From assembly GCA_945829225.1 (NCBI GenBank), contig CALZTY010000008.1, positions 1 to 64,000 of the forward strand: DNA of 64,000 nucleotides, read 5' to 3'. Under the pieces are notes generated by a model that searched no databases, was not told where the DNA came from, and saw nothing but the letters and a program-made list of their open reading frames with translations. The position numbers and the translations under genes are program-made. Shown here one piece after another: positions 1 to 64,000 of this stretch; within the stretch, counting starts at the first letter, position 1; each line of letters opens with the position of its first letter. Source of the stretch: an uncultured Bacteroidales bacterium. GTDB lineage: Bacteria; Bacteroidota; Bacteroidia; Bacteroidales; Muribaculaceae.

Positions 1-559
1 AATTATATACACCGGTCGGCACCATATAGTCGACGTCTCGTCCCCGAGCAATGGCTTGCCGCAGCAAGGTGCTTGACAACTCTACCATCGGGGCATCGGC
101 AACAGTCACTCCGGGGGTATCGGCATCGGGCGCCGCATAGCCCGGGCGCGGATATACTATCACACCATAATCATTGATAATACGGTCGGCATCGCGCCAG
201 CGGTCAAAAATCTGCCAATTGTCGCTACCGATGATGACCTTGAAGTGCCGCTCGGGATACTTGCGCGCCAATGTGTCGAGGGTGTCAATGGTGTATGATG
301 GGCGAGGCATGCTCAACTCGATGTCGCAGAGCCCGAGGCTGTCGCAACCGCCCAGCGCGATGCGCAACATTGCCAGTCGGTCCTCATCCGATGCCAGGTC
401 GGCAGCAGATTTCAATGGATTGCGCGGCGACAAGTTCAGCCACACCTCATCGGCATATCCCCATTGTGCTATATATGAGGCTACAATCATATGCCCGATG
501 TGCACGGGGTTGAATGACCCGCCCAACAGCCCGGTGACCGTCTTGTCGCTATCGCCCAT
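1..559 (-). CDS. nadD: Nicotinate-nucleotide adenylyltransferase NadD (3' end cut by window edge)
   Basis: Converts nicotinate mononucleotide and ATP to deamido-NAD in NAD synthesis, in the cytosol. Translating the minus strand from the ATG at 557-559 gives an open frame to the window edge, about 186 residues. It carries the nucleotidyltransferase signature GSFNPVHIGH near residues 14-23 and, later, IIGSDNWQIFDRW, which is typical of NadD. The family's ISSTxLR motif near the C-terminus appears as LSSTLLRQAI. The start codon directly abuts the stop codon of gmk (560-562), so the two are almost certainly one transcription unit with gmk upstream. Only the last residues are missing. NadE, which acts two steps of naming but one reaction later (amidation of deamido-NAD), lies at 35091-37010 in the same window. 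Confidence 0.93.
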   Translation of the reverse strand, partial: MGDSDKTVTGLLGGSFNPVHIGHMIVASYIAQWGYADEVWLNLSPRNPLKSAADLASDEDRLAMLRIALGGCDSLGLCDIELSMPRPSYTIDTLDTLARKYPERHFKVIIGSDNWQIFDRWRDADRIINDYGVIVYPRPGYAAPDADTPGVTVADAPMVELSSTLLRQAIARGRDVDYMVPTGVYN

Positions 560-1132
560 TTATGAATTGATGAAATGCGTGAACACCTCGTAAGCCTCGG
601 CAATCGCCTTGCCGAGGTTGTCGTTAACGATAGTTGTGTCAAATAGGGGCGCTTGGGCTATTTCGTATTCGGCGCGATTGATGCGAGTGTCGATGACCTC
701 GGCGGTCTCGGTGCCTCGAGCCTCCAGGCGGTGACGCAACTCCTCAATGCTCGGCGGCTGGATAAATACAGTTAAGCATTTGGCACCATAGGCTTTCTTG
801 ACGTTCAATGCACCATTCACATCAATGTCGAGCACGACATCGCCACCGGCTTCCAATCGCCGGTCTATTTCGCTGCGCAATGTGCCATAGTAGCGCCCCG
901 GGTACACCTCTTCCCATTCGACAAAGTCGCCGCGGTCTATCGCCTCCTGGAATGCCTTGGTGCTGAGAAATCTATAATGTACGCCATCGATTTCGCCCTC
1001 GCGTGGGGTGCGATTGGTCGCTGACACCGAGAAATCAAGATTGAAGTCCCCGCTGTCCATCAGTGCGTTTATGATAGTTGACTTGCCGCAACCCGACGGT
1101 GCCGATACAACTATTAATTTTCCTTTTTTCAT
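560..1132 (-). CDS. gmk: Guanylate kinase
   Basis: Phosphorylates GMP to GDP with ATP. It has 190 residues, normal for the family. The P-loop SAPSGCGKST sits at residues 10-19, followed by the GMP-binding part (SVSATNRTPREGEIDGVHY) and FVEWEEVYPGRYYGT, both standard Gmk blocks. A minus-strand -7 box TAATTTTG at 1167-1160 lies about 28 bases upstream of the ATG. The gene is divergent from guaB, which makes GMP's precursor XMP, so purine-nucleotide genes flank a shared 167-bp promoter region. nadD follows without a gap. Confidence 0.96.
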   Translation of the reverse strand: MKKGKLIVVSAPSGCGKSTIINALMDSGDFNLDFSVSATNRTPREGEIDGVHYRFLSTKAFQEAIDRGDFVEWEEVYPGRYYGTLRSEIDRRLEAGGDVVLDIDVNGALNVKKAYGAKCLTVFIQPPSIEELRHRLEARGTETAEVIDTRINRAEYEIAQAPLFDTTIVNDNLGKAIAEAYEVFTHFINS

Positions 1133-1159
1133 GGTTTTGTCGTATTAGTTCTTATAATG

Positions 1160-1167
1160 CAAAATTA
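1160..1167 (-). promoter_or_regulatory. -7 box of gmk-nadD
   Basis: Minus-strand TAATTTTG matches the Bacteroidetes TAnnTTTG element and would start transcription about 24 bases before the gmk ATG. No clear -33 partner was found. Confidence 0.5.
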
Positions 1168-1239
1168 GCACTTTTTTTTCATCTACATAATCTTTATGGG
1201 TAAAAACTGTGAAAAAATTCCTTTTGAAAGTCTCGACGG

Positions 1240-1270
1240 TTGTGGGATTGCAAAAAAATTCGTAAATTTG
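1240..1270 (+). promoter_or_regulatory. guaB promoter (-33/-7)
   Basis: TTG at 1240-1242 and TAAATTTG at 1263-1270, separated by 20 bases, fit the Bacteroidetes housekeeping promoter. The guaB ATG follows 29 bases after the -7 box. Confidence 0.7.
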
Positions 1271-1296
1271 CGGGCAATAAAAACCAAAGTATATAA

Positions 1297-2781
<1,485 letters not shown>

Positions 2782-2869
2782 CTTTTTTTGGTATACTATA
2801 TAATAATATGTGTGTTTCATCGTTAGTTAATATGAATCTAATCCTGATTATTAACGTTACAACGATAAA

Positions 2870-4783
2870 ATGAAAAAACAGATTTTGGCTTTAGGCATAG
2901 CAGGTGTTGCCCTGCTGGCATTGGCTGCCAAGAGCGCCGACCCTGTCTTGATGACCATCAATGGCAAGGACGTCCGTCTCAGCGAATTTGAGTACCTATA
3001 TCACAAGAACAACTCTCAACAGGTCGAGCCTCAGAGTCTCGATGAATATGTTGAGATGTTTGTCAACTACAAACTTAAGGTCGCTGACGCCGAGGCTGCC
3101 GGTATTGATACCACTGCTGCTTTTGTCAATGAATTTACACAATTCCGCGACGAACTCGCCGCTCCATATTTGGTGGATAATTCGGTTCTTGACTCGCTTG
3201 TCGAGCAGAATTATATGCACATGTCCAAGGACCTGTATGTCAGCCACATAATGATGAATACCGGCAAGGAGGCAGTCCTCGACTCGCTTCGCACTGCCAT
3301 CATTAACGGCTCCACTACCTTTGAGGATGTAGCCCGTCAATACTCCATCGATACTCCCTCGGCTCGCCGTGGCGGTCTCATGGGTTGGGTGGTCGCAGGT
3401 CGCTATCCCTGGCCTTTTGAGGAGGCTGCCTTCAAGACTGCAGTCGGTGAGGTGTCGCCCGTAATCAATTCGGGCTATGGTATCCATATCATACGCGTTG
3501 AGAAGGAACGCCGCAGTTGCGAAGTCCTCTGCGAGCATATCCTCCGTCTCACTGTCCAGAAGACCGATAGCGCTGCCGCTCTCGAGGAGGCTCGCATCGA
3601 CTCTATTTACAACGAACTGATGCGTGGCGCTGACTTTGCCGACGTTGCACGTCGCCTCTCCGAGGACCCCGGCTCTGCAGCCAAGGGCGGTCGTCTCGAC
3701 TGGTTCGGTGCAGGTGTTATGGTCAACGAGTTTGACTCCGTGGCTTTCGCTATGCCCTCAGGCACCATCTCGCGCCCATTCCGCACCTCTTACGGCTGGC
3801 ACATCATCCACAAAATTGATGAGCGTGGCAAGGGTACACTCGAGGAGAACCGCGAGGCAATCATTCGCTCCTTTGGCAACGACGAGCGCGGTAGCCTCCC
3901 CCGTCGCAAATTTATGCAACAACAAATTGTCAACTATAAAGGCAAACTCAACGACAAGGCTTTCACTCGAATCGCCAAGTGGGCTGAGGAACTCGGTGGC
4001 ACTGTCGACTCGACTATGACCGCTACCTTCGCGGCAAGCGACCTCCACGTATTTACCCTCAACGGCAAGAAATACACCCTCGCTCAAGTGATGCCTCAGG
4101 TGCCTGTATCGGCGCTCAAGGGTGGTGAGCAGATTGCCGCTCTCATCCGCAGCACAGCCTTCAACGTCATGGGTGAGGCTGCCATCGACCTCGCTCGCGA
4201 GGACTTGGTAAACACCAATCCCGACTATCGCAATCTTGTCAACGAATATCGCGATGGTATCCTCCTCTTTGAGATTTCCAATCGCAACGTATGGCAACGT
4301 GCAGCCGATAACAAAGATGAATTGGAGCAATTCTTCGCCGCCAACCGCGACAAATACTCGTGGGGTGGCACCGAGAAATTCAAGTCTTATATCATCTTTG
4401 CATCCAACGACTCAATTCTCGCCGAGGCTATGCAATTCGCCGAGACAATGCCTCTCGACGTGGTGCCTGCCGACTTCACCAAGCAGATGCGTGACAAATT
4501 TGGTCGCGATGTCAAGGTTGAGCGCGTAATCGCAGCCAAGGGCGAAAATGCTATCACCGACTTCCTCGCTTTCGGTGGCGAAAAGCCCACCAACGACAAT
4601 GCCCGCTGGCCCTCTTACGCTGCCTTCCGCGGTCGTCTCATCACCGCCCCCGAGGAGGCTGCTGATGTCCGTGGTCTTGTAGTCTCCGACTTCCAAGCCG
4701 ACTTGGAGCGTCGTTGGGTCGAGAGCCTCCGCGCCAAGTACTCCGTCAAGATTAATAACGACGTGCTCCAACAGGTCAAGTGA
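2870..4783 (+). CDS. Periplasmic parvulin-type peptidyl-prolyl isomerase (SurA/PpiD-like)
   Basis: Probable periplasmic chaperone/isomerase for outer-membrane proteins. The 637-residue product begins with a signal peptide (KKQILALGIAGVALLALAA). An N-terminal SurA-like helical segment with LSEFEYLYHKNN follows. Two consecutive rotamase (parvulin) domains come next: about residues 120-215 (YVSHIMMNT ... SPVINSGYGIHIIRVE) and 220-320 (LCEHILRLT ... ISRPFRTSYGWHIIHK). The remaining C-terminal half has no motif I can name. Two rotamase domains followed by a long tail is the usual form of this Bacteroidales protein. The next gene, 34 bases downstream, encodes a lipoprotein of related function, suggesting an outer-membrane biogenesis unit. 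Confidence 0.9.
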   Translation: MKKQILALGIAGVALLALAAKSADPVLMTINGKDVRLSEFEYLYHKNNSQQVEPQSLDEYVEMFVNYKLKVADAEAAGIDTTAAFVNEFTQFRDELAAPYLVDNSVLDSLVEQNYMHMSKDLYVSHIMMNTGKEAVLDSLRTAIINGSTTFEDVARQYSIDTPSARRGGLMGWVVAGRYPWPFEEAAFKTAVGEVSPVINSGYGIHIIRVEKERRSCEVLCEHILRLTVQKTDSAAALEEARIDSIYNELMRGADFADVARRLSEDPGSAAKGGRLDWFGAGVMVNEFDSVAFAMPSGTISRPFRTSYGWHIIHKIDERGKGTLEENREAIIRSFGNDERGSLPRRKFMQQQIVNYKGKLNDKAFTRIAKWAEELGGTVDSTMTATFAASDLHVFTLNGKKYTLAQVMPQVPVSALKGGEQIAALIRSTAFNVMGEAAIDLAREDLVNTNPDYRNLVNEYRDGILLFEISNRNVWQRAADNKDELEQFFAANRDKYSWGGTEKFKSYIIFASNDSILAEAMQFAETMPLDVVPADFTKQMRDKFGRDVKVERVIAAKGENAITDFLAFGGEKPTNDNARWPSYAAFRGRLITAPEEAADVRGLVVSDFQADLERRWVESLRAKYSVKINNDVLQQVK

Positions 4784-4817
4784 CCTCGTTGATCCGTCGT
4801 CTTTTCTTTTCACAACT

Positions 4818-5684
4818 ATGAACAAGCCCTGCTACAGCCGTCTTTCTCTCGTGCTCGTTGCAGGGCTTGTGCTTTTTCTATCCTCATGCTCAGGCAAGAA
4901 AGTCGAGCAATCCATGAGCGATTTCCTCGTCAGGGTAGGTGATGAATACCTCACTGCAGCGCAGGTCGCCCAGGCTGTCCCTGCCGGTCTTTCGCCCGAC
5001 GACTCCACTGCTTTTGCTACCGGATATATCAAGCAGTGGATTGACACACGCCTGGTCAGTGAATATGCCGCCACCGAGGTCGATATGACCGAAATCGACC
5101 GACTCACAGAGGAATACCGCAATAGTCTCATCCTCAATGAGTATCGCCGTCGACTTTTCAATTCTCAAGCAGACTCTATTCCCGAGGATACCATTGTCGC
5201 TTATTATGAGGCTCACAAGGGCGATTTCGTTACTGACCGCCCATTTGTTCGCGCTGTGTATCTCAAGGTGCCCGACCGCGCCGCCAATATTCGCATCTTG
5301 CGTCGGCTCTATCAGTCGGACAAGCCCGCTGATATCGACCGACTCGAGAAGGAGTCCCTCTCCTCGGCTATCCACTACGACTATTTCCGCGACCGCTGGG
5401 TCGACTGGGAGCAGATTGAGTCGCGCATCCCTTATGATTTTGGCGACAATCCTATGACATGGCTTCGTCAGCACAAGACCCTTGACTACTCTGCCGGCTC
5501 CTTTGTTTTCCTCCTTCACATCGTCGAGGTCCTACCTCCTGGCACTACCATGCCACTTGAAATAGCACACCCCACTGTTGTCTCGCGCCTGCTCAATGCA
5601 CAGCGTCATCGCTTCGACGAAATGATTTCGCGCAACCTCTATTCCCGAGCATTAGAATCAGGCCGCCTCGAGGTCCGCATCTAA
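4818..5684 (+). CDS. Lipoprotein resembling the N-terminal chaperone part of SurA/PpiC proteins
   Basis: The product has 288 residues with a lipoprotein signal peptide and a lipobox ending LFLSSC (Cys at about residue 24). The mature region begins with DFLVRVGDEYLTAAQVAQAV. This resembles the start of the SurA_N helical domain (a short beta strand, then LT..qv), followed by charged helices. I cannot find a rotamase domain with its usual GYGxHI ending, so it may be a chaperone without isomerase activity. It lies 34 bases after the two-domain parvulin gene and is followed by a hairpin, so it likely ends that operon. The family assignment is inference from context and the N-terminal pattern. Confidence 0.7.
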   Translation: MNKPCYSRLSLVLVAGLVLFLSSCSGKKVEQSMSDFLVRVGDEYLTAAQVAQAVPAGLSPDDSTAFATGYIKQWIDTRLVSEYAATEVDMTEIDRLTEEYRNSLILNEYRRRLFNSQADSIPEDTIVAYYEAHKGDFVTDRPFVRAVYLKVPDRAANIRILRRLYQSDKPADIDRLEKESLSSAIHYDYFRDRWVDWEQIESRIPYDFGDNPMTWLRQHKTLDYSAGSFVFLLHIVEVLPPGTTMPLEIAHPTVVSRLLNAQRHRFDEMISRNLYSRALESGRLEVRI

Positions 5685-5692
5685 ATTTGTCG

Positions 5693-5742
5693 AAAATCTC
5701 ACAATCTTTTTGGCTAAAAATGCCCAAAATCTCACAATCTTT
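5693..5742 (+). repeat. 17-bp direct repeat, two copies
   Basis: AAAATCTCACAATCTTT occurs at 5693-5709 and again at 5726-5742, 33 bases apart start to start, just after the lipoprotein stop codon. The function is unknown. It could be a local duplication. Confidence 0.6.
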
Positions 5743-5753
5743 ATAAAAAGAGG

Positions 5754-5791
5754 GCTTCCATGTCACACTGCGATGAGTGCGGCATGGAAGC
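5754..5791 (+). terminator. Hairpin after the PPIase-lipoprotein genes
   Basis: GCTTCCATG (5754-5762) pairs exactly with CATGGAAGC (5783-5791), and an inner CACT/AGTG stem closes the loop. A T-rich stretch follows about 20 bases later, not immediately, so termination is likely but not textbook. The rest of 5685-6029 holds only the direct repeat, AT-rich sequence and the next promoter. Confidence 0.6.
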
Positions 5792-5993
5792 GTTATTAAA
5801 TGGGTTTAGGTTTTTATTAAGAATGGTTTAAAGCCGATTGTAAACAAGAATACAAAAAAACTTGGGGGGTGATGATATTTTCTTGCGGTTGTTTGTTACT
5901 ATTATATTATGGTGTTTGTGCCAATTGTTGATGGTCTTTGTGGGCTTGAAAAATTTTTTTGCAGAAAAATTTCTTTAATTGAAAAATACGTTC

Positions 5994-6001
5994 TATCTTT
6001 G
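5994..6001 (+). promoter_or_regulatory. -7 box of the carboxyltransferase gene
   Basis: TATCTTTG matches TAnnTTTG and sits 28 bases before the ATG at 6030. A correctly spaced -33 element is not clear. Confidence 0.5.
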
Positions 6002-6029
6002 CAGAAACTAACGAGCAAATAACTCTAAT

Positions 6030-7883
6030 ATGGAAACACGTAAACTGAAAATTCGCGATTTGACCCTCAGAGATGGTCAGCAATCGTTGTTTGCAACACG
6101 CCTCAGCCAGGCTGAGATTGATAAATTGTTGCCTCATTACGAGAACGCCGGCTTCTACATCATGGAAGTGTGGGGCGGTGCAGTGCCCGACTCGGTGATG
6201 CGCTACCTCGATGAGTCGCCGTGGAATCGTCTGCGCTCCATATCCGCCAAGATGAAGGGCAAGTCCCTGCTGTCGGCTCTTTCGCGCGGTCGCAACCTCT
6301 TCGGCTATGTGCCTTACCCCGATTATGTGCTCAAGGGCTTCTATGAGGAAGCCGACCGCAACGGTCTCAATGTAATGCGTATCTTCGATGCTCTCAACGA
6401 TATCGACAATGTCAAGGAGTCTATCAAGATGATTAACAATATCGGTGGCATCGCCGACGGAGCAGTGTGCTACACCGTCGACCCCAAGACCGAGGAGAAG
6501 AAGGGCTTCTTCGGCAAGCTCTTCGGCAAGAAGCCTCAACTCATCTTCACCGATGAATATTTCGTGAACAAGGCTGTGGAGATGGAGCGCCTCGGTGCCG
6601 GCATCATCACTCTCAAGGATATGGCTGGCTTGGTAACTCCCTCGCGTGCAGCCTCGATTATCTCAAAACTCAAAGCCGCTGTCAAGGTGCCTGTTGACTT
6701 CCACACCCACTGTACTCCCGGCTACGGCTTGGCTTCGTCGCTGATGGCTATCCTCAATGGCGTGGATATCCTCGACACCAACATCTGGTGGTTTGGTGGT
6801 GGCTCTGCCGCTCCCGCTATCGAGTTGATTTATGTATTCGCCAAGAAGTTGGGCGTTGAAATCGAAGCAAATATGGAGGCTGTCGGCGCTATCCGCAAGC
6901 AACTCCTCGAGGCTCGCCGCTCTCTTGCCGATTACGACCTCAACAAGAATAACTTCCCGCGCGAATTTGACCCGCTCAAGGATACCCTTCCCGCCGATGT
7001 CGATGCTCTCTTCGACAAGGCTATCGCCGCCGCTAAGGCTGGTGACGAGGCAACCCTCCTTGATGCTTGCCACGCTATCGAGGCTTACTTTGGCTTCCCC
7101 AAGCCCAACGAAATCGTCAAGAACGCCGAGGTGCCCGGTGGTATGTACTCCAATATGGTCGCTCAGCTCAAGGCTCTCCAAGCCGAGGACCTGCTCAACG
7201 ACTCAATGGCTCTCATCCCCATGGTGCGCCGCGACGCCGGTCTTGTGCCTCTCGTTACTCCTACATCGCAAATCGTTGGTGCTCAGGCTGTTAACGTGGC
7301 TCTCGACCGCAAGAAGGGCAAGCCCGACTATAGCAACTGCTCCAACCAATTCATCTCGCTGGTTAAGGGCGAATATGGTCACACACCTGTGCCCGTTGAC
7401 CCCGAATTCCGCCGCAAGATTACCGGCGACGCCACCGAGAAGCCCTATGATGTCTCCACTTACAAGACTCCCGACAATCCGGTACTTGCCGAGTTTGGCG
7501 GCGTGAAGTTGGCTCAAAACACCGAGGAAGAACTCCTCCTCGCGCTGCTCCCCACCGTTGCCAACGGCTTCCTCAAGCGTCGTCGAAAAGAGGAATTTGA
7601 TGCCGCACAGGCTGCTGCTCCCGCTGCTGAGGTTGCCGCTGAAGAAACCGCAAAGGTTGAGCCCATCACCGGTCCTACCCAGAACGCTCCCATGGGCGGT
7701 CGCGTTGTAGAGATTAAGGTAAAGGCTGGCGACAAGGTCACCAAGGGCTCTGTCCTCCTTGTGTACGAGGCTATGAAGATGGAAAATGATATCCAATCCG
7801 AATTCGCCGGCACCGTCAAGCGCGTGCTCGTGACCACCGACCAAGTGGTGAGCACCAACGAGCCTCTCGTAGAGTTTGAATAA
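6030..7883 (+). CDS. Biotin-dependent carboxyltransferase: oxaloacetate decarboxylase alpha / pyruvate carboxylase subunit B type
   Basis: Transfers a carboxyl group between an oxo-acid and biotin. The 617-residue product starts with a DRE-TIM carboxyltransferase barrel (RDLTLRDGQQSLFATR, residues 9-24; later DFHTHCTPGYG with the metal-ligand His pair). A conserved carboxylase domain follows, then an Ala/Glu-rich hinge (about 528-545), and a C-terminal biotinyl domain with EAMKMEND, whose acceptor is Lys583. A Lys-rich insertion (about residues 151-170) interrupts the barrel. No beta or gamma decarboxylase subunit or biotin carboxylase is nearby, so the sequence does not settle whether it serves a Na+-pumping decarboxylase or a carboxylase. 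A strong terminator follows. Confidence 0.88.
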   Translation: METRKLKIRDLTLRDGQQSLFATRLSQAEIDKLLPHYENAGFYIMEVWGGAVPDSVMRYLDESPWNRLRSISAKMKGKSLLSALSRGRNLFGYVPYPDYVLKGFYEEADRNGLNVMRIFDALNDIDNVKESIKMINNIGGIADGAVCYTVDPKTEEKKGFFGKLFGKKPQLIFTDEYFVNKAVEMERLGAGIITLKDMAGLVTPSRAASIISKLKAAVKVPVDFHTHCTPGYGLASSLMAILNGVDILDTNIWWFGGGSAAPAIELIYVFAKKLGVEIEANMEAVGAIRKQLLEARRSLADYDLNKNNFPREFDPLKDTLPADVDALFDKAIAAAKAGDEATLLDACHAIEAYFGFPKPNEIVKNAEVPGGMYSNMVAQLKALQAEDLLNDSMALIPMVRRDAGLVPLVTPTSQIVGAQAVNVALDRKKGKPDYSNCSNQFISLVKGEYGHTPVPVDPEFRRKITGDATEKPYDVSTYKTPDNPVLAEFGGVKLAQNTEEELLLALLPTVANGFLKRRRKEEFDAAQAAAPAAEVAAEETAKVEPITGPTQNAPMGGRVVEIKVKAGDKVTKGSVLLVYEAMKMENDIQSEFAGTVKRVLVTTDQVVSTNEPLVEFE

Positions 7884-7901
7884 CCAGTTTCATATTATTA
7901 T

Positions 7902-7945
7902 GAGCCGGGTACACTGGATTTATCCGGTGCATCCGGCTCTTTTTT
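7902..7945 (+). terminator. Rho-independent terminator after the carboxyltransferase gene
   Basis: GAGCCGG pairs with CCGGCTC, with an inner CACTGGAT/ATCCGGTG stem (one wobble), immediately followed by TTTTTT. Confidence 0.9.
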
Positions 7946-7962
7946 AATACACATATTTGTAT

Positions 7963-9411
7963 ATGATCACCTTCTTGCTGTGCCTTGCCGCCCTGGTGGT
8001 GGCTTATTTCACCTATGGCAAGTATATCGAGCGCCAAGCCGGAGTCGATGACTCCATCGTTACTCCCTGTCATCGCTGTGCCGATGGTGTTGACTACATC
8101 GAGATGCCTCGTTGGCGTGTCTTCCTGGTGCAGTTGCTCAACATCGCCGGCACCGGCCCTATTTTCGGCGCTATCCTTGGCGCTTGCTTCGGACCGGTGG
8201 CTTTCCTGTGGATTACCATCGGTGGCATCTTCTTCGGTGCTATGCACGACTACCTCTCGGGTATGATGATTTTGCGCCACGACGGCAAGTCGCTCCCCGA
8301 GGTCATCGGTGACACGCTCGGCAAGAATATGCGAACGTTGGTGCGATGGTTTGCCATTGCGCTAATGATTATCGTAGGTGCGGTATTTATGGTAAGCCCT
8401 GCCGGACTCTTGGCTAAACTCACCGACTCTATATCCATTCAAATGTGGCTTTATATCATCTTGGGCTACTATATAATTGCGACAGTGTTACCTGTCAACA
8501 AGGTTATCGGCAAGATTTATCCCATCTTCGGCGCGACTATGTTGATTATGGCGCTGGGCTTGCTGGGTGTCTTGTTCTTCGAGCCTTATGTTATTCCTGA
8601 GATGAGTTTCCACAACTTCCACAGTGCTGCCGACACATTACCCATTTTTCCGACAGTGTGCATCACCATCGCTTGCGGTGCCATTTCGGGCTTCCATGCC
8701 ACTCAGTCGCCAATGATGGCGCGATGTGTCGACAAGGAGCACCAATGTCGCTCGGTGTTCTTCGGTGCCATGATTACCGAGAGCATCATCGCCCTCATCT
8801 GGGCTGCCATCGCTATGGCTTTCTTCGGCGCTATTGATATCCTCAATGGTCAGTTGGCTGCCAATGGCAATAACCCGGCTTGGGTGGTGAGTGTGATATC
8901 TACTACCACCCTGGGCAAGGTTGGCGGTATCTTGGCTATCCTTGGCGTCGTGGCTGCGCCCATCACCTCGGGCGACACTGCTTTCCGCTCGGCTCGACTC
9001 ATGCTCAGCGATATGTTCAACTTCAATCAGCGCCCGCTGATCAACCGTCTATTGGTGAGCCTGCCCCTGTTTGTCGCCGGCTTTATTCTCTCTCAGATAG
9101 ACTTTGATATTATCTGGCGCTACTTTGCGTGGAGCAATCAGACCCTCGCCACCATCACCCTGTGGGCTATATACGTGTGGCTCTATCGCAGCGGTGCCAA
9201 TGTGTGGGTGGCTCTAATCCCCGCAATCATCATGACCGATGTGGTGAGCACTTTCGTCTTCCAGTCAAGTCAATTTATCGGTATGGGCGCTACTCCCGTG
9301 TCGTATTTTGCCGGCGCAGCATGTGCGCTCGTGCTAACATTTTTTATGATTAGATACACCGGTTTACCATATATTGGCAAAAAATCTGATGCGAATATTA
9401 CTAAGATTTAG
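7963..9411 (+). CDS. cstA: CstA-family carbon starvation transporter
   Basis: Multi-pass inner-membrane protein of the CstA family. Characterised members import peptides or pyruvate. It has 482 residues from the ATG at 7963; a TTG six bases earlier is less likely. At least twelve hydrophobic segments are visible. The family blocks AGTGPIFGAILGACFGPVAFLWI, here around residues 65-90, and GFHATQSPMMARC are present. It is the short form common in Bacteroidetes, shorter than the roughly 700-residue E. coli CstA. It begins 18 bases after a strong terminator, so its own promoter must lie very close or overlap that hairpin; no -7 box was evident. The stop codon touches the promoter of the next gene. 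Confidence 0.88.
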   Translation: MITFLLCLAALVVAYFTYGKYIERQAGVDDSIVTPCHRCADGVDYIEMPRWRVFLVQLLNIAGTGPIFGAILGACFGPVAFLWITIGGIFFGAMHDYLSGMMILRHDGKSLPEVIGDTLGKNMRTLVRWFAIALMIIVGAVFMVSPAGLLAKLTDSISIQMWLYIILGYYIIATVLPVNKVIGKIYPIFGATMLIMALGLLGVLFFEPYVIPEMSFHNFHSAADTLPIFPTVCITIACGAISGFHATQSPMMARCVDKEHQCRSVFFGAMITESIIALIWAAIAMAFFGAIDILNGQLAANGNNPAWVVSVISTTTLGKVGGILAILGVVAAPITSGDTAFRSARLMLSDMFNFNQRPLINRLLVSLPLFVAGFILSQIDFDIIWRYFAWSNQTLATITLWAIYVWLYRSGANVWVALIPAIIMTDVVSTFVFQSSQFIGMGATPVSYFAGAACALVLTFFMIRYTGLPYIGKKSDANITKI

Positions 9412-9419
9412 TACCTTTG
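9412..9419 (+). promoter_or_regulatory. -7 box of the NAD(P)H-hydrate repair gene
   Basis: TACCTTTG follows the cstA stop codon directly and lies 25 bases before the ATG at 9445. Confidence 0.5.
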
Positions 9420-9444
9420 CACAAATATTCCAATAGCAACAGTA

Positions 9445-10989
9445 ATGAAGATTTTTTCGTCAGACGAGATAAGAGCAATCACTGAATATACTCTCCGCGA
9501 ACAAGGCATCACCCAAAGCACTTTCGTGGAGAATATCGGCGAGAACCTCGCAATGGAGATAATTACCGGAATTATCCCCGGACACCGTATTGTCATCTTT
9601 GCCGGTCCCGACCTCAACGGTGCATATGCTTTGGCAACGGCTCGCTTCCTGTGCCAGCAAGGCATTCGCCCCGATGTTTACCTCTTCAATGTGGGAGGCA
9701 AGCGACTCACCGATTTGTGTCTTGAGTTGCGCGACCGCCTGGTCGAGGCTTGTGGTGCCGATGTCCTCACCGAGATTACCGGTATGCAATTCTCCATGCC
9801 CGACTTGCAGGATGACGTCACTGTCATCGACGGATTGTTTGGCACCGAGCGTTGCTCGCCCCTGAGTGGAGGTTATCAGAGCATCGTGCGACACATCAAC
9901 GATGTCGCGCCTCGCGTCATCTCTATCGATGTGCCCTCGGGCTTGCTGGTCGATGCTGTCGACAGCCTCTTGTCGCGCAACATCATCCACGCTACTATTA
10001 CCTTGGCTATCGGCTTGCCGCGTGCTGCCTTCTTCCTCAAGGAGAATGCCGAGTTGCTCGGCGCGTGGAAAATTATCCCTGCCGACTTCAGCCGTCGTGC
10101 TATGGAGAAGGCTCCATGGCGCTATCGCATGATTGAGCAAGCCGATATCCACAATCTGCTCCCGCGGCGCTCGCTCTTCGAGTCCAAGGCTGACAGCGGC
10201 GATGCCATCATCTTTGCCGGCTCTCACGGCATGCTGGGTGCTGCTGTCCTTGCGGCTCGTGCTGCATTGCGTGGCGGTTGTGGCAAGGTCACCGTCCACG
10301 GTCCTCGCTGTGGCTTCTTCGTGTTGCAGAGTGCTGTCCCCTGTGCCCTCTATGAAACCGACCCCGGCGACCTCGCCATCAACAGTATTGTGCTCAAGCG
10401 CAATTATGATGCTGTGGCTATCGGTCCCGGTATGGGTACAGCCGACGCTACTATCGATGCGCTCGACCAATTCCTCAAGGTCGCCAATGCCAATAGCCGT
10501 CCCGTGGTCCTTGACGCCGATGCCCTCAATTGTATCGCTATTCGCCCCGACCTGCTCAACCATGTGCCTGTGATGTCGGTGTTGACCCCTCATGTGGGCG
10601 AGTTTGATAAGATTTTCGGACGTCAGCCATCGTCGAATGCTCGACTGCTCAAGGCTATCGATGTCGCTTGCCGTCGCCATATTATTATCGTCCTCAAGGG
10701 TCACTTCACAGCCATTGTCCGCCCGGATGGCAAAGTATACTTCAATCCCACCGGCACTCCGGCTCTCGCCACTGCCGGCACCGGGGATGTGCTCACCGGG
10801 CTCTTGGTGTCGCTCATCGCTCGCGGGCTCAAGCCCGAGTTGGCTGCGCTTGTCGCTCCTTATATCCACGGCTTGGCTGGCGAAATGGCTGCCGAGGTGC
10901 ATGGAACATACGGCGTTACCGCCCAGGACGTCGCCGACAATATCGGCAAGGCTATTAAATTAGTAATGGATAACGAACAAAAAATATGA
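9445..10989 (+). CDS. nnr: Bifunctional NAD(P)H-hydrate epimerase / ADP-dependent dehydratase
   Basis: Repairs damaged (hydrated) NADH and NADPH. The 514-residue product has two domains. An N-terminal YjeF_N epimerase spans about residues 1-220, with FVENIGENLAMEI and the FAGPDLNGAYALATARFL nucleotide-binding loop. A C-terminal ribokinase-like dehydratase spans about 235-505, with FAGSHGMLGAAVLAARAALR, GPGMGTAD, VLDADALN, LTPHVGEFD, VLKGHFT and AGTGDVLTG, the ordered motifs of this enzyme. The fused form is the usual bacterial one. Its stop codon overlaps the next start (ATGA), so the DUF4831 gene is probably translationally coupled. Confidence 0.95.
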   Translation: MKIFSSDEIRAITEYTLREQGITQSTFVENIGENLAMEIITGIIPGHRIVIFAGPDLNGAYALATARFLCQQGIRPDVYLFNVGGKRLTDLCLELRDRLVEACGADVLTEITGMQFSMPDLQDDVTVIDGLFGTERCSPLSGGYQSIVRHINDVAPRVISIDVPSGLLVDAVDSLLSRNIIHATITLAIGLPRAAFFLKENAELLGAWKIIPADFSRRAMEKAPWRYRMIEQADIHNLLPRRSLFESKADSGDAIIFAGSHGMLGAAVLAARAALRGGCGKVTVHGPRCGFFVLQSAVPCALYETDPGDLAINSIVLKRNYDAVAIGPGMGTADATIDALDQFLKVANANSRPVVLDADALNCIAIRPDLLNHVPVMSVLTPHVGEFDKIFGRQPSSNARLLKAIDVACRRHIIIVLKGHFTAIVRPDGKVYFNPTGTPALATAGTGDVLTGLLVSLIARGLKPELAALVAPYIHGLAGEMAAEVHGTYGVTAQDVADNIGKAIKLVMDNEQKI

Positions 10990-12077
10990 AATTCAAGTCT
11001 CTTCTTATAGCCACACTTGCTTGTGGCATCGCCTTGACTGCGCAGGCGCAGACCACTCAGCGCCTCACTGCCTCCAAGGTTAATGAGTATGGTCTCATCT
11101 ACTCATTGCCCCTCACCGAGGTGGATATCACCATCGAGACCGAGCACACTGTGCTCACCCCGGGCGAGTTCTACAACTATGCTCGCCGCAACTTGGCTAT
11201 CAATGATGCTATCACCGAGACCTCCACTACGGTGCGCCTCAAGTCGGTGACTTTCACCACTCGCGGTGTAGCCGATAAGGACAACCAATGGCTCGTACAA
11301 TTCAAGGCGGGTTCCACACCCTATATGGTGCTCACCGAGGATGGACGACCCTTGGCGGTGAATGCGCCCGAGGGTGTTGAAGTTGACGCCCCTGTGCTAC
11401 CCGTGGCTGTCGCCGCCGAGCCTACAATTCTCGAGACTGATGCCGCCCGCCAGGCGATGACTCAAGATATGATACGCAGTTCGTCGCTCTCCAAGCGCGC
11501 CGAACTTGCTGCCCAGCGCATCTTTGAGTTGCGCGATATGCGATCTGATTTGCTTTCCGGTCAGGCTGATAATCCACCGGCTGACGGCGCTGCCATGCAA
11601 CTAGTATTGCAGAACCTCGCCGACCAAGAGGCTGCCCTCACCGCAATGTTCGCCGGAACTCGCTCCACATGGACCGATGTCAAGACAATAACCATACGCC
11701 CTGACTCCGCGGGTATTAGCGACGAGATTATTGCTCGTATCTCGCCTTACGACGGCATCATTGATGCCGACAACCTCGCCGGTGCTCCCTTGACACTGTC
11801 GGCAGAGGTTATCGAGCGTGGCACTCTCCCTGTCAACGAGAAAGGCGAAGTGAAGAAATTCCCCAAGGGTGGGGTGGCTTACACCATCCCCGGCAAGGCT
11901 CGCATCAGCATCTCCTATGAAGGCTCAGTCATCGCTACTGCCGATGTAGACCTCGCCCAATTAGGCGTGACTTTTGGTATCGACCCCTCGTTGTTTACCG
12001 ACAAAAAGGCGCCCTCAAAGATGCTCTTCGACCCAAATACCGGCTCTTTGCTTCTCATCGGTCCCGCTGATTTGTGA
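10986..12077 (+). CDS. DUF4831 family exported protein
   Basis: The 363-residue protein has a clear cleavable signal peptide (KFKSLLIATLACGIALTAQA) and no transmembrane segment afterwards, so it is probably periplasmic or associated with the outer membrane. The region TKVNEYGLIYSLPLTEVDI-like (here ASKVNEYGLIYSLPLTEVD) and the overall length match the Bacteroidetes family DUF4831, whose function is not known. It overlaps nnr by 4 bases (ATGA) and is followed by the tRNA-Leu promoter, so it ends this operon. Why it is coupled to a metabolite-repair enzyme is unclear. Confidence 0.8.
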   Translation: MKFKSLLIATLACGIALTAQAQTTQRLTASKVNEYGLIYSLPLTEVDITIETEHTVLTPGEFYNYARRNLAINDAITETSTTVRLKSVTFTTRGVADKDNQWLVQFKAGSTPYMVLTEDGRPLAVNAPEGVEVDAPVLPVAVAAEPTILETDAARQAMTQDMIRSSSLSKRAELAAQRIFELRDMRSDLLSGQADNPPADGAAMQLVLQNLADQEAALTAMFAGTRSTWTDVKTITIRPDSAGISDEIIARISPYDGIIDADNLAGAPLTLSAEVIERGTLPVNEKGEVKKFPKGGVAYTIPGKARISISYEGSVIATADVDLAQLGVTFGIDPSLFTDKKAPSKMLFDPNTGSLLLIGPADL

Positions 12078-12094
12078 TATTTTGCGTTTTTTGC

Positions 12095-12124
12095 TTGCAC
12101 TGTGAATTTTTTTGCTTAACTTTG
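12095..12124 (+). promoter_or_regulatory. Promoter of tRNA-Leu and TSCPD gene
   Basis: TTG at 12095-12097 and TAACTTTG at 12117-12124 with a 19-base spacer. It drives tRNA-Leu starting 16 bases downstream and probably the gene after it. Confidence 0.7.
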
Positions 12125-12140
12125 CAACGCAAAAGCCACC

Positions 12141-12224
12141 GCCCGAATGGTGGAATGGTAGACACGAGGGACTTAAAATCCCTTGGCCATTGCGGCTGTG
12201 CGGGTTCGAGTCCCGCTTCGGGCA
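12141..12224 (+). tRNA. tRNA-Leu (anticodon UAA)
   Basis: The acceptor arm GCCCGAA pairs with TTCGGGC (12217-12223), with discriminator A at 12224. The anticodon loop CTTAAAA sits between AGGGA and TCCCT and gives anticodon TAA. A long variable arm typical of leucine tRNAs and a T arm CGGGTTCGAGTCCCG are present. The 3' CCA is not encoded. Only six bases separate its end from the ATG of the next gene. Confidence 0.97.
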
Positions 12225-12230
12225 CATATT

Positions 12231-12479
12231 ATGAAATTTGAATATACACCTCAGGGCGTGTGCTCACGCTCAATGCAAATCGAAGTCGTGGATGGAGTTG
12301 TCCGCGACTTACAAGTAATAGGCGGTTGCAATGGCAACCTCCAGGGTATCGGTGCACTCGTCAAGGGTATGAAAGTCGAGGATGTCATCGCTCGCCTCAA
12401 GGGTATCCGTTGTGGATTCAAAGCCACTTCCTGTCCCGACCAATTGGCTACCGCCTTGGAAAATATGCCGCGCGAGTGA
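12231..12479 (+). CDS. TSCPD domain protein (TIGR03905 type)
   Basis: Small 82-residue protein. It contains the domain's defining element TSCPDQLA near the C-terminus, and GGCNGNLQGI and LKGIRCGFKATSC, which place three conserved Cys residues. The same domain occurs as the C-terminal part of vitamin B12-dependent ribonucleotide reductases and as small stand-alone proteins; the biochemical role of the stand-alone form is unknown. The ATG at 12231 is chosen because any earlier start would lie inside tRNA-Leu. It has no promoter of its own that I can see and is followed by a strong bidirectional terminator. Confidence 0.85.
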   Translation: MKFEYTPQGVCSRSMQIEVVDGVVRDLQVIGGCNGNLQGIGALVKGMKVEDVIARLKGIRCGFKATSCPDQLATALENMPRE

Positions 12480-12528
12480 GTCGCGGCTCTATCTTGTGAA
12501 TAATTCGTCCATATAACAAAAACGTAGC

Positions 12529-12574
12529 GAAGGCGCGTGAATTGATTTCTCAATCACGCGCCTTCGTGTTTTTT
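12529..12574. terminator. Bidirectional terminator between TSCPD and histone-like genes
   Basis: GAAGGCGCGTG pairs with CACGCGCCTTC, extended by ATTGA/TCAAT with one bulged base and a TTTC loop. A T tract follows on the plus strand and an A tract precedes it, so it can end both convergent transcripts. Confidence 0.9.
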
Positions 12575-12587
12575 GCCTGAATGCCGA

Positions 12588-12764
12588 TTATTTCTTAACG
12601 GCTTCGAGGGAGGCTTTGCGGAAGGCCTTCATTGCCTTCTCGATTTCCAAAGATGCCTTGCGTGCACGAGCACCGGCAGCCTTGTTACCATTTTCAACTT
12701 GAGCGGTTGCATCCTTGCTAAATGCGGCATACAACTCAGCAACTTTTTCGATAAGTTCTTTCAT
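12588..12764 (-). CDS. Histone H1-like DNA-binding protein (Hc1 family)
   Basis: A 58-residue protein from the ATG at 12762-12764. Its sequence (KELIEKVAELYAAF, then NGNKAAGARARKASLEIEKA and FRKASLEAVKK) matches the short Lys/Ala-rich histone H1-like proteins annotated in nearly all Bacteroidetes. It is probably a small, abundant nucleoid-associated protein that binds DNA non-specifically. An earlier in-frame start 33 bases upstream is possible but would add an atypical N-terminus. It converges on the TSCPD gene and shares its terminator. Confidence 0.88.
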   Translation of the reverse strand: MKELIEKVAELYAAFSKDATAQVENGNKAAGARARKASLEIEKAMKAFRKASLEAVKK

Positions 12765-12860
12765 GACAATAGGTATTAAATGATTAATATGTTGCAAAGA
12801 TACAAATTTTCGGATAATAATCTAAACTTTATGAGAAAAAATCAAAAAAAGTCTCAAAAT

Positions 12861-12894
12861 TTTGAGTAAAAATGCCCCTAAAGCCGTATCTTTG
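12861..12894 (+). promoter_or_regulatory. Promoter of DUF3737 gene
   Basis: TTTG at 12861-12864 and TATCTTTG at 12887-12894 with a 22-base spacer. The -7 box ends where an upstream GTG start would lie, which argues for the ATG at 12918. Confidence 0.6.
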
Positions 12895-12917
12895 TGGAGA
12901 AAAACTACTTAAAACCT

Positions 12918-13760
12918 ATGCGAATTATTATAAATGAAGAGTTTGGAGGTGAACGTCCATTATTTGCTTCGCACAATTTGAGGCTTGAGGGCGTGACCAT
13001 TCATGCCGGAGAATCGGCGCTCAAGTGTTGCAGCAATATTGAGGTCGACGGTTGTCGCTTCGAGGGTAAATATCCTCTGTGGCACGTCGACGGCTTCAAG
13101 GTCAATCGTTGTATATTCACTCCGGGAGCGCGTGCCGCCTTGTGGTACTCGAGCCGTCTCGTTATGACCGACACAATTGTTGAGGCTCCCAAGATGTTCC
13201 GCGAAATGCGTGACCTGCAGTTGACCAATGTCCATATCCCCGACGCACAGGAGACCTTGTGGCATTGCCACGGTGCTAAATTGCGCAACGTTGATGTCAA
13301 GCATGCCGATTACCTCTTCATGCATACTAGCGATATTGATATTAGCGACTATCGCCATCAAGGTAATTATGCCTTTCAGTACTGTCGCAATGTGGTAATT
13401 CGCGATGCCGTCATTGATGCTAAAGATGCATTCTGGAACACTGAAGATGTAACATTAATTAATTGTAAACTCACCGGTGAATACTTGGGTTGGCATTCAC
13501 ATCATTTGCATCTTGTTGATTGCTCGATATCCGGAACACAACCGTTGTGCTATTGCCATGACCTCGTAATGGATAATTGTACCATGGCGTCGGATTGCGA
13601 TTTGGCTTTTGAAGACTCTACCTTGCAAGCCGATATACGCGGTAAAGTGACGAGCGTCAAAAATCCCACTTCAGGACACATAATCGCTGACGGCTATGGT
13701 GATATCATTCTCGATGAGAATGTGCGCCAACCAGCCGATTGTGCTATTGAAGTACGTTGA
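12918..13760 (+). CDS. DUF3737 family right-handed beta-helix-like protein
   Basis: A 280-residue cytosolic protein (no signal peptide). It is made of short repeating units rich in Cys, Trp and His, such as CSNIEVDGCRFEGKYPLWH, CRNVVIRDAVID and CHDLVMDNCTMA. The regular alternation of short beta strands suggests a solenoid like a right-handed beta helix. It matches family DUF3737, whose function is not established. The start at 12918 is chosen over the GTG at 12894 because the promoter -7 box ends there. It is monocistronic and ends 3 bases before the convergent GNAT gene. Confidence 0.82.
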   Translation: MRIIINEEFGGERPLFASHNLRLEGVTIHAGESALKCCSNIEVDGCRFEGKYPLWHVDGFKVNRCIFTPGARAALWYSSRLVMTDTIVEAPKMFREMRDLQLTNVHIPDAQETLWHCHGAKLRNVDVKHADYLFMHTSDIDISDYRHQGNYAFQYCRNVVIRDAVIDAKDAFWNTEDVTLINCKLTGEYLGWHSHHLHLVDCSISGTQPLCYCHDLVMDNCTMASDCDLAFEDSTLQADIRGKVTSVKNPTSGHIIADGYGDIILDENVRQPADCAIEVR

Positions 13761-13763
13761 TTG

Positions 13764-14348
13764 TCAATTAATTACCATGTGGTCCATCATCACGCCGGCA
13801 AAGGGGCGTTGATTGATGGTGCGGAAGCCTATCGCTTCGTAGAGGCGGTGAGCATTGGTGTTTGGCGGGTCACAGAGCAGTCCGGTGGGCTTGCCGAGGT
13901 GCTTGTAGCGCTCAATAGTGGCGAGGATAAGCCGGCGTGCCAAGCCTTTGTGGCGATGCTCGGGGAACACGGCGAGGGTATCGAGATAGATCTCGTCTTC
14001 GGAGGTCTCATCGCCCATAGCGGCAAAATCAACCTCCAAGCCCAGGACCTTGTGTGCTTCTGTAGCAAAGGCGCGTCGCAAGTCGTACAGACGAGCACCG
14101 TCATATGCCACGAGGACACCGGCGACAGAGCCATCGGGAGCCTCTGCAACCAAGGTGTTGAGGTAACTGTATTGAGTGTGATCCATTGCGGCGAGATTGG
14201 CAAACATTTGCTTGACCAAGGGCACGCGCTCGGGCGAGCCGGCAAAATTCTCGGTGATTTCGCTGCCTATACCCCACAGGATTGCTTGAGCGATGGCTTG
14301 TGCATCGTCGGGAGTGGCAGGGCGAATGCTGTAAGTTGTTTCGGTCAT
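13764..14348 (-). CDS. GNAT family N-acetyltransferase
   Basis: Predicted acetyl-CoA-dependent acyltransferase of 194 residues, substrate unknown. The GNAT core is visible: IYLDTLAVFPEHRHKGLARRL is split over strand beta4 and the acetyl-CoA pyrophosphate loop (consensus Q/RxxGxG/A, here RHKGLA). Later LLCDPPNTNAHRLYEAIGF is the typical motif B end. Its ATG overlaps the stop codon of the upstream small membrane-protein gene (ATGA), so it belongs to the porQ-cmk-ispH transcript or its tail. The acetylated partner cannot be told from context. Confidence 0.88.
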   Translation of the reverse strand: MTETTYSIRPATPDDAQAIAQAILWGIGSEITENFAGSPERVPLVKQMFANLAAMDHTQYSYLNTLVAEAPDGSVAGVLVAYDGARLYDLRRAFATEAHKVLGLEVDFAAMGDETSEDEIYLDTLAVFPEHRHKGLARRLILATIERYKHLGKPTGLLCDPPNTNAHRLYEAIGFRTINQRPFAGVMMDHMVIN

Positions 14349-14716
14349 TTCCTATATGTGTGGGTGTTCAGGTAGTTGTTAGCGGCATTTAGATACTCGT
14401 CGGCGGCTTGTTTGAAGCCGTTGTGCATCAACTCGGAGTGTCGGGCATGTATGCGCAACAGGGCGTTTTGGCGTGCCATAGTGCCCTCAGGTGCAGAGAT
14501 TGCGATGGCGGCATCGCGCCGTCCTGCCTCGGCAGCCTCGGTGATGGGCGCTGTCGGCGAGTCGGTGAGCTCGTCGCCACAACTGCGGCACAGCCACACG
14601 ATGCCGGCGATGATGAGAATAAGAATGAATAGGACAAAGGTGATGCGTCCTTTGCGTAGGCGCCCCTTGCGCTTGCGCGTTTTGCGTTTGGTCGTATTGG
14701 GTGTGCGCGTAGCCAT
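14345..14716 (-). CDS. Small basic single-pass membrane protein
   Basis: A 123-residue protein of unknown function. The start is the ATG at 14714-14716, two bases after the ispH stop codon. The N-terminus is very basic (TKRKTRKRKGRLRKGR), followed by one strong transmembrane helix (ITFVLFILILIIAGIVWLC). A roughly 75-residue tail, predicted helical, includes ARQNALLRIHARHSELMHNG and AADEYLNAANNYLN. The positive-inside rule places the N-terminus in the cytosol. It overlaps the GNAT start by 4 bases. Confidence 0.75.
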   Translation of the reverse strand: MATRTPNTTKRKTRKRKGRLRKGRITFVLFILILIIAGIVWLCRSCGDELTDSPTAPITEAAEAGRRDAAIAISAPEGTMARQNALLRIHARHSELMHNGFKQAADEYLNAANNYLNTHTYRK

Positions 14717-14718
14717 GT

Positions 14719-15594
14719 TTACTTGTTGTCGAGGAGTTGGTAGACCTTGCTCTTGACCTCTTCCATAAGACGACGAGGAGTAGACGTAGCGCCACATATG
14801 CCTATTGTGTCGGCATCGGCGAGCCATTCGGCTTGCAATTGCGACTCGTCAGCCACAAGGAAACTACGGTCGTTGACGCTCTTGCAGTGGTTGTACAAAA
14901 TCTTGCCGTTACTGCTCTTGGTGCCGGCAACAAAGATGATAACATCGTGTGTGGCAGCGAAATCGCCGAGGTGCTCGACACGTCCGGCAACTTGGCGACA
15001 TATAGTGTCGTAGGACATCAAGCGCGCCGGGGGAAGCAATCGATGGCGTATCTCGTCGATGATGGCGTGGAAGCCCTCAATGCTTTTGGTAGTCTGTGAG
15101 TATAGGGCGATGTCGCGCGAGAAGTCAATGTTGTCGAGGTCATCAATATCCTCGACGACAATAGCTGTGCCGGCGGTCTGTCCCACCAAGCCGTTGACCT
15201 CGGCGTGTCCGGTTTGTCCGTAAATGACTATCTGGGGGCGCTGACCCTCGGGCGCAGAGGTGTATGCCTCCTTGATGCGTTGTTGGAGTTTGAGCACCAC
15301 CGGGCAGGTTGCATCGATGATGTCAATATTGTTGCGCCGGGCGAGGTCGTAGGTCGATGGCGGCTCGCCATGTGCTCGAAGGAGGACCTTAACATCGTGT
15401 AAATCAGCCATCTCGGCATGGGTGATGGTGCGCAAGCCACAGCGTTGCAGGCGCTCGACCTCGTTGCTATTGTGAACAATGTCGCCAAGGCAGTAGAGCG
15501 AACCGCTCCGGGCAAGTTCGTCCTCCGCCTTGCGTATGGCAGTCACGACGCCGAAGCAGAAGCCCGACATGTTGTCAATTTCGACTACAGGCAT
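14719..15594 (-). CDS. ispH: 4-hydroxy-3-methylbut-2-enyl diphosphate reductase
   Basis: Final step of the MEP isoprenoid pathway, giving IPP and DMAPP, with a 4Fe-4S cluster. It has 291 residues. The three cluster cysteines are visible as Cys13 (SGFCFGV), Cys97 (DATCPVV) and Cys199 (YDTICRQV). The substrate-binding histidines in HNSNEVERL, RAHGEPP and YGQTGHAEVNG and the GTKSSNGKIL block are present. Its start codon overlaps the cmk stop by one base (TGATG on the minus strand). The order porQ-cmk-ispH is recurrent in Bacteroidales. Confidence 0.96.
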   Translation of the reverse strand: MPVVEIDNMSGFCFGVVTAIRKAEDELARSGSLYCLGDIVHNSNEVERLQRCGLRTITHAEMADLHDVKVLLRAHGEPPSTYDLARRNNIDIIDATCPVVLKLQQRIKEAYTSAPEGQRPQIVIYGQTGHAEVNGLVGQTAGTAIVVEDIDDLDNIDFSRDIALYSQTTKSIEGFHAIIDEIRHRLLPPARLMSYDTICRQVAGRVEHLGDFAATHDVIIFVAGTKSSNGKILYNHCKSVNDRSFLVADESQLQAEWLADADTIGICGATSTPRRLMEEVKSKVYQLLDNK

Positions 15595-16298
15595 CAGTGT
15601 TGCAGGCGAGCTATGGCGTTGTTGAATTGTTCGATGAGCCAGGCATCTTGCTGCTCGATGGTCATCTCGGAGTTGTCGAGCGAAATGGCATCGTCGGCTC
15701 GGCGCAGGGGGCTCTCGGTGCGTGTACGGTCGATTTCGTCGCGATGAACGACGTTGGCGAGGACCTCGGCAAAGGTCACTTGCGAGCCGGCAGCGAGCAA
15801 CTCGCTGAGGCGGCGCTGGGCGCGTGTCTGAGCCGATGCGTCAACAAAAATCTTGAGTTCGGCATCCGGGAAAACGGTGGTGCCGATATCTCGCCCGTCC
15901 ATGACGATGCCACGGTCGGCGCCGAGGGCTTGTTGCTTGGCTACCAAGGCGTGGCGCACCTTGGGGATTGCAGCCACCTGAGACACCACATTGGAGACAC
16001 GCAGTTGACGGATAGCCTCCTCAACGTCTTTGCCGTTGAGCATGGTATGCTGGCGCCCGGAGGGTTGGAGCGCGAAGTCTATGGTGATATCCTTGAGAGC
16101 GGTGATAAGACGAGGAGTATCGACATTGCCGTTGATGTCAACGATGCCATTGTCCAAGCCATAGAGGGCTACGGCGCGGTACATGGCGCCGGAGTCGATA
16201 TATCTGTATCCGACGGCAGCAGCCAGGCGGCGAGCCATGGTGCTCTTGCCCGATGAGGAGAAACCGTCGATTGCAACGATTATGCGAGGTGTGTTCAT
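15594..16298 (-). CDS. cmk: Cytidylate kinase
   Basis: Phosphorylates CMP and dCMP. The 234-residue product has the P-loop GFSSSGKSTMARRLA near residues 12-26, RYIDSGAMYRAVAL, DGRDIGTTVFPDAELKIF (split at the family's Asp/Arg pair) and the lid region RTRAQRRL-like (here TRAQRRLSEL). The length is typical. It sits between porQ, 10 bases upstream, and ispH, which overlaps it by one base, so all three are one transcript. Confidence 0.96.
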   Translation of the reverse strand: MNTPRIIVAIDGFSSSGKSTMARRLAAAVGYRYIDSGAMYRAVALYGLDNGIVDINGNVDTPRLITALKDITIDFALQPSGRQHTMLNGKDVEEAIRQLRVSNVVSQVAAIPKVRHALVAKQQALGADRGIVMDGRDIGTTVFPDAELKIFVDASAQTRAQRRLSELLAAGSQVTFAEVLANVVHRDEIDRTRTESPLRRADDAISLDNSEMTIEQQDAWLIEQFNNAIARLQH

Positions 16299-16308
16299 TT
16301 GTATATAT

Positions 16309-17334
16309 TTATTTAATGAGGCTTGCGAGAGCCATGTTGAGGTTTACCATAAATGTGGTGGCACCGGTGTGTGGCTGGGCGAGCGCCATGCTGACGCCGA
16401 AATTTCGCCCGCGGATGCCGGCGGTCATTGACCAGCCCGAGAGCATATTGCGCTGATATGTAGACATATCCGAGCGGGTTTTGTAACTATAGCCTACACC
16501 GATGTAGAAGTTACGGGAGGAGATGAGGTCGGCACCGAATACCAGGTGACGGAAGAGGTTGGAAGTGAACGAGTCTTTCAACTTGGGCTCGGAGGCGGCT
16601 GTGCCATCGCCATAGTCGACGTAGGGAAGATGCCACTTGGTGAGGTTCCATGCTGTGATGGAGAAGCGAATAGGGAAGGTGCCGAAGGTCTGTGACCAAC
16701 CCAGGCGCACATCGATGGGCAGTCGGTCGTATGCTTGGTCGAAGCGTTTGATTTGACCACCGAGATTGGCGACTACCAACGACAGCGAGAGGTCCTTGTC
16801 GCTATTGTAATAATTGATACCGAGGTCGGTGCACAGTGCAAAAGCGGTGTAGTCGGCATAACTGCTGTACAGCATCTTGATATCAAAGCCGCCACGGAGG
16901 TTATCGGTAATGTCGTGGGAGTATGAGCCTCCGAAAGACATATCCTTGGGCGAGAAGTCGCCAAGTATAGTGCCGTCGGCGAGGGTCTCCTTGATAGAGC
17001 CGTAGCCAAAGTATTGAACATTGACCGACCACGCGGCACGCTCGCCGGCGCTGTGGGCATAGCGCACACCGGCAAAGTTGCTGCCACCTATATAGCGCAT
17101 ATAGTTGACCGCCAACTGCCCGGACATCTCGTTGCCAAGGAGGGCTGGATTTTGGTCGGTCGTGGAGAGGTCATCATCGACGAGCGAGATGTTCATGCCG
17201 CCGAGACCATATATTTTGCTCGACGAAGTGATATCGAGCCAACTGTATGCCGTGGAGCCGTTCTGCGCCATTACAGCAGGCGCTATCAATGCCGCAAATA
17301 ATGCAAATCCTAATTTTTTGACAAATGTATTCAT
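16309..17334 (-). CDS. porQ: Type IX secretion system protein PorQ
   Basis: Outer-membrane component of the type IX secretion system. In characterised species PorQ partners the PorU sortase. The start used is the ATG at 17332-17334, giving 341 residues with a signal peptide (KKLGFALFAALIAPAVMAQ). After it comes the family opening: YSWLDITSSSKIYGLGG and NPALLG. The rest alternates short amphipathic beta strands as in an outer-membrane barrel, ending in an aromatic-poor MALASLIK. Its presence implies a functional T9SS elsewhere in the genome and bears on the two proteins with sorting-like tails at 45544-51573. Confidence 0.9.
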   Translation of the reverse strand: MNTFVKKLGFALFAALIAPAVMAQNGSTAYSWLDITSSSKIYGLGGMNISLVDDDLSTTDQNPALLGNEMSGQLAVNYMRYIGGSNFAGVRYAHSAGERAAWSVNVQYFGYGSIKETLADGTILGDFSPKDMSFGGSYSHDITDNLRGGFDIKMLYSSYADYTAFALCTDLGINYYNSDKDLSLSLVVANLGGQIKRFDQAYDRLPIDVRLGWSQTFGTFPIRFSITAWNLTKWHLPYVDYGDGTAASEPKLKDSFTSNLFRHLVFGADLISSRNFYIGVGYSYKTRSDMSTYQRNMLSGWSMTAGIRGRNFGVSMALAQPHTGATTFMVNLNMALASLIK

Positions 17335-17378
17335 TATAATATTAACGGCGAGCACTTATAATTATTGTGTGACGATGC

Positions 17379-18308
17379 TTAGTGCTTATGTCGTTTTGCA
17401 GGGATGAGCGACGATGTGCGGATGATGTGTCGCGACATATTGCGAGTGCCTGCGACTACAGCACCTGAGACTGCAATAATCAAGGCGCCAAGCATTGTGC
17501 GCATAGTGATTGGAAGCCCGAATATACCGCCGAAAATCACTGCTGAGAGTGGCATGATGAAATAAATCACCGAGGTAAATGTATAGCCACGATAGCGGAT
17601 GCAACAACCATTGAATGGGTATACCACCAAAACAGGGATACAGGCTATCAATAGAATATATATCCACGATGTGAGGTCGCAGGGGACAGTAAATGACCCT
17701 CTGACAATTATTAATCCTAAGAATATCACCTCGAGGGCTATGAGGCTCCACAAGGCGATTGTGGCGCCCGATAGAGGATAGATGGAGTGGTGATTGATGC
17801 CCACGACATAGATAGCGTAAAAGAAAGCCGCCACAAGGGCATATGACATTCCTAATAGTGAGGCATTTTCACTTCTAATGATGCCACTACCGATGAAGAA
17901 GAGCCCGATAATTCCACCCAAAATTCCGAGGAAAGCGACGTTGCTGAGACGGTCGTGCATAACGGCTGCTGTGACCATTGGCATTATAAGCGGGAAGGTA
18001 AAGAAAATAGCTGTGGAGATACCGGCGTTGACCGTCATTAGAGAGTATGCCCATAAAAGAGCCGAGCCGGCGAGTGGAATACCGAGAAGGGAGATGCGCA
18101 AGGTGTTGTTCAAGCCCATAAACAATGGACGTCCCGTAGCGATTATATATCTGATAATCAATGCAATAGTTATCAGTGTGATTATGAATATAATAGACAA
18201 AAAATCAATGTTCCGACGCAATAGCAAGCTAAACATTACGGGTACCATACCGCTTGAAATTGCCGCCAGAAAACCAAATATGCCTCCTTGCAATAGTTTC
18301 TTGTCCAT
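17379..18308 (-). CDS. EamA/DMT-family transporter
   Basis: A 309-residue inner-membrane protein from the ATG at 18306-18308, with about ten hydrophobic helices arranged as two EamA repeats. The first contains FGFLAAISSGMVPVMFSLLL and SALLWAYSLMTVNAGISTAI; the second begins around YALVAAFFYAIYVVGINH. Members export amino acids, nucleobases or other metabolites; the substrate here is unknown. A minus-strand -7 box TAACTTTG at 18325-18318 overlaps a possible earlier start at 18320. It implies a very short leader if this is the real promoter. The codon content is more AT-rich than in neighbouring genes. Confidence 0.85.
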   Translation of the reverse strand: MDKKLLQGGIFGFLAAISSGMVPVMFSLLLRRNIDFLSIIFIITLITIALIIRYIIATGRPLFMGLNNTLRISLLGIPLAGSALLWAYSLMTVNAGISTAIFFTFPLIMPMVTAAVMHDRLSNVAFLGILGGIIGLFFIGSGIIRSENASLLGMSYALVAAFFYAIYVVGINHHSIYPLSGATIALWSLIALEVIFLGLIIVRGSFTVPCDLTSWIYILLIACIPVLVVYPFNGCCIRYRGYTFTSVIYFIMPLSAVIFGGIFGLPITMRTMLGALIIAVSGAVVAGTRNMSRHIIRTSSLIPAKRHKH

Positions 18309-18317
18309 TTCTCGTTG

Positions 18318-18325
18318 CAAAGTTA
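18318..18325 (-). promoter_or_regulatory. -7 box of the EamA transporter gene
   Basis: Minus-strand TAACTTTG. The predicted transcription start lies only about 5 bases before the ATG. No convincing -33 element was found. Confidence 0.45.
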
Positions 18326-18384
18326 ATTAATTATCTTTACATAATAAACTTTTTGTCGACAAAACTTTTATCGCTATTTTTTTG

Positions 18385-18392
18385 TAACTTTG
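18385..18392 (+). promoter_or_regulatory. -7 box of tgt
   Basis: TAACTTTG lies 20 bases before the tgt ATG. The -33 element is unclear. Confidence 0.5.
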
Positions 18393-18412
18393 CAGTCCCA
18401 AAGCACTAAGAT

Positions 18413-19543
18413 ATGAAATTCAGCCTCGAAAAGACAGCCGCCGGATGCAATGCACGTGCCGGCATCATCACCACCGACCACGGAGAGATACCTACACCGA
18501 TATTTATGCCGGTGGGCACTGTCGGCTCGGTGAAGGCTGTGCATATCCATGAGTTGCGCGAGGAAATCGATGCACGCATCATACTGGGCAACACCTACCA
18601 CCTGTACCTGCGCCCGGGAATGGATATCATCGAACATGCCGGGGGCTTGCATCGCTTCAATGGTTGGGAACGTCCCATCCTCACCGACAGCGGTGGCTTC
18701 CAGGTATTCTCGTTGAGCGACCGTCGCAAACTCACCGAGGAGGGTTGCCATTTTCGCAGTCATATTGATGGCTCCAAGCACCTCTTTACTCCCGAAAAAG
18801 TTGTTGATATTCAGCGCTCTATAGGCTCGGATATCATGATGGCACTCGATGAGTGCCCACCGGGTATGGCTGATTATGACTACGCTCGCAAGTCGTTGGG
18901 GCTCACTCAGCGCTGGCTGCAACGTGGATGGTCGCACTTCAATGCCACCGAGCCTCGCTACGGGCATTCACAGGCATTCTTCCCCATTGTCCAGGGCTGT
19001 CGCTATCCCGACTTGCGTCGCGATGCCGCACGCTTTGTCGCCGACCTCGGCGCCGAGGGCAATGCCATAGGCGGGCTTGCCGTGGGCGAGCCTACCGAGG
19101 TGATGTACGAGATGATTGAGGTGGTCAACGAGGAATTGCCCACCGACCGCCCGCGTTATCTCATGGGGGTAGGGACCCCGATTAATATCCTCGAGGCGAT
19201 TGACCGCGGCGTGGATATGATGGACTGCGTGATGCCCACACGCAACGGTCGCAACGGCACCATCTTTACCCCCGAGGGCACCATGAATATGCGCAATGCC
19301 AAGTGGGCAGACGATTTCGAACCGATATGGGCTGACAGCCCTGCTCGTGTCGACCGCGTGTACTCCCGTGCCTACCTGCGCCACCTGTTTGTTGCCAACG
19401 AAATCCTTGCTCTGCAGATTGCTTCGATACACAATCTCGCCTTCTATCTGTGGCTTGTGCGCCAAGCGCGAGAACATATCCTCGACGGCACATGGTCGAC
19501 GTGGAAAGCCGAGATGGTCGCCAAGTTGGGGCGTCGCATTTAA
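18413..19543 (+). CDS. tgt: Queuine/preQ1 tRNA-ribosyltransferase
   Basis: Exchanges guanine 34 for preQ1 in tRNAs with GUN anticodons. It has 376 residues. The family motifs are present: TPIFMPVGT, ILGNTYHLYLRPG, LTDSGGFQVFS (with the general-base Asp) and MDCVMPTRNGRNG, containing the nucleophilic Asp. Oddity: the C-terminal zinc site is missing its ligands. Where E. coli Tgt has CxCxxC before the RAYLHHL block, this protein has ADSPARVDRVYSRAYLRHL with no cysteine, although the later His (ASIHNLAFY) is kept. I recall Bacteroidetes Tgt sequences lacking these Cys in general. It is followed by an LptF/G-like permease gene after 15 bases. Confidence 0.94.
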   Translation: MKFSLEKTAAGCNARAGIITTDHGEIPTPIFMPVGTVGSVKAVHIHELREEIDARIILGNTYHLYLRPGMDIIEHAGGLHRFNGWERPILTDSGGFQVFSLSDRRKLTEEGCHFRSHIDGSKHLFTPEKVVDIQRSIGSDIMMALDECPPGMADYDYARKSLGLTQRWLQRGWSHFNATEPRYGHSQAFFPIVQGCRYPDLRRDAARFVADLGAEGNAIGGLAVGEPTEVMYEMIEVVNEELPTDRPRYLMGVGTPINILEAIDRGVDMMDCVMPTRNGRNGTIFTPEGTMNMRNAKWADDFEPIWADSPARVDRVYSRAYLRHLFVANEILALQIASIHNLAFYLWLVRQAREHILDGTWSTWKAEMVAKLGRRI

Positions 19544-19558
19544 AATTCAGCAAGCACC

Positions 19559-20632
19559 GTGTTCAAGAGAATTGACCTATATATTATCAAGAAGTTCCTC
19601 GGAACATACATCTTTGCCATAGCGCTGTTGCTGGCGATTGTGGTGATGTTTGACGTCAACGAGAAATTTGACTCTTTCACCAAGGCACCGCTCTCGGCAA
19701 CGATTTTTGATTATTTTGTCAATTTCTTGCCTTATTTTGCCAATCAATTTTCGCCGTTGTTCACCTTCATTGCCGTGATTTTCTTCACCACCAAGTTGGC
19801 GAGCAACAACGAGATAGTGGCGATGCTGTCGAGCGGTATGAGTTTCAATCGCTTGTTGCGCCCATATATGTTCTCGGCGTTGGTGATTGCTGCAAGTACA
19901 TGGATATTAGGTGCTTATATCATTCCACCGGCAAATGTCAAGCGTATCGACTACACCAATACCTACGTAAAAAATAAGCGTGTGGACTATGGCGCCAACA
20001 TTATGCTGATGGTGGCGCCGGGCGAGATAGCCTACATGGGGCGCTATGACAACCTCACCAAGAGCGGCTCGCGTTTTCAACTCGACAAGTTTGACGAGGA
20101 CAAGCACCTTGCCACGCGTATCACCGCCCGCTCGATAGGCTGGGATACCCTCTACAGTTGGCGACTCTACGACTATGTGATACGCGACTTCCACGACGAC
20201 CGCGAGTACATACGCCGCGGCGTGTCGTTGGACACTACTATCGCCTTCGAGCCGCGCGACTTCCTCATTTCCAAGAACGACCACGAGATGCTCACCACCC
20301 CGGCACTTGCTCGATACATCGAGCGCCAGCGCAACCGTGGTGTCGCTAACATCCAGAGTTTTGAAGTCGAGTATCACCGTCGCTATGCCATGTGTGCCGC
20401 CTCGTTTATCCTCACCATTATCGGCATGGCGCTGTCTTCGCGCAAGGTCAAGGGCGGCATGGGTCTCAACATCGGCATCGGCTTGGTGCTGAGTTTCAGT
20501 TACATACTCTTTATGGCTATCACACAGAGTTTTGCCTACTCGGGATTGACATCGCCGATGGTAGCCATGTGGATACCCAACGTCATCTATTCAATCATTG
20601 CATTTTTCCTTTATCGCCGCGCCGCTTATTGA
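19559..20632 (+). CDS. LptF/LptG-family permease (YjgP/YjgQ), GTG start
   Basis: Inner-membrane subunit that, with LptB, extracts lipopolysaccharide for transport to the outer membrane. The 357-residue product has the family layout: KRIDLYIIKKFLGTYIFAI opening, three N-terminal helices (to about residue 110), a periplasmic beta-jellyroll-like segment (about 130-265), and three C-terminal helices with FILTIIGMALSSRKVKGGMG. No ATG is suitably placed, so the GTG at 19559 is the start; it restores the conserved first helix. Whether this is LptF or LptG cannot be decided here. Its stop region overlaps the convergent ABC-F gene by 7 bases. Confidence 0.9.
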   Translation: MFKRIDLYIIKKFLGTYIFAIALLLAIVVMFDVNEKFDSFTKAPLSATIFDYFVNFLPYFANQFSPLFTFIAVIFFTTKLASNNEIVAMLSSGMSFNRLLRPYMFSALVIAASTWILGAYIIPPANVKRIDYTNTYVKNKRVDYGANIMLMVAPGEIAYMGRYDNLTKSGSRFQLDKFDEDKHLATRITARSIGWDTLYSWRLYDYVIRDFHDDREYIRRGVSLDTTIAFEPRDFLISKNDHEMLTTPALARYIERQRNRGVANIQSFEVEYHRRYAMCAASFILTIIGMALSSRKVKGGMGLNIGIGLVLSFSYILFMAITQSFAYSGLTSPMVAMWIPNVIYSIIAFFLYRRAAY

Positions 20633-22581
20633 TTGAATTCTTCCAACTCGGTGGCGGCGAGTTCCCACACGCTCATGGCATTTTCAAGAGCCTTGACAGT
20701 GTCGGCGTGTTGTGTGTATAACGATGCGTCGGCGGCACCGTCGGGTTGGCTCAGGCGAGTCTCGATATCCTTGACGGCTTGCTCGAGGCGAGCCACTTCA
20801 GCCTCGGCTTCGTCGACACGCTTGCGGGCACGGCGCATCATCTTCTCGCGCTCGCGTTGCTCGGCATAACTGAGGCTACCGCCCTTGGCAGGGGCGGTCG
20901 GCTCGGTCGGCTTGGCAGGTGTCGGAGTACCCTTGGCAGGCGTCGGCGCGCTTGCTTCCAATTGCTGCAAGGTGTCCAGGCGCTTGTGCTCGAGGAAGTC
21001 ATAGATGCCTCCGAGGTGCTCGCGCACTGCTCCGCCCCCAAATTCATACACCTTTGATACCAAGCCGTCGAGAAACTCACGGTCGTGGCTCACGATGATG
21101 GCGGTGCCGTTAAAGTCCTTGATGGCTTGCTTAAGCACGTCCTTGGTGACCATATCGAGGTGGTTGGTGGGCTCGTCGAGGATGAGCAGGTTGACCGGCT
21201 GTAGCAACAGTCGCAGCATAGCCAATCGGGTGCGCTCGCCGCCCGACAATACCTTCACCTTCTTGTCGGATGCCTCGCCGCCAAACATAAATGCGCCCAG
21301 CAAGTCGCGTATCTTGGTGCGTATGTCGCCCACAGCCACGCGGTCGATGGTGTCAAACACCGTGAGGCTCTCGTCGAGCAGAGAGGCTTGATTTTGAGCA
21401 AAATAGCCGATGGATACGTTGTGACCGATCTTCAGCGAACCGGTGAACGGTATTTCGCCCATTATGCACTTCACCAGGGTTGATTTGCCCTCGCCGTTCT
21501 TGCCCACAAAGGCGACTTTCTCGCCGCGTCGTATGGTAAATGTAGCGTGGTCAAAGACTTGGTGCTCTCCATATGCCTTGCCCACGTTGTCGGCAATCAC
21601 CGGGAAGTCGCCCGAGCGAGGTGCCGGCGGAAAGCGCAGGTTGATGTGCGAGGTATCTATCTCGTCGACCTCAATGCGGTCGATTTTTGCCAATTGCTTC
21701 ATGCGGCTCTGCACCTGCACCGCCTTGGTGGCTTTGTAGCGGAAACGCTCGATAAACGCCTCGGTATCAGCGATTTGCTTCTGCTGATTGTTGTAGGCGC
21801 GCATTTGCTGCTCGAGGCGCTCGGCGCGCAGGGTCACATACTTGGAGTAGTTGACCGCGTAGTCATAAATCTTGCCCAGCGATATCTCGATGGTGCGGTG
21901 GGTGACATTATCGATGAATGCGCGGTCGTGGCTCACGAGCACCACAGCGCGAGCCTTGGTGATGAGGAAGTTCTCGAGCCACTGTATCGACTCGATGTCG
22001 AGGTGGTTGGTGGGCTCGTCAAGCAACAGTACATCAGGGCGTTGCAACAGGAGTTTTGCCAACTCGATACGCATGCGCCAGCCACCGCTGAACTCCGATG
22101 TAGGGCGGGTGAAGTCGCTACGCTCGAAGCCCAAACCTATGAGCGTCTTCTCCATTTCGGCGCGGCAATTGTCGCTCGACACGAGCGTGAGTTGTTCGTT
22201 GAGGGTGGTCATGCGGTCGATGAGCCGGTGGTAGTCGTCGCTGTCGTAGTCGGTGCGGTCGGCGAGTTGTTGGTTCATCTCGTCGAGTTGCCGCTGCATG
22301 GCATCGATATGGGCAAACGCCTTGCCCACTTCCTCCTCCACGGTGAGGGTGTCGGTGGTTATCATCGTCTGCGGAAGATAGCCTACCGACACCCCTGTGG
22401 GGATGGCTACAGAGCCCGAGGTGGGCTGCTGCAGTCCGGCAATGATTTTCAGCATCGTAGATTTGCCCGCGCCGTTCTTGCCCACCAGGGCTATGCGGTC
22501 TTTGTCGTTGATGACGTAACTGATATTGTCAAAGAGCGAGCGGGCGCTGAATTCTACCGAGAGGTTGTTTATTGAAATCAT
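20626..22581 (-). CDS. ABC-F family ATPase (Uup/YheS-like)
   Basis: Soluble protein with two ATP-binding cassettes and no membrane domain; ABC-F proteins act on the ribosome. In its 651 residues, Walker A motifs GKNGAGKST (near 34-42) and GKNGEGKST (near 360) are visible, as are ABC signatures SGGWRMRIELA and SGGERTRLAML, and Walker B LLLDEPTNHLD and LILDEPTNHLD. The linker between cassettes (about 240-320) carries RYKATKAVQVQSRMKQL. A charged Ala/Pro/Thr tether (about 555-585) leads to a C-terminal coiled coil (REKMMRRARKRVDEAEAEVARL). No sequence feature marks it as an antibiotic-resistance type. It precedes nothing on its transcript that I can identify and ends inside the LptF-like gene. 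Confidence 0.92.
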   Translation of the reverse strand: MISINNLSVEFSARSLFDNISYVINDKDRIALVGKNGAGKSTMLKIIAGLQQPTSGSVAIPTGVSVGYLPQTMITTDTLTVEEEVGKAFAHIDAMQRQLDEMNQQLADRTDYDSDDYHRLIDRMTTLNEQLTLVSSDNCRAEMEKTLIGLGFERSDFTRPTSEFSGGWRMRIELAKLLLQRPDVLLLDEPTNHLDIESIQWLENFLITKARAVVLVSHDRAFIDNVTHRTIEISLGKIYDYAVNYSKYVTLRAERLEQQMRAYNNQQKQIADTEAFIERFRYKATKAVQVQSRMKQLAKIDRIEVDEIDTSHINLRFPPAPRSGDFPVIADNVGKAYGEHQVFDHATFTIRRGEKVAFVGKNGEGKSTLVKCIMGEIPFTGSLKIGHNVSIGYFAQNQASLLDESLTVFDTIDRVAVGDIRTKIRDLLGAFMFGGEASDKKVKVLSGGERTRLAMLRLLLQPVNLLILDEPTNHLDMVTKDVLKQAIKDFNGTAIIVSHDREFLDGLVSKVYEFGGGAVREHLGGIYDFLEHKRLDTLQQLEASAPTPAKGTPTPAKPTEPTAPAKGGSLSYAEQREREKMMRRARKRVDEAEAEVARLEQAVKDIETRLSQPDGAADASLYTQHADTVKALENAMSVWELAATELEEFNQ

Positions 22582-22602
22582 TTGCCGGTGATATGTTGGT
22601 GA

Positions 22603-23988
22603 TTAAGCCAGAGACTCGATTATGGATTTGATCTGCTCGGCGAGGGCTTGGGCAGCCTCGGGGGTGGCAGCCTCGGAGTAGATGCGGATAATCGGCTCGG
22701 TGTTGGAGCGGCGCAGGTGCACCCACTTGTCGGCGAAGTCAATTTTTACGCCGTCGATGTCGGTAATCTTTTCGTCGGCAAATTTTGCCTTGACTTGGGC
22801 GAGGATGCCATCGACGTCGAGACCCTCGGTGAGTTGTACCTTGGTCTTGTAGATGCTGTAAGCGGGTAGGGCGGCACGTATTTCGGAGGGTTTGCGACCC
22901 GACTTTGCCATCATGGTGAGGAACAGAGCCACGCCCACCAGGGCATCGCGTCCATAGTGGATGGCGGGATAGATGACGCCGCCATTGCCTTCGCCGCCGA
23001 TGACGGCGCCGGTGCGCTTCATCTCGGTGGTGACGTTCACCTCACCTACAGCGGCTGCTGTGTATGTGCAGCCATGTGCGTTGGTCACGTCGCGCAGGGC
23101 GCGGCTTGAACTGAGGTTGGACACCGTGGCACCGGGGGTGTGCGACAGCACATAGTCGGCAATTGACACCAGGGTGTATTCCTCGCCGAACATCTCGCCG
23201 CCTTCCTTGACGATAGCGAGACGGTCGACATCGGGGTCGACTACAAAGCCCACGTCGGCACCCGAGTCCTTGACCACTTCCATTATATCGCCGAGGTTCT
23301 CGGGGATAGGCTCGGGAGTGTGAGCAAAGTGTCCGGTAGGCTCGCAGTTGAGAGTGACGATGTCCTTGACACCCAGGGCGCGGAGCAGTTGGGGGATGAC
23401 CACTCCACCTACCGAGTTGACGGCATCAACAGCCACGCGGAAGTTGGCGGCGGCGATGGCGTCGCGGTCGACGAGGTCGAGAGCCAAGACTTGCTCGATA
23501 TGGCGACGATTGTAGGTGTCGTTGGTATATACGTGACCTAATTCGGTGACTTCGCAGAAGTTAAAGTCCTCGGCATCGGCGATGCGTAGCACCTCCTTGC
23601 CCTCGGCGTCGTTGAGAAATTCGCCGTGCTCGTTGAGCAGTTTCAGGGCGTTCCACTGCAAGGGGTTGTGAGATGCAGTGAGGATGAGACCGCCACAGGC
23701 GTCCTCGCCGGTGACGGCGATTTCGGTGGTTGGTGTGGATGCCAAGCCGATATTGATTACATCAAAGCCCATGCCGGTGAGTGTGCCGATGACCAAGTCG
23801 AGCACCATAGGTCCCGAGAGACGAGCATCACGTCCTACTACGATGGTGCGATTGGCTTTCGTCGTGGTTTTTGCAATAAATGTGGCGTATGCTGCTGTGA
23901 ATTTCACAACATCAAGCGGTGACAGTCCTTCGCCCGGGCGGCCGCCTATGGTGCCGCGTATGCCGGATATGGATTTAATCAGTGACAT
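22603..23988 (-). CDS. glmM: Phosphoglucosamine mutase
   Basis: Interconverts glucosamine-6-phosphate and glucosamine-1-phosphate for peptidoglycan and LPS precursors. It has 461 residues, normal length. The phosphoserine loop TASHNP is at residues 104-109 (Ser106). The metal loop DPDVDRLAI, the sugar-binding GGEGNGGVIYP and the C-terminal phosphate-binding RRSNTEPIIRIYSE are all present. Other phosphohexomutases share these motifs; the choice of GlmM rests on the opening SISGIRGTIGG and the Bacteroidales neighbours (DUF4827 and DHH genes upstream on the same strand). The spacing to the upstream gene is 30 bases. Confidence 0.88.
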   Translation of the reverse strand: MSLIKSISGIRGTIGGRPGEGLSPLDVVKFTAAYATFIAKTTTKANRTIVVGRDARLSGPMVLDLVIGTLTGMGFDVINIGLASTPTTEIAVTGEDACGGLILTASHNPLQWNALKLLNEHGEFLNDAEGKEVLRIADAEDFNFCEVTELGHVYTNDTYNRRHIEQVLALDLVDRDAIAAANFRVAVDAVNSVGGVVIPQLLRALGVKDIVTLNCEPTGHFAHTPEPIPENLGDIMEVVKDSGADVGFVVDPDVDRLAIVKEGGEMFGEEYTLVSIADYVLSHTPGATVSNLSSSRALRDVTNAHGCTYTAAAVGEVNVTTEMKRTGAVIGGEGNGGVIYPAIHYGRDALVGVALFLTMMAKSGRKPSEIRAALPAYSIYKTKVQLTEGLDVDGILAQVKAKFADEKITDIDGVKIDFADKWVHLRRSNTEPIIRIYSEAATPEAAQALAEQIKSIIESLA

Positions 23989-24018
23989 AGTTGTTATAGT
24001 TTTTTTGGTATTAGTGTA

Positions 24019-24591
24019 TTAAATTTTGGGTCGGAAATATCTCAGGGAGTAGAGGAAGGGTGTTACATATGATATCTCAGCCGGCATGCCATACTGCGAC
24101 TTGATGATGATATTCACCTCGCAATCGACCGGCAGATAGGCGAGGGGGGTCTGCACGCCCGGTCCGTATTGGTACGACGAACTTACCTGGAAGTTGCCGT
24201 ATCTGAACGAGAAATTGCCGTTGAGCACATCGTCGTTGCCCTCTGACATCAGAAATTCGCCATCAACGTAGTATACGAGGCTGTAGCGAGTGTAACGGAA
24301 GTATATCTGTTCGTCGTTCTTCACCATATTGCCCTCGGTGCCGGGATTGATGACCTGCATATACAGTTGCCCGTCCTCGTCGAGGCGGTAGTAGGGAGCA
24401 TCGGGTCCGTATTCAAAGACTGTATCTTCGGGTATATGATTGATGACTCGCTGGTCGGCAAGGAAGTTGTTGACATACTGGTTCTCAAGGCTCAGGAGGT
24501 CGGCATAGGACTTGTCGTCAGAGCATGACGCCACACCGAGGGCGGCAAAGACCCCGATGACGGCGATGGCGAATGTTTGGATTTTTCTCAT
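24019..24591 (-). CDS. DUF4827 lipoprotein
   Basis: A 190-residue predicted lipoprotein with signal peptide and lipobox GVASCSDD (Cys at about residue 23). The mature part contains SYADLLSLENQYVNNFLADQ and GPDAPYYRLDEDGQLYMQV, both typical of DUF4827. That family is related by fold prediction to FKBP-type isomerases, though I see no catalytic pattern to confirm it. It is located between glmM and the DHH phosphoesterase gene, 9 bases after the latter, an arrangement kept across Bacteroides relatives. It probably faces the periplasm or cell surface. Confidence 0.82.
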   Translation of the reverse strand: MRKIQTFAIAVIGVFAALGVASCSDDKSYADLLSLENQYVNNFLADQRVINHIPEDTVFEYGPDAPYYRLDEDGQLYMQVINPGTEGNMVKNDEQIYFRYTRYSLVYYVDGEFLMSEGNDDVLNGNFSFRYGNFQVSSSYQYGPGVQTPLAYLPVDCEVNIIIKSQYGMPAEISYVTPFLYSLRYFRPKI

Positions 24592-24600
24592 ATATCTATA

Positions 24601-25653
24601 TTATTTCTTCGTTTTTACATTGTGTTGCCCGAGGTACAGGCGTCGGTTGGTGGCGAGCAGCGAGCGGAAGAGCGAGGCGGCTTCGTCGAGTGTGCCGGGA
24701 AATTCGCCACCGGCGGCATTGAGATGCCCACCGCCACCGAAGTGCTCGTGGCACAGTTCGTTGACCGGGAAACTGCCCAGGGAGCGCATCGACACCTTCA
24801 CATAGCCGTCTTCCTCGCGCAGGAAGCACGAATACACCACCTCGGGAATGGCAAGCGGCTTGTTCACCAAGCCCTCGGTGTCGCCCTTGACATAGTGGAA
24901 GCGGTTGAGTTCCTCGCGCGACAGGGTGATGAGCGCGGCTCCGTCTTCCTTGAACACTTCCATCTTGTTGAGTAGAGCGTAGGAGTTGAGCCTCAGGCAG
25001 TTGTCGCTATGAGTCTCGAATTGCTCGCGGTAGATGCGCTGGGGGTCGGCGCCGAGTTTCATCAATTCAGCCACCACCACATGTATGTCGGGGTCGGTGG
25101 TGTTGTAGGTGAAGTTGCCGGTGTCGGTCATCATGCCCGTGAGTATGCACTCGGCGGCTGATTTATCGATAAAAGTGAACAATTCAAGTCCGCACAACAC
25201 CTTGAACAGCAAGAAACAAGTCGACGACATCTCGGGGCGCGAGATGCTCACCTCGGCAAAGTCTGCCGGATTGAGGTGGTGGTCGATGAGTACCTTCGGG
25301 GCTTTTGCCTTCTCCAGTGGCTCGGCAAGGGCACCGATGCGGCTCGGCGCATTGAAGTCCATGCACACTATGGCATCGGCATCGGCAAGCAACTGTCGCG
25401 CAAAGTCGGGATATCGCGTGGCATCGGTAGCATCTTTTGCCCCGGGCACCATACCCAGTTGCGGCGGTATCATGTCGGGATATATCACGTGAACATCCTT
25501 GCCGAGGCGCTCGAGCACGATGCGAAACGCCATGGTCGACCCTATGGCATCTCCGTCGGGCGCCGAGTGCCCTAACAATACAATGCGCTCACTGTCAGAT
25601 AGTATCCGGTGCAAGCGCTTCAACTTGCGGTCTTCGTTGAGGCTCGTTATCAT
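24601..25653 (-). CDS. DHH/DHHA1 phosphoesterase (NrnA-type oligoribonuclease / pAp phosphatase)
   Basis: Predicted to degrade short oligoribonucleotides and/or 3',5'-pAp. The 350-residue product has the metal-binding DHH-domain motifs in order: GHSAPDGDAIGS (near residues 29-40), MDFNAPSR, IDHHLNPA and MMTDTGNF. A DHHA1 domain ends in the substrate-binding GGGGHLNAAGGEFPG. It is first in a likely three-gene transcript with the DUF4827 lipoprotein and glmM. It is divergent from fabD across about 150 bases. Confidence 0.9.
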   Translation of the reverse strand: MITSLNEDRKLKRLHRILSDSERIVLLGHSAPDGDAIGSTMAFRIVLERLGKDVHVIYPDMIPPQLGMVPGAKDATDATRYPDFARQLLADADAIVCMDFNAPSRIGALAEPLEKAKAPKVLIDHHLNPADFAEVSISRPEMSSTCFLLFKVLCGLELFTFIDKSAAECILTGMMTDTGNFTYNTTDPDIHVVVAELMKLGADPQRIYREQFETHSDNCLRLNSYALLNKMEVFKEDGAALITLSREELNRFHYVKGDTEGLVNKPLAIPEVVYSCFLREEDGYVKVSMRSLGSFPVNELCHEHFGGGGHLNAAGGEFPGTLDEAASLFRSLLATNRRLYLGQHNVKTKK

Positions 25654-25738
25654 TTCTCGCTTGATTTATCTTGCAAAGGTAAGAATTTATCTTGAATACA
25701 CCCACATTTTAAGATTATTTGACGCAAAGTTTTCGCCC

Positions 25739-25769
25739 TTGTACATGTCAAGTTTTTTTAGTACCTTTG
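25739..25769 (+). promoter_or_regulatory. fabD promoter (-33/-7)
   Basis: TTG at 25739-25741 and TACCTTTG at 25762-25769 with a 20-base spacer. The fabD ATG follows 34 bases later. Confidence 0.7.
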
Positions 25770-25802
25770 CAGCCTGAAAACCAAAATGTAAGCAAAATAA
25801 TA

Positions 25803-26681
25803 ATGAAAGCGTATGTTTTTCCCGGGCAAGGTGCCCAATTTGTAGGTATGGGCAAGGACTTGTATGAGAACAATCAAGTTGCCCACGATTTGTTTGAAAA
25901 AGCCAACGAAATTCTTGGCTTCCGTATCACCGACCTTATGTTTGAAGGTACTGATGAGGACCTTCGCCGCACAGATATCACACAGCCTGCCGTGTTCCTT
26001 CACTCGGTAGTGTTGGCAAAGTCGCTCGGCGATGACTTCAAGGCTGATATGACTGCCGGACACTCACTCGGCGAGTTTTCAGCCCTCGTAGCCGCCGGCG
26101 CCCTCGACTTCGAGGACGGACTCCGCCTCGTGTCGGCTCGCGCTCACGCTATGCAGAAGGCTTGCGAAATCAAACCCTCTACCATGGCTGCTATCATCGC
26201 CCTTCCCGACGAGAAGGTTGAGGAAGTCCTCAAGTCTATCCCCGGCGTGGTAGTTTGCGCCAACTATAACTGCCCCGGACAAATTGTAATTTCCGGCGAA
26301 GTCGAGGCTATCGATGCCGCCTGTGAGGCTCTCAGCGCAGCCGGTGCACGTCGCGCCCTCAAACTCAAAGTGGGTGGCGCATTCCACTCGCCCCTGATGG
26401 AGCCTGCTCGTGCCGAATTGGCTGCAGCAATCGAGAATACACAGTTCCACACTCCCTCATGCCCCATCTACCAGAATGTTGATGCCAAGCCCCACACCGA
26501 CCCGGCTGAAATCAAGGCTAACCTTGTGGCTCAACTCACCGCCCCCGTCCGCTGGACTGCTTCGGTACAGAATATGATTGCTGATGGCGCTACCGAGTTT
26601 GTTGAACTCGGTCCGGGCAAGGTCCTCCAAGGTCTGGTAAGCAAAATCGACAAGAACGTTGCCGTTTCAGGTCAGCAATAA
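25803..26681 (+). CDS. fabD: Malonyl-CoA:ACP transacylase
   Basis: Loads malonyl groups onto acyl carrier protein for fatty-acid synthesis. It has 292 residues from the ATG at 25803, chosen because the promoter lies at 25739-25769 and the family begins with the FPGQGAQFVGMG motif. The nucleophile loop is GHSLGEFSAL (Ser of GHSLG), and the catalytic His occurs in GGAFHSPLMEPA. No other fatty-acid genes follow; the transcript seems to end in a hairpin at 26710-26740. Confidence 0.95.
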   Translation: MKAYVFPGQGAQFVGMGKDLYENNQVAHDLFEKANEILGFRITDLMFEGTDEDLRRTDITQPAVFLHSVVLAKSLGDDFKADMTAGHSLGEFSALVAAGALDFEDGLRLVSARAHAMQKACEIKPSTMAAIIALPDEKVEEVLKSIPGVVVCANYNCPGQIVISGEVEAIDAACEALSAAGARRALKLKVGGAFHSPLMEPARAELAAAIENTQFHTPSCPIYQNVDAKPHTDPAEIKANLVAQLTAPVRWTASVQNMIADGATEFVELGPGKVLQGLVSKIDKNVAVSGQQ

Positions 26682-26709
26682 CAAAGGATCATAGTTTAAC
26701 CATAATGAG

Positions 26710-26740
26710 CGAGCGCGACGCCACCCCGGGGTCGCGCTCG
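26710..26740 (+). terminator. GC-rich hairpin after fabD
   Basis: CGAGCGCGAC (26710-26719) pairs perfectly with GTCGCGCTCG (26731-26740). No T tract follows; instead a 9-bp tandem repeat begins 10 bases later. Confidence 0.45.
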
Positions 26741-26750
26741 TCGCATCCTA

Positions 26751-26822
26751 TAAGCCCAATAAGCCCAATAAGCCCAATAAGCCCAATAAGTCCAATAAGT
26801 CCAATAAGTCCAATTGGGCTTA
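26751..26822 (+). repeat. 9-bp tandem repeat (7 units) with one inverted end unit
   Basis: Four perfect copies of TAAGCCCAA (26751-26786) are followed by three of TAAGTCCAA (26787-26813). An inverted copy TTGGGCTTA at 26814-26822 lets the last unit fold into a hairpin. It lies between fabD and the kinase promoter. Confidence 0.95.
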
Positions 26823-26846
26823 TTGCGGCTCTTTCGTTAAAATTTT

Positions 26847-26878
26847 TTTGCTCATTTGAGCGAGGTTTCTTAACTTTG
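26847..26878 (+). promoter_or_regulatory. Promoter of the Ser/Thr kinase gene
   Basis: TTTG at 26847-26850 and TAACTTTG at 26871-26878 with a 20-base spacer, 29 bases before the ATG. Confidence 0.75.
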
Positions 26879-26907
26879 TGACCGATTAAACCTTAACCCA
26901 ATCATCT

Positions 26908-28527
26908 ATGCACCTACAACCAGGAACTCTCCTCCAGGGAGGAAAATATAAGATTGTGCGCTTCATCGCAGCCGGCGGCTTCGGCTGCACCTACGAGGCT
27001 ACGCATACCATTCTCAAAGCTCGCGTTGCCATCAAGGAATTCTTCGTCAGCGACTTGTGCAATCGCGACTCCGCCACCGGACACGTCTCCGTGGGCATTA
27101 CCTCCAAAGTCGCGCTGTTCGACAAATTGCGTCGCAAATTTGTCGACGAGGCTGCAGCCCTGTTCAAACTCAATCACCCCGGCTTGGTGCGTGTGACCGA
27201 CATCTTCGAGGAAAACGGCACCGCCTATTTCGTCATGGACTATATCGACGGTCGCTCGCTCGCTGATATCGTCAAGGCTGAAGGCGCCCTCTCCGAGGCT
27301 CGTGCCTTGGGTTACATTCGCCAGGTGTGTGCAGCCCTCAATTATGTGCACTCCAACAATCGCCTGCACCTTGATATCAAGCCGAATAACATCATGGTTA
27401 CCGGCAACGACCGAGCCATTCTTATTGACTTCGGCGCATCGAAGCAATACGACGAAGCGAGTGGCGAAAATACCTCCTCGCTTCTCGGCTTGACCCCCGG
27501 CTACGCGCCGCCCGAGCAAAACGACTGCGATGTCAAGAAGTTCTACCCGGCGACCGACATCTACGCTCTCGGTGCCACCCTCTACGACTTGCTCACCGGC
27601 ATCACACCACCGTCGAGCAACAAGCGCATCAGCGAGGAAGAAGAATTAAAACCTCTGCCTCTGGCTATCAGCGCTTCAACACGAACCGCCGTCTACGCCG
27701 CCCTCGAGTTGAGCAAGAAGAAGCGCCCGCAGAGCGTCGCCGCCTTCGCCGCACTCCTCGATAGCGCCCCGGCTCCTGCCCCTACGCCCAAGGACGATGG
27801 CGAGACCCAACTGCTTGTGGATAAGCCGGTGACGCCATGGTACAAGCGCTACACCGCGGTGATAGCCATCGCCGCAGTAGCAGCGATAGCCGGGTGTATT
27901 GCCCTATTAAGTGGTGGTGAGCCTGCTGTTGCACCGGAGCCAACGCCTACGCCTCAACCGCAGTTCACAGTTAGTGGATCTATTAATGGACATGATTATG
28001 TAGACTTAGGCTTGTCGGTTAAATGGGCGACGTGCAATGTAGGCGCAAGCAGCACCACAGGCTATGGCGACTACTATGCCTGGGGCGAGATAAGCACCAA
28101 GAGTGAGTACACCAATGAAAACAGCCGCACATATGAAAATAGTAACTACGACTTCAATATCTGTGGCAACTCATCTTACGATGTAGCAAGATATAAGTGG
28201 GACAGCCCATGGCGACTGCCCTCAGCCTCAGAGATACAAGAATTAGTAGACAACTGCACCTGGGAATGGACGACAATGAATGGAGTAAGCGGCTACAAAG
28301 TAAAGAGCAAGCGCAACAGCAACTGTATCTTCCTTCCTGCTGCCGGTTATCGCTATGGGGTTGAATTAATTGGTGTTGGTGAATGTGATCATTATTGGAG
28401 TGGAATGCCATGTGCATCACATAGCGCTTACTCGCTCGGATGCGTTCCATTAACTGAACCGGAAATTCGAGGTAGAGATTACATGCCACGGTTGTATGGT
28501 ATGTCAGTCCGTCCTGTTGCAGAATAG
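26908..28527 (+). CDS. Membrane Ser/Thr protein kinase with C-terminal FISUMP-type domain
   Basis: A 539-residue protein. The N-terminal Hanks-type kinase domain (about residues 12-285) looks active: Gly-rich loop AAGGFGCTYEA, ARVAIKEFF with the ATP-binding Lys, HLDIKPNNIM (catalytic Asp at about 156), LIDFGASK and PGYAPPEQ. A Pro/Ala linker leads to one transmembrane helix (about 314-334). Outside the membrane, about 360-539 forms a FISUMP-like domain (YVDLGLSVKWATCNVG, YYAWGE, WRLPSASEIQEL, FLPAAGYR, ending GMSVRPV). This suggests a surface-sensing domain coupled to a cytosolic kinase. The last 600 bases are visibly more AT-rich than the kinase part, consistent with a joined module. 9-bp repeats flank the gene on both sides. 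The target is unknown. Confidence 0.9.
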   Translation: MHLQPGTLLQGGKYKIVRFIAAGGFGCTYEATHTILKARVAIKEFFVSDLCNRDSATGHVSVGITSKVALFDKLRRKFVDEAAALFKLNHPGLVRVTDIFEENGTAYFVMDYIDGRSLADIVKAEGALSEARALGYIRQVCAALNYVHSNNRLHLDIKPNNIMVTGNDRAILIDFGASKQYDEASGENTSSLLGLTPGYAPPEQNDCDVKKFYPATDIYALGATLYDLLTGITPPSSNKRISEEEELKPLPLAISASTRTAVYAALELSKKKRPQSVAAFAALLDSAPAPAPTPKDDGETQLLVDKPVTPWYKRYTAVIAIAAVAAIAGCIALLSGGEPAVAPEPTPTPQPQFTVSGSINGHDYVDLGLSVKWATCNVGASSTTGYGDYYAWGEISTKSEYTNENSRTYENSNYDFNICGNSSYDVARYKWDSPWRLPSASEIQELVDNCTWEWTTMNGVSGYKVKSKRNSNCIFLPAAGYRYGVELIGVGECDHYWSGMPCASHSAYSLGCVPLTEPEIRGRDYMPRLYGMSVRPVAE

Positions 28528-28530
28528 TAT

Positions 28531-28575
28531 GACCCGTCTGACCCGTCTGACCGGTCTGACATGTCTGATAAATCT
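28531..28575 (+). repeat. 9-bp tandem repeat (5 degenerate units) after the kinase gene
   Basis: Units GACCCGTCT (twice), GACCGGTCT, GACATGTCT and GATAAATCT start 3 bases after the kinase stop codon. Most units are small dyads of the form GACnnGTC. The unit differs from the repeat upstream of the gene. Confidence 0.9.
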
Positions 28576-28607
28576 GTGCAAGCCATTGTAAATCAACGCA
28601 ATATCAC

Positions 28608-28645
28608 CATCCCGGTAGGAACGTGATACATCGCGTCCGGGGATG
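28608..28645. repeat. Imperfect palindrome, REP-like
   Basis: CATCCCGG (28608-28615) pairs with CCGGGGATG (28637-28645) with one bulge, and further partial pairing occurs inside. It lies between the kinase and ssb 3' ends. It looks like a dispersed intergenic palindrome, but no second copy is present in this window. Confidence 0.4.
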
Positions 28646-28673
28646 CCGTGCCCTAAGGAGGTTGTTGATTATG

Positions 28674-28997
28674 TCAGCGGGGGAGCAACTCGAAGGCTGT
28701 GACGTAGACTTCGTGGATGGTGTGCTTTTGGGTGGCGCGGTCCTCCCACACTCGTGAGCGTAGCGAGCCCTCGACCAGCAGGCGCGAGCCCTTGCGAATA
28801 TACTTCTCGGCATACTCGGCATTGGCGTCCCACATGACGATGCGGTGCCAGTCGGTGCGCTCGGGGATAGGGCGCTTGTCAGCTCCCACACGCGCCGGCT
28901 CGCGCGTGGCAAGCGAAAATTCTGCCACCGGACGCGTGTCTACATAGCGGATTGTGGGGTCGGCACCCACAAATCCCGAGAGTATTACCTTGTTCAT
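28674..28997 (-). CDS. ssb: Short single-stranded DNA-binding protein without acidic tail
   Basis: Binds single-stranded DNA. It has 107 residues from the ATG at 28995-28997 (NKVILSGFVGADPTIRY opening). The OB-fold shows FSLATREPA, ERTDWHRIVMWDANAEYAEKYI, KGSRLLVEGSLRSRVWED and IHEVYVTAFELL. The protein stops right after the OB fold and lacks the flexible linker and acidic DDDIPF-like tip that recruits repair proteins in most SSBs. A longer housekeeping SSB may therefore exist elsewhere. A minus-strand -7 box TAATTTTG at 29029-29022 supports this start over the longer frame beginning at 29105. Confidence 0.9.
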   Translation of the reverse strand: MNKVILSGFVGADPTIRYVDTRPVAEFSLATREPARVGADKRPIPERTDWHRIVMWDANAEYAEKYIRKGSRLLVEGSLRSRVWEDRATQKHTIHEVYVTAFELLPR

Positions 28998-29021
28998 ATC
29001 GCTATCTGTTGCTGTTTTGTG

Positions 29022-29029
29022 CAAAATTA
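29022..29029 (-). promoter_or_regulatory. -7 box of ssb
   Basis: Minus-strand TAATTTTG, 25 bases before the ssb ATG. Confidence 0.5.
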
Positions 29030-29074
29030 GCAATTTTTTTGCGCTTGGCGCTATATGTTGACAAAAAAATTTAT

Positions 29075-29082
29075 TACTTTTG
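29075..29082 (+). promoter_or_regulatory. -7 box of the metal efflux operon
   Basis: TACTTTTG lies just before the first gene of the operon. Transcription would start near 29086, almost on the GTG codon at 29087 and about 25 bases before the ATG at 29111. Confidence 0.5.
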
Positions 29083-29086
29083 CGAT

Positions 29087-29476
29087 GTGAAACGTCGCAT
29101 AGCACATATTATGATGTCGGTCGTGGTGATAGTCGCCATGCTCTCGGGGCTTGTCCTGCAGCATCACCACCACGATGCCGACGGCTCGGTGTGCGTGTCG
29201 CTGTGCCACTGCGTCGAGCATCATGGTGATGCCGATGACTCGGGCGACGACGGCGCTTGTGCCTTGCACCTCGACTCGTTCTGCTGCGACGTCTCTCACC
29301 ACCACACCGCCGCGGTGCAAGCCGTTGCCCTGGCTATTCTCCCGGCTCTGCTATCCCTTGAGCCTCAGGAAGATGCCATCGACCTTCCCCGACCGGCGGA
29401 TGTGCCCCTAAGCGGATTATGGCACCGCACTGCGCTCAAGCGTCGCGGTCCGCCAGCCGACTATTATGCTTGTTGA
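29087..29476 (+). CDS. Small His/Cys-rich exported or membrane protein (DUF6769-like) of the metal efflux operon
   Basis: About 129 residues from the GTG at 29087, or 121 from the ATG at 29111. The GTG start gives a better signal sequence (KRR, then MMSVVVIVAMLSGLVL), but it lies almost on the predicted transcription start, so the start is undecided. The mature part is dense in metal ligands: QHHHHDADGSVCVSLCHCVE, HHGDADD, FCCDVSHHHT. Its position 40 bases ahead of the RND adaptor gene suggests periplasmic metal binding or sensing. Proteins of this kind upstream of efflux genes in Bacteroidetes are, as I recall, classed as DUF6769. No enzymatic motif is visible. Confidence 0.7.
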   Translation: MKRRIAHIMMSVVVIVAMLSGLVLQHHHHDADGSVCVSLCHCVEHHGDADDSGDDGACALHLDSFCCDVSHHHTAAVQAVALAILPALLSLEPQEDAIDLPRPADVPLSGLWHRTALKRRGPPADYYAC

Positions 29477-29516
29477 GACAATAAACATAATAGTCAACCT
29501 TTTTACACGATAAAAT

Positions 29517-30707
29517 ATGAAAAAAATAGGATTGTTGTCGCTCGCCGTAGCGACCGCAATTGTCGGTTTGTCGGGCTGCAAAGGGCACGACAACAGCGAA
29601 TTAGCACATAATCACGAAGCCCACGACCATGCCGAGCATGCCCATGCAGGACACGACCACGCAGGACATGCCCACGGAGCCGCCGAGCACGCCCATGGCG
29701 ATGATGTCATTGAGTTGTCGCCCGAGACGGCAGAGCAATTTGGCGTGCATGCAGTCAAAGCCGAGTTGCGTCCCTTTGGAGGTGCAATCAAAGCCTCGGG
29801 TAGCCTCAGCATCGCCGATGCCTCCTCGGCTGTGGTCGCCGCCCCAGTGTCGGGCATCGTCACCCTCGGCGCCGGCATCGGCGTGGGTAGCGAGGTTCAT
29901 CGTGGCACCTCGGTAGCCTCGGTGAAGTCGGGCATCGTGAGCGGCTCCGCCGGCAACGATGTGGCGCGTGCCGAACTCGATGCCGCCCGTGCCGAACTTG
30001 ACCGCCTCACACCCCTCTACGAGCAACGCCTTGTCACTCAGGCTCGTTACAACGAGGCTCGCGCCGCCTACGAGCGCGCACGTGCCGCCTATAGCGAGCC
30101 TGCCGCTTCGGGTAGCGCCGCCGCGCCGGTCAGCGGCGTCATCACCGCCATATATGCCACCACCGGTGCCTATGTTGAGGCAGGTCAGCCCATCGCCGCG
30201 GTGTCGGCTTCGGATATGCTTACCCTGCGCGTCGATGTGCCGGTGCGCCATCGCGCCGTCGCCTTGGCAGCGTCGGATGCCCGCATCGTGGTGCCCGGCA
30301 CCGATGAGACCTATACCATCGGCGCCCTGGGCGGAAGACGCCTCAACAACACAAGCGCCGCTGCTTCAGCAGGTTATGTGCCCGTGTTCTTTAGTGTGCC
30401 GGCGTCGGGCGAATTGGTTGCCGGGCAAGCCGTCGAGGTGTACCTCTGTGGTCCCACAGCCGGCGAGGCGCTCGTGGTGCCCAAGTCTGCCATCTACGAG
30501 CAGCAAGGCGACTACTGCGTCTTCGTGCGCCTCGACGAGGACTGCTACCGCAAGGTGCCGGTGACTGTCGGCGAGTCCGACGGTGCCTATGTCGCCATCC
30601 TCTCGGGCTTGAAAGCCGGCGAGATGGTCGTCGACCGCGGGGTCACTACAGTGCGTCTTGCCGGCGCTACCGGCGCCATTCCCGAGGGTCACAGTCACTC
30701 ACATTAA
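29517..30707 (+). CDS. RND efflux periplasmic adaptor (HlyD/CusB family), His-rich lipoprotein
   Basis: Membrane-fusion protein linking the inner-membrane pump to the outer-membrane channel. It has 396 residues with lipobox GLSGCKG (Cys at about residue 21). Directly after it, a stretch of about 40 residues holds 13 histidines in DH/AH/GH pairs, and the C-terminus ends GHSHSH. Both are likely metal-binding tails. Then come the barrel-sandwich (VAAPVSGIVT), a helical hairpin (about 145-195, ARAELDAARAELDRL) and beta-barrel domains (VVPKSAIYEQQGDYCVFV, LKAGEMVVDRGV). It is followed after 12 bases by the pump gene. Confidence 0.92.
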   Translation: MKKIGLLSLAVATAIVGLSGCKGHDNSELAHNHEAHDHAEHAHAGHDHAGHAHGAAEHAHGDDVIELSPETAEQFGVHAVKAELRPFGGAIKASGSLSIADASSAVVAAPVSGIVTLGAGIGVGSEVHRGTSVASVKSGIVSGSAGNDVARAELDAARAELDRLTPLYEQRLVTQARYNEARAAYERARAAYSEPAASGSAAAPVSGVITAIYATTGAYVEAGQPIAAVSASDMLTLRVDVPVRHRAVALAASDARIVVPGTDETYTIGALGGRRLNNTSAAASAGYVPVFFSVPASGELVAGQAVEVYLCGPTAGEALVVPKSAIYEQQGDYCVFVRLDEDCYRKVPVTVGESDGAYVAILSGLKAGEMVVDRGVTTVRLAGATGAIPEGHSHSH

Positions 30708-30719
30708 TCGCCTGTAGCC

Positions 30720-33700
30720 ATGCTGAATAAGATTATTCATCGGTCGCTCGCCAATAGGCTGAGCGTGCTCATCCTGTCAGCCATCATTGTCGTCGCCGGC
30801 TGCTACACCCTGGTTAATACCGAGGTGGACATCTTCCCCGACCTCAATGCGCCGACAGTGACCATCATGACCGAAGCCCCTGGTATGGCTCCCGAGGAGG
30901 TCGAGACCATCGTCACCTTCCCCATCGAGACTGCTGTCAATGGAGCCACAGGTGTGCGTCGTGTGCGTTCATCGTCTACCACCGGTTTCTCGGTGGTAAA
31001 TGTCGAATTTGACTGGTCCACAGATATTTATGTTGCTCGACAGACCGTGGCTGAGCGCTTGGCTCTTGTTGAGTTGCCCGCCGGGGTAAATGAGCCTGTG
31101 ATGGGTCCGCAGTCGTCAATTCTCGGCGAGATGCTCATCATCGGCTTGAGCGCCGACAGCACCTCGATGCTTGACCTGCGCACCATTGCCGACCGCACCA
31201 TTGCGCCGCAGTTGCTCGCCCTGGGTGGCGTGGCTCAGGTGTCGGTCCACGGCGGCGAGGCTCGCGAATTTCAAATCAGATTTGACCCGACGCGTATGAA
31301 GGCGTTGGATGTGTCGCTCGATGAATTGACCGCTGCCGTGCAGGGCATCAACGACAATGCGCGTGGCGGCGTGATATATGATTATGGCAACGAGTATCTC
31401 GTTAAGGGTGAGATAAATACCGCCTCGACCGATGATATCGGTGCCGCCGTGGTGCGCTCCGACAGCCGTGGTATTGTGACTGTCGCCGATGTCGCCGACG
31501 TGGCTATCGGTGGCGCTCGTCCCTTGCTCGGCTTGGCATCGGTCAACAGCAAGCCCGCCGTGCTCATCACCGTCACCAAGCAGCCCGCCGTCGGCACTAT
31601 CGACCTCACCGACAATATCATGCGTCGCCTGCAAGAGATTAAGCCCACGCTGCCTGCCGATGTGGTCATCACCGACAATATCTTCAAGCAGAGCGACTTC
31701 ATCTCCAACTCTATCGACAATCTGCAGCGAGCCTTGCTCGAGGGCGCCTTGTTTGTGGTGCTGGTGCTGTTCTTCTTCTTGATGAACTTCCGCACCACGG
31801 TGGTGTCGCTGGTGGCTCTGCCCATGTCGATCATCATCACCGTGCTCATTCTCCACTTCATGGGCTACACCATCAACACTATGAGCCTCGGTGGTATTGC
31901 CATCGCCATCGGCTCCTTGGTCGATGATGCCATTGTCGATGTGGAGAATGTATATAAGCGGCTGAGGCACAATAGCCAACTGCCCCGGGGCGAGCAACGA
32001 GCCGTGATGTCGGTGGTATATGATGCCTCTGCCGAGGTGCGCATGCCCATTTTCAACTCATCGCTTATCATTATTGCCGGTTTCATGCCCCTGTTCTTCC
32101 TATCGGGCATGGAGGGACGTCTCCTCATTCCGCTGGGCGTGGCATTCATTGTCGCTATCTTGGCGTCGACAGTCGTAGCCCTCACTCTCACACCGGTGCT
32201 GTGCTTCTACCTCTTCGGTAGTCAAAGTAGCCGGAAACAGAGCAAGCCCGAGCCGCGCCTCACTCGCGCCATGCGTGCCGGATATATGCGCTTGCTACAA
32301 TTCACCTTAGCCCACACCCGTGGGGTGCTCATCGTCGTGGGCATTGCTTTTGTGGCTGCTATGGTGTGCTTCTTCACCCTTGGACGTTCTTTCTTGCCGC
32401 CCTTCAACGAGGGCTCGCTCACGGTGAATATCTCCACCTTGCCGGGCGTGTCGCTTGAGGAGAGTGACAAGATTGGGCGCATCGCCGAGGAAATTGTGAT
32501 GCAAGTGCCCGAGGTGCAGTGTGTGTCGCGCAAGACCGGTCGCGCCGAGTTGGCTGAACACTCTTTTGGTCCGAATGTCAGCGAGTTGGATGTGCCCTAT
32601 ATCCTGGGTGACCGCTCACGCAACGAGATGGTGCGCGATTTGCGTGCCCGCCTCGCCGGATTGCCGGGCACAGTCATCGAGATTGGTCAACCAATCTCCC
32701 ACCGCATTGATGCCATGTTGTCGGGTACTCAGGCTGCCATCGCCATCAAGATTTTTGGCGACGACCTGGCGGTACTCTACCGCCTTGCCACTCAACTCAA
32801 GGCTGCCGTGAGCGACGTGCCCGGTTTGGTGGATATAGCCATCGAGCAGCAAGTCGACCGTCCCGAGGTTATTATCCGTCCGCGACGCCAGGTGCTGGCG
32901 CGCTATGGCATCACGATGAACGCCTTTGCCGAGACCCTCTCCACCACCATCTCCGGTGCCAAGGTCTCGCAGGTGTACGAGAGTGGTTTGCCCTATGATA
33001 TTGTGTTGATTGCCAACGAGGAATCCCGCTTGTCGCTCGCCGCCTTAGGCGATATTATGGTGGATACACCCGAGGGCAAGGTGCCCCTCTCGGCAGTTGC
33101 CGAAATTATCTCCAAGTCGGGTCCCAATGTTGTCAATCGCGAGGATGTCAAGCGGCGCATCGTCATCTCGGCTAATGTCGCCGACCGCGACCTGCGAGGT
33201 GTCGTAGATGATATCCGCGAGCGTGTCGACGCCTCAATTGCCTTGCCGGCAAACTATTACATCACCTATGGAGGTCAATTTGAGAGCGAGCAAGCCGCGT
33301 CGCGCACCTTGGCGCTCACCTCGTTGTGTGCCCTGTTGGTGGTGCTGATGCTCCTCTATGGTCAGTTCAAGAATTGGGCTGAGTCGCTGGTCATTTTGCT
33401 CAATATCCCCTTGGCGATGATTGGCGCGGTGCTCATCTTGGTGTTTACCGGCGGCGAACTCAATATCCCGGCGATTATCGGCTTCATCTCGCTCCTGGGC
33501 ATCACCACGCGCAATGGTATGCTGCTGATGAGCCGCTACAATGCCCTTGCCGCCGAGGGGGTCGGCTTGAACGAGCGCATCGACCAAGGCTCGTCGGAGC
33601 GCTTGTTGCCCATAGTGATGACCGCGCTGACCTCGGCGCTGGCACTGCTACCCTTGGCACTCACCGGCGACCGCACCGGCAACGAAATCCAATCGCCCCT

Positions 33701-33800
33701 CGCCGTGGTTATCCTCGGCGGTTTAGTGACCTCTACAATCCTCAATGTTTTTGTCATTCCGGCGGTTTATCGCCTGATTAATAGAAAGGAACAAGTATGA
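30720..33800 (+). CDS. Heavy-metal efflux RND transporter (CzcA/CusA family)
   Basis: Proton-driven inner-membrane pump of 1026 residues with the expected twelve helices and two large periplasmic loops. HME-class features: TEVDIFPDLNAPTVTIMTEA at the N-terminus, TTGFSVVNVEFDW, and helix 4 with AIGSLVDDAIVDVENVYKRL carrying the acidic proton-relay residues. The FLSGMEGRLLIPLG block and SLLGITTRNGMLL in the second half are also present. Metal specificity is not certain; the helix 4 pattern is not the classical CzcA DFGxxxDGAVVIVEN. The gene overlaps the TolC-like gene by 4 bases. Confidence 0.93.
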   Translation: MLNKIIHRSLANRLSVLILSAIIVVAGCYTLVNTEVDIFPDLNAPTVTIMTEAPGMAPEEVETIVTFPIETAVNGATGVRRVRSSSTTGFSVVNVEFDWSTDIYVARQTVAERLALVELPAGVNEPVMGPQSSILGEMLIIGLSADSTSMLDLRTIADRTIAPQLLALGGVAQVSVHGGEAREFQIRFDPTRMKALDVSLDELTAAVQGINDNARGGVIYDYGNEYLVKGEINTASTDDIGAAVVRSDSRGIVTVADVADVAIGGARPLLGLASVNSKPAVLITVTKQPAVGTIDLTDNIMRRLQEIKPTLPADVVITDNIFKQSDFISNSIDNLQRALLEGALFVVLVLFFFLMNFRTTVVSLVALPMSIIITVLILHFMGYTINTMSLGGIAIAIGSLVDDAIVDVENVYKRLRHNSQLPRGEQRAVMSVVYDASAEVRMPIFNSSLIIIAGFMPLFFLSGMEGRLLIPLGVAFIVAILASTVVALTLTPVLCFYLFGSQSSRKQSKPEPRLTRAMRAGYMRLLQFTLAHTRGVLIVVGIAFVAAMVCFFTLGRSFLPPFNEGSLTVNISTLPGVSLEESDKIGRIAEEIVMQVPEVQCVSRKTGRAELAEHSFGPNVSELDVPYILGDRSRNEMVRDLRARLAGLPGTVIEIGQPISHRIDAMLSGTQAAIAIKIFGDDLAVLYRLATQLKAAVSDVPGLVDIAIEQQVDRPEVIIRPRRQVLARYGITMNAFAETLSTTISGAKVSQVYESGLPYDIVLIANEESRLSLAALGDIMVDTPEGKVPLSAVAEIISKSGPNVVNREDVKRRIVISANVADRDLRGVVDDIRERVDASIALPANYYITYGGQFESEQAASRTLALTSLCALLVVLMLLYGQFKNWAESLVILLNIPLAMIGAVLILVFTGGELNIPAIIGFISLLGITTRNGMLLMSRYNALAAEGVGLNERIDQGSSERLLPIVMTALTSALALLPLALTGDRTGNEIQSPLAVVILGGLVTSTILNVFVIPAVYRLINRKEQV

Positions 33801-34960
33801 GAACGATATTGGTATCAATATGTGCCGCGCTGTCGCTGACTGCTACTGCCGGCTCGCTTGATGATATATTGATGTCGGCAATCCGTGCTGACAGGACGCT
33901 GAATGCCTTTGAGTATACCGGCAATGCATCTGTCGAGGCGCTGCGTGCCGACAACATTGTGGCAAGTCCCGAGGTGGAAGTCGAGCACCTGTGGGGCTCG
34001 GAGAGCAACCGCTGGAGTGTCGGCGTGAGCCAGCAAGTGGATTGGCCCGGCGTCTATCGAGCACGTTCGCGCGAGGCTGCGTCGATGGCTTCGCTCAACG
34101 ACTTGCTGTTGACGCAATTGGCTATGGATAAGGCATTGACTTACAAGTTGGCAATCCTCGATGTGGTGAATGCTCGTGCCCGATTGGACTTCTGCCGCTC
34201 GGTAGCCGACAATCTGCAGCGCATTGCCGACCTCACCGCACGCTCGTATGACAACGGCGAAGCCACCATCCTCGACTTGCAGAAGTCGCGTATAGCCGTG
34301 CTCGACAGCCGCCGCAATGTAGCCGCCGCGCAAGCCGAGATGGAGAGCCTTATCGCCGCGTTGCGGGCTTCGGGCGCCGATATCCCCGATGCCGACTCGC
34401 CCGTGTGGCAAGCCTATCCGCTGCAGCAGTGTGCACTGCCGTCGGTGGAGCCCTCAGACTATATACAGAGCGCCATTGCCACACAGCGAGCCTCGCTCGC
34501 CGCCGCCACCTCGCGGAGCATCAGGATGCAGTCCTTGCCCTCGTTCTCAATCGGTTATGTCCACTCCTACGAGGACTTCAGCCACTTCAACGGCTTGACG
34601 TTCTCGATCTCCTTGCCCTCGTTCTCGCGCTCGCAGCGCCTACGCGTTGCCCGTGCCGAGGCTGATGCCGAGGTGTTCACCTACGATGCCGAGTTGACTG
34701 CCGCGATGGCTGAGGCGATGGGACAGTACAATGTGGCTGTGGCTCTGCAGCAGTCGCTCAACGACTATCGCGACCTCACCGGCGACAATACCTACATCGA
34801 CTTGCTCAACAAAGCCTTTGACGGCGGCGAACTCACCGTCATCGATTACATCACCGAGGTTAATCTCTTCATGCAATCCCGGCAGGCATACATCGACCTG
34901 CAGTATCGCTACAACCTCGCCCTCGCCCGCCTCAATCGCTACAAATCACTGTATTTCTAA
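33797..34960 (+). CDS. TolC-family outer-membrane channel
   Basis: Outer-membrane factor completing the tripartite efflux system. It has 387 residues with a signal peptide (RTILVSICAALSLTATAGS). The paired helical repeats of TolC proteins are visible: SREAASMASLNDLLL, DNGEATILDLQKSRIAVLDSR and, in the second half, LLNKAFDGGELTVIDYITEV with LQYRYNLALARLNRYKS. The second match to the GExTxxDxL pattern marks the repeat. ATGA overlap with the pump gene shows translational coupling. A hairpin at 34983-35014 ends the operon. Confidence 0.9.
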   Translation: MRTILVSICAALSLTATAGSLDDILMSAIRADRTLNAFEYTGNASVEALRADNIVASPEVEVEHLWGSESNRWSVGVSQQVDWPGVYRARSREAASMASLNDLLLTQLAMDKALTYKLAILDVVNARARLDFCRSVADNLQRIADLTARSYDNGEATILDLQKSRIAVLDSRRNVAAAQAEMESLIAALRASGADIPDADSPVWQAYPLQQCALPSVEPSDYIQSAIATQRASLAAATSRSIRMQSLPSFSIGYVHSYEDFSHFNGLTFSISLPSFSRSQRLRVARAEADAEVFTYDAELTAAMAEAMGQYNVAVALQQSLNDYRDLTGDNTYIDLLNKAFDGGELTVIDYITEVNLFMQSRQAYIDLQYRYNLALARLNRYKSLYF

Positions 34961-34982
34961 TATATTTCATCGATAAATGGCG

Positions 34983-35014
34983 AAATGGAGGCGCTCTCAC
35001 GAGTACCTCCATTT
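34983..35014 (+). terminator. Hairpin after the metal efflux operon
   Basis: AAATGGAGG (34983-34991) pairs with CCTCCATTT (35006-35014), with an inner CTC/GAG pair. A T-rich region follows only after about 15 bases. Confidence 0.6.
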
Positions 35015-35090
35015 CTATTCATCACATTATGCTTTTTGTTAGTGCTTTTTGCGTTTACTCATATCTACAACAATCGAGGAGAGAAAAAGT

Positions 35091-37010
35091 TCACTTCAAG
35101 TCGTCACATTCTTTGAGCCAGAGTGTGGCGCAGGCATCGGAGGGCATGCGCCAGTCGCCGCGTGGCGAGAGGGTGACACTGCCCACCTTAGGACCATCGG
35201 GGAGGCACGAGCGCTTGAATTGCTGGTTGAAGAAGCGCCGGAAGAATACGCGCAGCCACTTGAGAATGGTCGCGTCGTCATAGGCGCCTGCAAATGCCTT
35301 GCGTGCCAACGTATAGATGCGACGCGGACCGTAGCCGTGGCGCAGCATATAATATAGGTAGAAGTCGTGTAACTCGTAGGGTCCCACGAGGTCCTCGGTC
35401 TTTTGGGTGATATTGCCTTGCTCGTCGGCGGGAATCAACTCGGGCGAGATGGGTGTGTCGATGATGTCGTGGAGCGTTGTGGCTACGATGTTGTCGGCTG
35501 TGCCGGCATAGTAGCGCACCAGGTGCTTGACCAGGGTCTTGGGCACGCCGGCATTGACGCCGTACATCGACATGTGATCGCCGTTGTAGGTAGCCCAGCC
35601 GAGCGCCAGCTCCGAGAGGTCGCCGGTGCCCAATACCATGCCGCCGCATTGGTTGGCTATATCCATGAGTATCTGGGTGCGCTCGCGGGCTTGCGAGTTT
35701 TCGTAAGTGACGTCGTGTACGGCGGGGTCGTGCCCGATGTCGCTGAAGTGCTGATTGACGGCGGCGGCGATGGATACCTCGCGGATGGTGATGCCGAGAG
35801 CCTTCATTAGTATGACGGCATTGTCGTGTGTGCGGTCGGTGGTGCCGAAGCCGGGCATGGTGACGCCGACGATGCCGCTGCGGTCGAGCCCTGCCTCGTC
35901 GAAGGCACGCACTGCCACCAAGAGGGCGAGGGTAGAGTCCAATCCGCCCGAGATGCCCACCACGAGGTGCTTGCATCTGGTGACATCGAGGCGCTTGCGC
36001 AGTCCGGCACTCTGTATTGCGAGGATATCCTCGCAACGCTCGGCGAGGTGAGCCGGGTCGTTGGGAACGAAGGGGTGGGGATCGACGTTGCGGAGCAATC
36101 CCGAGGCAACATTTGAGCCGGGGGTGCAGGGGATGATGCGCATTGCTTGACCGCCGAGGCGAGCAGAGCAGTCGCCGAAGGTGCGCAGGTGTATGCGGTC
36201 GCGGTCGATAGCCATGGTGTCGATGTCGTAGAGCAAGATATCATCGGGCTGGGTGAGCCCGCCGCTGAGCTTGCCGTTCTCGCACACATAAGCCTTGCCG
36301 AGGAAGGTGAGGTCGGTCGATGACTCGCCGTAGCCGGCTGAGGCATAGATGTATCCACAGATGCAACGAGCCGATTGCTGGCGCAACAGCGACTCGAGGT
36401 AGGCGCGCTTGCCCACGATGTCGTCGCTTGCCGAGAGGTTAACGATGACTTGAGCGCCGGCGAGGGCGGCGTGGCAACTCGGTGGCACCGGAGCCCACAG
36501 GTCCTCGCACAACTCTACGCCTACCTTGACACCGCTCTTATATAATATAATGTCGGTGCCGAATGGAACCTCCTCGCCGGCGATGTCGACGGTGAGCCCG
36601 GTGGTTACGGGTGCCGGGGCAAACCAGCGTTTCTCGTAGAACTCGTTGTACGAGGGTAAGAAAGTCTTGGGAATGACAGCGACTACCTTGCCGGCATCAA
36701 TAGCGATGGCGCAGTTGTACAAGCAGCCATCGCGCTCGACGGGCATGCCTACAAATGTCAGAGGCGCTGCCGGGTTCCAGCCGGCGAGTAGGGTGGAGAG
36801 CGCCTCGTTGGCGGCGGTGAGCAGGCTGCGGTTGTGAAACAAGTCGCCGCAGGTGTATGCGGTGATGCTCATCTCGGGGGTGACCAAGATGTCGGCGCCC
36901 TCAATCATCGCCTTGTTGATGACAGTGGTGATGTGCTGTATGTTGTCGGCGGGAGATGCCACCTCGACGCGGGGGCACCCGGCGGCTACGCGGATAAAGC
37001 CTTCTTCCAT
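35091..37010 (-). CDS. nadE: Glutamine-dependent NAD+ synthetase
   Basis: Amidates deamido-NAD to NAD using glutamine. The 639-residue product has two domains. An N-terminal nitrilase-type glutaminase carries the catalytic triad Glu46 ([10 protein letters not shown]), Lys115 ([10 protein letters not shown]) and Cys168 (GVELCEDLW). A C-terminal ATP-pyrophosphatase synthetase carries [14 protein letters not shown] and [12 protein letters not shown]. This is the long, glutamine-using form. A minus-strand -7 box TACTTTTG at 37048-37041 lies 30 bases before the ATG, inside a 9-bp palindrome (37039-37062). It is transcribed toward the metal efflux operon. Confidence 0.96.
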
Positions 37011-37038
37011 ATATTCAGAGTGTGATTATGTTCCAAAA

Positions 37039-37062
37039 TGCAAAAGTACTAAAACTTTTGCA
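37039..37062 (-). promoter_or_regulatory. nadE -7 box within a palindrome
   Basis: TGCAAAAGT (37039-37047) and ACTTTTGCA (37054-37062) form a perfect inverted repeat. It contains the minus-strand -7 box TACTTTTG (37048-37041), with a possible TTTG at 37074-37071. It could be an operator, but this is inference. Confidence 0.4.
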
Positions 37063-37151
37063 CTTTTGACCAAAAACTTCGCAAAAATGAAAAATGAAAA
37101 ATATAAAAAATGATAAAACGACGATTTGGAGCAAAAAAAGTGGATAAATGT

Positions 37152-37182
37152 TTTGCAAGTTAGAAAATATGGCTTAAATTTG
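37152..37182 (+). promoter_or_regulatory. Promoter of exbB-exbD-exbD-tonB
   Basis: TTTG at 37152-37155 and TAAATTTG at 37175-37182 with a 19-base spacer. The exbB ATG is 180 bases further on. Confidence 0.75.
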
Positions 37183-37185
37183 CGT

Positions 37186-37362
37186 GATGAAACTTAGAAG
37201 CTGAATAACGGACTGAGGCATGAGTAGCGACTCAGTAAGCCCAAGAGCTGATGTAGAACGGTCCATGAAAAAACTGCCGCTCGTCGGTATACCCTAAATC
37301 GTGAAATTATTTAATTTTTTAATTTATACCAATTAATAAATCACCTAAAAGTATTATTAACA
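37186..37362 (+). other. Long 5' leader of the exbB operon, unexplained
   Basis: About 177 bases between the predicted transcription start and exbB. The first 110 bases are not AT-rich and contain possible stems such as CTGAG (37213-37217) with CTCAG (37231-37235). The remainder is AT-rich. It matches no riboswitch I recognise. The only reading frame at its start is a five-codon ORF. Confidence 0.4.
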
Positions 37363-38196
37363 ATGGAAGCTCAAAAGCCTACCGCTCCTATCGGCAAGCC
37401 TGCCGCTAAGAACAAACCCGCGAAGAAAACAAATGCCCCCGGTATCAAGAATGCCTCTTGGGTAATCCTTGCATGCGCCGTTGTGTGCGTTTTGTTGTTT
37501 ATTTTCTGGTTCGGTAACGACATGCACTTTGAAGATGGTCACCCCAAGGATTTGTGGGGCACAATCTACAAGGGCGGTTTCATCGTGCCTATTCTTCAAA
37601 CCTTGTTCCTCACTGTTATCGTTATCTCGATCGAGCGTTGGTTCGCTTTGAACTCTGCCAAGGGTAAAGGTAACATCAGCAAGTTCGTTGCTGCCGTTAA
37701 GGCTTGCTTGGTTAAGAACGACATCGAGGGTGCTCAAGCACTCTGCAAGAAGCAGCAAGGCTCTGTTGCCGCTGTTGTTTCTGCCGCTCTCGTTAGCTAC
37801 AAGGAAATGGACACCAACACCATCCTCACCAAAGAGCAGAAGATTGCCAACCTCCAGAAGGTCGTTGAAGAGGCTACCGCCCTCGAGATGCCCGCTCTGC
37901 AGCAGAACCTCCCCATCGTTGCTACCCTGACTACCCTCGGTACTCTCGTCGGTCTTCTCGGTACTGTAATGGGTATGATCAAGTCATTCCAGGCTCTTGC
38001 TCAATCAGGCGCTCCTGACTCGACCGAGTTGTCAACCGGTATTTCTGAGGCACTTATCAATACCGCCTTCGGTATCGCCACCGGTGCCTTCGCCGTTATC
38101 TCGTATAACTTCTATACCAACAAGATCGATAACCTCACCTACGCTATCGACGAAATCGGCTTCTCAATCGTTCAGACATTCGCCGCTACACACTAA
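37363..38196 (+). CDS. exbB: MotA/TolQ/ExbB proton channel protein
   Basis: Proton-channel subunit that energises TonB. It has 277 residues. A Lys/Ala/Pro-rich cytosolic N-terminus (GKPAAKNKPAKKTN) is followed by a helix (SWVILACAVVCVLLFIFWF), a second (GFIVPILQTLFLTVIVISIE) and a cytosolic helical region. The conserved pair of C-terminal helices follows, with VATLTTLGTLVGLLGTVMGMI and INTAFGIATGAFAVIS, the ExbB pore motif. It is first of four genes; the gap to the first ExbD gene is 50 bases. The long leader suggests post-transcriptional control. Confidence 0.93.
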   Translation: MEAQKPTAPIGKPAAKNKPAKKTNAPGIKNASWVILACAVVCVLLFIFWFGNDMHFEDGHPKDLWGTIYKGGFIVPILQTLFLTVIVISIERWFALNSAKGKGNISKFVAAVKACLVKNDIEGAQALCKKQQGSVAAVVSAALVSYKEMDTNTILTKEQKIANLQKVVEEATALEMPALQQNLPIVATLTTLGTLVGLLGTVMGMIKSFQALAQSGAPDSTELSTGISEALINTAFGIATGAFAVISYNFYTNKIDNLTYAIDEIGFSIVQTFAATH

Positions 38197-38246
38197 TCCC
38201 GGTTTACCCTCTTTTCAAGACACAATTCTTTAAATAACAGGTAAAT

Positions 38247-39059
38247 ATGGGAAAAGTAAAAATTAAAAGAAAGAGTACGCTCATCGATATGACCGCGATG
38301 AGTGACGTGACTGTTCTTTTGCTTACTTTCTTCATGTTGACTTCGACCTTCTTGCAGAAAGAGCCCACCATCGTCTATACCCCGTCGTCGGTATCAGAGG
38401 AAAAGGTGCCCACCTATGACTTGGTGACCGTCCTCGTTTCATCTGCCGACAAGTCGGGTAAGTTGGAGGACCCCTCGGCTGCCGAAGGTAAACTCTTCAT
38501 CTCGTTCACCGGTGGTGAGGACTCCACGCTCTCGAGCGAAAAGGTGCGCATTATGATGCTCCAGGAGGCTGTCTCCATCTACAACGACCAGCACAAGAAC
38601 AACCCCGTAGAACTCACTACAGGCGAGGTTGCCGAATTTGGCAAGATCAACATGTTCGGTTGTCCGTTCTCCGAGCTCAAGTATATGTTGGGCTTGAGCA
38701 TTGCTGACCGCGACAAGTTCCTCGGCAACATGACTGATCCTCGTGTGGGTATTCCAATCGATGGTAATAAGAACCGCGATGGTCGTCTCAACGACTTCCA
38801 GGTGTGGTTGAAAGCCATCTACAATGTGGCTCAGCGCATCAACAACGAACAGTGCGCCGGTCTCACTCCCGAGGAAGCTCGCCAGGTACAGAACCTCTAT
38901 GCATCCCTCATGCGTCAAGGCAAGGGTATCGCAGTCAAGGCTGACAAGGACACCCCGTTCACCGTCGTGGAACAAGTCTTTGACAACCTCCAGACTATGA
39001 AACTCAACAAGTTCAGTCTTATGACTGCTCTTAAATCAGAAGATGAACCCACTCAATAA
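38247..39059 (+). CDS. exbD: ExbD/TolR-family protein, first copy (long form)
   Basis: Partner of ExbB. It has 270 residues, much longer than the roughly 140-residue E. coli ExbD. One N-terminal helix carries the conserved Asp (DMTAMSDVTVLLLTFFMLTS, Asp near residue 18). The periplasmic part is enlarged by segments such as GGEDSTLSSEKVRIMMLQEA and a middle region not seen in the short form. The C-terminal block TVVEQVFDNLQTMKLNKFSL resembles the ExbD end that binds TonB. A 15-base gap separates it from the second copy. Confidence 0.88.
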   Translation: MGKVKIKRKSTLIDMTAMSDVTVLLLTFFMLTSTFLQKEPTIVYTPSSVSEEKVPTYDLVTVLVSSADKSGKLEDPSAAEGKLFISFTGGEDSTLSSEKVRIMMLQEAVSIYNDQHKNNPVELTTGEVAEFGKINMFGCPFSELKYMLGLSIADRDKFLGNMTDPRVGIPIDGNKNRDGRLNDFQVWLKAIYNVAQRINNEQCAGLTPEEARQVQNLYASLMRQGKGIAVKADKDTPFTVVEQVFDNLQTMKLNKFSLMTALKSEDEPTQ

Positions 39060-39074
39060 AAAGGTAAACCCATT

Positions 39075-39809
39075 ATGGCTCAAATAGAACAATCCGACAA
39101 GGGCGGTAAGAAAAAGAAAGGCGCCCAGAAGAAGATGCAGATCCATGTGGACTTTACCCCCATGGTCGATATGAACATGCTTCTGATTACCTTCTTCATG
39201 CTTTGTACTACAATGATCAAATCGCAGACCCTGCAGATTGCATTGCCTACCAACGAAGAAGTGAAGAAGGAGCAGATGTCTCAAGCAAAGGCTTCGGAGG
39301 CTATTACCCTCATCCTCGATACCGAGTATGAAGGCAACAAGCCCAAAGTCGACGCAGAGACAGGCAAGACTGTTCACCACATCTATTATTATGAAGGTAT
39401 TGCCGATACTTTGTTCCAGACCGCAAACTATCTGCGTCACGAACAATTCATCGGTAACCAGAACCGTGAACCGCAAGGTATCCGTAGAATCCTCCGCAAG
39501 AAGAATGAGGAAGTTATGGTACAATATGACCTCCTCAAGACTCGCTGGAAGAATAAGGAAATCACCAAGGAAGAGTTTGATAAACTCGCTAAGGAGAACG
39601 CAGCCGACTCAATGAAGACTCGTCCCGTAGTTGTGATCAAACCCGGTCCCAACACCACCTACGAAGGCCTTATCAATGCCCTCGACGAGATGCAGATCAA
39701 CCAAATCTCGCGTTACTCGATCGAGCTCCCCAACCGCGTAGATACACTGTTGCTCCGTCACTACGAGCAAGTTAACGGCGTACAGATTATTCGTCCCACA
39801 GTGCGTTAA
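39075..39809 (+). CDS. exbD: ExbD/TolR-family protein, second copy
   Basis: It has 244 residues. A basic N-terminus (GGKKKKGAQKKMQ) precedes the single helix with the conserved Asp in DFTPMVDMNMLLITFFML. The C-terminal part has VVIKPGPNTTYEGLINALDEMQ, matching the ExbD periplasmic fold. A charged insertion (about 145-185, LRKKNEEVMVQYDLLKTRWK) separates these. Two tandem, non-identical ExbD genes after ExbB are common in Bacteroidetes; they may form a mixed dimer in the pore. Confidence 0.9.
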   Translation: MAQIEQSDKGGKKKKGAQKKMQIHVDFTPMVDMNMLLITFFMLCTTMIKSQTLQIALPTNEEVKKEQMSQAKASEAITLILDTEYEGNKPKVDAETGKTVHHIYYYEGIADTLFQTANYLRHEQFIGNQNREPQGIRRILRKKNEEVMVQYDLLKTRWKNKEITKEEFDKLAKENAADSMKTRPVVVIKPGPNTTYEGLINALDEMQINQISRYSIELPNRVDTLLLRHYEQVNGVQIIRPTVR

Positions 39810-39845
39810 GTAATGATTTATTAACCGTTTAAACCGTTACAGACA

Positions 39846-40706
39846 ATGGCAAAAGATGTTGATCTTTCATCAAAAGAGTGGTGCGATATAGTCTTTGAAG
39901 GCAAGAACAAGGAATTTGGTGCATACGTATTGCGCAACCAATCTCCCTCTCGCCACAATCGTGCCGTACTCATCGTGCTCGCTGCTTTGGCAGTAATTTT
40001 GGGTCTGCTTATCCTCAGCATCACCGGCGTGTTCTCACGCGGCGAAGAGGAAGGCGCCGATGTCGCTACCGAGCAGGAAATCGCTACCCTCAACTCACAA
40101 GATGAGGAGATGGAGGAAGAGGAAGAAGAAATCATCTATCAGGAACCTGAAGAAGAAATCGCTCCCCCCGAAGAAGTAGCAAACGAGCAACGTGTAACCG
40201 AAACCCTCGTCGTACAAGATGAGGACTTCGACCAGTCCAAGGAAGTAAAGACTCAGGAAGAAATTACTGAGAACGAAGCAATGGCAGGTGCCGTCGACGT
40301 TACCGACGGTGTCAATGACCAGAACAAGCAATCAATCCGTGAGACCATTATTGCAGAAGCTCCCGCTGCTCCCGAGCCCGAGAAGGTTTATACCATGGCA
40401 ATGGTAGAGCAGAAGCCCGAGTTCCCCGGTGGTGAGGCTGCAATGTACAAGTGGCTCGGCGACCACATCAACTATCCCGCTCAAGCATCCGAAGAAGGTG
40501 TTCAGGGTCGTGTAGTTGTTCAATTCGACGTCGCCAAGGACGGTTCGATTGTCAATGTTAAGATTGCTCGCGGTCGTCACCCGGCACTCGACAAGGAGGC
40601 TGTACGTCTCGTGAAGTCGATGCCCGCATGGCAACCCGGCCGTAACAATGGTCAGCCCGTGAAGGTTACTTACACTCTCCCCATTACTTTCAAGTTGCAA
40701 CAGTAA
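39846..40706 (+). CDS. tonB: Energy transducer TonB
   Basis: Transmits proton-motive force to outer-membrane receptors. It has 286 residues, with a cytosolic N-terminus (about 1-39), one transmembrane helix (VLIVLAALAVILGLLILSI, about residues 42-60) and a periplasmic linker. The linker is strongly acidic (MEEEEEEIIYQEPEEEIAPP) rather than the Lys-Pro type of proteobacterial TonB. The C-terminal TonB domain (about 185-286) has QKPEFPGGEAAMYKWLGDHI, YPAQASEEGVQGRVVVQFDV and AWQPGRNNGQPVKV. It is last in the exbB operon, immediately upstream of the B12 riboswitch locus, and is a plausible energy source for the BtuB-like receptor. Confidence 0.93.
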   Translation: MAKDVDLSSKEWCDIVFEGKNKEFGAYVLRNQSPSRHNRAVLIVLAALAVILGLLILSITGVFSRGEEEGADVATEQEIATLNSQDEEMEEEEEEIIYQEPEEEIAPPEEVANEQRVTETLVVQDEDFDQSKEVKTQEEITENEAMAGAVDVTDGVNDQNKQSIRETIIAEAPAAPEPEKVYTMAMVEQKPEFPGGEAAMYKWLGDHINYPAQASEEGVQGRVVVQFDVAKDGSIVNVKIARGRHPALDKEAVRLVKSMPAWQPGRNNGQPVKVTYTLPITFKLQQ

Positions 40707-40734
40707 CCGCTTTTGAAATTCCATACTCTCCCAC

Positions 40735-40776
40735 AAGACTGCCGCATCGCTCCCGCCCTGCGGCAGTCTTTTTTTT
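40735..40776 (+). terminator. Rho-independent terminator after tonB
   Basis: AAGACTGCCGCA (40735-40746) pairs perfectly with TGCGGCAGTCTT (40759-40770), followed by a T run. Confidence 0.95.
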
Positions 40777-40796
40777 GTTCCGCTTGAAAAAATTTT

Positions 40797-40827
40797 TTTG
40801 ATAATTCAAAAATAAGACTTAACTTTG
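40797..40827 (+). promoter_or_regulatory. Promoter of the B12 uptake operon
   Basis: TTTG at 40797-40800 and TAACTTTG at 40820-40827 with a 19-base spacer. The riboswitch begins just downstream. Confidence 0.8.
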
Positions 40828-40830
40828 CGC

Positions 40831-41022
40831 TGAAATTGGTTGCTGCCGAAGAGTCGGCGCCAAAGCATTAATAGGGAACGAGGTGAGATTCCTCGACAGT
40901 ACCCGCTGCTGTAATTCCCGCTCGCCTTTGAGCGAGCAAAGCCGTCGCCAAACACCACTGATTCCTCAGAGAATTGGGAAGGGGCGAATGAGCCGGGATA
41001 AGCCAGAAGACCTGCCATTTCA
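40831..41022 (+). promoter_or_regulatory. Cobalamin (B12) riboswitch
   Basis: Contains the conserved cobalamin-aptamer elements in order: AGGGAACgaGGTGAgATTCC-like core (40872-40890), CAGTACCCGCTGCTGTAA (the B12 box region), a variable stem CGCTCGCC/GAGCGAG, and AAGCCAGAAGACCTGCC at the 3' side. P1 can form between TGAAATtGG (40831-40839) and CCATTTCA (41015-41022). Another 150 bases to the btuB ATG (41173) form the expression platform. It should switch off the downstream operon when B12 is plentiful. Confidence 0.95.
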
Positions 41023-41172
41023 CATATATAAATTCAATTGGCTCACGGGATTATGAGCAGGATTGTCACCATATCGGTAGCGCATATGTCGCTATGTGTT
41101 GTGTTCCTATGAAGTAATCGTCGTTGTGCCAATGGTGGTATTAACGGCGTTTTTTAATATCTAAGAATAGGA

Positions 41173-43164
41173 ATGACATATAGACTATTGTTGATAGTGG
41201 GACTCATGGCAATTTGTGCCGGCACGACAATGGCAGAGTCTAATGACACACTTCATTTGCACGAAGTGTCGGTCACAGCGACGCGACGGCTTCCGGAAGT
41301 AATTCCGGTGCAGAGTCTCAGCGGAGAACAGCTGCAGAGGCTGAATAGCAATAGTGTCGCTGATGCATTGAGGTACTTCGCCGGCGTGCAAGTGAAGGAC
41401 TATGGTGGCGTTGGTGGTATCAAGACCATCAACATTCGCTCGATGGGTACTAATCACACCGGTGTGGTGTATGATGGCGTTGAATTGGGAAATGCGCAGA
41501 ACGGTCAAATAGACCTCGGTCAATTTTCACTTGACAACATAGAAGAAATATCACTGTACAACGGGCAGAAAAGCCGTATCTTACAGCCGGCAAAGGACTT
41601 TGGCAACGCCGGGACCATTTACTTGCGAACCCGAGTGCCTCAGTTTGCTCCCGGTGAGACCTATCATGCCAAGGTGACGATGCGCACAGGCTCTTTTGAC
41701 CTTATCAATCCATCGGCATTGGTCGAGTTGAAACTGGGCGAGAGAGTCAATGCCTCGTTGAGCGCTGAATGGGTCAATTCTTCGGGTAAATATAAGTTCA
41801 GATATCGCCGAGTGAATCCGGCAGGCGAGTTGGCATACGATACTACGGCAGTGCGACAGAATGGTGATATCAATGCCACGCGTCTCGAGATGGGGGTCAA
41901 TGGCACTATTGATGGTGGCGAGTGGCACATCAAGGCTTATAATTACAACTCGGAGCGAGGTGTCCCCGGCGCTATAGTGAACAATGTATGGCGACGTGGC
42001 GAGCGTATATGGGATACCAACTCTTTTATCCAGGGTAGTTTCACCTATGGTGTAGGGCGATTTACTACGTTGAATAATTTCAAATATGCGTTCTATCGTA
42101 CTCACTATGTAAATAATGATGATAAGCAGGTGAAGATTGACAATCTGTATCGGCAACGCGAGTTGTATGTGTCAACAGCAAATCAGTATGCGCTGACATC
42201 TTGGTGGAGTGTTGCCGCAGCAAACGATTTCCAGTGGAATGACTTGCGTGCAGATATGTATGATTTTGCTCGTCCAACGCGTCTAACTGATATGTTGTCA
42301 ATCGCCACATCAGTGGATACACGGCGCTTCAAGATGCAAGCGTCGCTGTTGGGCACCTTTGTTCATGACCGACTTGAAGGGAAGGAGTCACCTGCCGACA
42401 AGCATGCACTTACCCCGGCGGTGATGGCAAGTGTCGCACCGCTTTGCCGACTTAAGGAGTTGACAGTAAGGGCGTTCTACAAACAGTCGTTCCGTATGCC
42501 CACCTTCAACGACCTTTATTATGCCGATATGGGTAACTCGCGACTCGAGCCGGAGCGAGTCACTCAGTACAATGTTGGCTTGCTCCTTGATAAGCGATTT
42601 GCCGGCTTGCTCAGTCACTTGCGAGTGAGTGTTGATGCCTATTACAATAAGGTGACCAATAAGATAGTAGCATATCCCAAGGGGCAACAGTTCAGATGGA
42701 CAATGCTTAACTTGGGTAAGGTAGATATCAGAGGCATAGATGTGTCGACTCAATCCACTTTTGAACCGATAGGAAGCGTTTTTGTGACCGTTCGCGGACA
42801 ATATACTTACCAGCGTGCCATCGATGTGACCAATCCTGCCGACAACTATTACCGCGACCAGATACCTTATATACCGCACCACTCGGGCTCGGCGGTGGTG
42901 AATGTGCAGTGGCATCAGTGGACAATCAATTATAGTTACATATATGTGGGTAGTCGCTACAATCAGCAAGAGAACATACGCTACAACTATACCCAGCCGT
43001 GGTATACGTCGGATGTATCGCTCTCTCGAGACCTGCGAGTAGGGCGCGTCGATATGCGCGTATTGCTTGAGGTGAACAATTTGCTGAGTCAGGATTACGA
43101 TGTAATTCTCAATTACCCGATGCCTAAGCGAAATTTTCGTCTTACGTTAAGAGCAGAAATATGA
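41173..43164 (+). CDS. btuB: TonB-dependent vitamin B12 receptor (BtuB-like)
   Basis: Outer-membrane transporter for corrinoids, by homology and by its riboswitch. It has 663 residues: signal peptide (LLLIVGLMAICAGTTMA), TonB-box region, plug domain (VADALRYFAGVQVKDYGGVGG to about residue 150, with NIRSMGTNHTGVVYDGVELG), then a 22-strand barrel ending in NFRLTLRAEI. The late LEVNNLLSQDYDVI-like block (here EVNNLLSQDYDVILNYP) is typical of TonB receptors. It overlaps the next gene by 4 bases. Specificity for B12 is inferred from the riboswitch and the BtuG-like neighbour, not from ligand residues. Confidence 0.92.
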   Translation: MTYRLLLIVGLMAICAGTTMAESNDTLHLHEVSVTATRRLPEVIPVQSLSGEQLQRLNSNSVADALRYFAGVQVKDYGGVGGIKTINIRSMGTNHTGVVYDGVELGNAQNGQIDLGQFSLDNIEEISLYNGQKSRILQPAKDFGNAGTIYLRTRVPQFAPGETYHAKVTMRTGSFDLINPSALVELKLGERVNASLSAEWVNSSGKYKFRYRRVNPAGELAYDTTAVRQNGDINATRLEMGVNGTIDGGEWHIKAYNYNSERGVPGAIVNNVWRRGERIWDTNSFIQGSFTYGVGRFTTLNNFKYAFYRTHYVNNDDKQVKIDNLYRQRELYVSTANQYALTSWWSVAAANDFQWNDLRADMYDFARPTRLTDMLSIATSVDTRRFKMQASLLGTFVHDRLEGKESPADKHALTPAVMASVAPLCRLKELTVRAFYKQSFRMPTFNDLYYADMGNSRLEPERVTQYNVGLLLDKRFAGLLSHLRVSVDAYYNKVTNKIVAYPKGQQFRWTMLNLGKVDIRGIDVSTQSTFEPIGSVFVTVRGQYTYQRAIDVTNPADNYYRDQIPYIPHHSGSAVVNVQWHQWTINYSYIYVGSRYNQQENIRYNYTQPWYTSDVSLSRDLRVGRVDMRVLLEVNNLLSQDYDVILNYPMPKRNFRLTLRAEI

Positions 43165-44312
43165 AACGGATATTTTTAAAAATTTTTCTGCCACTCCTGA
43201 TGGTCGCCACGAGTTGTCGAGATGACGAACTCGTGGTGCCGACGGAGTTTGATATTGTAGGTGATGAACAGTTTGGTACGGGTGTGCGTGGACTATATCT
43301 GCTCAACGAGGGCAATATGGGCTCTAACAAATGCACGCTTGACTATTACGACTACCACACCGGCTTGTATGCGCGGAATTTTTACTCAGAGCGCAATCCG
43401 CAGGTTATCAAGGAATTGGGAGATGTTGGTAACGATATAGGAATATATGGGGGCAAGATGTATGTGGTGGTCAATTGCTCGCACAAGGTAGAAGTCCTTG
43501 ATGCGTATAGCGGAGTGCGTATCGGTCAAGTGGATATACCGAATTGCCGTTATGTGCGATTTCATCGCGGCAAGGCATATGTGAGTGCCTATGTGGGACC
43601 GGTGCTGATTGACCCTGAGGCTCCACGTGGTGCAGTCTTTGAGGTAGATACTGCCACACTGGAGATAACACGCAAGGTAACAGTTGGTTATCAGCCCGAG
43701 GAGATGGAGGTGATAGATGACTATATGTATGTCGCCAATTCGGGCGGCTATCGAGCCCCCGACTACGACCGCACCGTCTCAGTGATACAGATGGTAGACT
43801 TCAAGCAAGTGCGACAGATAGATGTGGATATAAATCTACACCGTGTTAAGCGTGATGCCTACAAGCAATTGTGGGTGAGTTCGCGAGGCGATTATGGCGA
43901 GCGACCCTCGCGCCTATATGTTTTGGGTAAGCGAGCCGGGTACAACGAAATGCAAGTTATAGATACTATAGACGTGGCATGCTCCAATATGGCTATCAAG
44001 GGCGACTCGCTGTTTTTCTATGCTACCGAGTGGAATAATTATACGCAGCGAAACACAGTATCGTATGGCATAATAGATGTGCGCACTCATGAGGTGATTT
44101 CCACCAATTTCATCAGCGACGGTACCGAGCAGCAAATCACAATCCCCTACGGCATCGCGGTGCATCCTGTCACCGGTGATATATTTGTGACTGATGCCAA
44201 GAATTATGTAAGTAGCGGCACCTTGTATTGCTTTGACCGACAAGGACGATGCAAGTGGAGTGTTCGCACCGGCGATATACCGGCACATATGACATTCTTA
44301 ATGGAGCGATGA
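43161..44312 (+). CDS. btuG: BtuG-like surface lipoprotein (beta-propeller, DUF5074/YncE type)
   Basis: A 383-residue lipoprotein (lipobox MVATSC, Cys19) with an acidic RDDE after the Cys, as in surface-exported Bacteroidetes lipoproteins. The rest is blade-like repeats of a seven-bladed propeller: LLNEGNMGSNKCTLDYYD, DVGNDIGIYGGKMYVVVN, EVLDAYSGVRIGQVD, YMYVANSGG, then GIAVHPVTGDIFVTDA. In B. thetaiotaomicron BtuG caps BtuB and binds B12 very tightly. The position directly after btuB, with a 4-base overlap, fits that role. It shares its first-blade pattern (NE.n.G.n....Y) with the two later propeller proteins of this operon. Confidence 0.85.
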   Translation: MKRIFLKIFLPLLMVATSCRDDELVVPTEFDIVGDEQFGTGVRGLYLLNEGNMGSNKCTLDYYDYHTGLYARNFYSERNPQVIKELGDVGNDIGIYGGKMYVVVNCSHKVEVLDAYSGVRIGQVDIPNCRYVRFHRGKAYVSAYVGPVLIDPEAPRGAVFEVDTATLEITRKVTVGYQPEEMEVIDDYMYVANSGGYRAPDYDRTVSVIQMVDFKQVRQIDVDINLHRVKRDAYKQLWVSSRGDYGERPSRLYVLGKRAGYNEMQVIDTIDVACSNMAIKGDSLFFYATEWNNYTQRNTVSYGIIDVRTHEVISTNFISDGTEQQITIPYGIAVHPVTGDIFVTDAKNYVSSGTLYCFDRQGRCKWSVRTGDIPAHMTFLMER

Positions 44313-45517
44313 AACGATTGGTATACTGCATATTATCACTATTGATGCTTGCCTGCACCGACGAGATACCGATGGTCAATTTGGGTGTAGATGAGGTGTA
44401 TATAATACCTCGAATGAGTAAGTTGTCACTACATCCGGCTCTTACCGGTGCGTCATATAGTTGGAAAGTGGATGGCGAGGAGGTGTCAACGGCGCGTGAT
44501 TACATATTCATTGCGGCACATGAAGGTGTGTACAGCCTGAGCCTTGATATTATAGATTCGACGACGCCATATCATCATGAGTTTGAGGTGTATGTCGTAC
44601 ACGAGGAGGTAGAATATAGTCCGTATATTGAGAATGTGTATGAGTACTGTCCTGCGCCGGGGCAATTTATCAATACGATGCCTCAGTATGTGGCAGGCGA
44701 CAGTTATGGAGATATGTTGCGCAAGTGCACTGAATCTCTGTCTGGGACCAACGACGTGCTGGTATCGTTGGGAGGTTTCGGTGGATATATCACCTTCGGA
44801 TTTGACCACACGGTGATAAACCAAGCCGGAGAGAAGGACTTTCGCATATGGGGCAACTCTTTCTATGATGCGAGCCACACTGATATGGTCGGAGGGTCGT
44901 CGGAGCCCGGTGTGGTGATGGTGAGCCTCGATGTAAATTGCAACGGCTTGCCCGACGACCCATGGTATGAGATTGCCGGGAGTGAGTATTGCAATCCGGC
45001 GACAATACATGGCTATAGCATTATATATCATCGTCCCGACTCGCAACGAGAGATAGTAAAGGATGCGAGTGGCAATCTCACGGATTTATATTACATAATG
45101 TGGGAAGATTCGCAAGGGACGATAGGGTATATGCCCAAGAATAAGTTCCATAATCAAGACTACTATCCCTGCTGGATAGTAGACGATACGATAAATTTCA
45201 AAGGGACCCGTTTGCCCGACAATGCGATAGATATCTCGGGGCGAGGTATGTATTACTTCCAGAGGGCATTTGCGTGGGGCTATGCCGATAATCACCCCAA
45301 CGATGAGGCGGAGTTGTGCTCCTACGATATATCGTGGGCGGTGAATGAGTATGGGATGCCGGTGGACTTGCCGGGTATAGATTTTGTGAGGGTGTACACC
45401 GGGGAGAATCAATACTGTGGGTGGATAGGAGAGACATCCACTGAGATTACCCGGGCTGCCGACCTGCATATATATAGTGAATTACCAGGACATAATAGTA
45501 TAAGTGCCTATAGATAA
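44309..45517 (+). CDS. Surface lipoprotein of the B12 operon (PKD/Ig-like N-terminus)
   Basis: A 402-residue lipoprotein from the ATG at 44309, overlapping the previous stop by 4 bases. The lipobox is LMLACTDE (Cys16). About residues 25-95 look like a PKD/Ig-like domain (SYSWKVDGEEVSTARDY, EGVYSLSLDIID). The remainder contains VSLGGFGGYITFGFDHTV, KDFRIWGNSFYDAS, EPGVVMVSLDVNCNGLPDDP and ISWAVNEYGMPVDLPGIDFV, a pattern found in lipoproteins of Bacteroidetes B12 loci annotated as cell-surface protein. It may be an additional B12-binding surface protein such as those called BtuH, but I cannot confirm that assignment. Confidence 0.7.
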   Translation: MKRLVYCILSLLMLACTDEIPMVNLGVDEVYIIPRMSKLSLHPALTGASYSWKVDGEEVSTARDYIFIAAHEGVYSLSLDIIDSTTPYHHEFEVYVVHEEVEYSPYIENVYEYCPAPGQFINTMPQYVAGDSYGDMLRKCTESLSGTNDVLVSLGGFGGYITFGFDHTVINQAGEKDFRIWGNSFYDASHTDMVGGSSEPGVVMVSLDVNCNGLPDDPWYEIAGSEYCNPATIHGYSIIYHRPDSQREIVKDASGNLTDLYYIMWEDSQGTIGYMPKNKFHNQDYYPCWIVDDTINFKGTRLPDNAIDISGRGMYYFQRAFAWGYADNHPNDEAELCSYDISWAVNEYGMPVDLPGIDFVRVYTGENQYCGWIGETSTEITRAADLHIYSELPGHNSISAYR

Positions 45518-45543
45518 GATTATTAACTAAATATTAAAAGCCC

Positions 45544-48500
45544 ATGAAAAGATTTTTTACGGGCCTTTTGAGTACACTGGCGGTGCTAAGCGTTACAGCC
45601 GCGGGAAGTGTTCCTCAAAAGGTACAAGGGGTGGCTTACACCCCAAGAACAGGAGCTGTTGCACCATTAGCCTACAGTGAGCCGGCGGATATGCCGGGCG
45701 ATGGCAGTTTCACGATGGATATGATACAAAGTTGGACAGGCGAGGGATCAAAACGTGCAGCGATGGTCATACAGTGGAATGATGACGCAGAGGAATCGGC
45801 ACTGGTATTTGGCTTTCGTTGGGATGGCGATGCTACAGGAGCGGATATGTTCCGAGCCATAGTATCAGCCAATCCTCAGTTGTATGGATTGATCCAGTAC
45901 ACCAATGTATCATCGCCGACCGACCCAAATGGAGGCTACACCATTGATGGTATAGGCTGGGATATCGATATCGAGGGCAATATAGCGCTTACCGATCGTT
46001 TTGGCAAGTGGTATGAGTCGGAGGGCGGCTTATTCATACACCCACGCGGCTATGTGCCGGGCGAGAGCAGTTCGATAGACTATGACTATGACGACTGGGT
46101 GTCTCGTGATAAGTATGACCGCTGGGGTGCCGGGTGGTATAAGTCGTATTGGTCGTATTGGGTTAAGAGCGACCAATCGTCCAATTTTGCTTATTCGGGC
46201 TTGGGCGCTTCGGGACGTGTACTTACTGATGGCTGCTGGGATGGCTGGAATTTCAATGTCGGTATGGCTACCCACGCATGGAAATCATTTGTGGCTGCTC
46301 CTCCGATTCCCGACGGCTATAAGAAGGATATCGTGTACAACGACTTGCATTATAGGTTGAAAAACGGTATCTCAAAGACAGTGCTGCTCGCAGATGCAAA
46401 TGAATCGACCGGAACATATACGGGCGATATAGTGGTACCGTCGACCTTTGTAGATGAAGGAATTACATATACGGTTGAAGGTGTGACGGTATCGGCATTT
46501 GCCGATTCTGAAGCAACGACAGTGAGTCTTCCATCGTCAATTACAGAGATTAGACCATTGACATTTAAGGGGTCGAAGTCGTTACAGACGATAACATTCA
46601 GCGGAGAGAATAAAGTGAAGATAGTGGGCGAAGGAGCCTTTGACGGTTGCACATCGCTGACTACATTTCTGTTGCCCCAGGGAAGGACAAGTATTGGCGC
46701 ACGCACCTATGCGGGGACAGCCATAACGAGTGTAGATATTCCCGTCGAAATCACTTCTATCGGAGAGGAGGCATTTAGAGATTGTAGTGCGCTCACCGAG
46801 GTGATAGTTCACACCGTGTATCCGCTTGAGATCGCCGATGAGACATTCGGCACAGCCGCAAACAAAGCAACGTTGGTAGTTCCTACCGGCTATATAAGTA
46901 CCTATCAATCAGCCACAGGGTGGTCAAATTTTGCCAATTTCGCTGAACAAACTATTCCGGTCAATGTCGGAGATATATTCCCTGTCAACGGTGTTACCTA
47001 CCAAGTTACATCAATGGACGAGGGCGCATTGACAGTGATGGCTACTCATTGCCGTGTATCAGGAGCAGCGTCTACCTCGGCGATAAAAACTGCAAATGCC
47101 GGATATAGTGGCGATCTTGTTGTACCCGAGAAGGTAGTGTACCAAGGATTGGAATTTGCAGTTACGGCAATAGATAAATATGCCTTCTACTATGCTACCG
47201 GATTGACATCCATGACAATCGAAGCTCCGATTACTACTCTGCCGTCGTACATCTTTAGCGGTTGCTCGGCACTCACCCACATTGACATACCGTCGACCGT
47301 AACGGCAATAGAAACAGCTGCATTCTCTGGCTGTACAAAGTTGGAATTTACTCTGCCCGAGACGGTTACCGAATTGGGAGCGGAAACATTCAAGAATTGC
47401 ACAAAAATCACAGAGTTTAATTTCCCGGGGTCGATGACCACCATACCTAGTAGTATCTTGTATGGTTGTACCGGCTTGACTACTGTGACTTTTGGCGACA
47501 ATGTCACCTCGATAGGTGCAAATGCTTTCTACGGATGTACCTCATTGACAAATATAGTAATACCCGAGACAGTAGAGACTCTCGGTTCATCTGTGTTCAA
47601 GAATTGTAGCAAACTTGTATCGGTCGAATTACCCAATGGGTTGCAGACCATCGGCGGCTATGCATTTCAGAATACCGCGATATCGCAGTTGGTGATTCCG
47701 GCTACGGTGACCACGATGACAGTTAACGACGTGGTAAATGGTTGCCCTGCGGATATAAAGATATATATGTGTAATCCTACGCCGGTAAATAGTTCGACAA
47801 ACACATGGCGCTTGACGAGTACGACATATGCTCCTATCATCGTACCCGCGGGATGTGTGGACGCATATACGAATTACAATAATTATTGGAAAAAATCTAA
47901 AATAAGTTCGCCGGAATTGAGCGCGGTAGAAGCTCTTGATTATAAAGGGCTTATATTACAAGGCAAGACCGTATTCAGTGGCAGATTAAAAGGAACATAT
48001 ACAATGCCTACTGAAGCAGAAGAGACGCCGGAAGCCAAGCCTGCCCGCGAAGTTGCAATGCGAGGTGATTTACCCGAGGCGTTTGCCGAAGGTTGCGATA
48101 AGGCTGTTATATGTGGCAAAACAATAACAGTTAAATATAGATTCAGACCGCTCACCGGTTATAAATCACAAAAAGTAACAGCAGGAGAAGACGGGTCATT
48201 TGAATTCGAAACAATAGAATCAGAATCGCCCAAGATGATGCTTGGTGTTGCTGTAGGAAGTGTGGAATCAAAAACATATACGCTTTATGCAATAGTGGTG
48301 GTAACTGATATCATATTGGGCGATGGAAGCGATGATATTTATATTACCTATAAGGATATACTTGCACTGACACCTACTATTGAGCCGGAAGATGCCGGGG
48401 ATCAAACCTTTACCGTCTCGGTGGGAGATGAGAGCATTGCATCGACTTACTCGGTGTCTGTATCCAATCCGACTCGTCAGTTCTACGAACTGGTAACTCA

Positions 48501-50214
48501 CAATATTGGCGAAACAACATTGACATTTACCTCAAATGACGATTATGGCTTCTCGCGCACATATAATATCCACGTTGTAGATCCCGACCGCACACCGGCA
48601 GCCGATGATTACCAAGATGGTACTTTCTGGCTCAACGAGGAGTGGTATGGCCACACTAATGGGTCGATAAATTACATCACCTCGGATTATGATGTAATGT
48701 ATCGCGCATATGAAGCACAAAACCCGGAGATGTCATTCGGCGTAACATCGCAGTATGGCACGATATATGGCAATCACTTGATAGTGATGTCCAAGCAGGC
48801 ATCAGAGACAAAAGACGACCGTGAGGGTGGTAGATTAGTGGTCGCAGATGCTACTACGCTCGTCAATAAGGCAGCCTTCAGTGATATAGGCGGTGATGGA
48901 CGAGCCTGCGTGGGTGCTGCCGGTAAGGTATACCTCGGCACCACAGGCGGTATACGCGTACTTTCACTTGAAGACTACACCTTAGGTGATATGATAGACG
49001 GTACCGTGGGCAGCGGAGGTTTGTATAGCGGTCAACTCGGCGATATGGTAGCCTCCGGTGGCTATGTATTTGCTATCCGTCAAGAAGTAGGTGTACTGGT
49101 AATCAATACCGCAACAGATGAATTGGAAAAGACTTTCACCACATCAGAAGTGAATAATCCTCAAGGTATTGTCGTTGATTGCAACGGCAATGTGTGGGTA
49201 GCCTCGACCGATGCTTCGGATAACGGATACTTCCATTGTATCTCGCCCGAGACACTTGAGGTGATGGAGAGTGTTGCACTGCCCGAAGGCAAGAGTGTAA
49301 TCTGCCAATGGGGTGCATGGCACTCGTCAAACTTCTTTGCATCCAAGAAGAGTGAGACCCTATGGTGGGGCACTGTCTACACAAGTTGGTCGGGAGACAA
49401 AGAGTACTACAAGTGGGAAATCGGAGATGTCACCGACGGAGTCGCTAATGCACAATTGGTGTACACCTTCCCCGATAATTTGGCGGCTGAGAACTCACTC
49501 TATCAATTGCCCTATGCAACAGCTGGCTATGACGAGCGAAATGATATGTTGCTGATAGCAGCCAATCGTGGTTACTCGGGCAACTATCGATACAATTGGT
49601 TGCACTTCATAAACTGCGAACATGGAGTGATAGTTAAGACTATCCAACTCAAGGATTACTATTGGTTCCCTGCTATGCCTATATTTCCCGACAAGTATGC
49701 ACCCGAATTTGGGGCTATGCCCGAGAGTATATTTGTCAATGTAGATGTTGCCAAGCCGTATACGCTTGATTTGTCAGGTGTTAGCGATGCAGATGGAATA
49801 GATGCATGCATAGCATTGAGCATAGACGATAGCGATTTGTCGTCAATTGCCGATGTGGTGTGCAACGGTCACACCGTCACAATCAGCCACAAAGGTGTTA
49901 TAGGCGATGGAACGCTGAGCATTAATGCCGAGTCAAATGGTAAAATCTCTACGGTTGATATCCCGGTGCAAATCGGCAAGAGTACGGGTGTAAACGATGC
50001 AATTGCTGCCGGAGTTATCTCGTTCAGTGAAAATCGATTGCATTTAATCGGTCTGTGTGGTAAGCAATTTGTAATATATAATGTTGCCGGCACCGAGGTG
50101 GGTGCATTTGACGTTGAAAGCGAAGATGTCACCGTAAGCCTTGCGCTCGTGCCCGGAGCATATATAGTTGCAAGTACAGACGGCACGCGCCGCATAAAAA
50201 TTAACATTCAGTAA
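45544..50214 (+). CDS. Giant secreted protein: N-terminal domain, BspA-type leucine-rich repeats, BtuG-like propeller, T9SS-like tail
   Basis: A 1556-residue protein with a Sec signal peptide and no lipobox. About 45-270 is an aromatic-rich domain (RFGKWYESEGGLFIHPRG, WGAGWYKSYWSYWVKSD). About 300-450 and 472-745 are BspA/LRR_5 repeats (SITEIRPLTF, KIVGEGAFDGCTSLTTFLLP, SIGANAFYGCTSLTNIVIPE). About 797-1010 is beta-rich and not recognised. About 1015-1410 is a propeller resembling the next protein (WLNEEWYGHTNGSINYI, LVVADATTL, YYWFPAMPIFPD). About 1480-1556 resembles a type IX sorting domain (FVIYNVAGTEVGAFDVES ... GAYIV ... RRIKINIQ). Its place behind the riboswitch suggests a cobalamin-binding or scavenging surface protein, which is inference. 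It starts 26 bases after the lipoprotein gene. Confidence 0.85.
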   Translation: MKRFFTGLLSTLAVLSVTAAGSVPQKVQGVAYTPRTGAVAPLAYSEPADMPGDGSFTMDMIQSWTGEGSKRAAMVIQWNDDAEESALVFGFRWDGDATGADMFRAIVSANPQLYGLIQYTNVSSPTDPNGGYTIDGIGWDIDIEGNIALTDRFGKWYESEGGLFIHPRGYVPGESSSIDYDYDDWVSRDKYDRWGAGWYKSYWSYWVKSDQSSNFAYSGLGASGRVLTDGCWDGWNFNVGMATHAWKSFVAAPPIPDGYKKDIVYNDLHYRLKNGISKTVLLADANESTGTYTGDIVVPSTFVDEGITYTVEGVTVSAFADSEATTVSLPSSITEIRPLTFKGSKSLQTITFSGENKVKIVGEGAFDGCTSLTTFLLPQGRTSIGARTYAGTAITSVDIPVEITSIGEEAFRDCSALTEVIVHTVYPLEIADETFGTAANKATLVVPTGYISTYQSATGWSNFANFAEQTIPVNVGDIFPVNGVTYQVTSMDEGALTVMATHCRVSGAASTSAIKTANAGYSGDLVVPEKVVYQGLEFAVTAIDKYAFYYATGLTSMTIEAPITTLPSYIFSGCSALTHIDIPSTVTAIETAAFSGCTKLEFTLPETVTELGAETFKNCTKITEFNFPGSMTTIPSSILYGCTGLTTVTFGDNVTSIGANAFYGCTSLTNIVIPETVETLGSSVFKNCSKLVSVELPNGLQTIGGYAFQNTAISQLVIPATVTTMTVNDVVNGCPADIKIYMCNPTPVNSSTNTWRLTSTTYAPIIVPAGCVDAYTNYNNYWKKSKISSPELSAVEALDYKGLILQGKTVFSGRLKGTYTMPTEAEETPEAKPAREVAMRGDLPEAFAEGCDKAVICGKTITVKYRFRPLTGYKSQKVTAGEDGSFEFETIESESPKMMLGVAVGSVESKTYTLYAIVVVTDIILGDGSDDIYITYKDILALTPTIEPEDAGDQTFTVSVGDESIASTYSVSVSNPTRQFYELVTHNIGETTLTFTSNDDYGFSRTYNIHVVDPDRTPAADDYQDGTFWLNEEWYGHTNGSINYITSDYDVMYRAYEAQNPEMSFGVTSQYGTIYGNHLIVMSKQASETKDDREGGRLVVADATTLVNKAAFSDIGGDGRACVGAAGKVYLGTTGGIRVLSLEDYTLGDMIDGTVGSGGLYSGQLGDMVASGGYVFAIRQEVGVLVINTATDELEKTFTTSEVNNPQGIVVDCNGNVWVASTDASDNGYFHCISPETLEVMESVALPEGKSVICQWGAWHSSNFFASKKSETLWWGTVYTSWSGDKEYYKWEIGDVTDGVANAQLVYTFPDNLAAENSLYQLPYATAGYDERNDMLLIAANRGYSGNYRYNWLHFINCEHGVIVKTIQLKDYYWFPAMPIFPDKYAPEFGAMPESIFVNVDVAKPYTLDLSGVSDADGIDACIALSIDDSDLSSIADVVCNGHTVTISHKGVIGDGTLSINAESNGKISTVDIPVQIGKSTGVNDAIAAGVISFSENRLHLIGLCGKQFVIYNVAGTEVGAFDVESEDVTVSLALVPGAYIVASTDGTRRIKINIQ

Positions 50215-50223
50215 TAATTAGAG

Positions 50224-51573
50224 ATGAAAAAGGCAATATTTCTTGCCTCGTTGACTATAATCGCATCTTGCCCGACATATTTGTCGGGTCAAGATGTTGA
50301 TTATACAACGGGCGTATTTATAGTAAATGAGGATTGGTATGGACACCAGAACTCTACAGTAAATTACTTGTTACCGGATGCCGAAGAAGGCGAACAATGG
50401 CATTATCGTGTTATACAGACTGAAAATCCCGGTGTAGAGTTGGGCTGTACCAATCAGTATGGAGCCATCTATGAGGGCCGCTTCTACTTGATAGCCAAGC
50501 AGGAGAAAGATCCCGGAGCCAAGATTACCGGCGGGCGTATCACCGTAGCAGATGCCACGACACTTGAAGTGTTGTATCAAAGTGCACTGATAGACCCATC
50601 GGGAGCGCAATGTGATGGCAGAGGCTTCGTGGGCGTTACACCACACAAGGGATATATATCGGCGAGCAACGGCATATGGGTGTTTGACTTGGATACCTAC
50701 GAAGTAAGCGGTATGATAGCCGGTACGGGGACCACGTCAACCACCGGCTCGCTCTATGAGGGACAATGTGGCTCAATGATTATGGCATCGGGCAAGGTGT
50801 TTGCCGCCCATCAGCAGAGGGGCTTGTTGGTCATTGACCCGGATAAAGACCAATTGATAGCCACTATTGATATGAATCAGATCGCTGAAGGTGCCGGAAT
50901 AGGGTCGGTAACGCGAGCACTTGACGGGTCGGTATGGGTGAGTGTGGCTGCCGATACCTATGGTGGCGGATCCACTTTGCCCTATCTGATGCGAGTGGAC
51001 CCGGAAACATTGGAGACCGAGGTGGTCGCCTTGGGTGACGAAATTGCGGCACCATGCAACTCGTGGTATGCGTGGACACCTGACACCTTCTGTCCCTCGT
51101 ATCAAACAAATAGCCTATATTGGACCGGAGGGGAGACGTGGTTTGGGCGTGCACAAGTGTACAGATTTGATGTAGACTCGCGCATTGCCGAGAAAATCAT
51201 TGACCTTGATGACGATGGTGATGGCTGGCTAATCTACGGTTGCTCAATGCGAGTACATCCCGAGACAGATGAGATATATGCCTCGTTGTTCCATGAAGTC
51301 ACCGTGCCAACGTATGTGTTGCGTCGTTTTACCCCTGATGGTGAACCATTGCAGGATTATGAGATGATTTCCAACTATTGGTTCCCGTCACTTCCGGTAT
51401 TTCCGACGTCGCCCGACAACTATGCGACAATCACCTCCCTCGAATCGGAATCAAGTCGCGAAGAAGTGTATTGGTACAACTTGCAAGGCGTAAAGGTTGA
51501 TATTCACCACGCTGCTCCGGGTATATATATACGCCGATGTGGTGTAAAGGTCGAAAAATTCATAATTAGATAG
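50224..51573 (+). CDS. Secreted BtuG-like beta-propeller protein with T9SS-like tail
   Basis: A 449-residue protein with a signal peptide (KKAIFLASLTIIASCPTYLSG). The Cys in it is not in a convincing lipobox context, so SPI cleavage is more likely. The body parallels the propeller of the 1556-residue protein: FIVNEDWYGHQNSTVNYL, ITVADATTLEVLYQSA, GGSTLPYLMRVDPETLE, YWFPSLPVFP. The C-terminal VYWYNLQGVKVDIHHAAPGI, then YIRRCGVKVEKFIIR, is a short form of the T9SS type A sorting tail. It is the last gene of the riboswitch operon, 9 bases after the giant gene and followed by a terminator. The probable role is extracellular corrinoid binding. Confidence 0.82.
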   Translation: MKKAIFLASLTIIASCPTYLSGQDVDYTTGVFIVNEDWYGHQNSTVNYLLPDAEEGEQWHYRVIQTENPGVELGCTNQYGAIYEGRFYLIAKQEKDPGAKITGGRITVADATTLEVLYQSALIDPSGAQCDGRGFVGVTPHKGYISASNGIWVFDLDTYEVSGMIAGTGTTSTTGSLYEGQCGSMIMASGKVFAAHQQRGLLVIDPDKDQLIATIDMNQIAEGAGIGSVTRALDGSVWVSVAADTYGGGSTLPYLMRVDPETLETEVVALGDEIAAPCNSWYAWTPDTFCPSYQTNSLYWTGGETWFGRAQVYRFDVDSRIAEKIIDLDDDGDGWLIYGCSMRVHPETDEIYASLFHEVTVPTYVLRRFTPDGEPLQDYEMISNYWFPSLPVFPTSPDNYATITSLESESSREEVYWYNLQGVKVDIHHAAPGIYIRRCGVKVEKFIIR

Positions 51574-51592
51574 ATTGGTATTAACGTGTAAG

Positions 51593-51629
51593 AAAATCGG
51601 CGCCTGCATTGATTGAGGCGCCGATTTTT
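51593..51629. terminator. Bidirectional terminator between B12 operon and nrdJ
   Basis: AAAATCGGCGCCT (51593-51605) pairs with AGGCGCCGATTTT (51616-51628), with T and A tracts on both strands. It serves both convergent units. Confidence 0.95.
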
Positions 51630-51651
51630 GTATGTGAAAGAGTGGGGGGAA

Positions 51652-54204
51652 TTAGCCGCACTTGGAGCTGCCGCAGTTGGTGCAGATGAGGCAGCCTTCT
51701 TGGTAGACGAGGGTCTCTTGACCGCAGTTGGGGCAACGTTGACCCTTGGCGCTGGTGCCGTTGGGGAGGTATTTCTTGAGGGCACGCTCGACACCCATCT
51801 TCCAGGTGTTGATGGATTGGGAGTCGAGTTCGAGACCGCCGACTAACTTGAGAACTTGGTCGATGGGCATGCCGTAGCGAAGTACACCCGAGATAAGTTT
51901 GGCATAGTTCCAGTATTCGGGGTTGAACTTGTCGCTAAGACCCTCGATGGTGGTCTTGTAGCCGCGCTTGTTGATGAATTGGAAGTCGTAGCGTTTGTTG
52001 CCGTCGGCATCGATAGCCTTGATAATCTTGCCGTGGTTGACCGATTTGGGGCAGAAGATGCCGTCGTCGTCATCGGCGAGACCGGTGAAGATTTCGTAGG
52101 GCTTGCCGTCGATGAGACCGACGAAGGCAATCCACTTCTCCTTGTTGTTCTGGAAGCGAACGACGTCAGCCTCGAGTTCGATGGGGCGCTTGGCGACGTG
52201 GGGAGCGGGGAAGCCGTTTTCTTCGGCAGCGGGCTCGTCCTTTTTCTTCTTGCTATTCTCCATGGCAACGAGGACACCCGAGCGGCAGCCATCGCGATAG
52301 ACGGTGCAGCCCTTGCAACCCGACTTCCATGCTTCGAGGTAGAGGCTGTTGACCACTTCCTCGCTGACGTCGGATGGAAGGTTGATGGTCACCGAGATGG
52401 AGTGGTCGACCCACTTCTGTATGCGGCCCTGCATGTGTACCTTCTCGAGCCAATCGATTTCGTTGGCAGTGGCGCCGGCATAGGGCGAGCGAGCCACCAG
52501 GTCGTTGATTTCTTCCTGGGTGTAGTTGTTCTTGACCTCGATGCCCTTTACCTTCATCCAGTCGATGAATTTGGGGTGGTAAACGATAAATTCCTCGAAG
52601 GCATCACCTGTCTCGTCGACATAGTCAATGGTGACATTGGGGTCGTTGGGGTTGACCTTGCGGCGGCGCTTGTAGACCGGCATGAAGACGGGTTCAATGC
52701 CCGAGGTGGTGCGAGTCATGAGCGAAGTGGTGCCGGTGGGGGCGATGGTGAGGCATGCGATGTTGCGGCGGCCGTATTGCTTCATCTGCTCGTAGAGAGC
52801 GGGGTCGGCTTCGGCGAGGCGCTGCATGAAGGGGTTGTTCTTCTCGCGGTCGGCATCAAAGATGGCGAATGCGCCACGGCTGCGAGCCATGTCGACTGAG
52901 GAGCGATAAGCGGCGAGCGCCAATTCGCGGTGGACGGTTTCGGAGAATTGAGTGGCATCGGGGGTGCCGTATTTGTAGCCGAGTGCGGCGAGCATATCGC
53001 CCTCGGCAGTGGTACCCACGCCGGTGCGGCGACCTTGACCGGTCTTGTGCTTGATTTTGAGCCAAAGGTTACGCTCGGTCGACTTAACTTCTTCGGTCTC
53101 GGGGTCTTGGTCGATTTTGCTGAGGATAGCGTCGATTTTCTCCATCTCGAGGTCGATGATGTCGTCCATCATGCGCTGAGCGCGAGTGATGTGGCTACGG
53201 AAGAGGTCGAAGTCGAAGTAAGCCTCGGGAGTGAAGGGATTGACAACGTAACTGAAGAGGTTGACTGCGAGGAGTCGGCAGCTGTCGTAGGGGCAGAGAG
53301 GAATTTCGCCGCAGGGGTTGGTGGAGATAGTGCGGAAGCCGAGGTCGGCGTAGCAGTCGGGGAGCGACTCGCGAGTGATGGTGTCCCAGAAGAGGACGCC
53401 GGGCTCGGCTGATTTCCAAGCGTTGTGGATGATTTTAGCCCAAATGGCAGATGCGTCGACCTCCTTGGTGATATAAGGCTCGTTGGAGTCGACGGGGAAT
53501 TGCTGAACGTAGGGAGTGCCTGACTCGGCAGCGCGCATGAAGTCGTCGTCGATGCGCACCGATACATTGGCACCGGTGACCTTGCCTTCGACCATCTTGG
53601 CATCGATGAAAGCCTCGGCATCGGGGTGCTTGATGGACACGGTCATCATCAAGGCGCCGCGGCGACCATCTTGAGCGACCTCGCGAGTGGAGTTGGAGTA
53701 GCGCTCCATGAAGGGGACGAGACCGGTGGATGTGAGGGCTGAATTCTTGACGGGTGTGCCCTTGGGGCGGATGTGCGACAGGTCGTGACCTACGCCACCG
53801 CGACGCTTCATGAGTTGGACTTGCTCCTCGTCGATGCGGATTACGCCGCCGTAGGAGTCGGGGGTGCCGTCCAATCCGATAACGAAGCAGTTGGAGAGCG
53901 AGCCGACCTGGAAGTTGTTGCCGATGCCGGTCATGGGGCTGCCTTGGGGCACGATGTACTTGAAGTTGCGGAGCAATTCAAATACCTCATCGTGAGACAT
54001 TGGCTCGGGGTACTTGTTCTCAATTCGGACAATTTCGTCGGCGATACGATGGTGCATATCGTCGGGAGTTCTTTCGTAAAGATTACCGAAAGAATCTTTC
54101 AAGGCATACTTGTTCGCCCACACTCGGGCGGCGAGTTCATCGCCACCGAAGTATTCTTTTGACGCCTCGTATGCCTCGTCGAATGTATAAGTTTTCTTTT
54201 CCAC
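51652..54204 (-). CDS. nrdJ: Adenosylcobalamin-dependent ribonucleotide reductase (class II)
   Basis: Reduces ribonucleotides to deoxyribonucleotides using adenosyl-B12. It has 850 residues. The active-site loop NPCGEIPL (near residue 297) supplies the Asn, radical-site Cys and Glu. SLSNCFV gives one redox Cys. IAPTGTTSLMTRTTSGIEPV is the second-half core block, and GCKGCTVYRDGCR and the C-terminal zinc-ribbon-like CPNCGQ and CTNCGSSKCG follow. Unlike many NrdJ proteins I see no TSCPD motif at its C-terminus; a stand-alone TSCPD protein is at 12231-12479. It converges on the B12 uptake operon and shares its terminator. Its own promoter shows no riboswitch in the roughly 66-base leader. Confidence 0.95.
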   Translation of the reverse strand: MEKKTYTFDEAYEASKEYFGGDELAARVWANKYALKDSFGNLYERTPDDMHHRIADEIVRIENKYPEPMSHDEVFELLRNFKYIVPQGSPMTGIGNNFQVGSLSNCFVIGLDGTPDSYGGVIRIDEEQVQLMKRRGGVGHDLSHIRPKGTPVKNSALTSTGLVPFMERYSNSTREVAQDGRRGALMMTVSIKHPDAEAFIDAKMVEGKVTGANVSVRIDDDFMRAAESGTPYVQQFPVDSNEPYITKEVDASAIWAKIIHNAWKSAEPGVLFWDTITRESLPDCYADLGFRTISTNPCGEIPLCPYDSCRLLAVNLFSYVVNPFTPEAYFDFDLFRSHITRAQRMMDDIIDLEMEKIDAILSKIDQDPETEEVKSTERNLWLKIKHKTGQGRRTGVGTTAEGDMLAALGYKYGTPDATQFSETVHRELALAAYRSSVDMARSRGAFAIFDADREKNNPFMQRLAEADPALYEQMKQYGRRNIACLTIAPTGTTSLMTRTTSGIEPVFMPVYKRRRKVNPNDPNVTIDYVDETGDAFEEFIVYHPKFIDWMKVKGIEVKNNYTQEEINDLVARSPYAGATANEIDWLEKVHMQGRIQKWVDHSISVTINLPSDVSEEVVNSLYLEAWKSGCKGCTVYRDGCRSGVLVAMENSKKKKDEPAAEENGFPAPHVAKRPIELEADVVRFQNNKEKWIAFVGLIDGKPYEIFTGLADDDDGIFCPKSVNHGKIIKAIDADGNKRYDFQFINKRGYKTTIEGLSDKFNPEYWNYAKLISGVLRYGMPIDQVLKLVGGLELDSQSINTWKMGVERALKKYLPNGTSAKGQRCPNCGQETLVYQEGCLICTNCGSSKCG

Positions 54205-54273
54205 TATATTGATTGTAAGGTGATTAATCGGTTTTTAGGGTTGGCTTGCCGTGAGCGAGCAAACGACTTCGCA

Positions 54274-54304
54274 AAGGTACAAAAATATAGTATGATAATG
54301 CAAA
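54274..54304 (-). promoter_or_regulatory. nrdJ promoter (-33/-7)
   Basis: On the minus strand, TTTG at 54304-54301 and TACCTTTG at 54281-54274 with a 19-base spacer. The remainder of 54205-54545 is AT-rich and holds the lpxD promoter; a plus-strand frame at 54220-54483 shows no family features. Confidence 0.75.
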
Positions 54305-54483
54305 GAAAAGTGATAATATTTTTACTAAAGTTATCAACAATGGCAAACTTTGTCAAAATAATTGATGGAAAAGTTTTCCAAAACCGGTATGCCATATGCT
54401 TTGAAATATCAGGGCATATGAAAATTAAATGCTATTTTGATAGTGCTTTGAACTGTTTTAGTGAGATAAATGCTTGTGGATAG

Positions 54484-54513
54484 TTGATATATCAAAAATT
54501 TTTGCGAACTTTG
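54484..54513 (+). promoter_or_regulatory. lpxD promoter
   Basis: TTG at 54484-54486 and GAACTTTG at 54506-54513, a one-base variant of the -7 consensus, with a 19-base spacer, 32 bases before the ATG. Confidence 0.6.
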
Positions 54514-54545
54514 CAGATTGAAAGTGATAATATTAAACCTAACGA

Positions 54546-55577
54546 ATGGAATTTTCAGCAACACAAATAGCAGGTTTTGTAGGAGGAGAGGTCGTCGGTG
54601 ACGGCAATGCCGCCGTGTCGACATTCGCCAAAATCGAAGAGGCGGGACCCGGCGCTATAACCTTCCTCGCAAACCCCAAATACACACATTACATATATAG
54701 CACCAACGCGTCGATAGTGCTGGTGCGCCGGGATTTTGAACCCACCGAGCCTGTCAAGGCGACTCTTATAAAAGTAGATGACCCATATGCCACACTGTCC
54801 ACGCTTCTCGAGATAGTATCCAAGGCTATGAATCCCGCCAAGACGGGCATCGAGCAGCCATGCTACATTGCCGAGGACGTTGTAATTCCCGAGGATGGCT
54901 ATGTTGGCGCTTTTGCTTATATCGGCAAGGGTGTGACCCTGGGACGTGGAGTCAAAATATATCCTCAAGCCTATGTGGGCGATGGCGTGGTCATCGGTGA
55001 TGATACTATCATCTATCCCGGTGCGCGCATCTACCATGGCTGCCACATTGGCAAGCGTTGCATCATCCATGCCGGTGCCGTAATCGGTGCCGACGGCTTC
55101 GGCTTTGCCCCCCTGCCCGATGGAACATATCACAAGATACCTCAGCTCGGTATCGTGGATATTGAGGACGATGTGGAAATCGGTGCTAACACTACCATTG
55201 ACCGAGCCACTATGGGCGTCACTAAGATTGAGCATGGTGTCAAATTGGACAACCTCATCCAGGCGGCTCACAACTCGACTATCGGTCACGATACCGTCAT
55301 GGCTGCGCAAGTGGGTGTTGCCGGCAGCACCAAGATTGGTTCAAACTGTATGATCGGCGGTCAAGTAGGCTTTGCCGGACATATCACCGTGGGCGACCGG
55401 GTGCAATTGGGCGCACAGTCGGGCGTGCCGGGAAATATTCCGTCGGATGTACAACTCATGGGCTCGCCACCTGTACCCCCTGTCGACTTTGCGCGACAGA
55501 CCGTATACCTCAAGCGCTTGCGCTCGCTATTTGATCGCGTTGCAGCCCTTGAGAAACTTGCAAAAGAAAAACAATAA
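54546..55577 (+). CDS. lpxD: UDP-3-O-acylglucosamine N-acyltransferase
   Basis: Third step of lipid A synthesis, adding the second acyl chain. It has 343 residues. The N-terminal uridine-binding domain has [14 protein letters not shown] left-handed beta helix of hexapeptide repeats runs from about residue 110 ([40 protein letters not shown] with the catalytic His region). A C-terminal helix follows ([19 protein letters not shown]). It is followed after 13 bases by lpxC/fabZ, forming the lpxD-lpxC/fabZ-lpxA operon. Confidence 0.96.
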
Positions 55578-55590
55578 AAAACTACAAGAT

Positions 55591-56973
55591 ATGAAACAAG
55601 TCACCCTCAAAAGTCCCTTTACCATCACTGGTAAAGGTCTTCACTCGGGACGCGAAGTAACTGCACGTTTCTGCCCGGCTCCCGACAACCATGGCTACAA
55701 AATCAAGCGTATTGACCTCGAAGACCAGCCCGTCCTCGATTGTATCGCCGAGAATGTCACTTCGACCACTCGTGGCACCGTATTGTCGCGCGGCGAGGTG
55801 AGCGTCAGCACTATCGAGCACGCTATGGCGGCTCTCTACTGCCTTGGCGTGGACAACTGCCTTATCGAGACCGATGGTCCCGAAATCCCAATCGTCGATG
55901 GTAGCGCTCGCCCCTTTGTGGAGGCTATCGAGGCTGTAGGTCTTGAGGAACAAAAGCAGGACAAGGACTTCTATGTCGTTAAGCACAAGATAGAAGTGGC
56001 TGACGAGGAGACCGGTTCCAAGATCATGATACTCCCCGACGACGAGTTCAGCGTGGAGGTGAAGGTTAACTTCAACTCGCCCGTGCTCGCTAATCAATAT
56101 GCTTCGATGGAGCATGTCGATGAGTTCCGCGACCAGATTGCTCCCTCACGTACCTTTGTCTTCGTGCGCGAAATCGAGCCTCTGCGCCAACTCGGACTGA
56201 TCAAGGGTGGCGACCTCGACAACGCCATTGTTATCTACGACAGCCCCATGAGCCGCGAGTCGCTCGAGAGCATTGCCGCCCTCGCCGGCGTTGAGTGCCC
56301 CAATGTCGAGCACTACGGCTATATCAACACCCAGCCGTTGCAGTTTGAGAACGAACCGGCACGTCACAAGTTGCTCGACGTAATCGGCGACATCGCCCTT
56401 ATCGGTCGTCCTCTCAAGGGCAAGGTCATTGCCACCAAGCCCGGTCACGGCATCAATACTCGCATTGCCAAGGACATCCGTCGCGATATCAAGCGCCAGG
56501 AAATTCAAGCACCTGTATACAATCCCAATAAGGAACCGATTTTTGACAACAACCGCATCCGTCAGTTCCTGCCCCACCGCTATCCCTTCTTGCTCGTCGA
56601 CAAGATTATTGAGATGGGTTCGCAGTATATCGTGGGTGTCAAGAATGTCACCACCAACGAGCCGTTCTTCATGGGACACTTCCCCCAGGAGCCGGTGATG
56701 CCCGGTGTACTCATGGTTGAGGCAATGGCACAGACCGGTGGTCTGTTGGTGCTCAGCACAGTCGATGAGCCCGAGCGCTACTCGACCTACTTCATGAAGA
56801 TAGACAATGTGAAATTCCGCCAGAAAGTCGTTCCCGGCGACACACTGCTCTTCCACGTATCGTTTATGACCGAGATGCGTCGAGGCTGTGCCGTGATGAA
56901 AGGTCGCGCATTCGTGGGTGAAAACTTAGTATGCGAGTGTGAGTTTATGGCTCAGATTGTTAAAAATAAATAA
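55591..56973 (+). CDS. lpxC-fabZ: Fused LpxC deacetylase and FabZ dehydratase
   Basis: A 460-residue bifunctional protein from the ATG at 55591. The N-terminal part (about 1-305) is the zinc deacetylase LpxC: SPFTITGKGLHSGREV, STIEHAMAALY with the zinc His, DGSARPFVEAI, and HKLLDVIGDIALIG with the second His and the Asp. About 315-460 is FabZ: RIRQFLPHRYPFLLVDKI with the catalytic His, GHFPQEPVMPGVLMVEAMAQ with the Glu, and FRQKVVPGD. This fusion is characteristic of Bacteroidetes and links lipid A and fatty-acid synthesis, which compete for hydroxyacyl-ACP. lpxA follows after 6 bases. Confidence 0.97.
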   Translation: MKQVTLKSPFTITGKGLHSGREVTARFCPAPDNHGYKIKRIDLEDQPVLDCIAENVTSTTRGTVLSRGEVSVSTIEHAMAALYCLGVDNCLIETDGPEIPIVDGSARPFVEAIEAVGLEEQKQDKDFYVVKHKIEVADEETGSKIMILPDDEFSVEVKVNFNSPVLANQYASMEHVDEFRDQIAPSRTFVFVREIEPLRQLGLIKGGDLDNAIVIYDSPMSRESLESIAALAGVECPNVEHYGYINTQPLQFENEPARHKLLDVIGDIALIGRPLKGKVIATKPGHGINTRIAKDIRRDIKRQEIQAPVYNPNKEPIFDNNRIRQFLPHRYPFLLVDKIIEMGSQYIVGVKNVTTNEPFFMGHFPQEPVMPGVLMVEAMAQTGGLLVLSTVDEPERYSTYFMKIDNVKFRQKVVPGDTLLFHVSFMTEMRRGCAVMKGRAFVGENLVCECEFMAQIVKNK

Positions 56974-56979
56974 TTTGGA

Positions 56980-57759
56980 ATGAAACAACCGTTAGCATAT
57001 ATCCATCCGGAAGCCAAGATAGGCAAGGACGTCGTGATTGACCCCTTTGTGACTATCGATGCCAATGTAGAGATAGGCGATGGGACACGCATCTATTCCG
57101 GTGCCACCATCCTCGAGGGTGCGCGCATCGGTCGCAATTGCACCATATTTCCCAATGCTGTGATCAGTGCGATACCTCAGGACCTCAAGTTCCAGGGCGA
57201 AGAGACCCTCGCAATCGTCGGCGACAATACCACCCTGCGCGAGTGCGTCACCGTCAATCGCGGCACAGCCGCCAAGGGCAAGACGGTCATCGGTAACGGC
57301 TGTCTCATTATGGCATACTCGCACGTCGCTCACGACTGCATCGTAGGCAACAATGTGATAATCTCTAATGCCACACAACTTGCCGGCGAAGTCGTTGTAG
57401 ATGACTTTGCCGTCATCGGTGGCGGTACCTTGGTGCACCAATTCTGCCACCTGGGCTCGCACGTGATGATTCAAGGCGGTGCCCTCATCAACAAGGATAT
57501 TCCGCCCTATGTCAAGGCAGCACGCGACCCTATCGCATACACCGGTATCAACATTGTGGGTCTGCGTCGTCGCGGCTTCTCCAACGAGGCTATCCGCGAT
57601 ATCCAGGAGATCTATCGCTACATCTATATGAATAACCTCAATGTGAGCGATGCCGTTGAGCGCATCGAAGCCGAGTTGCCGGCAACAAATGAGCGCGATG
57701 AAATTCTGCAATTCATTCGCAACTCACAGCGCGGTATCATTCGCGGTTATTTCTCGTAA
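56980..57759 (+). CDS. lpxA: UDP-N-acetylglucosamine acyltransferase
   Basis: First step of lipid A synthesis. It has 259 residues and opens with YIHPEAKIGKDVVIDPFVTI. The beta helix of hexapeptide repeats carries AYSHVAHDCIVGNNV with the catalytic His. It ends in a helical domain (GLRRRGFSNEAIRDIQEIYR). The length is typical. It is the last protein gene of the lpx operon; RNase P RNA starts 22 bases after its stop. Confidence 0.96.
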   Translation: MKQPLAYIHPEAKIGKDVVIDPFVTIDANVEIGDGTRIYSGATILEGARIGRNCTIFPNAVISAIPQDLKFQGEETLAIVGDNTTLRECVTVNRGTAAKGKTVIGNGCLIMAYSHVAHDCIVGNNVIISNATQLAGEVVVDDFAVIGGGTLVHQFCHLGSHVMIQGGALINKDIPPYVKAARDPIAYTGINIVGLRRRGFSNEAIRDIQEIYRYIYMNNLNVSDAVERIEAELPATNERDEILQFIRNSQRGIIRGYFS

Positions 57760-57781
57760 TACAAGAACATTGACATAACGT

Positions 57782-58138
57782 TTCGGGACCGGAGGTCTGT
57801 CGCGCGCCTTTCCTGTAGAGGGCGTGAGGAAAGTCCGGGCAACGCAGAGCACCATCCTCCCCGCGGGGAGTCGGCGGTAACGTCGGAGAAGAGTGACAGA
57901 AAATAACCGCCGCTACGGCGGCAAGGGTGAAAAGGTGGGGTAAGAGCCCACCGGGCGCAACAGCGATATTGCGTGCCGCATTCCTGATGGGTTGCAAGGT
58001 CAAGTATACCGGCATTTAAGGGCTGCTCGTCCGTCATGCCGGGGGGTAGACTGCTCAGATAAATGACAGACAGGTAAGGGTGCGTCGCCACCGGCGATAC
58101 CTCCCACCTACATAACCCGGCTTATATCTGATCCCGAA
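57782..58138 (+). ncRNA. rnpB: RNase P RNA (bacterial class A)
   Basis: Catalytic RNA that trims tRNA 5' ends. Conserved regions appear in order: GAGGAAAGTCCGGGC (57825-57839), an ACAGAAAATA element, GGTAAGAGCCCACCG, and near the 3' end AACCCGGCTTA. The terminal stem P1 can form between TTCGGGA (57782-57788) and TCCCGAA (58132-58138). A T run after it may end transcription. Six-frame open frames here are meaningless. Confidence 0.95.
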
Positions 58139-58166
58139 GCGTTTTTTTATATATAACTAACTGATT

Positions 58167-58595
58167 ATGCCCGAAATAGGAGAATGGTGGACTGCTCCGG
58201 CTATCGCCGATGATGGCAGAGATATGATGGTGTCGGGACGTAGCGATGTCGCCACGTTTCGTCGCAATCCCAAGTTCAAAATCCGCATTGAGATAGTGTG
58301 GGCTTATGATGCCTTGCCCAACGGTATGCCCTGTGATGCCGATGCCGAGACAATGGGGCAAGCCACAGACAATCTCCTGGAAATCTTGCACAAAGACCCG
58401 GTGGCTGTCATGACGGGCATTTTCACCGGCGCCGGTGAGCGCACATGGGTGTTCTACACTCTCAGCACTAATATTTTCCAGAAAAAACTCAACGAGGCGC
58501 TCGCCGACTTGCCTCTGTTGCCTCTGCAGATCACTGCCGAGAACGACCCCGACTGGGAGGCTTATCAGGAAATGGCTGAATTTGAAGTGTTTTAA
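58167..58595 (+). CDS. DUF695 domain protein
   Basis: A 142-residue cytosolic protein. It has the DUF695 features KFKIRIEIVWAYDALPNGMP at the start, DPVAVMTGIFTGAGERTWVF in the middle and ENDPDWEAYQEM at the end. The function is unknown. No catalytic residues are established for the family. It is 11 bases upstream of the hydroxyacid dehydrogenase gene, so they are probably co-transcribed. Confidence 0.82.
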   Translation: MPEIGEWWTAPAIADDGRDMMVSGRSDVATFRRNPKFKIRIEIVWAYDALPNGMPCDADAETMGQATDNLLEILHKDPVAVMTGIFTGAGERTWVFYTLSTNIFQKKLNEALADLPLLPLQITAENDPDWEAYQEMAEFEVF

Positions 58596-58606
58596 TCTTA
58601 CGCGCT

Positions 58607-59572
58607 ATGAAAATTGTTGTTCTTGATGGCTACGTTGCCAACCCCGGTGACCTCTCGTGGGAAGGACTTGCCTCGCAAGGTGAACTTGTATTGTATGACC
58701 GCACCGCCGCCGACCAAATAGTGGTACGCGCTGCCGATGCCGACGCTATCTTTGTCAACAAGGTGGTGATTACCGCCGACATCATCGCTCAATTGCCTCG
58801 GCTGAAATTTATAGGCGAACTTGCCACGGGATACAACAATATAGACATTGCCGCCGCTCATGCCGCCGGCATCACAGTGTGCAACGTGCCCGGCTATAGC
58901 GGTGACTCAGTGGCTCAGTTGGTCTTTGCATTTATCCTTGCTCACAGCAACAAGGTCAATGAGTACAACGCCTCGGTGTGGCGTGGTGATTGGTGCCGTT
59001 GCCCCGACTTCAGTTACCTCTTGGGACCGATTACCGAACTTGCCGGCACCACTATCGGCATCTATGGCTTGGGAAATATAGGAGGCAAAATCGCTGCGAT
59101 AGCCCATGCATTCGGCATGCACGTAATTTCGTCGACGTCAAAGCCTGCCGAAGCCATTGCACCATATGTCGAGCGAGTGGCTTTCGAGGATATGCTCGCT
59201 CGTGCCGATTATATTTCGATTAACGCGCCCCTTTCGGCTTCTAATCGCGGGCTTTTTGGAGCGGAAACTATCTGCAAGATGAAGCCCACAGCGATGCTCA
59301 TCAATACCGCTCGTGGTCCCATCGTTGATAGTGCAGCCCTTGCCGAGGCTTTGCGCCAAGGTGTCATTGCTGCTGCAGCCGTGGATGTGCTCGATGTGGA
59401 GCCGCCTACAGCCGACAATCCGCTATTGGCTCATGACATCGCCGACCGGCTCATCATCACACCCCACATAGCATGGGAGTCAGTCGCCGCTCGTCAGCGA
59501 CTCCTCGCCATCAGCGCGTCCAACCTCGCCGCCTTCATTGCCGGCACGCCCGTCAACAGGGTGTTGCCATAA
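58607..59572 (+). CDS. D-2-hydroxyacid dehydrogenase (glycerate dehydrogenase-like)
   Basis: NAD-dependent reduction of a 2-oxoacid. It has 321 residues. The Rossmann motif IGIYGLGNIGGKIA is near residues 150-163. The catalytic Arg sits in MLINTARGPIVDSAAL, Glu in VDVLDVEPPTADNPLL, and His in IITPHIAWESVAAR. The substrate is not determined by sequence; glycerate/hydroxypyruvate is likely given ATGYNNIDIAAAHAAGI and the Trp-rich lid. It is preceded by a DUF695 gene and followed by a DnaQ-like exonuclease after 21 bases. Confidence 0.9.
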   Translation: MKIVVLDGYVANPGDLSWEGLASQGELVLYDRTAADQIVVRAADADAIFVNKVVITADIIAQLPRLKFIGELATGYNNIDIAAAHAAGITVCNVPGYSGDSVAQLVFAFILAHSNKVNEYNASVWRGDWCRCPDFSYLLGPITELAGTTIGIYGLGNIGGKIAAIAHAFGMHVISSTSKPAEAIAPYVERVAFEDMLARADYISINAPLSASNRGLFGAETICKMKPTAMLINTARGPIVDSAALAEALRQGVIAAAAVDVLDVEPPTADNPLLAHDIADRLIITPHIAWESVAARQRLLAISASNLAAFIAGTPVNRVLP

Positions 59573-59593
59573 GAGGAATATCCATATGTTTTT

Positions 59594-60082
59594 ATGAAGG
59601 ACTTTGCGGCGATAGATTTTGAGACAGCCAACAACGAGCGCTCGTCGGTGTGTGCGGTGGGCGTGGTGATTGTGCGTGGTGGTGTGGTAGTGGATAAGTT
59701 TTATTCGCTCATCAAGCCCGATCCTGAGTATTACAACTATTGGTGCAGCCGAGTGCATGGGTTGGAGGCATCCGACACAGAGAATGCGCCGATTTTTCCA
59801 GAAGTGTGGCGCGAGATTGAGCCGCTCATCGATGGTCTACCCTTGGTGGCACACAACAAAGCCTTTGATGAGAGTTGCTTGAAAGCCGTTTTTCGCGTGT
59901 ATCAAATGGATTATCCCGACTATGAGTTTCATTGCACATGTGTGGCGTCGCGTAGGATATGGCGTGGCGAGTCAAATAGTCTCGAGGTCGCTGCCGCCCG
60001 TTGTGGGTACGACCTGAAGAACCACCACCATGCCCTTGCCGATGCCGAGGCATGCGCCGCCATAGCCCTGCACATTTTATAA
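59594..60082 (+). CDS. DnaQ-like 3'-5' exonuclease (DEDDh)
   Basis: A 162-residue stand-alone exonuclease domain. The four acidic motifs and the His are visible: AIDFETANNERSS (Asp and Glu), LVAHNKAFDESCL (Asp), and HHHALADAEACA (His and Asp). It contains no polymerase or BRCT part. It could act in DNA repair or RNA trimming. It is probably co-transcribed with the preceding dehydrogenase gene. Confidence 0.9.
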   Translation: MKDFAAIDFETANNERSSVCAVGVVIVRGGVVVDKFYSLIKPDPEYYNYWCSRVHGLEASDTENAPIFPEVWREIEPLIDGLPLVAHNKAFDESCLKAVFRVYQMDYPDYEFHCTCVASRRIWRGESNSLEVAAARCGYDLKNHHHALADAEACAAIALHIL

Positions 60083-60186
60083 TTATGCATTAATATAATT
60101 TAACGGTGGATGGGGTGATGTTATTGATTTTTTTGGCAACTTTGTGTCAACATTCGTTATATCAATCATTATAATTTTTTGGCACC

Positions 60187-60492
60187 ATGGAAACTAACAA
60201 TTCTGCATCTCAGCAACCAAATCAGCAGCAGGTTATAATCAATAATTATGTGAAACAAGGTAATGGACTCGGTACTGCCGGATTTGTTTTGGCATTGATC
60301 GGACTATTATTATGTTGGGTACCTGTCATAGATTGGATTCTTTGGTTATTGGGCTTAATTTTCTCATTTATTGGTGTCTTCAAGGCACCTCGAGGTTTGG
60401 CAATAGCCGGTCTGGTTATTTCATTTATTGGTATTATTATCTTGATAACCCTTATTGCGGCAGTTACAACCGCAGTCGCATCAGCACTTTGA
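60187..60492 (+). CDS. Small membrane protein with Gln/Asn-rich N-terminus (DUF4190-like)
   Basis: A 101-residue protein. The first 30 residues are polar and rich in Gln and Asn (SASQQPNQQQVIINNYVKQ). Three closely spaced hydrophobic segments follow (GTAGFVLALIGLLLCWVP, WILWLLGLIFSFIGVF, LAIAGLVISFIGIIILITLI). The GxxxxxLAIAGLVIS pattern is typical of DUF4190 proteins, which have no known function. A weak -7 box CAACTTTG at 60137-60144 precedes it. It is transcribed toward hsdR and ends at a terminator. Confidence 0.75.
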   Translation: METNNSASQQPNQQQVIINNYVKQGNGLGTAGFVLALIGLLLCWVPVIDWILWLLGLIFSFIGVFKAPRGLAIAGLVISFIGIIILITLIAAVTTAVASAL

Positions 60493-60517
60493 TAGAGCCA
60501 AAGTGCAAACTAATACG

Positions 60518-60544
60518 AGGAGGGCAGGTGAGTCCTCCTTTTTT
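60518..60544 (+). terminator. Terminator after the DUF4190-like gene
   Basis: AGGAGG (60518-60523) pairs with CCTCCT (60534-60539), followed by six T's. An outer TAATAC (60511-60516) / GTATTA (60545-60550) pair extends it and includes the hsdR stop codon. Confidence 0.75.
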
Positions 60545-60547
60545 GTA

Positions 60548-63500
60548 TTAGACCACACCGAAATATTTCTCAAAGAATACCTTCAACTTCTCTATCACGG
60601 TCTTCTTTTTCTCCTGTCTGTTGCCACCACCGAAGCGGGACATTGCCGGGAGTATCTTGTCAATATCAGTGCCTGTTGTTCGTATCGCTCCATCACGAAA
60701 AGCGTTCTCTATGAACTTGGAGGTCTCGTCTGCTTTGAGGTTTTCGCTTGCGATAATCTCATTTAGGTCGTCCTGCTTACGCTGCTTTACATATGCCTCC
60801 CAAGCCTGATCAACATCAGTATCAGCATTGACGCTTGCAACGAAATCTTCGATGAGTTCCTTCTTGCTTCTCAACTGCATACTCGCACTTACCGCCTTGC
60901 GGATATTGACGAGTATCTCCTTGTTCTTGCAGTTGCTGTCGTGGTAGTTCTTTACCAAAAGCAGTATGTAGTCAATGTTTATCTCAACCTGCCTTATCAG
61001 TTCTGTTTCAAATATGATATCATCATTGACCACTTCTTTATCGCCCTTAACTCTATTTCTCCACTTGTCTTTTAGGTCAAGGTAGTTGCTCTGATAGTCC
61101 TGCATCTGTCCGTCAGATAGCAATTGCAGTCCTTCAAACTGATCAAATGACTGCAATACATTGATAGATTTCAACAGACTACCAAATAGGGTAATGAAGC
61201 GTCTCTCCTCCTCTTCGCCGAGAGGTATGTATCCATCAGGAAACTGCTCTTGGAGTTTTTCCACCAGTTCCTTATAACCATAACAATGCTTGCCGTTCTC
61301 TGCATCGTATCCTTCGTAGTACGACTTAAAGTCTTTGAGCAGAACAATGCTCGCAGCATCCTTATCGCCGAACAGAGCAATTGCATCATCGGTCTCTTGT
61401 TGGAGGTTGCGAAAACATACGATATTGCCGTAGGTCTTCACCGAGTTGAGTATGCGGTTGGTTCGGCTGTATGCCTGTATCAGTCCGTGCTGTTTAAGGT
61501 TCTTATCTACGAACAGCGTGTTGAGCGTTGTGGCATCAAATCCGGTCAAGAACATATTGACCACTATCAGCAAATCCACCTGTCTGTTCTTCATACGCAG
61601 CGACAGGTCTTTGTAGTAGTTTTGAAACTTATCGCTTGAAGTGTCATAGTTGGTTGAGAACATCCGGTTGTAATCCTTGATAGCCCCCTCCAAGAAGTCT
61701 CTGCTCGGTTGGTCAAGGTTGGTGGTGCTCTCCGGGTTCTCTTCAACGAGTATGCCGTCTATCTCCTCCTCGTTTGCTCCGTATGAGTAGATGGTGGCAA
61801 TCTTCAATCTCTGTGCTTCCGGCAGATGTGCCTGCTGTGCTTTGAACTCGTTATAGTAAGCCTTCGCCATCTCTATGGAGGCAACAGCGAACATAGCGTT
61901 GAACCCCGCCAGTTTCTGCGTCATCTTTTCCTCCTTGACTTCGCCCTTCTTCGCCTTTGCCATCTGCTCGATGTTTTGGGCAACACGATAGGAGTAGTAT
62001 GATGACCTCTTGGTCTTTTGGTCAAAGTGCTCCAATATATACTTCACCACAGCACTCACTCTTTCAGGGGCAGACATAATACGCTCTCGGTCAATAGCAG
62101 AAATCTGCTTGTCCGGTATGTTCTCCTTCGTTTTAAGGGTATTCACGTAGTCAATACGGAACGGAAGGACATTCTCGTCGTTGATAGCATCTACAATGGT
62201 GTAGGTGTGGAGTTTATCGCCGAATGCCTGCTGTGTGGTTTTCAGTTTCAAATCTCCACCGCTGCTTGCGTTTTGGGCGAAGATAGGCGTGCCCGTGAAA
62301 CCGAAGATATGGTATTTCTTGAAGTTCTTGGTGATGGCGTTGTGCATCTCACCGAAATTGCTTCGGTGGCACTCATCAAATATTATCACCACTCTCTGCT
62401 GAAAGATAGGATGGTTCTTGTTCTTCTGTATGAAGATGGAGAGTTTCTGTATGGTGGTGATGATGATACGGTAGTCGTGATAACCGCCGTTCTTATCCTT
62501 GTTTTCCAGTTGTCGTTGAAGGACGGAAGTTGAGGTATTGCTGTCAGCAGCACCCTCCTCAAATCGGTTATACTCCTTCATCGTCTGGTAGTCAAGGTCT
62601 TTTCTATCCACCACGAAGAGAACCTTGTCTATGTAGTCAAGGCGTGAAGCGAGTTGAGCGGTCTTAAATGAGGTAAGGGTCTTACCTGAACCTGTCGTAT
62701 GCCATATATACCCACCACCTTCGGTCTTGCCATATTGCTTGTAGTTATGAGCAACATTTATGCGTCCGATAATACGCTCCGTTGCTGCAATCTGATATGG
62801 ACGCATAACAAGGAGCATCCTTTCACTCGTAAATACACAATACTTGGTTAGGACATTTATCAGTGTATGCTTGGCAAAGAAGGTGCGAGTGAAGTCTATC
62901 AGGTCGTTGATAGCCTTGTTGTTGCTGTCCGCCCAGAATGACGAAAACTCAAACGAGTTGCTTGTCTTCTTGCTCTTTGTCCTGTTTCGCTCCTGTTCCT
63001 TGATATGATTGAAGCGGGTAGAGTTGGAGTAATACTTGGTGTTGGTTCCGTTTGATATGACGAATATCTGAACATATTCATACAGTCCGCAACCTGCCCA
63101 GAAACTATCCCTCTGATAGCGGTCAATCTGGTTGAACGCCTCTTTGAGTTGAACGCCTCTTCGCTTCAACTCTATATGCACAAGCGGTAGACCATTGACA
63201 AGTATAGACACATCGTAGCGAGTATCGTGATTGCCCTTATCTTCTTCGTATTGGTTAATGACTTGAAGGTGGTTGTTATGGATATTCCTCTTGTCAATCA
63301 GATAGATGTTCTTGGTCTCGCCCGTGTCTCTTTTTAGGACTTGGATATGGTCTTCCTGTATCTTGGCGGTCTTTGCCTCAATGCCTTCGTTTTGGTTGGC
63401 AATGACATCATTGAAGAAACGCTTCCATTCGCTGTCAGTGAAGGTGTAGTCATTAAGTCGCTGCAACTGCACACGGAGGTTATCTACGAGGTCTTGTTCC

Positions 63501-63664
63501 TTGTGGATATGCAGGTAATCGTATCCCTGCTCAGTGAGGGTCTTAATCAACTCCTGCTCCAATTGGGCTTCCGTCTGGTATTTATCGCACTTGCGGTAAG
63601 TCGCCTCATAGTCGCTCACAATTGTGTAGTCTTCGTTTTCTGCAATGATATTGTATTGTGCCAT
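60548..63664 (-). CDS. hsdR: Type I restriction enzyme R subunit (HsdR)
   Basis: Motor and nuclease subunit of a type I restriction-modification system. It has 1038 residues. An N-terminal PD-(D/E)xK nuclease has Asp in RYDVSILVNGLPLVHIELKR, whose ELK supplies the other catalytic residues. The superfamily 2 helicase motor has Walker A HTTGSGKTLTSFK, DECHRSNFGE (DEAD-type box), GFTGTP and QAYSRTNRIL with the Arg finger. A C-terminal helical region (from about 830) probably contacts HsdM/HsdS. The sequence is more AT-rich than the housekeeping genes. It starts 3 bases after the hsdS stop codon. Confidence 0.95.
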   Translation of the reverse strand: MAQYNIIAENEDYTIVSDYEATYRKCDKYQTEAQLEQELIKTLTEQGYDYLHIHKEQDLVDNLRVQLQRLNDYTFTDSEWKRFFNDVIANQNEGIEAKTAKIQEDHIQVLKRDTGETKNIYLIDKRNIHNNHLQVINQYEEDKGNHDTRYDVSILVNGLPLVHIELKRRGVQLKEAFNQIDRYQRDSFWAGCGLYEYVQIFVISNGTNTKYYSNSTRFNHIKEQERNRTKSKKTSNSFEFSSFWADSNNKAINDLIDFTRTFFAKHTLINVLTKYCVFTSERMLLVMRPYQIAATERIIGRINVAHNYKQYGKTEGGGYIWHTTGSGKTLTSFKTAQLASRLDYIDKVLFVVDRKDLDYQTMKEYNRFEEGAADSNTSTSVLQRQLENKDKNGGYHDYRIIITTIQKLSIFIQKNKNHPIFQQRVVIIFDECHRSNFGEMHNAITKNFKKYHIFGFTGTPIFAQNASSGGDLKLKTTQQAFGDKLHTYTIVDAINDENVLPFRIDYVNTLKTKENIPDKQISAIDRERIMSAPERVSAVVKYILEHFDQKTKRSSYYSYRVAQNIEQMAKAKKGEVKEEKMTQKLAGFNAMFAVASIEMAKAYYNEFKAQQAHLPEAQRLKIATIYSYGANEEEIDGILVEENPESTTNLDQPSRDFLEGAIKDYNRMFSTNYDTSSDKFQNYYKDLSLRMKNRQVDLLIVVNMFLTGFDATTLNTLFVDKNLKQHGLIQAYSRTNRILNSVKTYGNIVCFRNLQQETDDAIALFGDKDAASIVLLKDFKSYYEGYDAENGKHCYGYKELVEKLQEQFPDGYIPLGEEEERRFITLFGSLLKSINVLQSFDQFEGLQLLSDGQMQDYQSNYLDLKDKWRNRVKGDKEVVNDDIIFETELIRQVEINIDYILLLVKNYHDSNCKNKEILVNIRKAVSASMQLRSKKELIEDFVASVNADTDVDQAWEAYVKQRKQDDLNEIIASENLKADETSKFIENAFRDGAIRTTGTDIDKILPAMSRFGGGNRQEKKKTVIEKLKVFFEKYFGVV

Positions 63665-63667
63665 AAT

Positions 63668-64000
63668 TTATGCCTTTTGCTTGAAGGTCAATAATTGGTC
63701 TCTGTAGAATTCGTATTGCTTTCGTCTTGCCTCTATCTCTGCCGGGAGACCTGCGGTGATGTCGGAGGTCAGTGTATCAAATCTGTCCAAGATATCAGCA
63801 ATTCTTTTCTGCTCTTCAATTGGAGGGATTGGTAGGGATATCTTTCCTATGTCGTTTTTATTAATCTTAATTGGGACGGCTGTGTGAATTGTTCTCTTGC
63901 TTAATTCACGCCTTCCAATTCTACTTTCAATGATATGCTTCAAATACCTTGTTGAAATGATATCGGAATTTGGTCTAATCAGTGCTAAACTAACATAGTA
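63668..64000 (-). CDS. hsdS: Type I restriction specificity subunit HsdS (3' part, cut by window edge)
   Basis: The minus-strand frame is open to the window edge. It reads YYVSLALIRPNSDIISTRYL before LKHIIES. About 110 residues are visible. They include KINKNDIGKISLPIPPIEEQ and KRIADILDRFDTLTSDI, the end of a target-recognition domain followed by the conserved coiled-coil spacer of HsdS. The rest of hsdS and presumably hsdM lie outside the window. Confidence 0.92.
   Translation of the reverse strand, partial: YYVSLALIRPNSDIISTRYLKHIIESRIGRRELSKRTIHTAVPIKINKNDIGKISLPIPPIEEQKRIADILDRFDTLTSDITAGLPAEIEARRKQYEFYRDQLLTFKQKA

Follow-up and report, generated by a model that had tools for sequence, protein, structure and literature searches.

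A riboswitch-led five-gene operon of Muribaculaceae with BtuK-like propeller proteins predicted to be exported by type IX secretion

Introduction

Muribaculaceae abound in the gut of mice and other mammals, and the uptake of vitamin B12 is, to our knowledge, understood almost solely from Bacteroides. The three btu operons of Bacteroides thetaiotaomicron (operons 1–3, BtuB/G/H/J/K/L) have a cobalamin riboswitch, a BtuB–BtuG core and BtuH, and they encode ten cobalamin-binding proteins; operon 1 contains the extra propellers BtuK1 and BtuK2 together with BtuH1, BtuGH and BtuJ1 (PMC12751083). BtuK1 binds cobalamin tightly; BtuK2, similar to BtuK1, bound none (PMC12751083). BtuG2 grips B12 via residues Asn54–Thr64 (PMC10404256). 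In Muribaculaceae, B12 synthesis is incomplete and a type IX secretion system (T9SS) is present (PMC4936053).

The locus described here lies in a 64,000-nucleotide stretch of DNA from an uncultured member of the Muribaculaceae (the window). It shares with the B. thetaiotaomicron operons the riboswitch, the BtuB–BtuG core, BtuH and additional propellers, but the latter have tails of the T9SS type in place of lipidation signals, and one of them is joined to a new domain and leucine-rich repeats (LRRs). No match to DUF4465 (BtuJ) was obtained anywhere in the genome. A search of the literature on DUF5074, BtuK, LRR proteins and Muribaculaceae B12 uptake found nothing on such an arrangement.

Results

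A single promoter and a cobalamin riboswitch precede five closely spaced genes

An exact match to the Bacteroidetes promoter consensus, TTTG-N19-TAACTTTG, is located on the forward strand at positions 40797–40827. It is accompanied by a cobalamin riboswitch aptamer of family RF00174 (40820–41033, forward strand), which was detected by cmscan at 91.1 bits against a gathering threshold of 31.5 (E=3e-21) and whose leader contains an exact B12 box, AGCCAGAAGACCTGCC. Five genes follow on the same strand: btuB (gene 1, 41173–43164), btuG (gene 2, 43161–44312), which overlaps btuB by 4 nt, btuH (gene 3, 44309–45517), a gene for a giant, predicted secreted protein of 1556 residues (gene 4, 45544–50214), and a gene for a stand-alone BtuK-like propeller of 449 residues with a C-terminal sorting domain (gene 5, 50224–51573). 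The largest gap, 26 nt, separates genes 3 and 4, and genes 4 and 5 are 9 nt apart. The original prediction of one promoter and one cobalamin riboswitch heading five tightly packed genes is borne out by these data.

Genes 4 and 5 could in principle form a separate transcription unit that has nothing to do with B12 and lies downstream by chance, and the operon does contain weak sigma-70-like matches, such as those at 44309 and 44841. Matches of this kind are, however, not much more numerous than expected by chance (30 against 21.7, sd 3.5). The Bacteroidetes-type pattern TTTG-N18..20-TANNTTTG, matched three times across the 64 kb against 0.35 expected, has its sole exact match inside the operon at 40797–40827, and no second promoter of this type was found within the operon. 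A promoter belonging to genes 4 and 5 found no support and was rejected on these grounds. At 44.3–45.5 kb, where a B12-independent promoter would have refuted the original prediction, the consensus scan likewise found none and the sigma-70-like matches are weak. Together with the short gaps, a gene order kept over many genera and the presence of paralogues directly behind other cobalamin riboswitches, this makes a separate unit very improbable.

The arrangement recurs in related genomes. All five genes are present in order in 50 of 80 loci, and BtuB, BtuG and BtuH were found in 56 of the 59 Muribaculaceae loci with enough upstream sequence. A relaxed leader scan located a B12 box in every locus with the leader in view (38/38), and none of the control stretches reached an equal match. 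Across 99 genomes of the family, DUF5074 gave 67 strong matches, of which at least 51 follow a cobalamin riboswitch encoded on the same strand; the other riboswitch locus of the present genome also begins with the gene for a DUF5074 propeller.

Two neighbours lie outside the operon. The upstream ExbB-ExbD-ExbD-TonB genes (37363–40706, forward strand), a probable energy supply, lie behind a consensus promoter of their own (37152–37182) and form a distinct unit. Downstream, on the reverse strand, a convergent gene (51652–54204) encodes NrdJ, an adenosylcobalamin-dependent ribonucleotide reductase and thus a B12 user (TIGR02504, 553 bits; cut-off 400).

The first three genes encode homologues of BtuB, BtuG and BtuH

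Gene 1 matches B. thetaiotaomicron BtuB1 (8blw_A) with an E-value of 2.5e-129 and contains a TonB plug domain, in agreement with its earlier labelling as a BtuB-like receptor; its score against TIGR01779, 127 bits, is under the cut-off of that model. Gene 2, adjacent to btuB, encodes a β-propeller homologous to BtuG1 (8blw_B, E=2.7e-43). Inspection of the translation revealed the lipobox VATSC-RDDE, with acidic residues after the cysteine, so that the label of BtuG-like lipoprotein holds as well. As a BtuG homologue, the gene 2 product is a candidate cobalamin-binding protein.

Gene 3 had been described simply as a second lipoprotein. Its lipobox (LMLAC-TDE) supports that part of the description, and the label can be made more specific: the C-terminal domain is that of BtuH, a known family of B12 binders (E=2.1e-73 to the BtuH part of 8blw_B; E=3.3e-43 to BtuH2, 7biz). 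A PKD_3 match in Pfam precedes it. The protein therefore resembles BtuH2 in joining a PKD-like part to a BtuH domain but has one recognisable PKD-like domain rather than three. The gene start was moved from 44249, given by the mechanical open reading frame, to the ATG at 44309, where the lipoprotein signal begins.

Genes 4 and 5 carry propellers closest to BtuK1

The giant's propeller (48598–49740, forward strand) and that of gene 5 (about residues 23–394 of its product) were modelled by AF2 with pLDDT values of 86.7 and 87.0, respectively. In Foldseek searches with the two models, the top 18–19 PDB folds were all BtuG or BtuK1, which matched far better than all other propellers. The giant's propeller matched BtuK1 at 5.8e-18, and that of gene 5 matched BtuG2 at 9.8e-17 and BtuK1 at 2.6e-16. 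Sequence profiles gave BtuK1 as the best match for both (3.1e-21 for gene 4 and 3e-16 for gene 5), with identities to BtuK1 and BtuG of 13–21% across the structural alignments. PDB entry 9s6c bears a quinoprotein name, and its title reads BtuK1 and "B12 Binding protein".

Genes 2, 4 and 5 all match DUF5074 in Pfam (4e-16, 1e-90 and 1e-113, respectively), and the BtuG and BtuK-like profiles align across ∼298 columns beginning at the shared blade-1 motif. The first-blade pattern reported for the three proteins is therefore common to them beyond chance. In BtuG2, Asn54–Thr64 reads NEGNFQYSNAT and occupies the same position as the shared "NE.." pattern.

The reading of all three proteins as BtuG-like holds only for gene 2. 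The propellers of genes 4 and 5 share with BtuG1–3 (8blw, 8bmy, 8okv, 3dsm) the seven-bladed fold and the blade-1 NE loop, but they have NE.W.GH instead of NEGN, lack a conserved lipobox and are not encoded beside BtuB. The suggested structural comparison with BtuG2, carried out for both, placed BtuG and BtuK1 folds at the top, and in sequence BtuK1 (BT_1486, 9s6c) is nearest, with the same fold and the NExWxGH and LGxTxQ motifs. BtuK1, however, is a lipoprotein and only ∼20% identical to them, and genes 4 and 5 differ from lipidated surface BtuK proteins of the B. thetaiotaomicron style in having type I-like signal peptides and, family-wide, sorting domains. They are BtuK-like rather than BtuK proper.

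By analogy with BtuK1, the gene 4 and 5 products may bind corrinoid, which would give the operon four candidate B12-binding proteins in addition to BtuB. Homology alone is no proof of binding because of the precedent of BtuK2. The two proteins might instead be B12-co-regulated non-binders that have drifted like BtuK2 and serve in adhesion, vesicle release or a structural role, as thought for BtuL; BtuK2 and BtuL of B. thetaiotaomicron are both B12-regulated and bound no cobalamin (PMC12751083), and the giant contains LRR_5 repeats, which are typical of adhesins, with similarity to HupY/LrrG. Against this, the NE[DEG]W[YF]GH loop and a W-containing loop are strongly conserved in many genera, and such propellers are often the first gene directly behind the riboswitch. 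We regard non-binding as unlikely. Binding of another ligand (a host B12 carrier protein, a glycan or heme), with an indirect benefit to B12 acquisition, is more improbable still: many ligands are known for propellers, BtuG2 takes B12 from intrinsic factor (PMC10404256) and the LRRs could dock onto host or bacterial proteins, but the nearest solved relatives by sequence and fold are all cobalamin binders.

The giant combines a new N-terminal domain, LRRs, a propeller and a sorting tail

The gene 4 product consists of a new N-terminal domain (NDOM; 45700–46425), BspA-type LRRs (approximately 46441–47883; Pfam LRR_5, E=2.2e-82), the BtuK-like propeller and a T9SS type A-like C-terminal sorting domain (49972–50211), all encoded on the forward strand. 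NDOM matched no family in Pfam and no fold in the PDB, and its assignment to DUF4465/BtuJ or to any solved fold was rejected accordingly. It shows a weak similarity over ∼40 residues to the SCO2322 family (NF040672), which at ∼20 bits, and at most ∼21, is far from the 85-bit cut-off for membership. In 23 of 28 other genomes NDOM adjoins a cobalamin riboswitch, usually as the first gene.

The family profile of the gene 4 and 5 tails aligned to the genome's own sorting domains with an hhalign probability of 97%, and the case for sorting rests on this profile. Individual tails gave weak scores or none with Por_Secre_tail; in the family, 16 of 35 matched that model at E≤1, and the giant's own tail alone gave no match. 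The genome encodes the T9SS translocon (SprA, 615 bits; PorV, 429 bits). An IASC near the N-terminus of gene 5 can be read as a lipobox and is absent from its relatives. These signals suggest that genes 4 and 5 encode substrates of type IX secretion and not lipoproteins.

Discussion

The homology, folds, synteny, riboswitch linkage and sorting tails computed here fit a model that we consider probable, namely a riboswitch-controlled corrinoid-scavenging operon with T9SS-exported BtuK-like capture proteins. When B12 is scarce, the switch would permit expression of the lidded BtuBG transporter, the BtuH surface lipoprotein and the two BtuK-like propeller proteins. The latter would be exported by type IX secretion to the outer surface or released, without a lipid anchor, and would catch corrinoid outside the cell. 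The captured corrinoid would then be handed over, probably through BtuH, to BtuG and BtuB, with the adjacent TonB system as the energy source. The LRRs of the giant probably serve as a spacer or adhesive that links the N-terminal domain to the propeller, both of which would be heads that handle corrinoid.

A more specific reading of the giant is tentative, and we place it somewhat short of even: the protein may be a two-headed corrinoid trap, in which NDOM represents a new corrinoid-binding or -handling family that is joined by the LRRs to the BtuK-like propeller and forms a secreted arm independent of lipidation. The same reading takes NDOM to be spread across Bacteroidia, mostly T9SS-secreted and first behind cobalamin riboswitches.

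The original prediction of an expanded corrinoid-capture machinery is well backed by sequence and fold comparisons, by conserved synteny and by linkage to the riboswitch, but multiple binders per operon were already known from B. thetaiotaomicron. Less expected are the fusion to LRRs, the new domain at the N-terminus and the prediction of export through the T9SS. The locus indicates a conserved five-gene variant in Muribaculaceae, in which extra capture proteins, sometimes much larger, would use another export route. For the unnamed N-terminal domain family, the riboswitch linkage leads to the direct hypothesis that it binds corrinoid.

An operon led by a single cobalamin riboswitch

The window holds one cobalamin-family riboswitch (40820–41033, 91.1 bits), with a perfect Bacteroidetes-type promoter, TTTG-N19-TAACTTTG, upstream of it (40797–40827). 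A consensus pattern scan found no second exact match within the operon; we take this form to be the established Bacteroidetes promoter consensus. The five genes that follow the riboswitch overlap by 4 nt or are separated by gaps of 26 and 9 nt, which bears out the original prediction of a packed five-gene unit led by one promoter and one riboswitch.

The first gene (41173–43164) encodes BtuB, matching B. thetaiotaomicron BtuB1 at E = 2.5e-129, and the second (43161–44312) encodes BtuG (2.7e-43 to the BtuG portion of BtuG1). The mechanical ORF of the third gene (44309–45517) starts at 44249; its lipoprotein signal, MKRLVYCILSLLMLAC, starts at 44309, giving a 4-nt overlap with btuG. This signal agrees with the earlier description of the product as a second lipoprotein, but that label was incomplete: the protein aligns with the BtuH portion of that BtuG1 protein (2.1e-73) and with BtuH2 (3.3e-43), identifying it as BtuH, a B12-binding family already known (PMC8941943). 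It also contains a PKD-like domain. ExbB-ExbD-ExbD-TonB genes lie directly upstream of the operon and the convergent gene for the adenosylcobalamin-dependent ribonucleotide reductase NrdJ directly downstream (51652–54204, reverse strand; TIGR02504, 553 bits), so that an energy supply and a B12 consumer adjoin the uptake operon. No DUF4465 (BtuJ) was found in the host genome.

The propellers of genes 4 and 5 are BtuK-like

Gene 4 (45544–50214) encodes a 1556-residue giant and gene 5 (50224–51573) a 449-residue stand-alone propeller; Pfam DUF5074 is found in both (1e-90 and 1e-113, respectively). A profile of gene 5 relatives matched only 9s6c in the PDB (3e-16), titled 'B12 Binding protein - BtuK1' in the fold search, and that of the giants' propellers matched 9s6c (3.1e-21) ahead of BtuG3 (∼1e-9) and BtuG2 (∼1e-8). 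AlphaFold models of gene 5 and the giant's propeller had mean pLDDT values of 87.0 and 86.7. Against the PDB, the first 18 matches of the gene 5 model were BtuG or BtuK1 (from 9.8e-17), followed by Keap1 (∼9e-9); for the giant's propeller, BtuK1 or BtuG entries took the first 19 places (from 5.8e-18), with nitrite reductase next (9e-11). The anticipated BtuG-like fold was thus recovered, with BtuG and BtuK1 structures on top, but the best profile match is BtuK1 rather than BtuG, and both proteins are BtuK-like. Measurements in B. theta place BtuK1 among ten proteins that bind cobalamin; for the related BtuK2 no binding was seen (PMC12751083). Given homology to a binder with a non-binding relative, cobalamin binding by the products of genes 4 and 5 is likely, though not certain.

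The proposed shared first-blade pattern was confirmed: LLNEGNMGSNK in BtuG, WLNEEWYGHTNGS in the giant and VNEDWYGHQNS in gene 5 occupy one homologous position, from which the BtuG and BtuK-like profiles align over ∼298 columns. The hhalign probability was 97% to the most diverse alignment, and 34% and 82% to the narrower two. BtuK1 and genes 4 and 5 have the form NE.W.GH where BtuG has NEGN, which distinguishes the two groups. In BtuG2 the ligand is gripped by Asn54–Thr64 together with a blade-5 loop (PMC10404256); this segment reads NEGNFQYSNAT, numbered from the deposited chain.

In relatives of gene 5 the signal peptides, as judged by eye, are type I-like and lack a lipobox, and the proteins have a C-terminal segment in common, YxLxGxxV...GIYI...K.xI.; IASC, which might pass as a lipobox, occurs in gene 5 alone. 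The tail profile matched type IX sorting domains of the host genome itself (hhalign 97%, E = 1.9e-10), and 16 of 35 tails individually matched Por_Secre_tail at E ≤ 1. SprA and PorV are encoded in the host genome, and most members of Muribaculaceae possess a T9SS (PMC4936053). Taken together, the signal peptides, sorting tails, SprA/PorV and prevalence of the system in the family make T9SS export of the BtuK-like propellers likely. The window encodes a second PorV-family outer membrane protein (16333–17256, reverse strand, 145 bits).

Linkage to B12 and conservation of gene order

Besides the operon's riboswitch, the host genome has one more of the cobalamin family, making two in all. It is on contig 41 (L008:8083–8286), ∼120 nt ahead of a 502-residue DUF5074 propeller (L008:6455–7963, reverse strand). 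This protein has a sorting-type tail, and its gene stands singly, next to mutS and other unrelated genes. Across 99 genomes of the family, at least 46 of 67 DUF5074 matches (>150 bits) have a listed riboswitch upstream on the same strand, at a distance of up to 12 kb, against an estimated chance expectation of ∼0.5% (about two riboswitches per 2.5 Mb). Scanning the loci for weaker, unlisted riboswitches linked five more of the 67, and in ten cases the riboswitch is no more than 900 nt from the propeller domain. The linkage is not a local chance.

Of 80 named loci from a separate collection, 50 have all five genes in order. Upstream sequence is long enough in 59, and BtuB, BtuG and BtuH are present in 56 of these. 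In all 38 loci that cover the stretch before BtuB (37 relatives and the window), a B12 box lies there with no more than two mismatches; none of 760 control stretches had fewer than four mismatches. A further BtuB-BtuG-BtuH trio, this one lacking BtuK-like genes, lies on contig 17 of the host genome (L009:1947–6315), and another BspA-type LRR protein is encoded convergently after it; Rfam found no riboswitch in the 9 kb examined there.

A riboswitch-linked domain at the N-terminus of the giant

The giant's N-terminal domain (45700–46425, residues ∼53–294) carries the motifs WTGEG, FGFRWDG, YWSYW and DGWNF. It has no match in Pfam or the PDB, and only a sub-threshold match to SCO2322. The domain occurs in 25 of 198 Bacteroidales genomes searched. 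Among 20 further loci encoding it, 18 hold a cobalamin riboswitch, with the domain gene directly behind it in 15; there the gene often encodes a T9SS-tailed protein of 260–580 residues, and genes for a further secreted protein, BtuB and BtuG come after it. Outside Bacteroidales the riboswitch adjoins the domain in five of eight genomes, bringing the total to 23 of 28 genomes other than the window's own, usually with the domain in the first gene. The argument is one of guilt by association, but the association is consistent, and a corrinoid-related role becomes the leading hypothesis for the domain.

The window and the other loci with the domain (L159–L172, L175–L178, L180, L182 and L186–L188) show four arrangements: the domain by itself, repeated in tandem, joined to a propeller, or joined to LRRs plus a propeller. 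In two of these loci (L165:5500–7221 and L166:5555–7291) the protein encoded immediately after the riboswitch links an N-terminal propeller-like part directly to the domain, with a sorting tail. A conserved secreted protein of 325–354 residues (PPAGQEGSTAIHADSS..., with a T9SS tail) lies between the domain gene and BtuB in L164–L169, L171, L172, L177 and L178; in L169 the frame after it, where the contig ends, is receptor-like. This protein matched no family except through its tail and may be a remote counterpart of BtuH.

The finding stands and sits in a fitting functional context. Several secreted propellers do lie under one B12 switch, but B. theta operons already encode ten cobalamin-binding proteins, and the operon is a variant of that arrangement. 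What is unexpected is the predicted type IX export, the LRR fusion, its conservation in Muribaculaceae and the unnamed riboswitch-linked domain.
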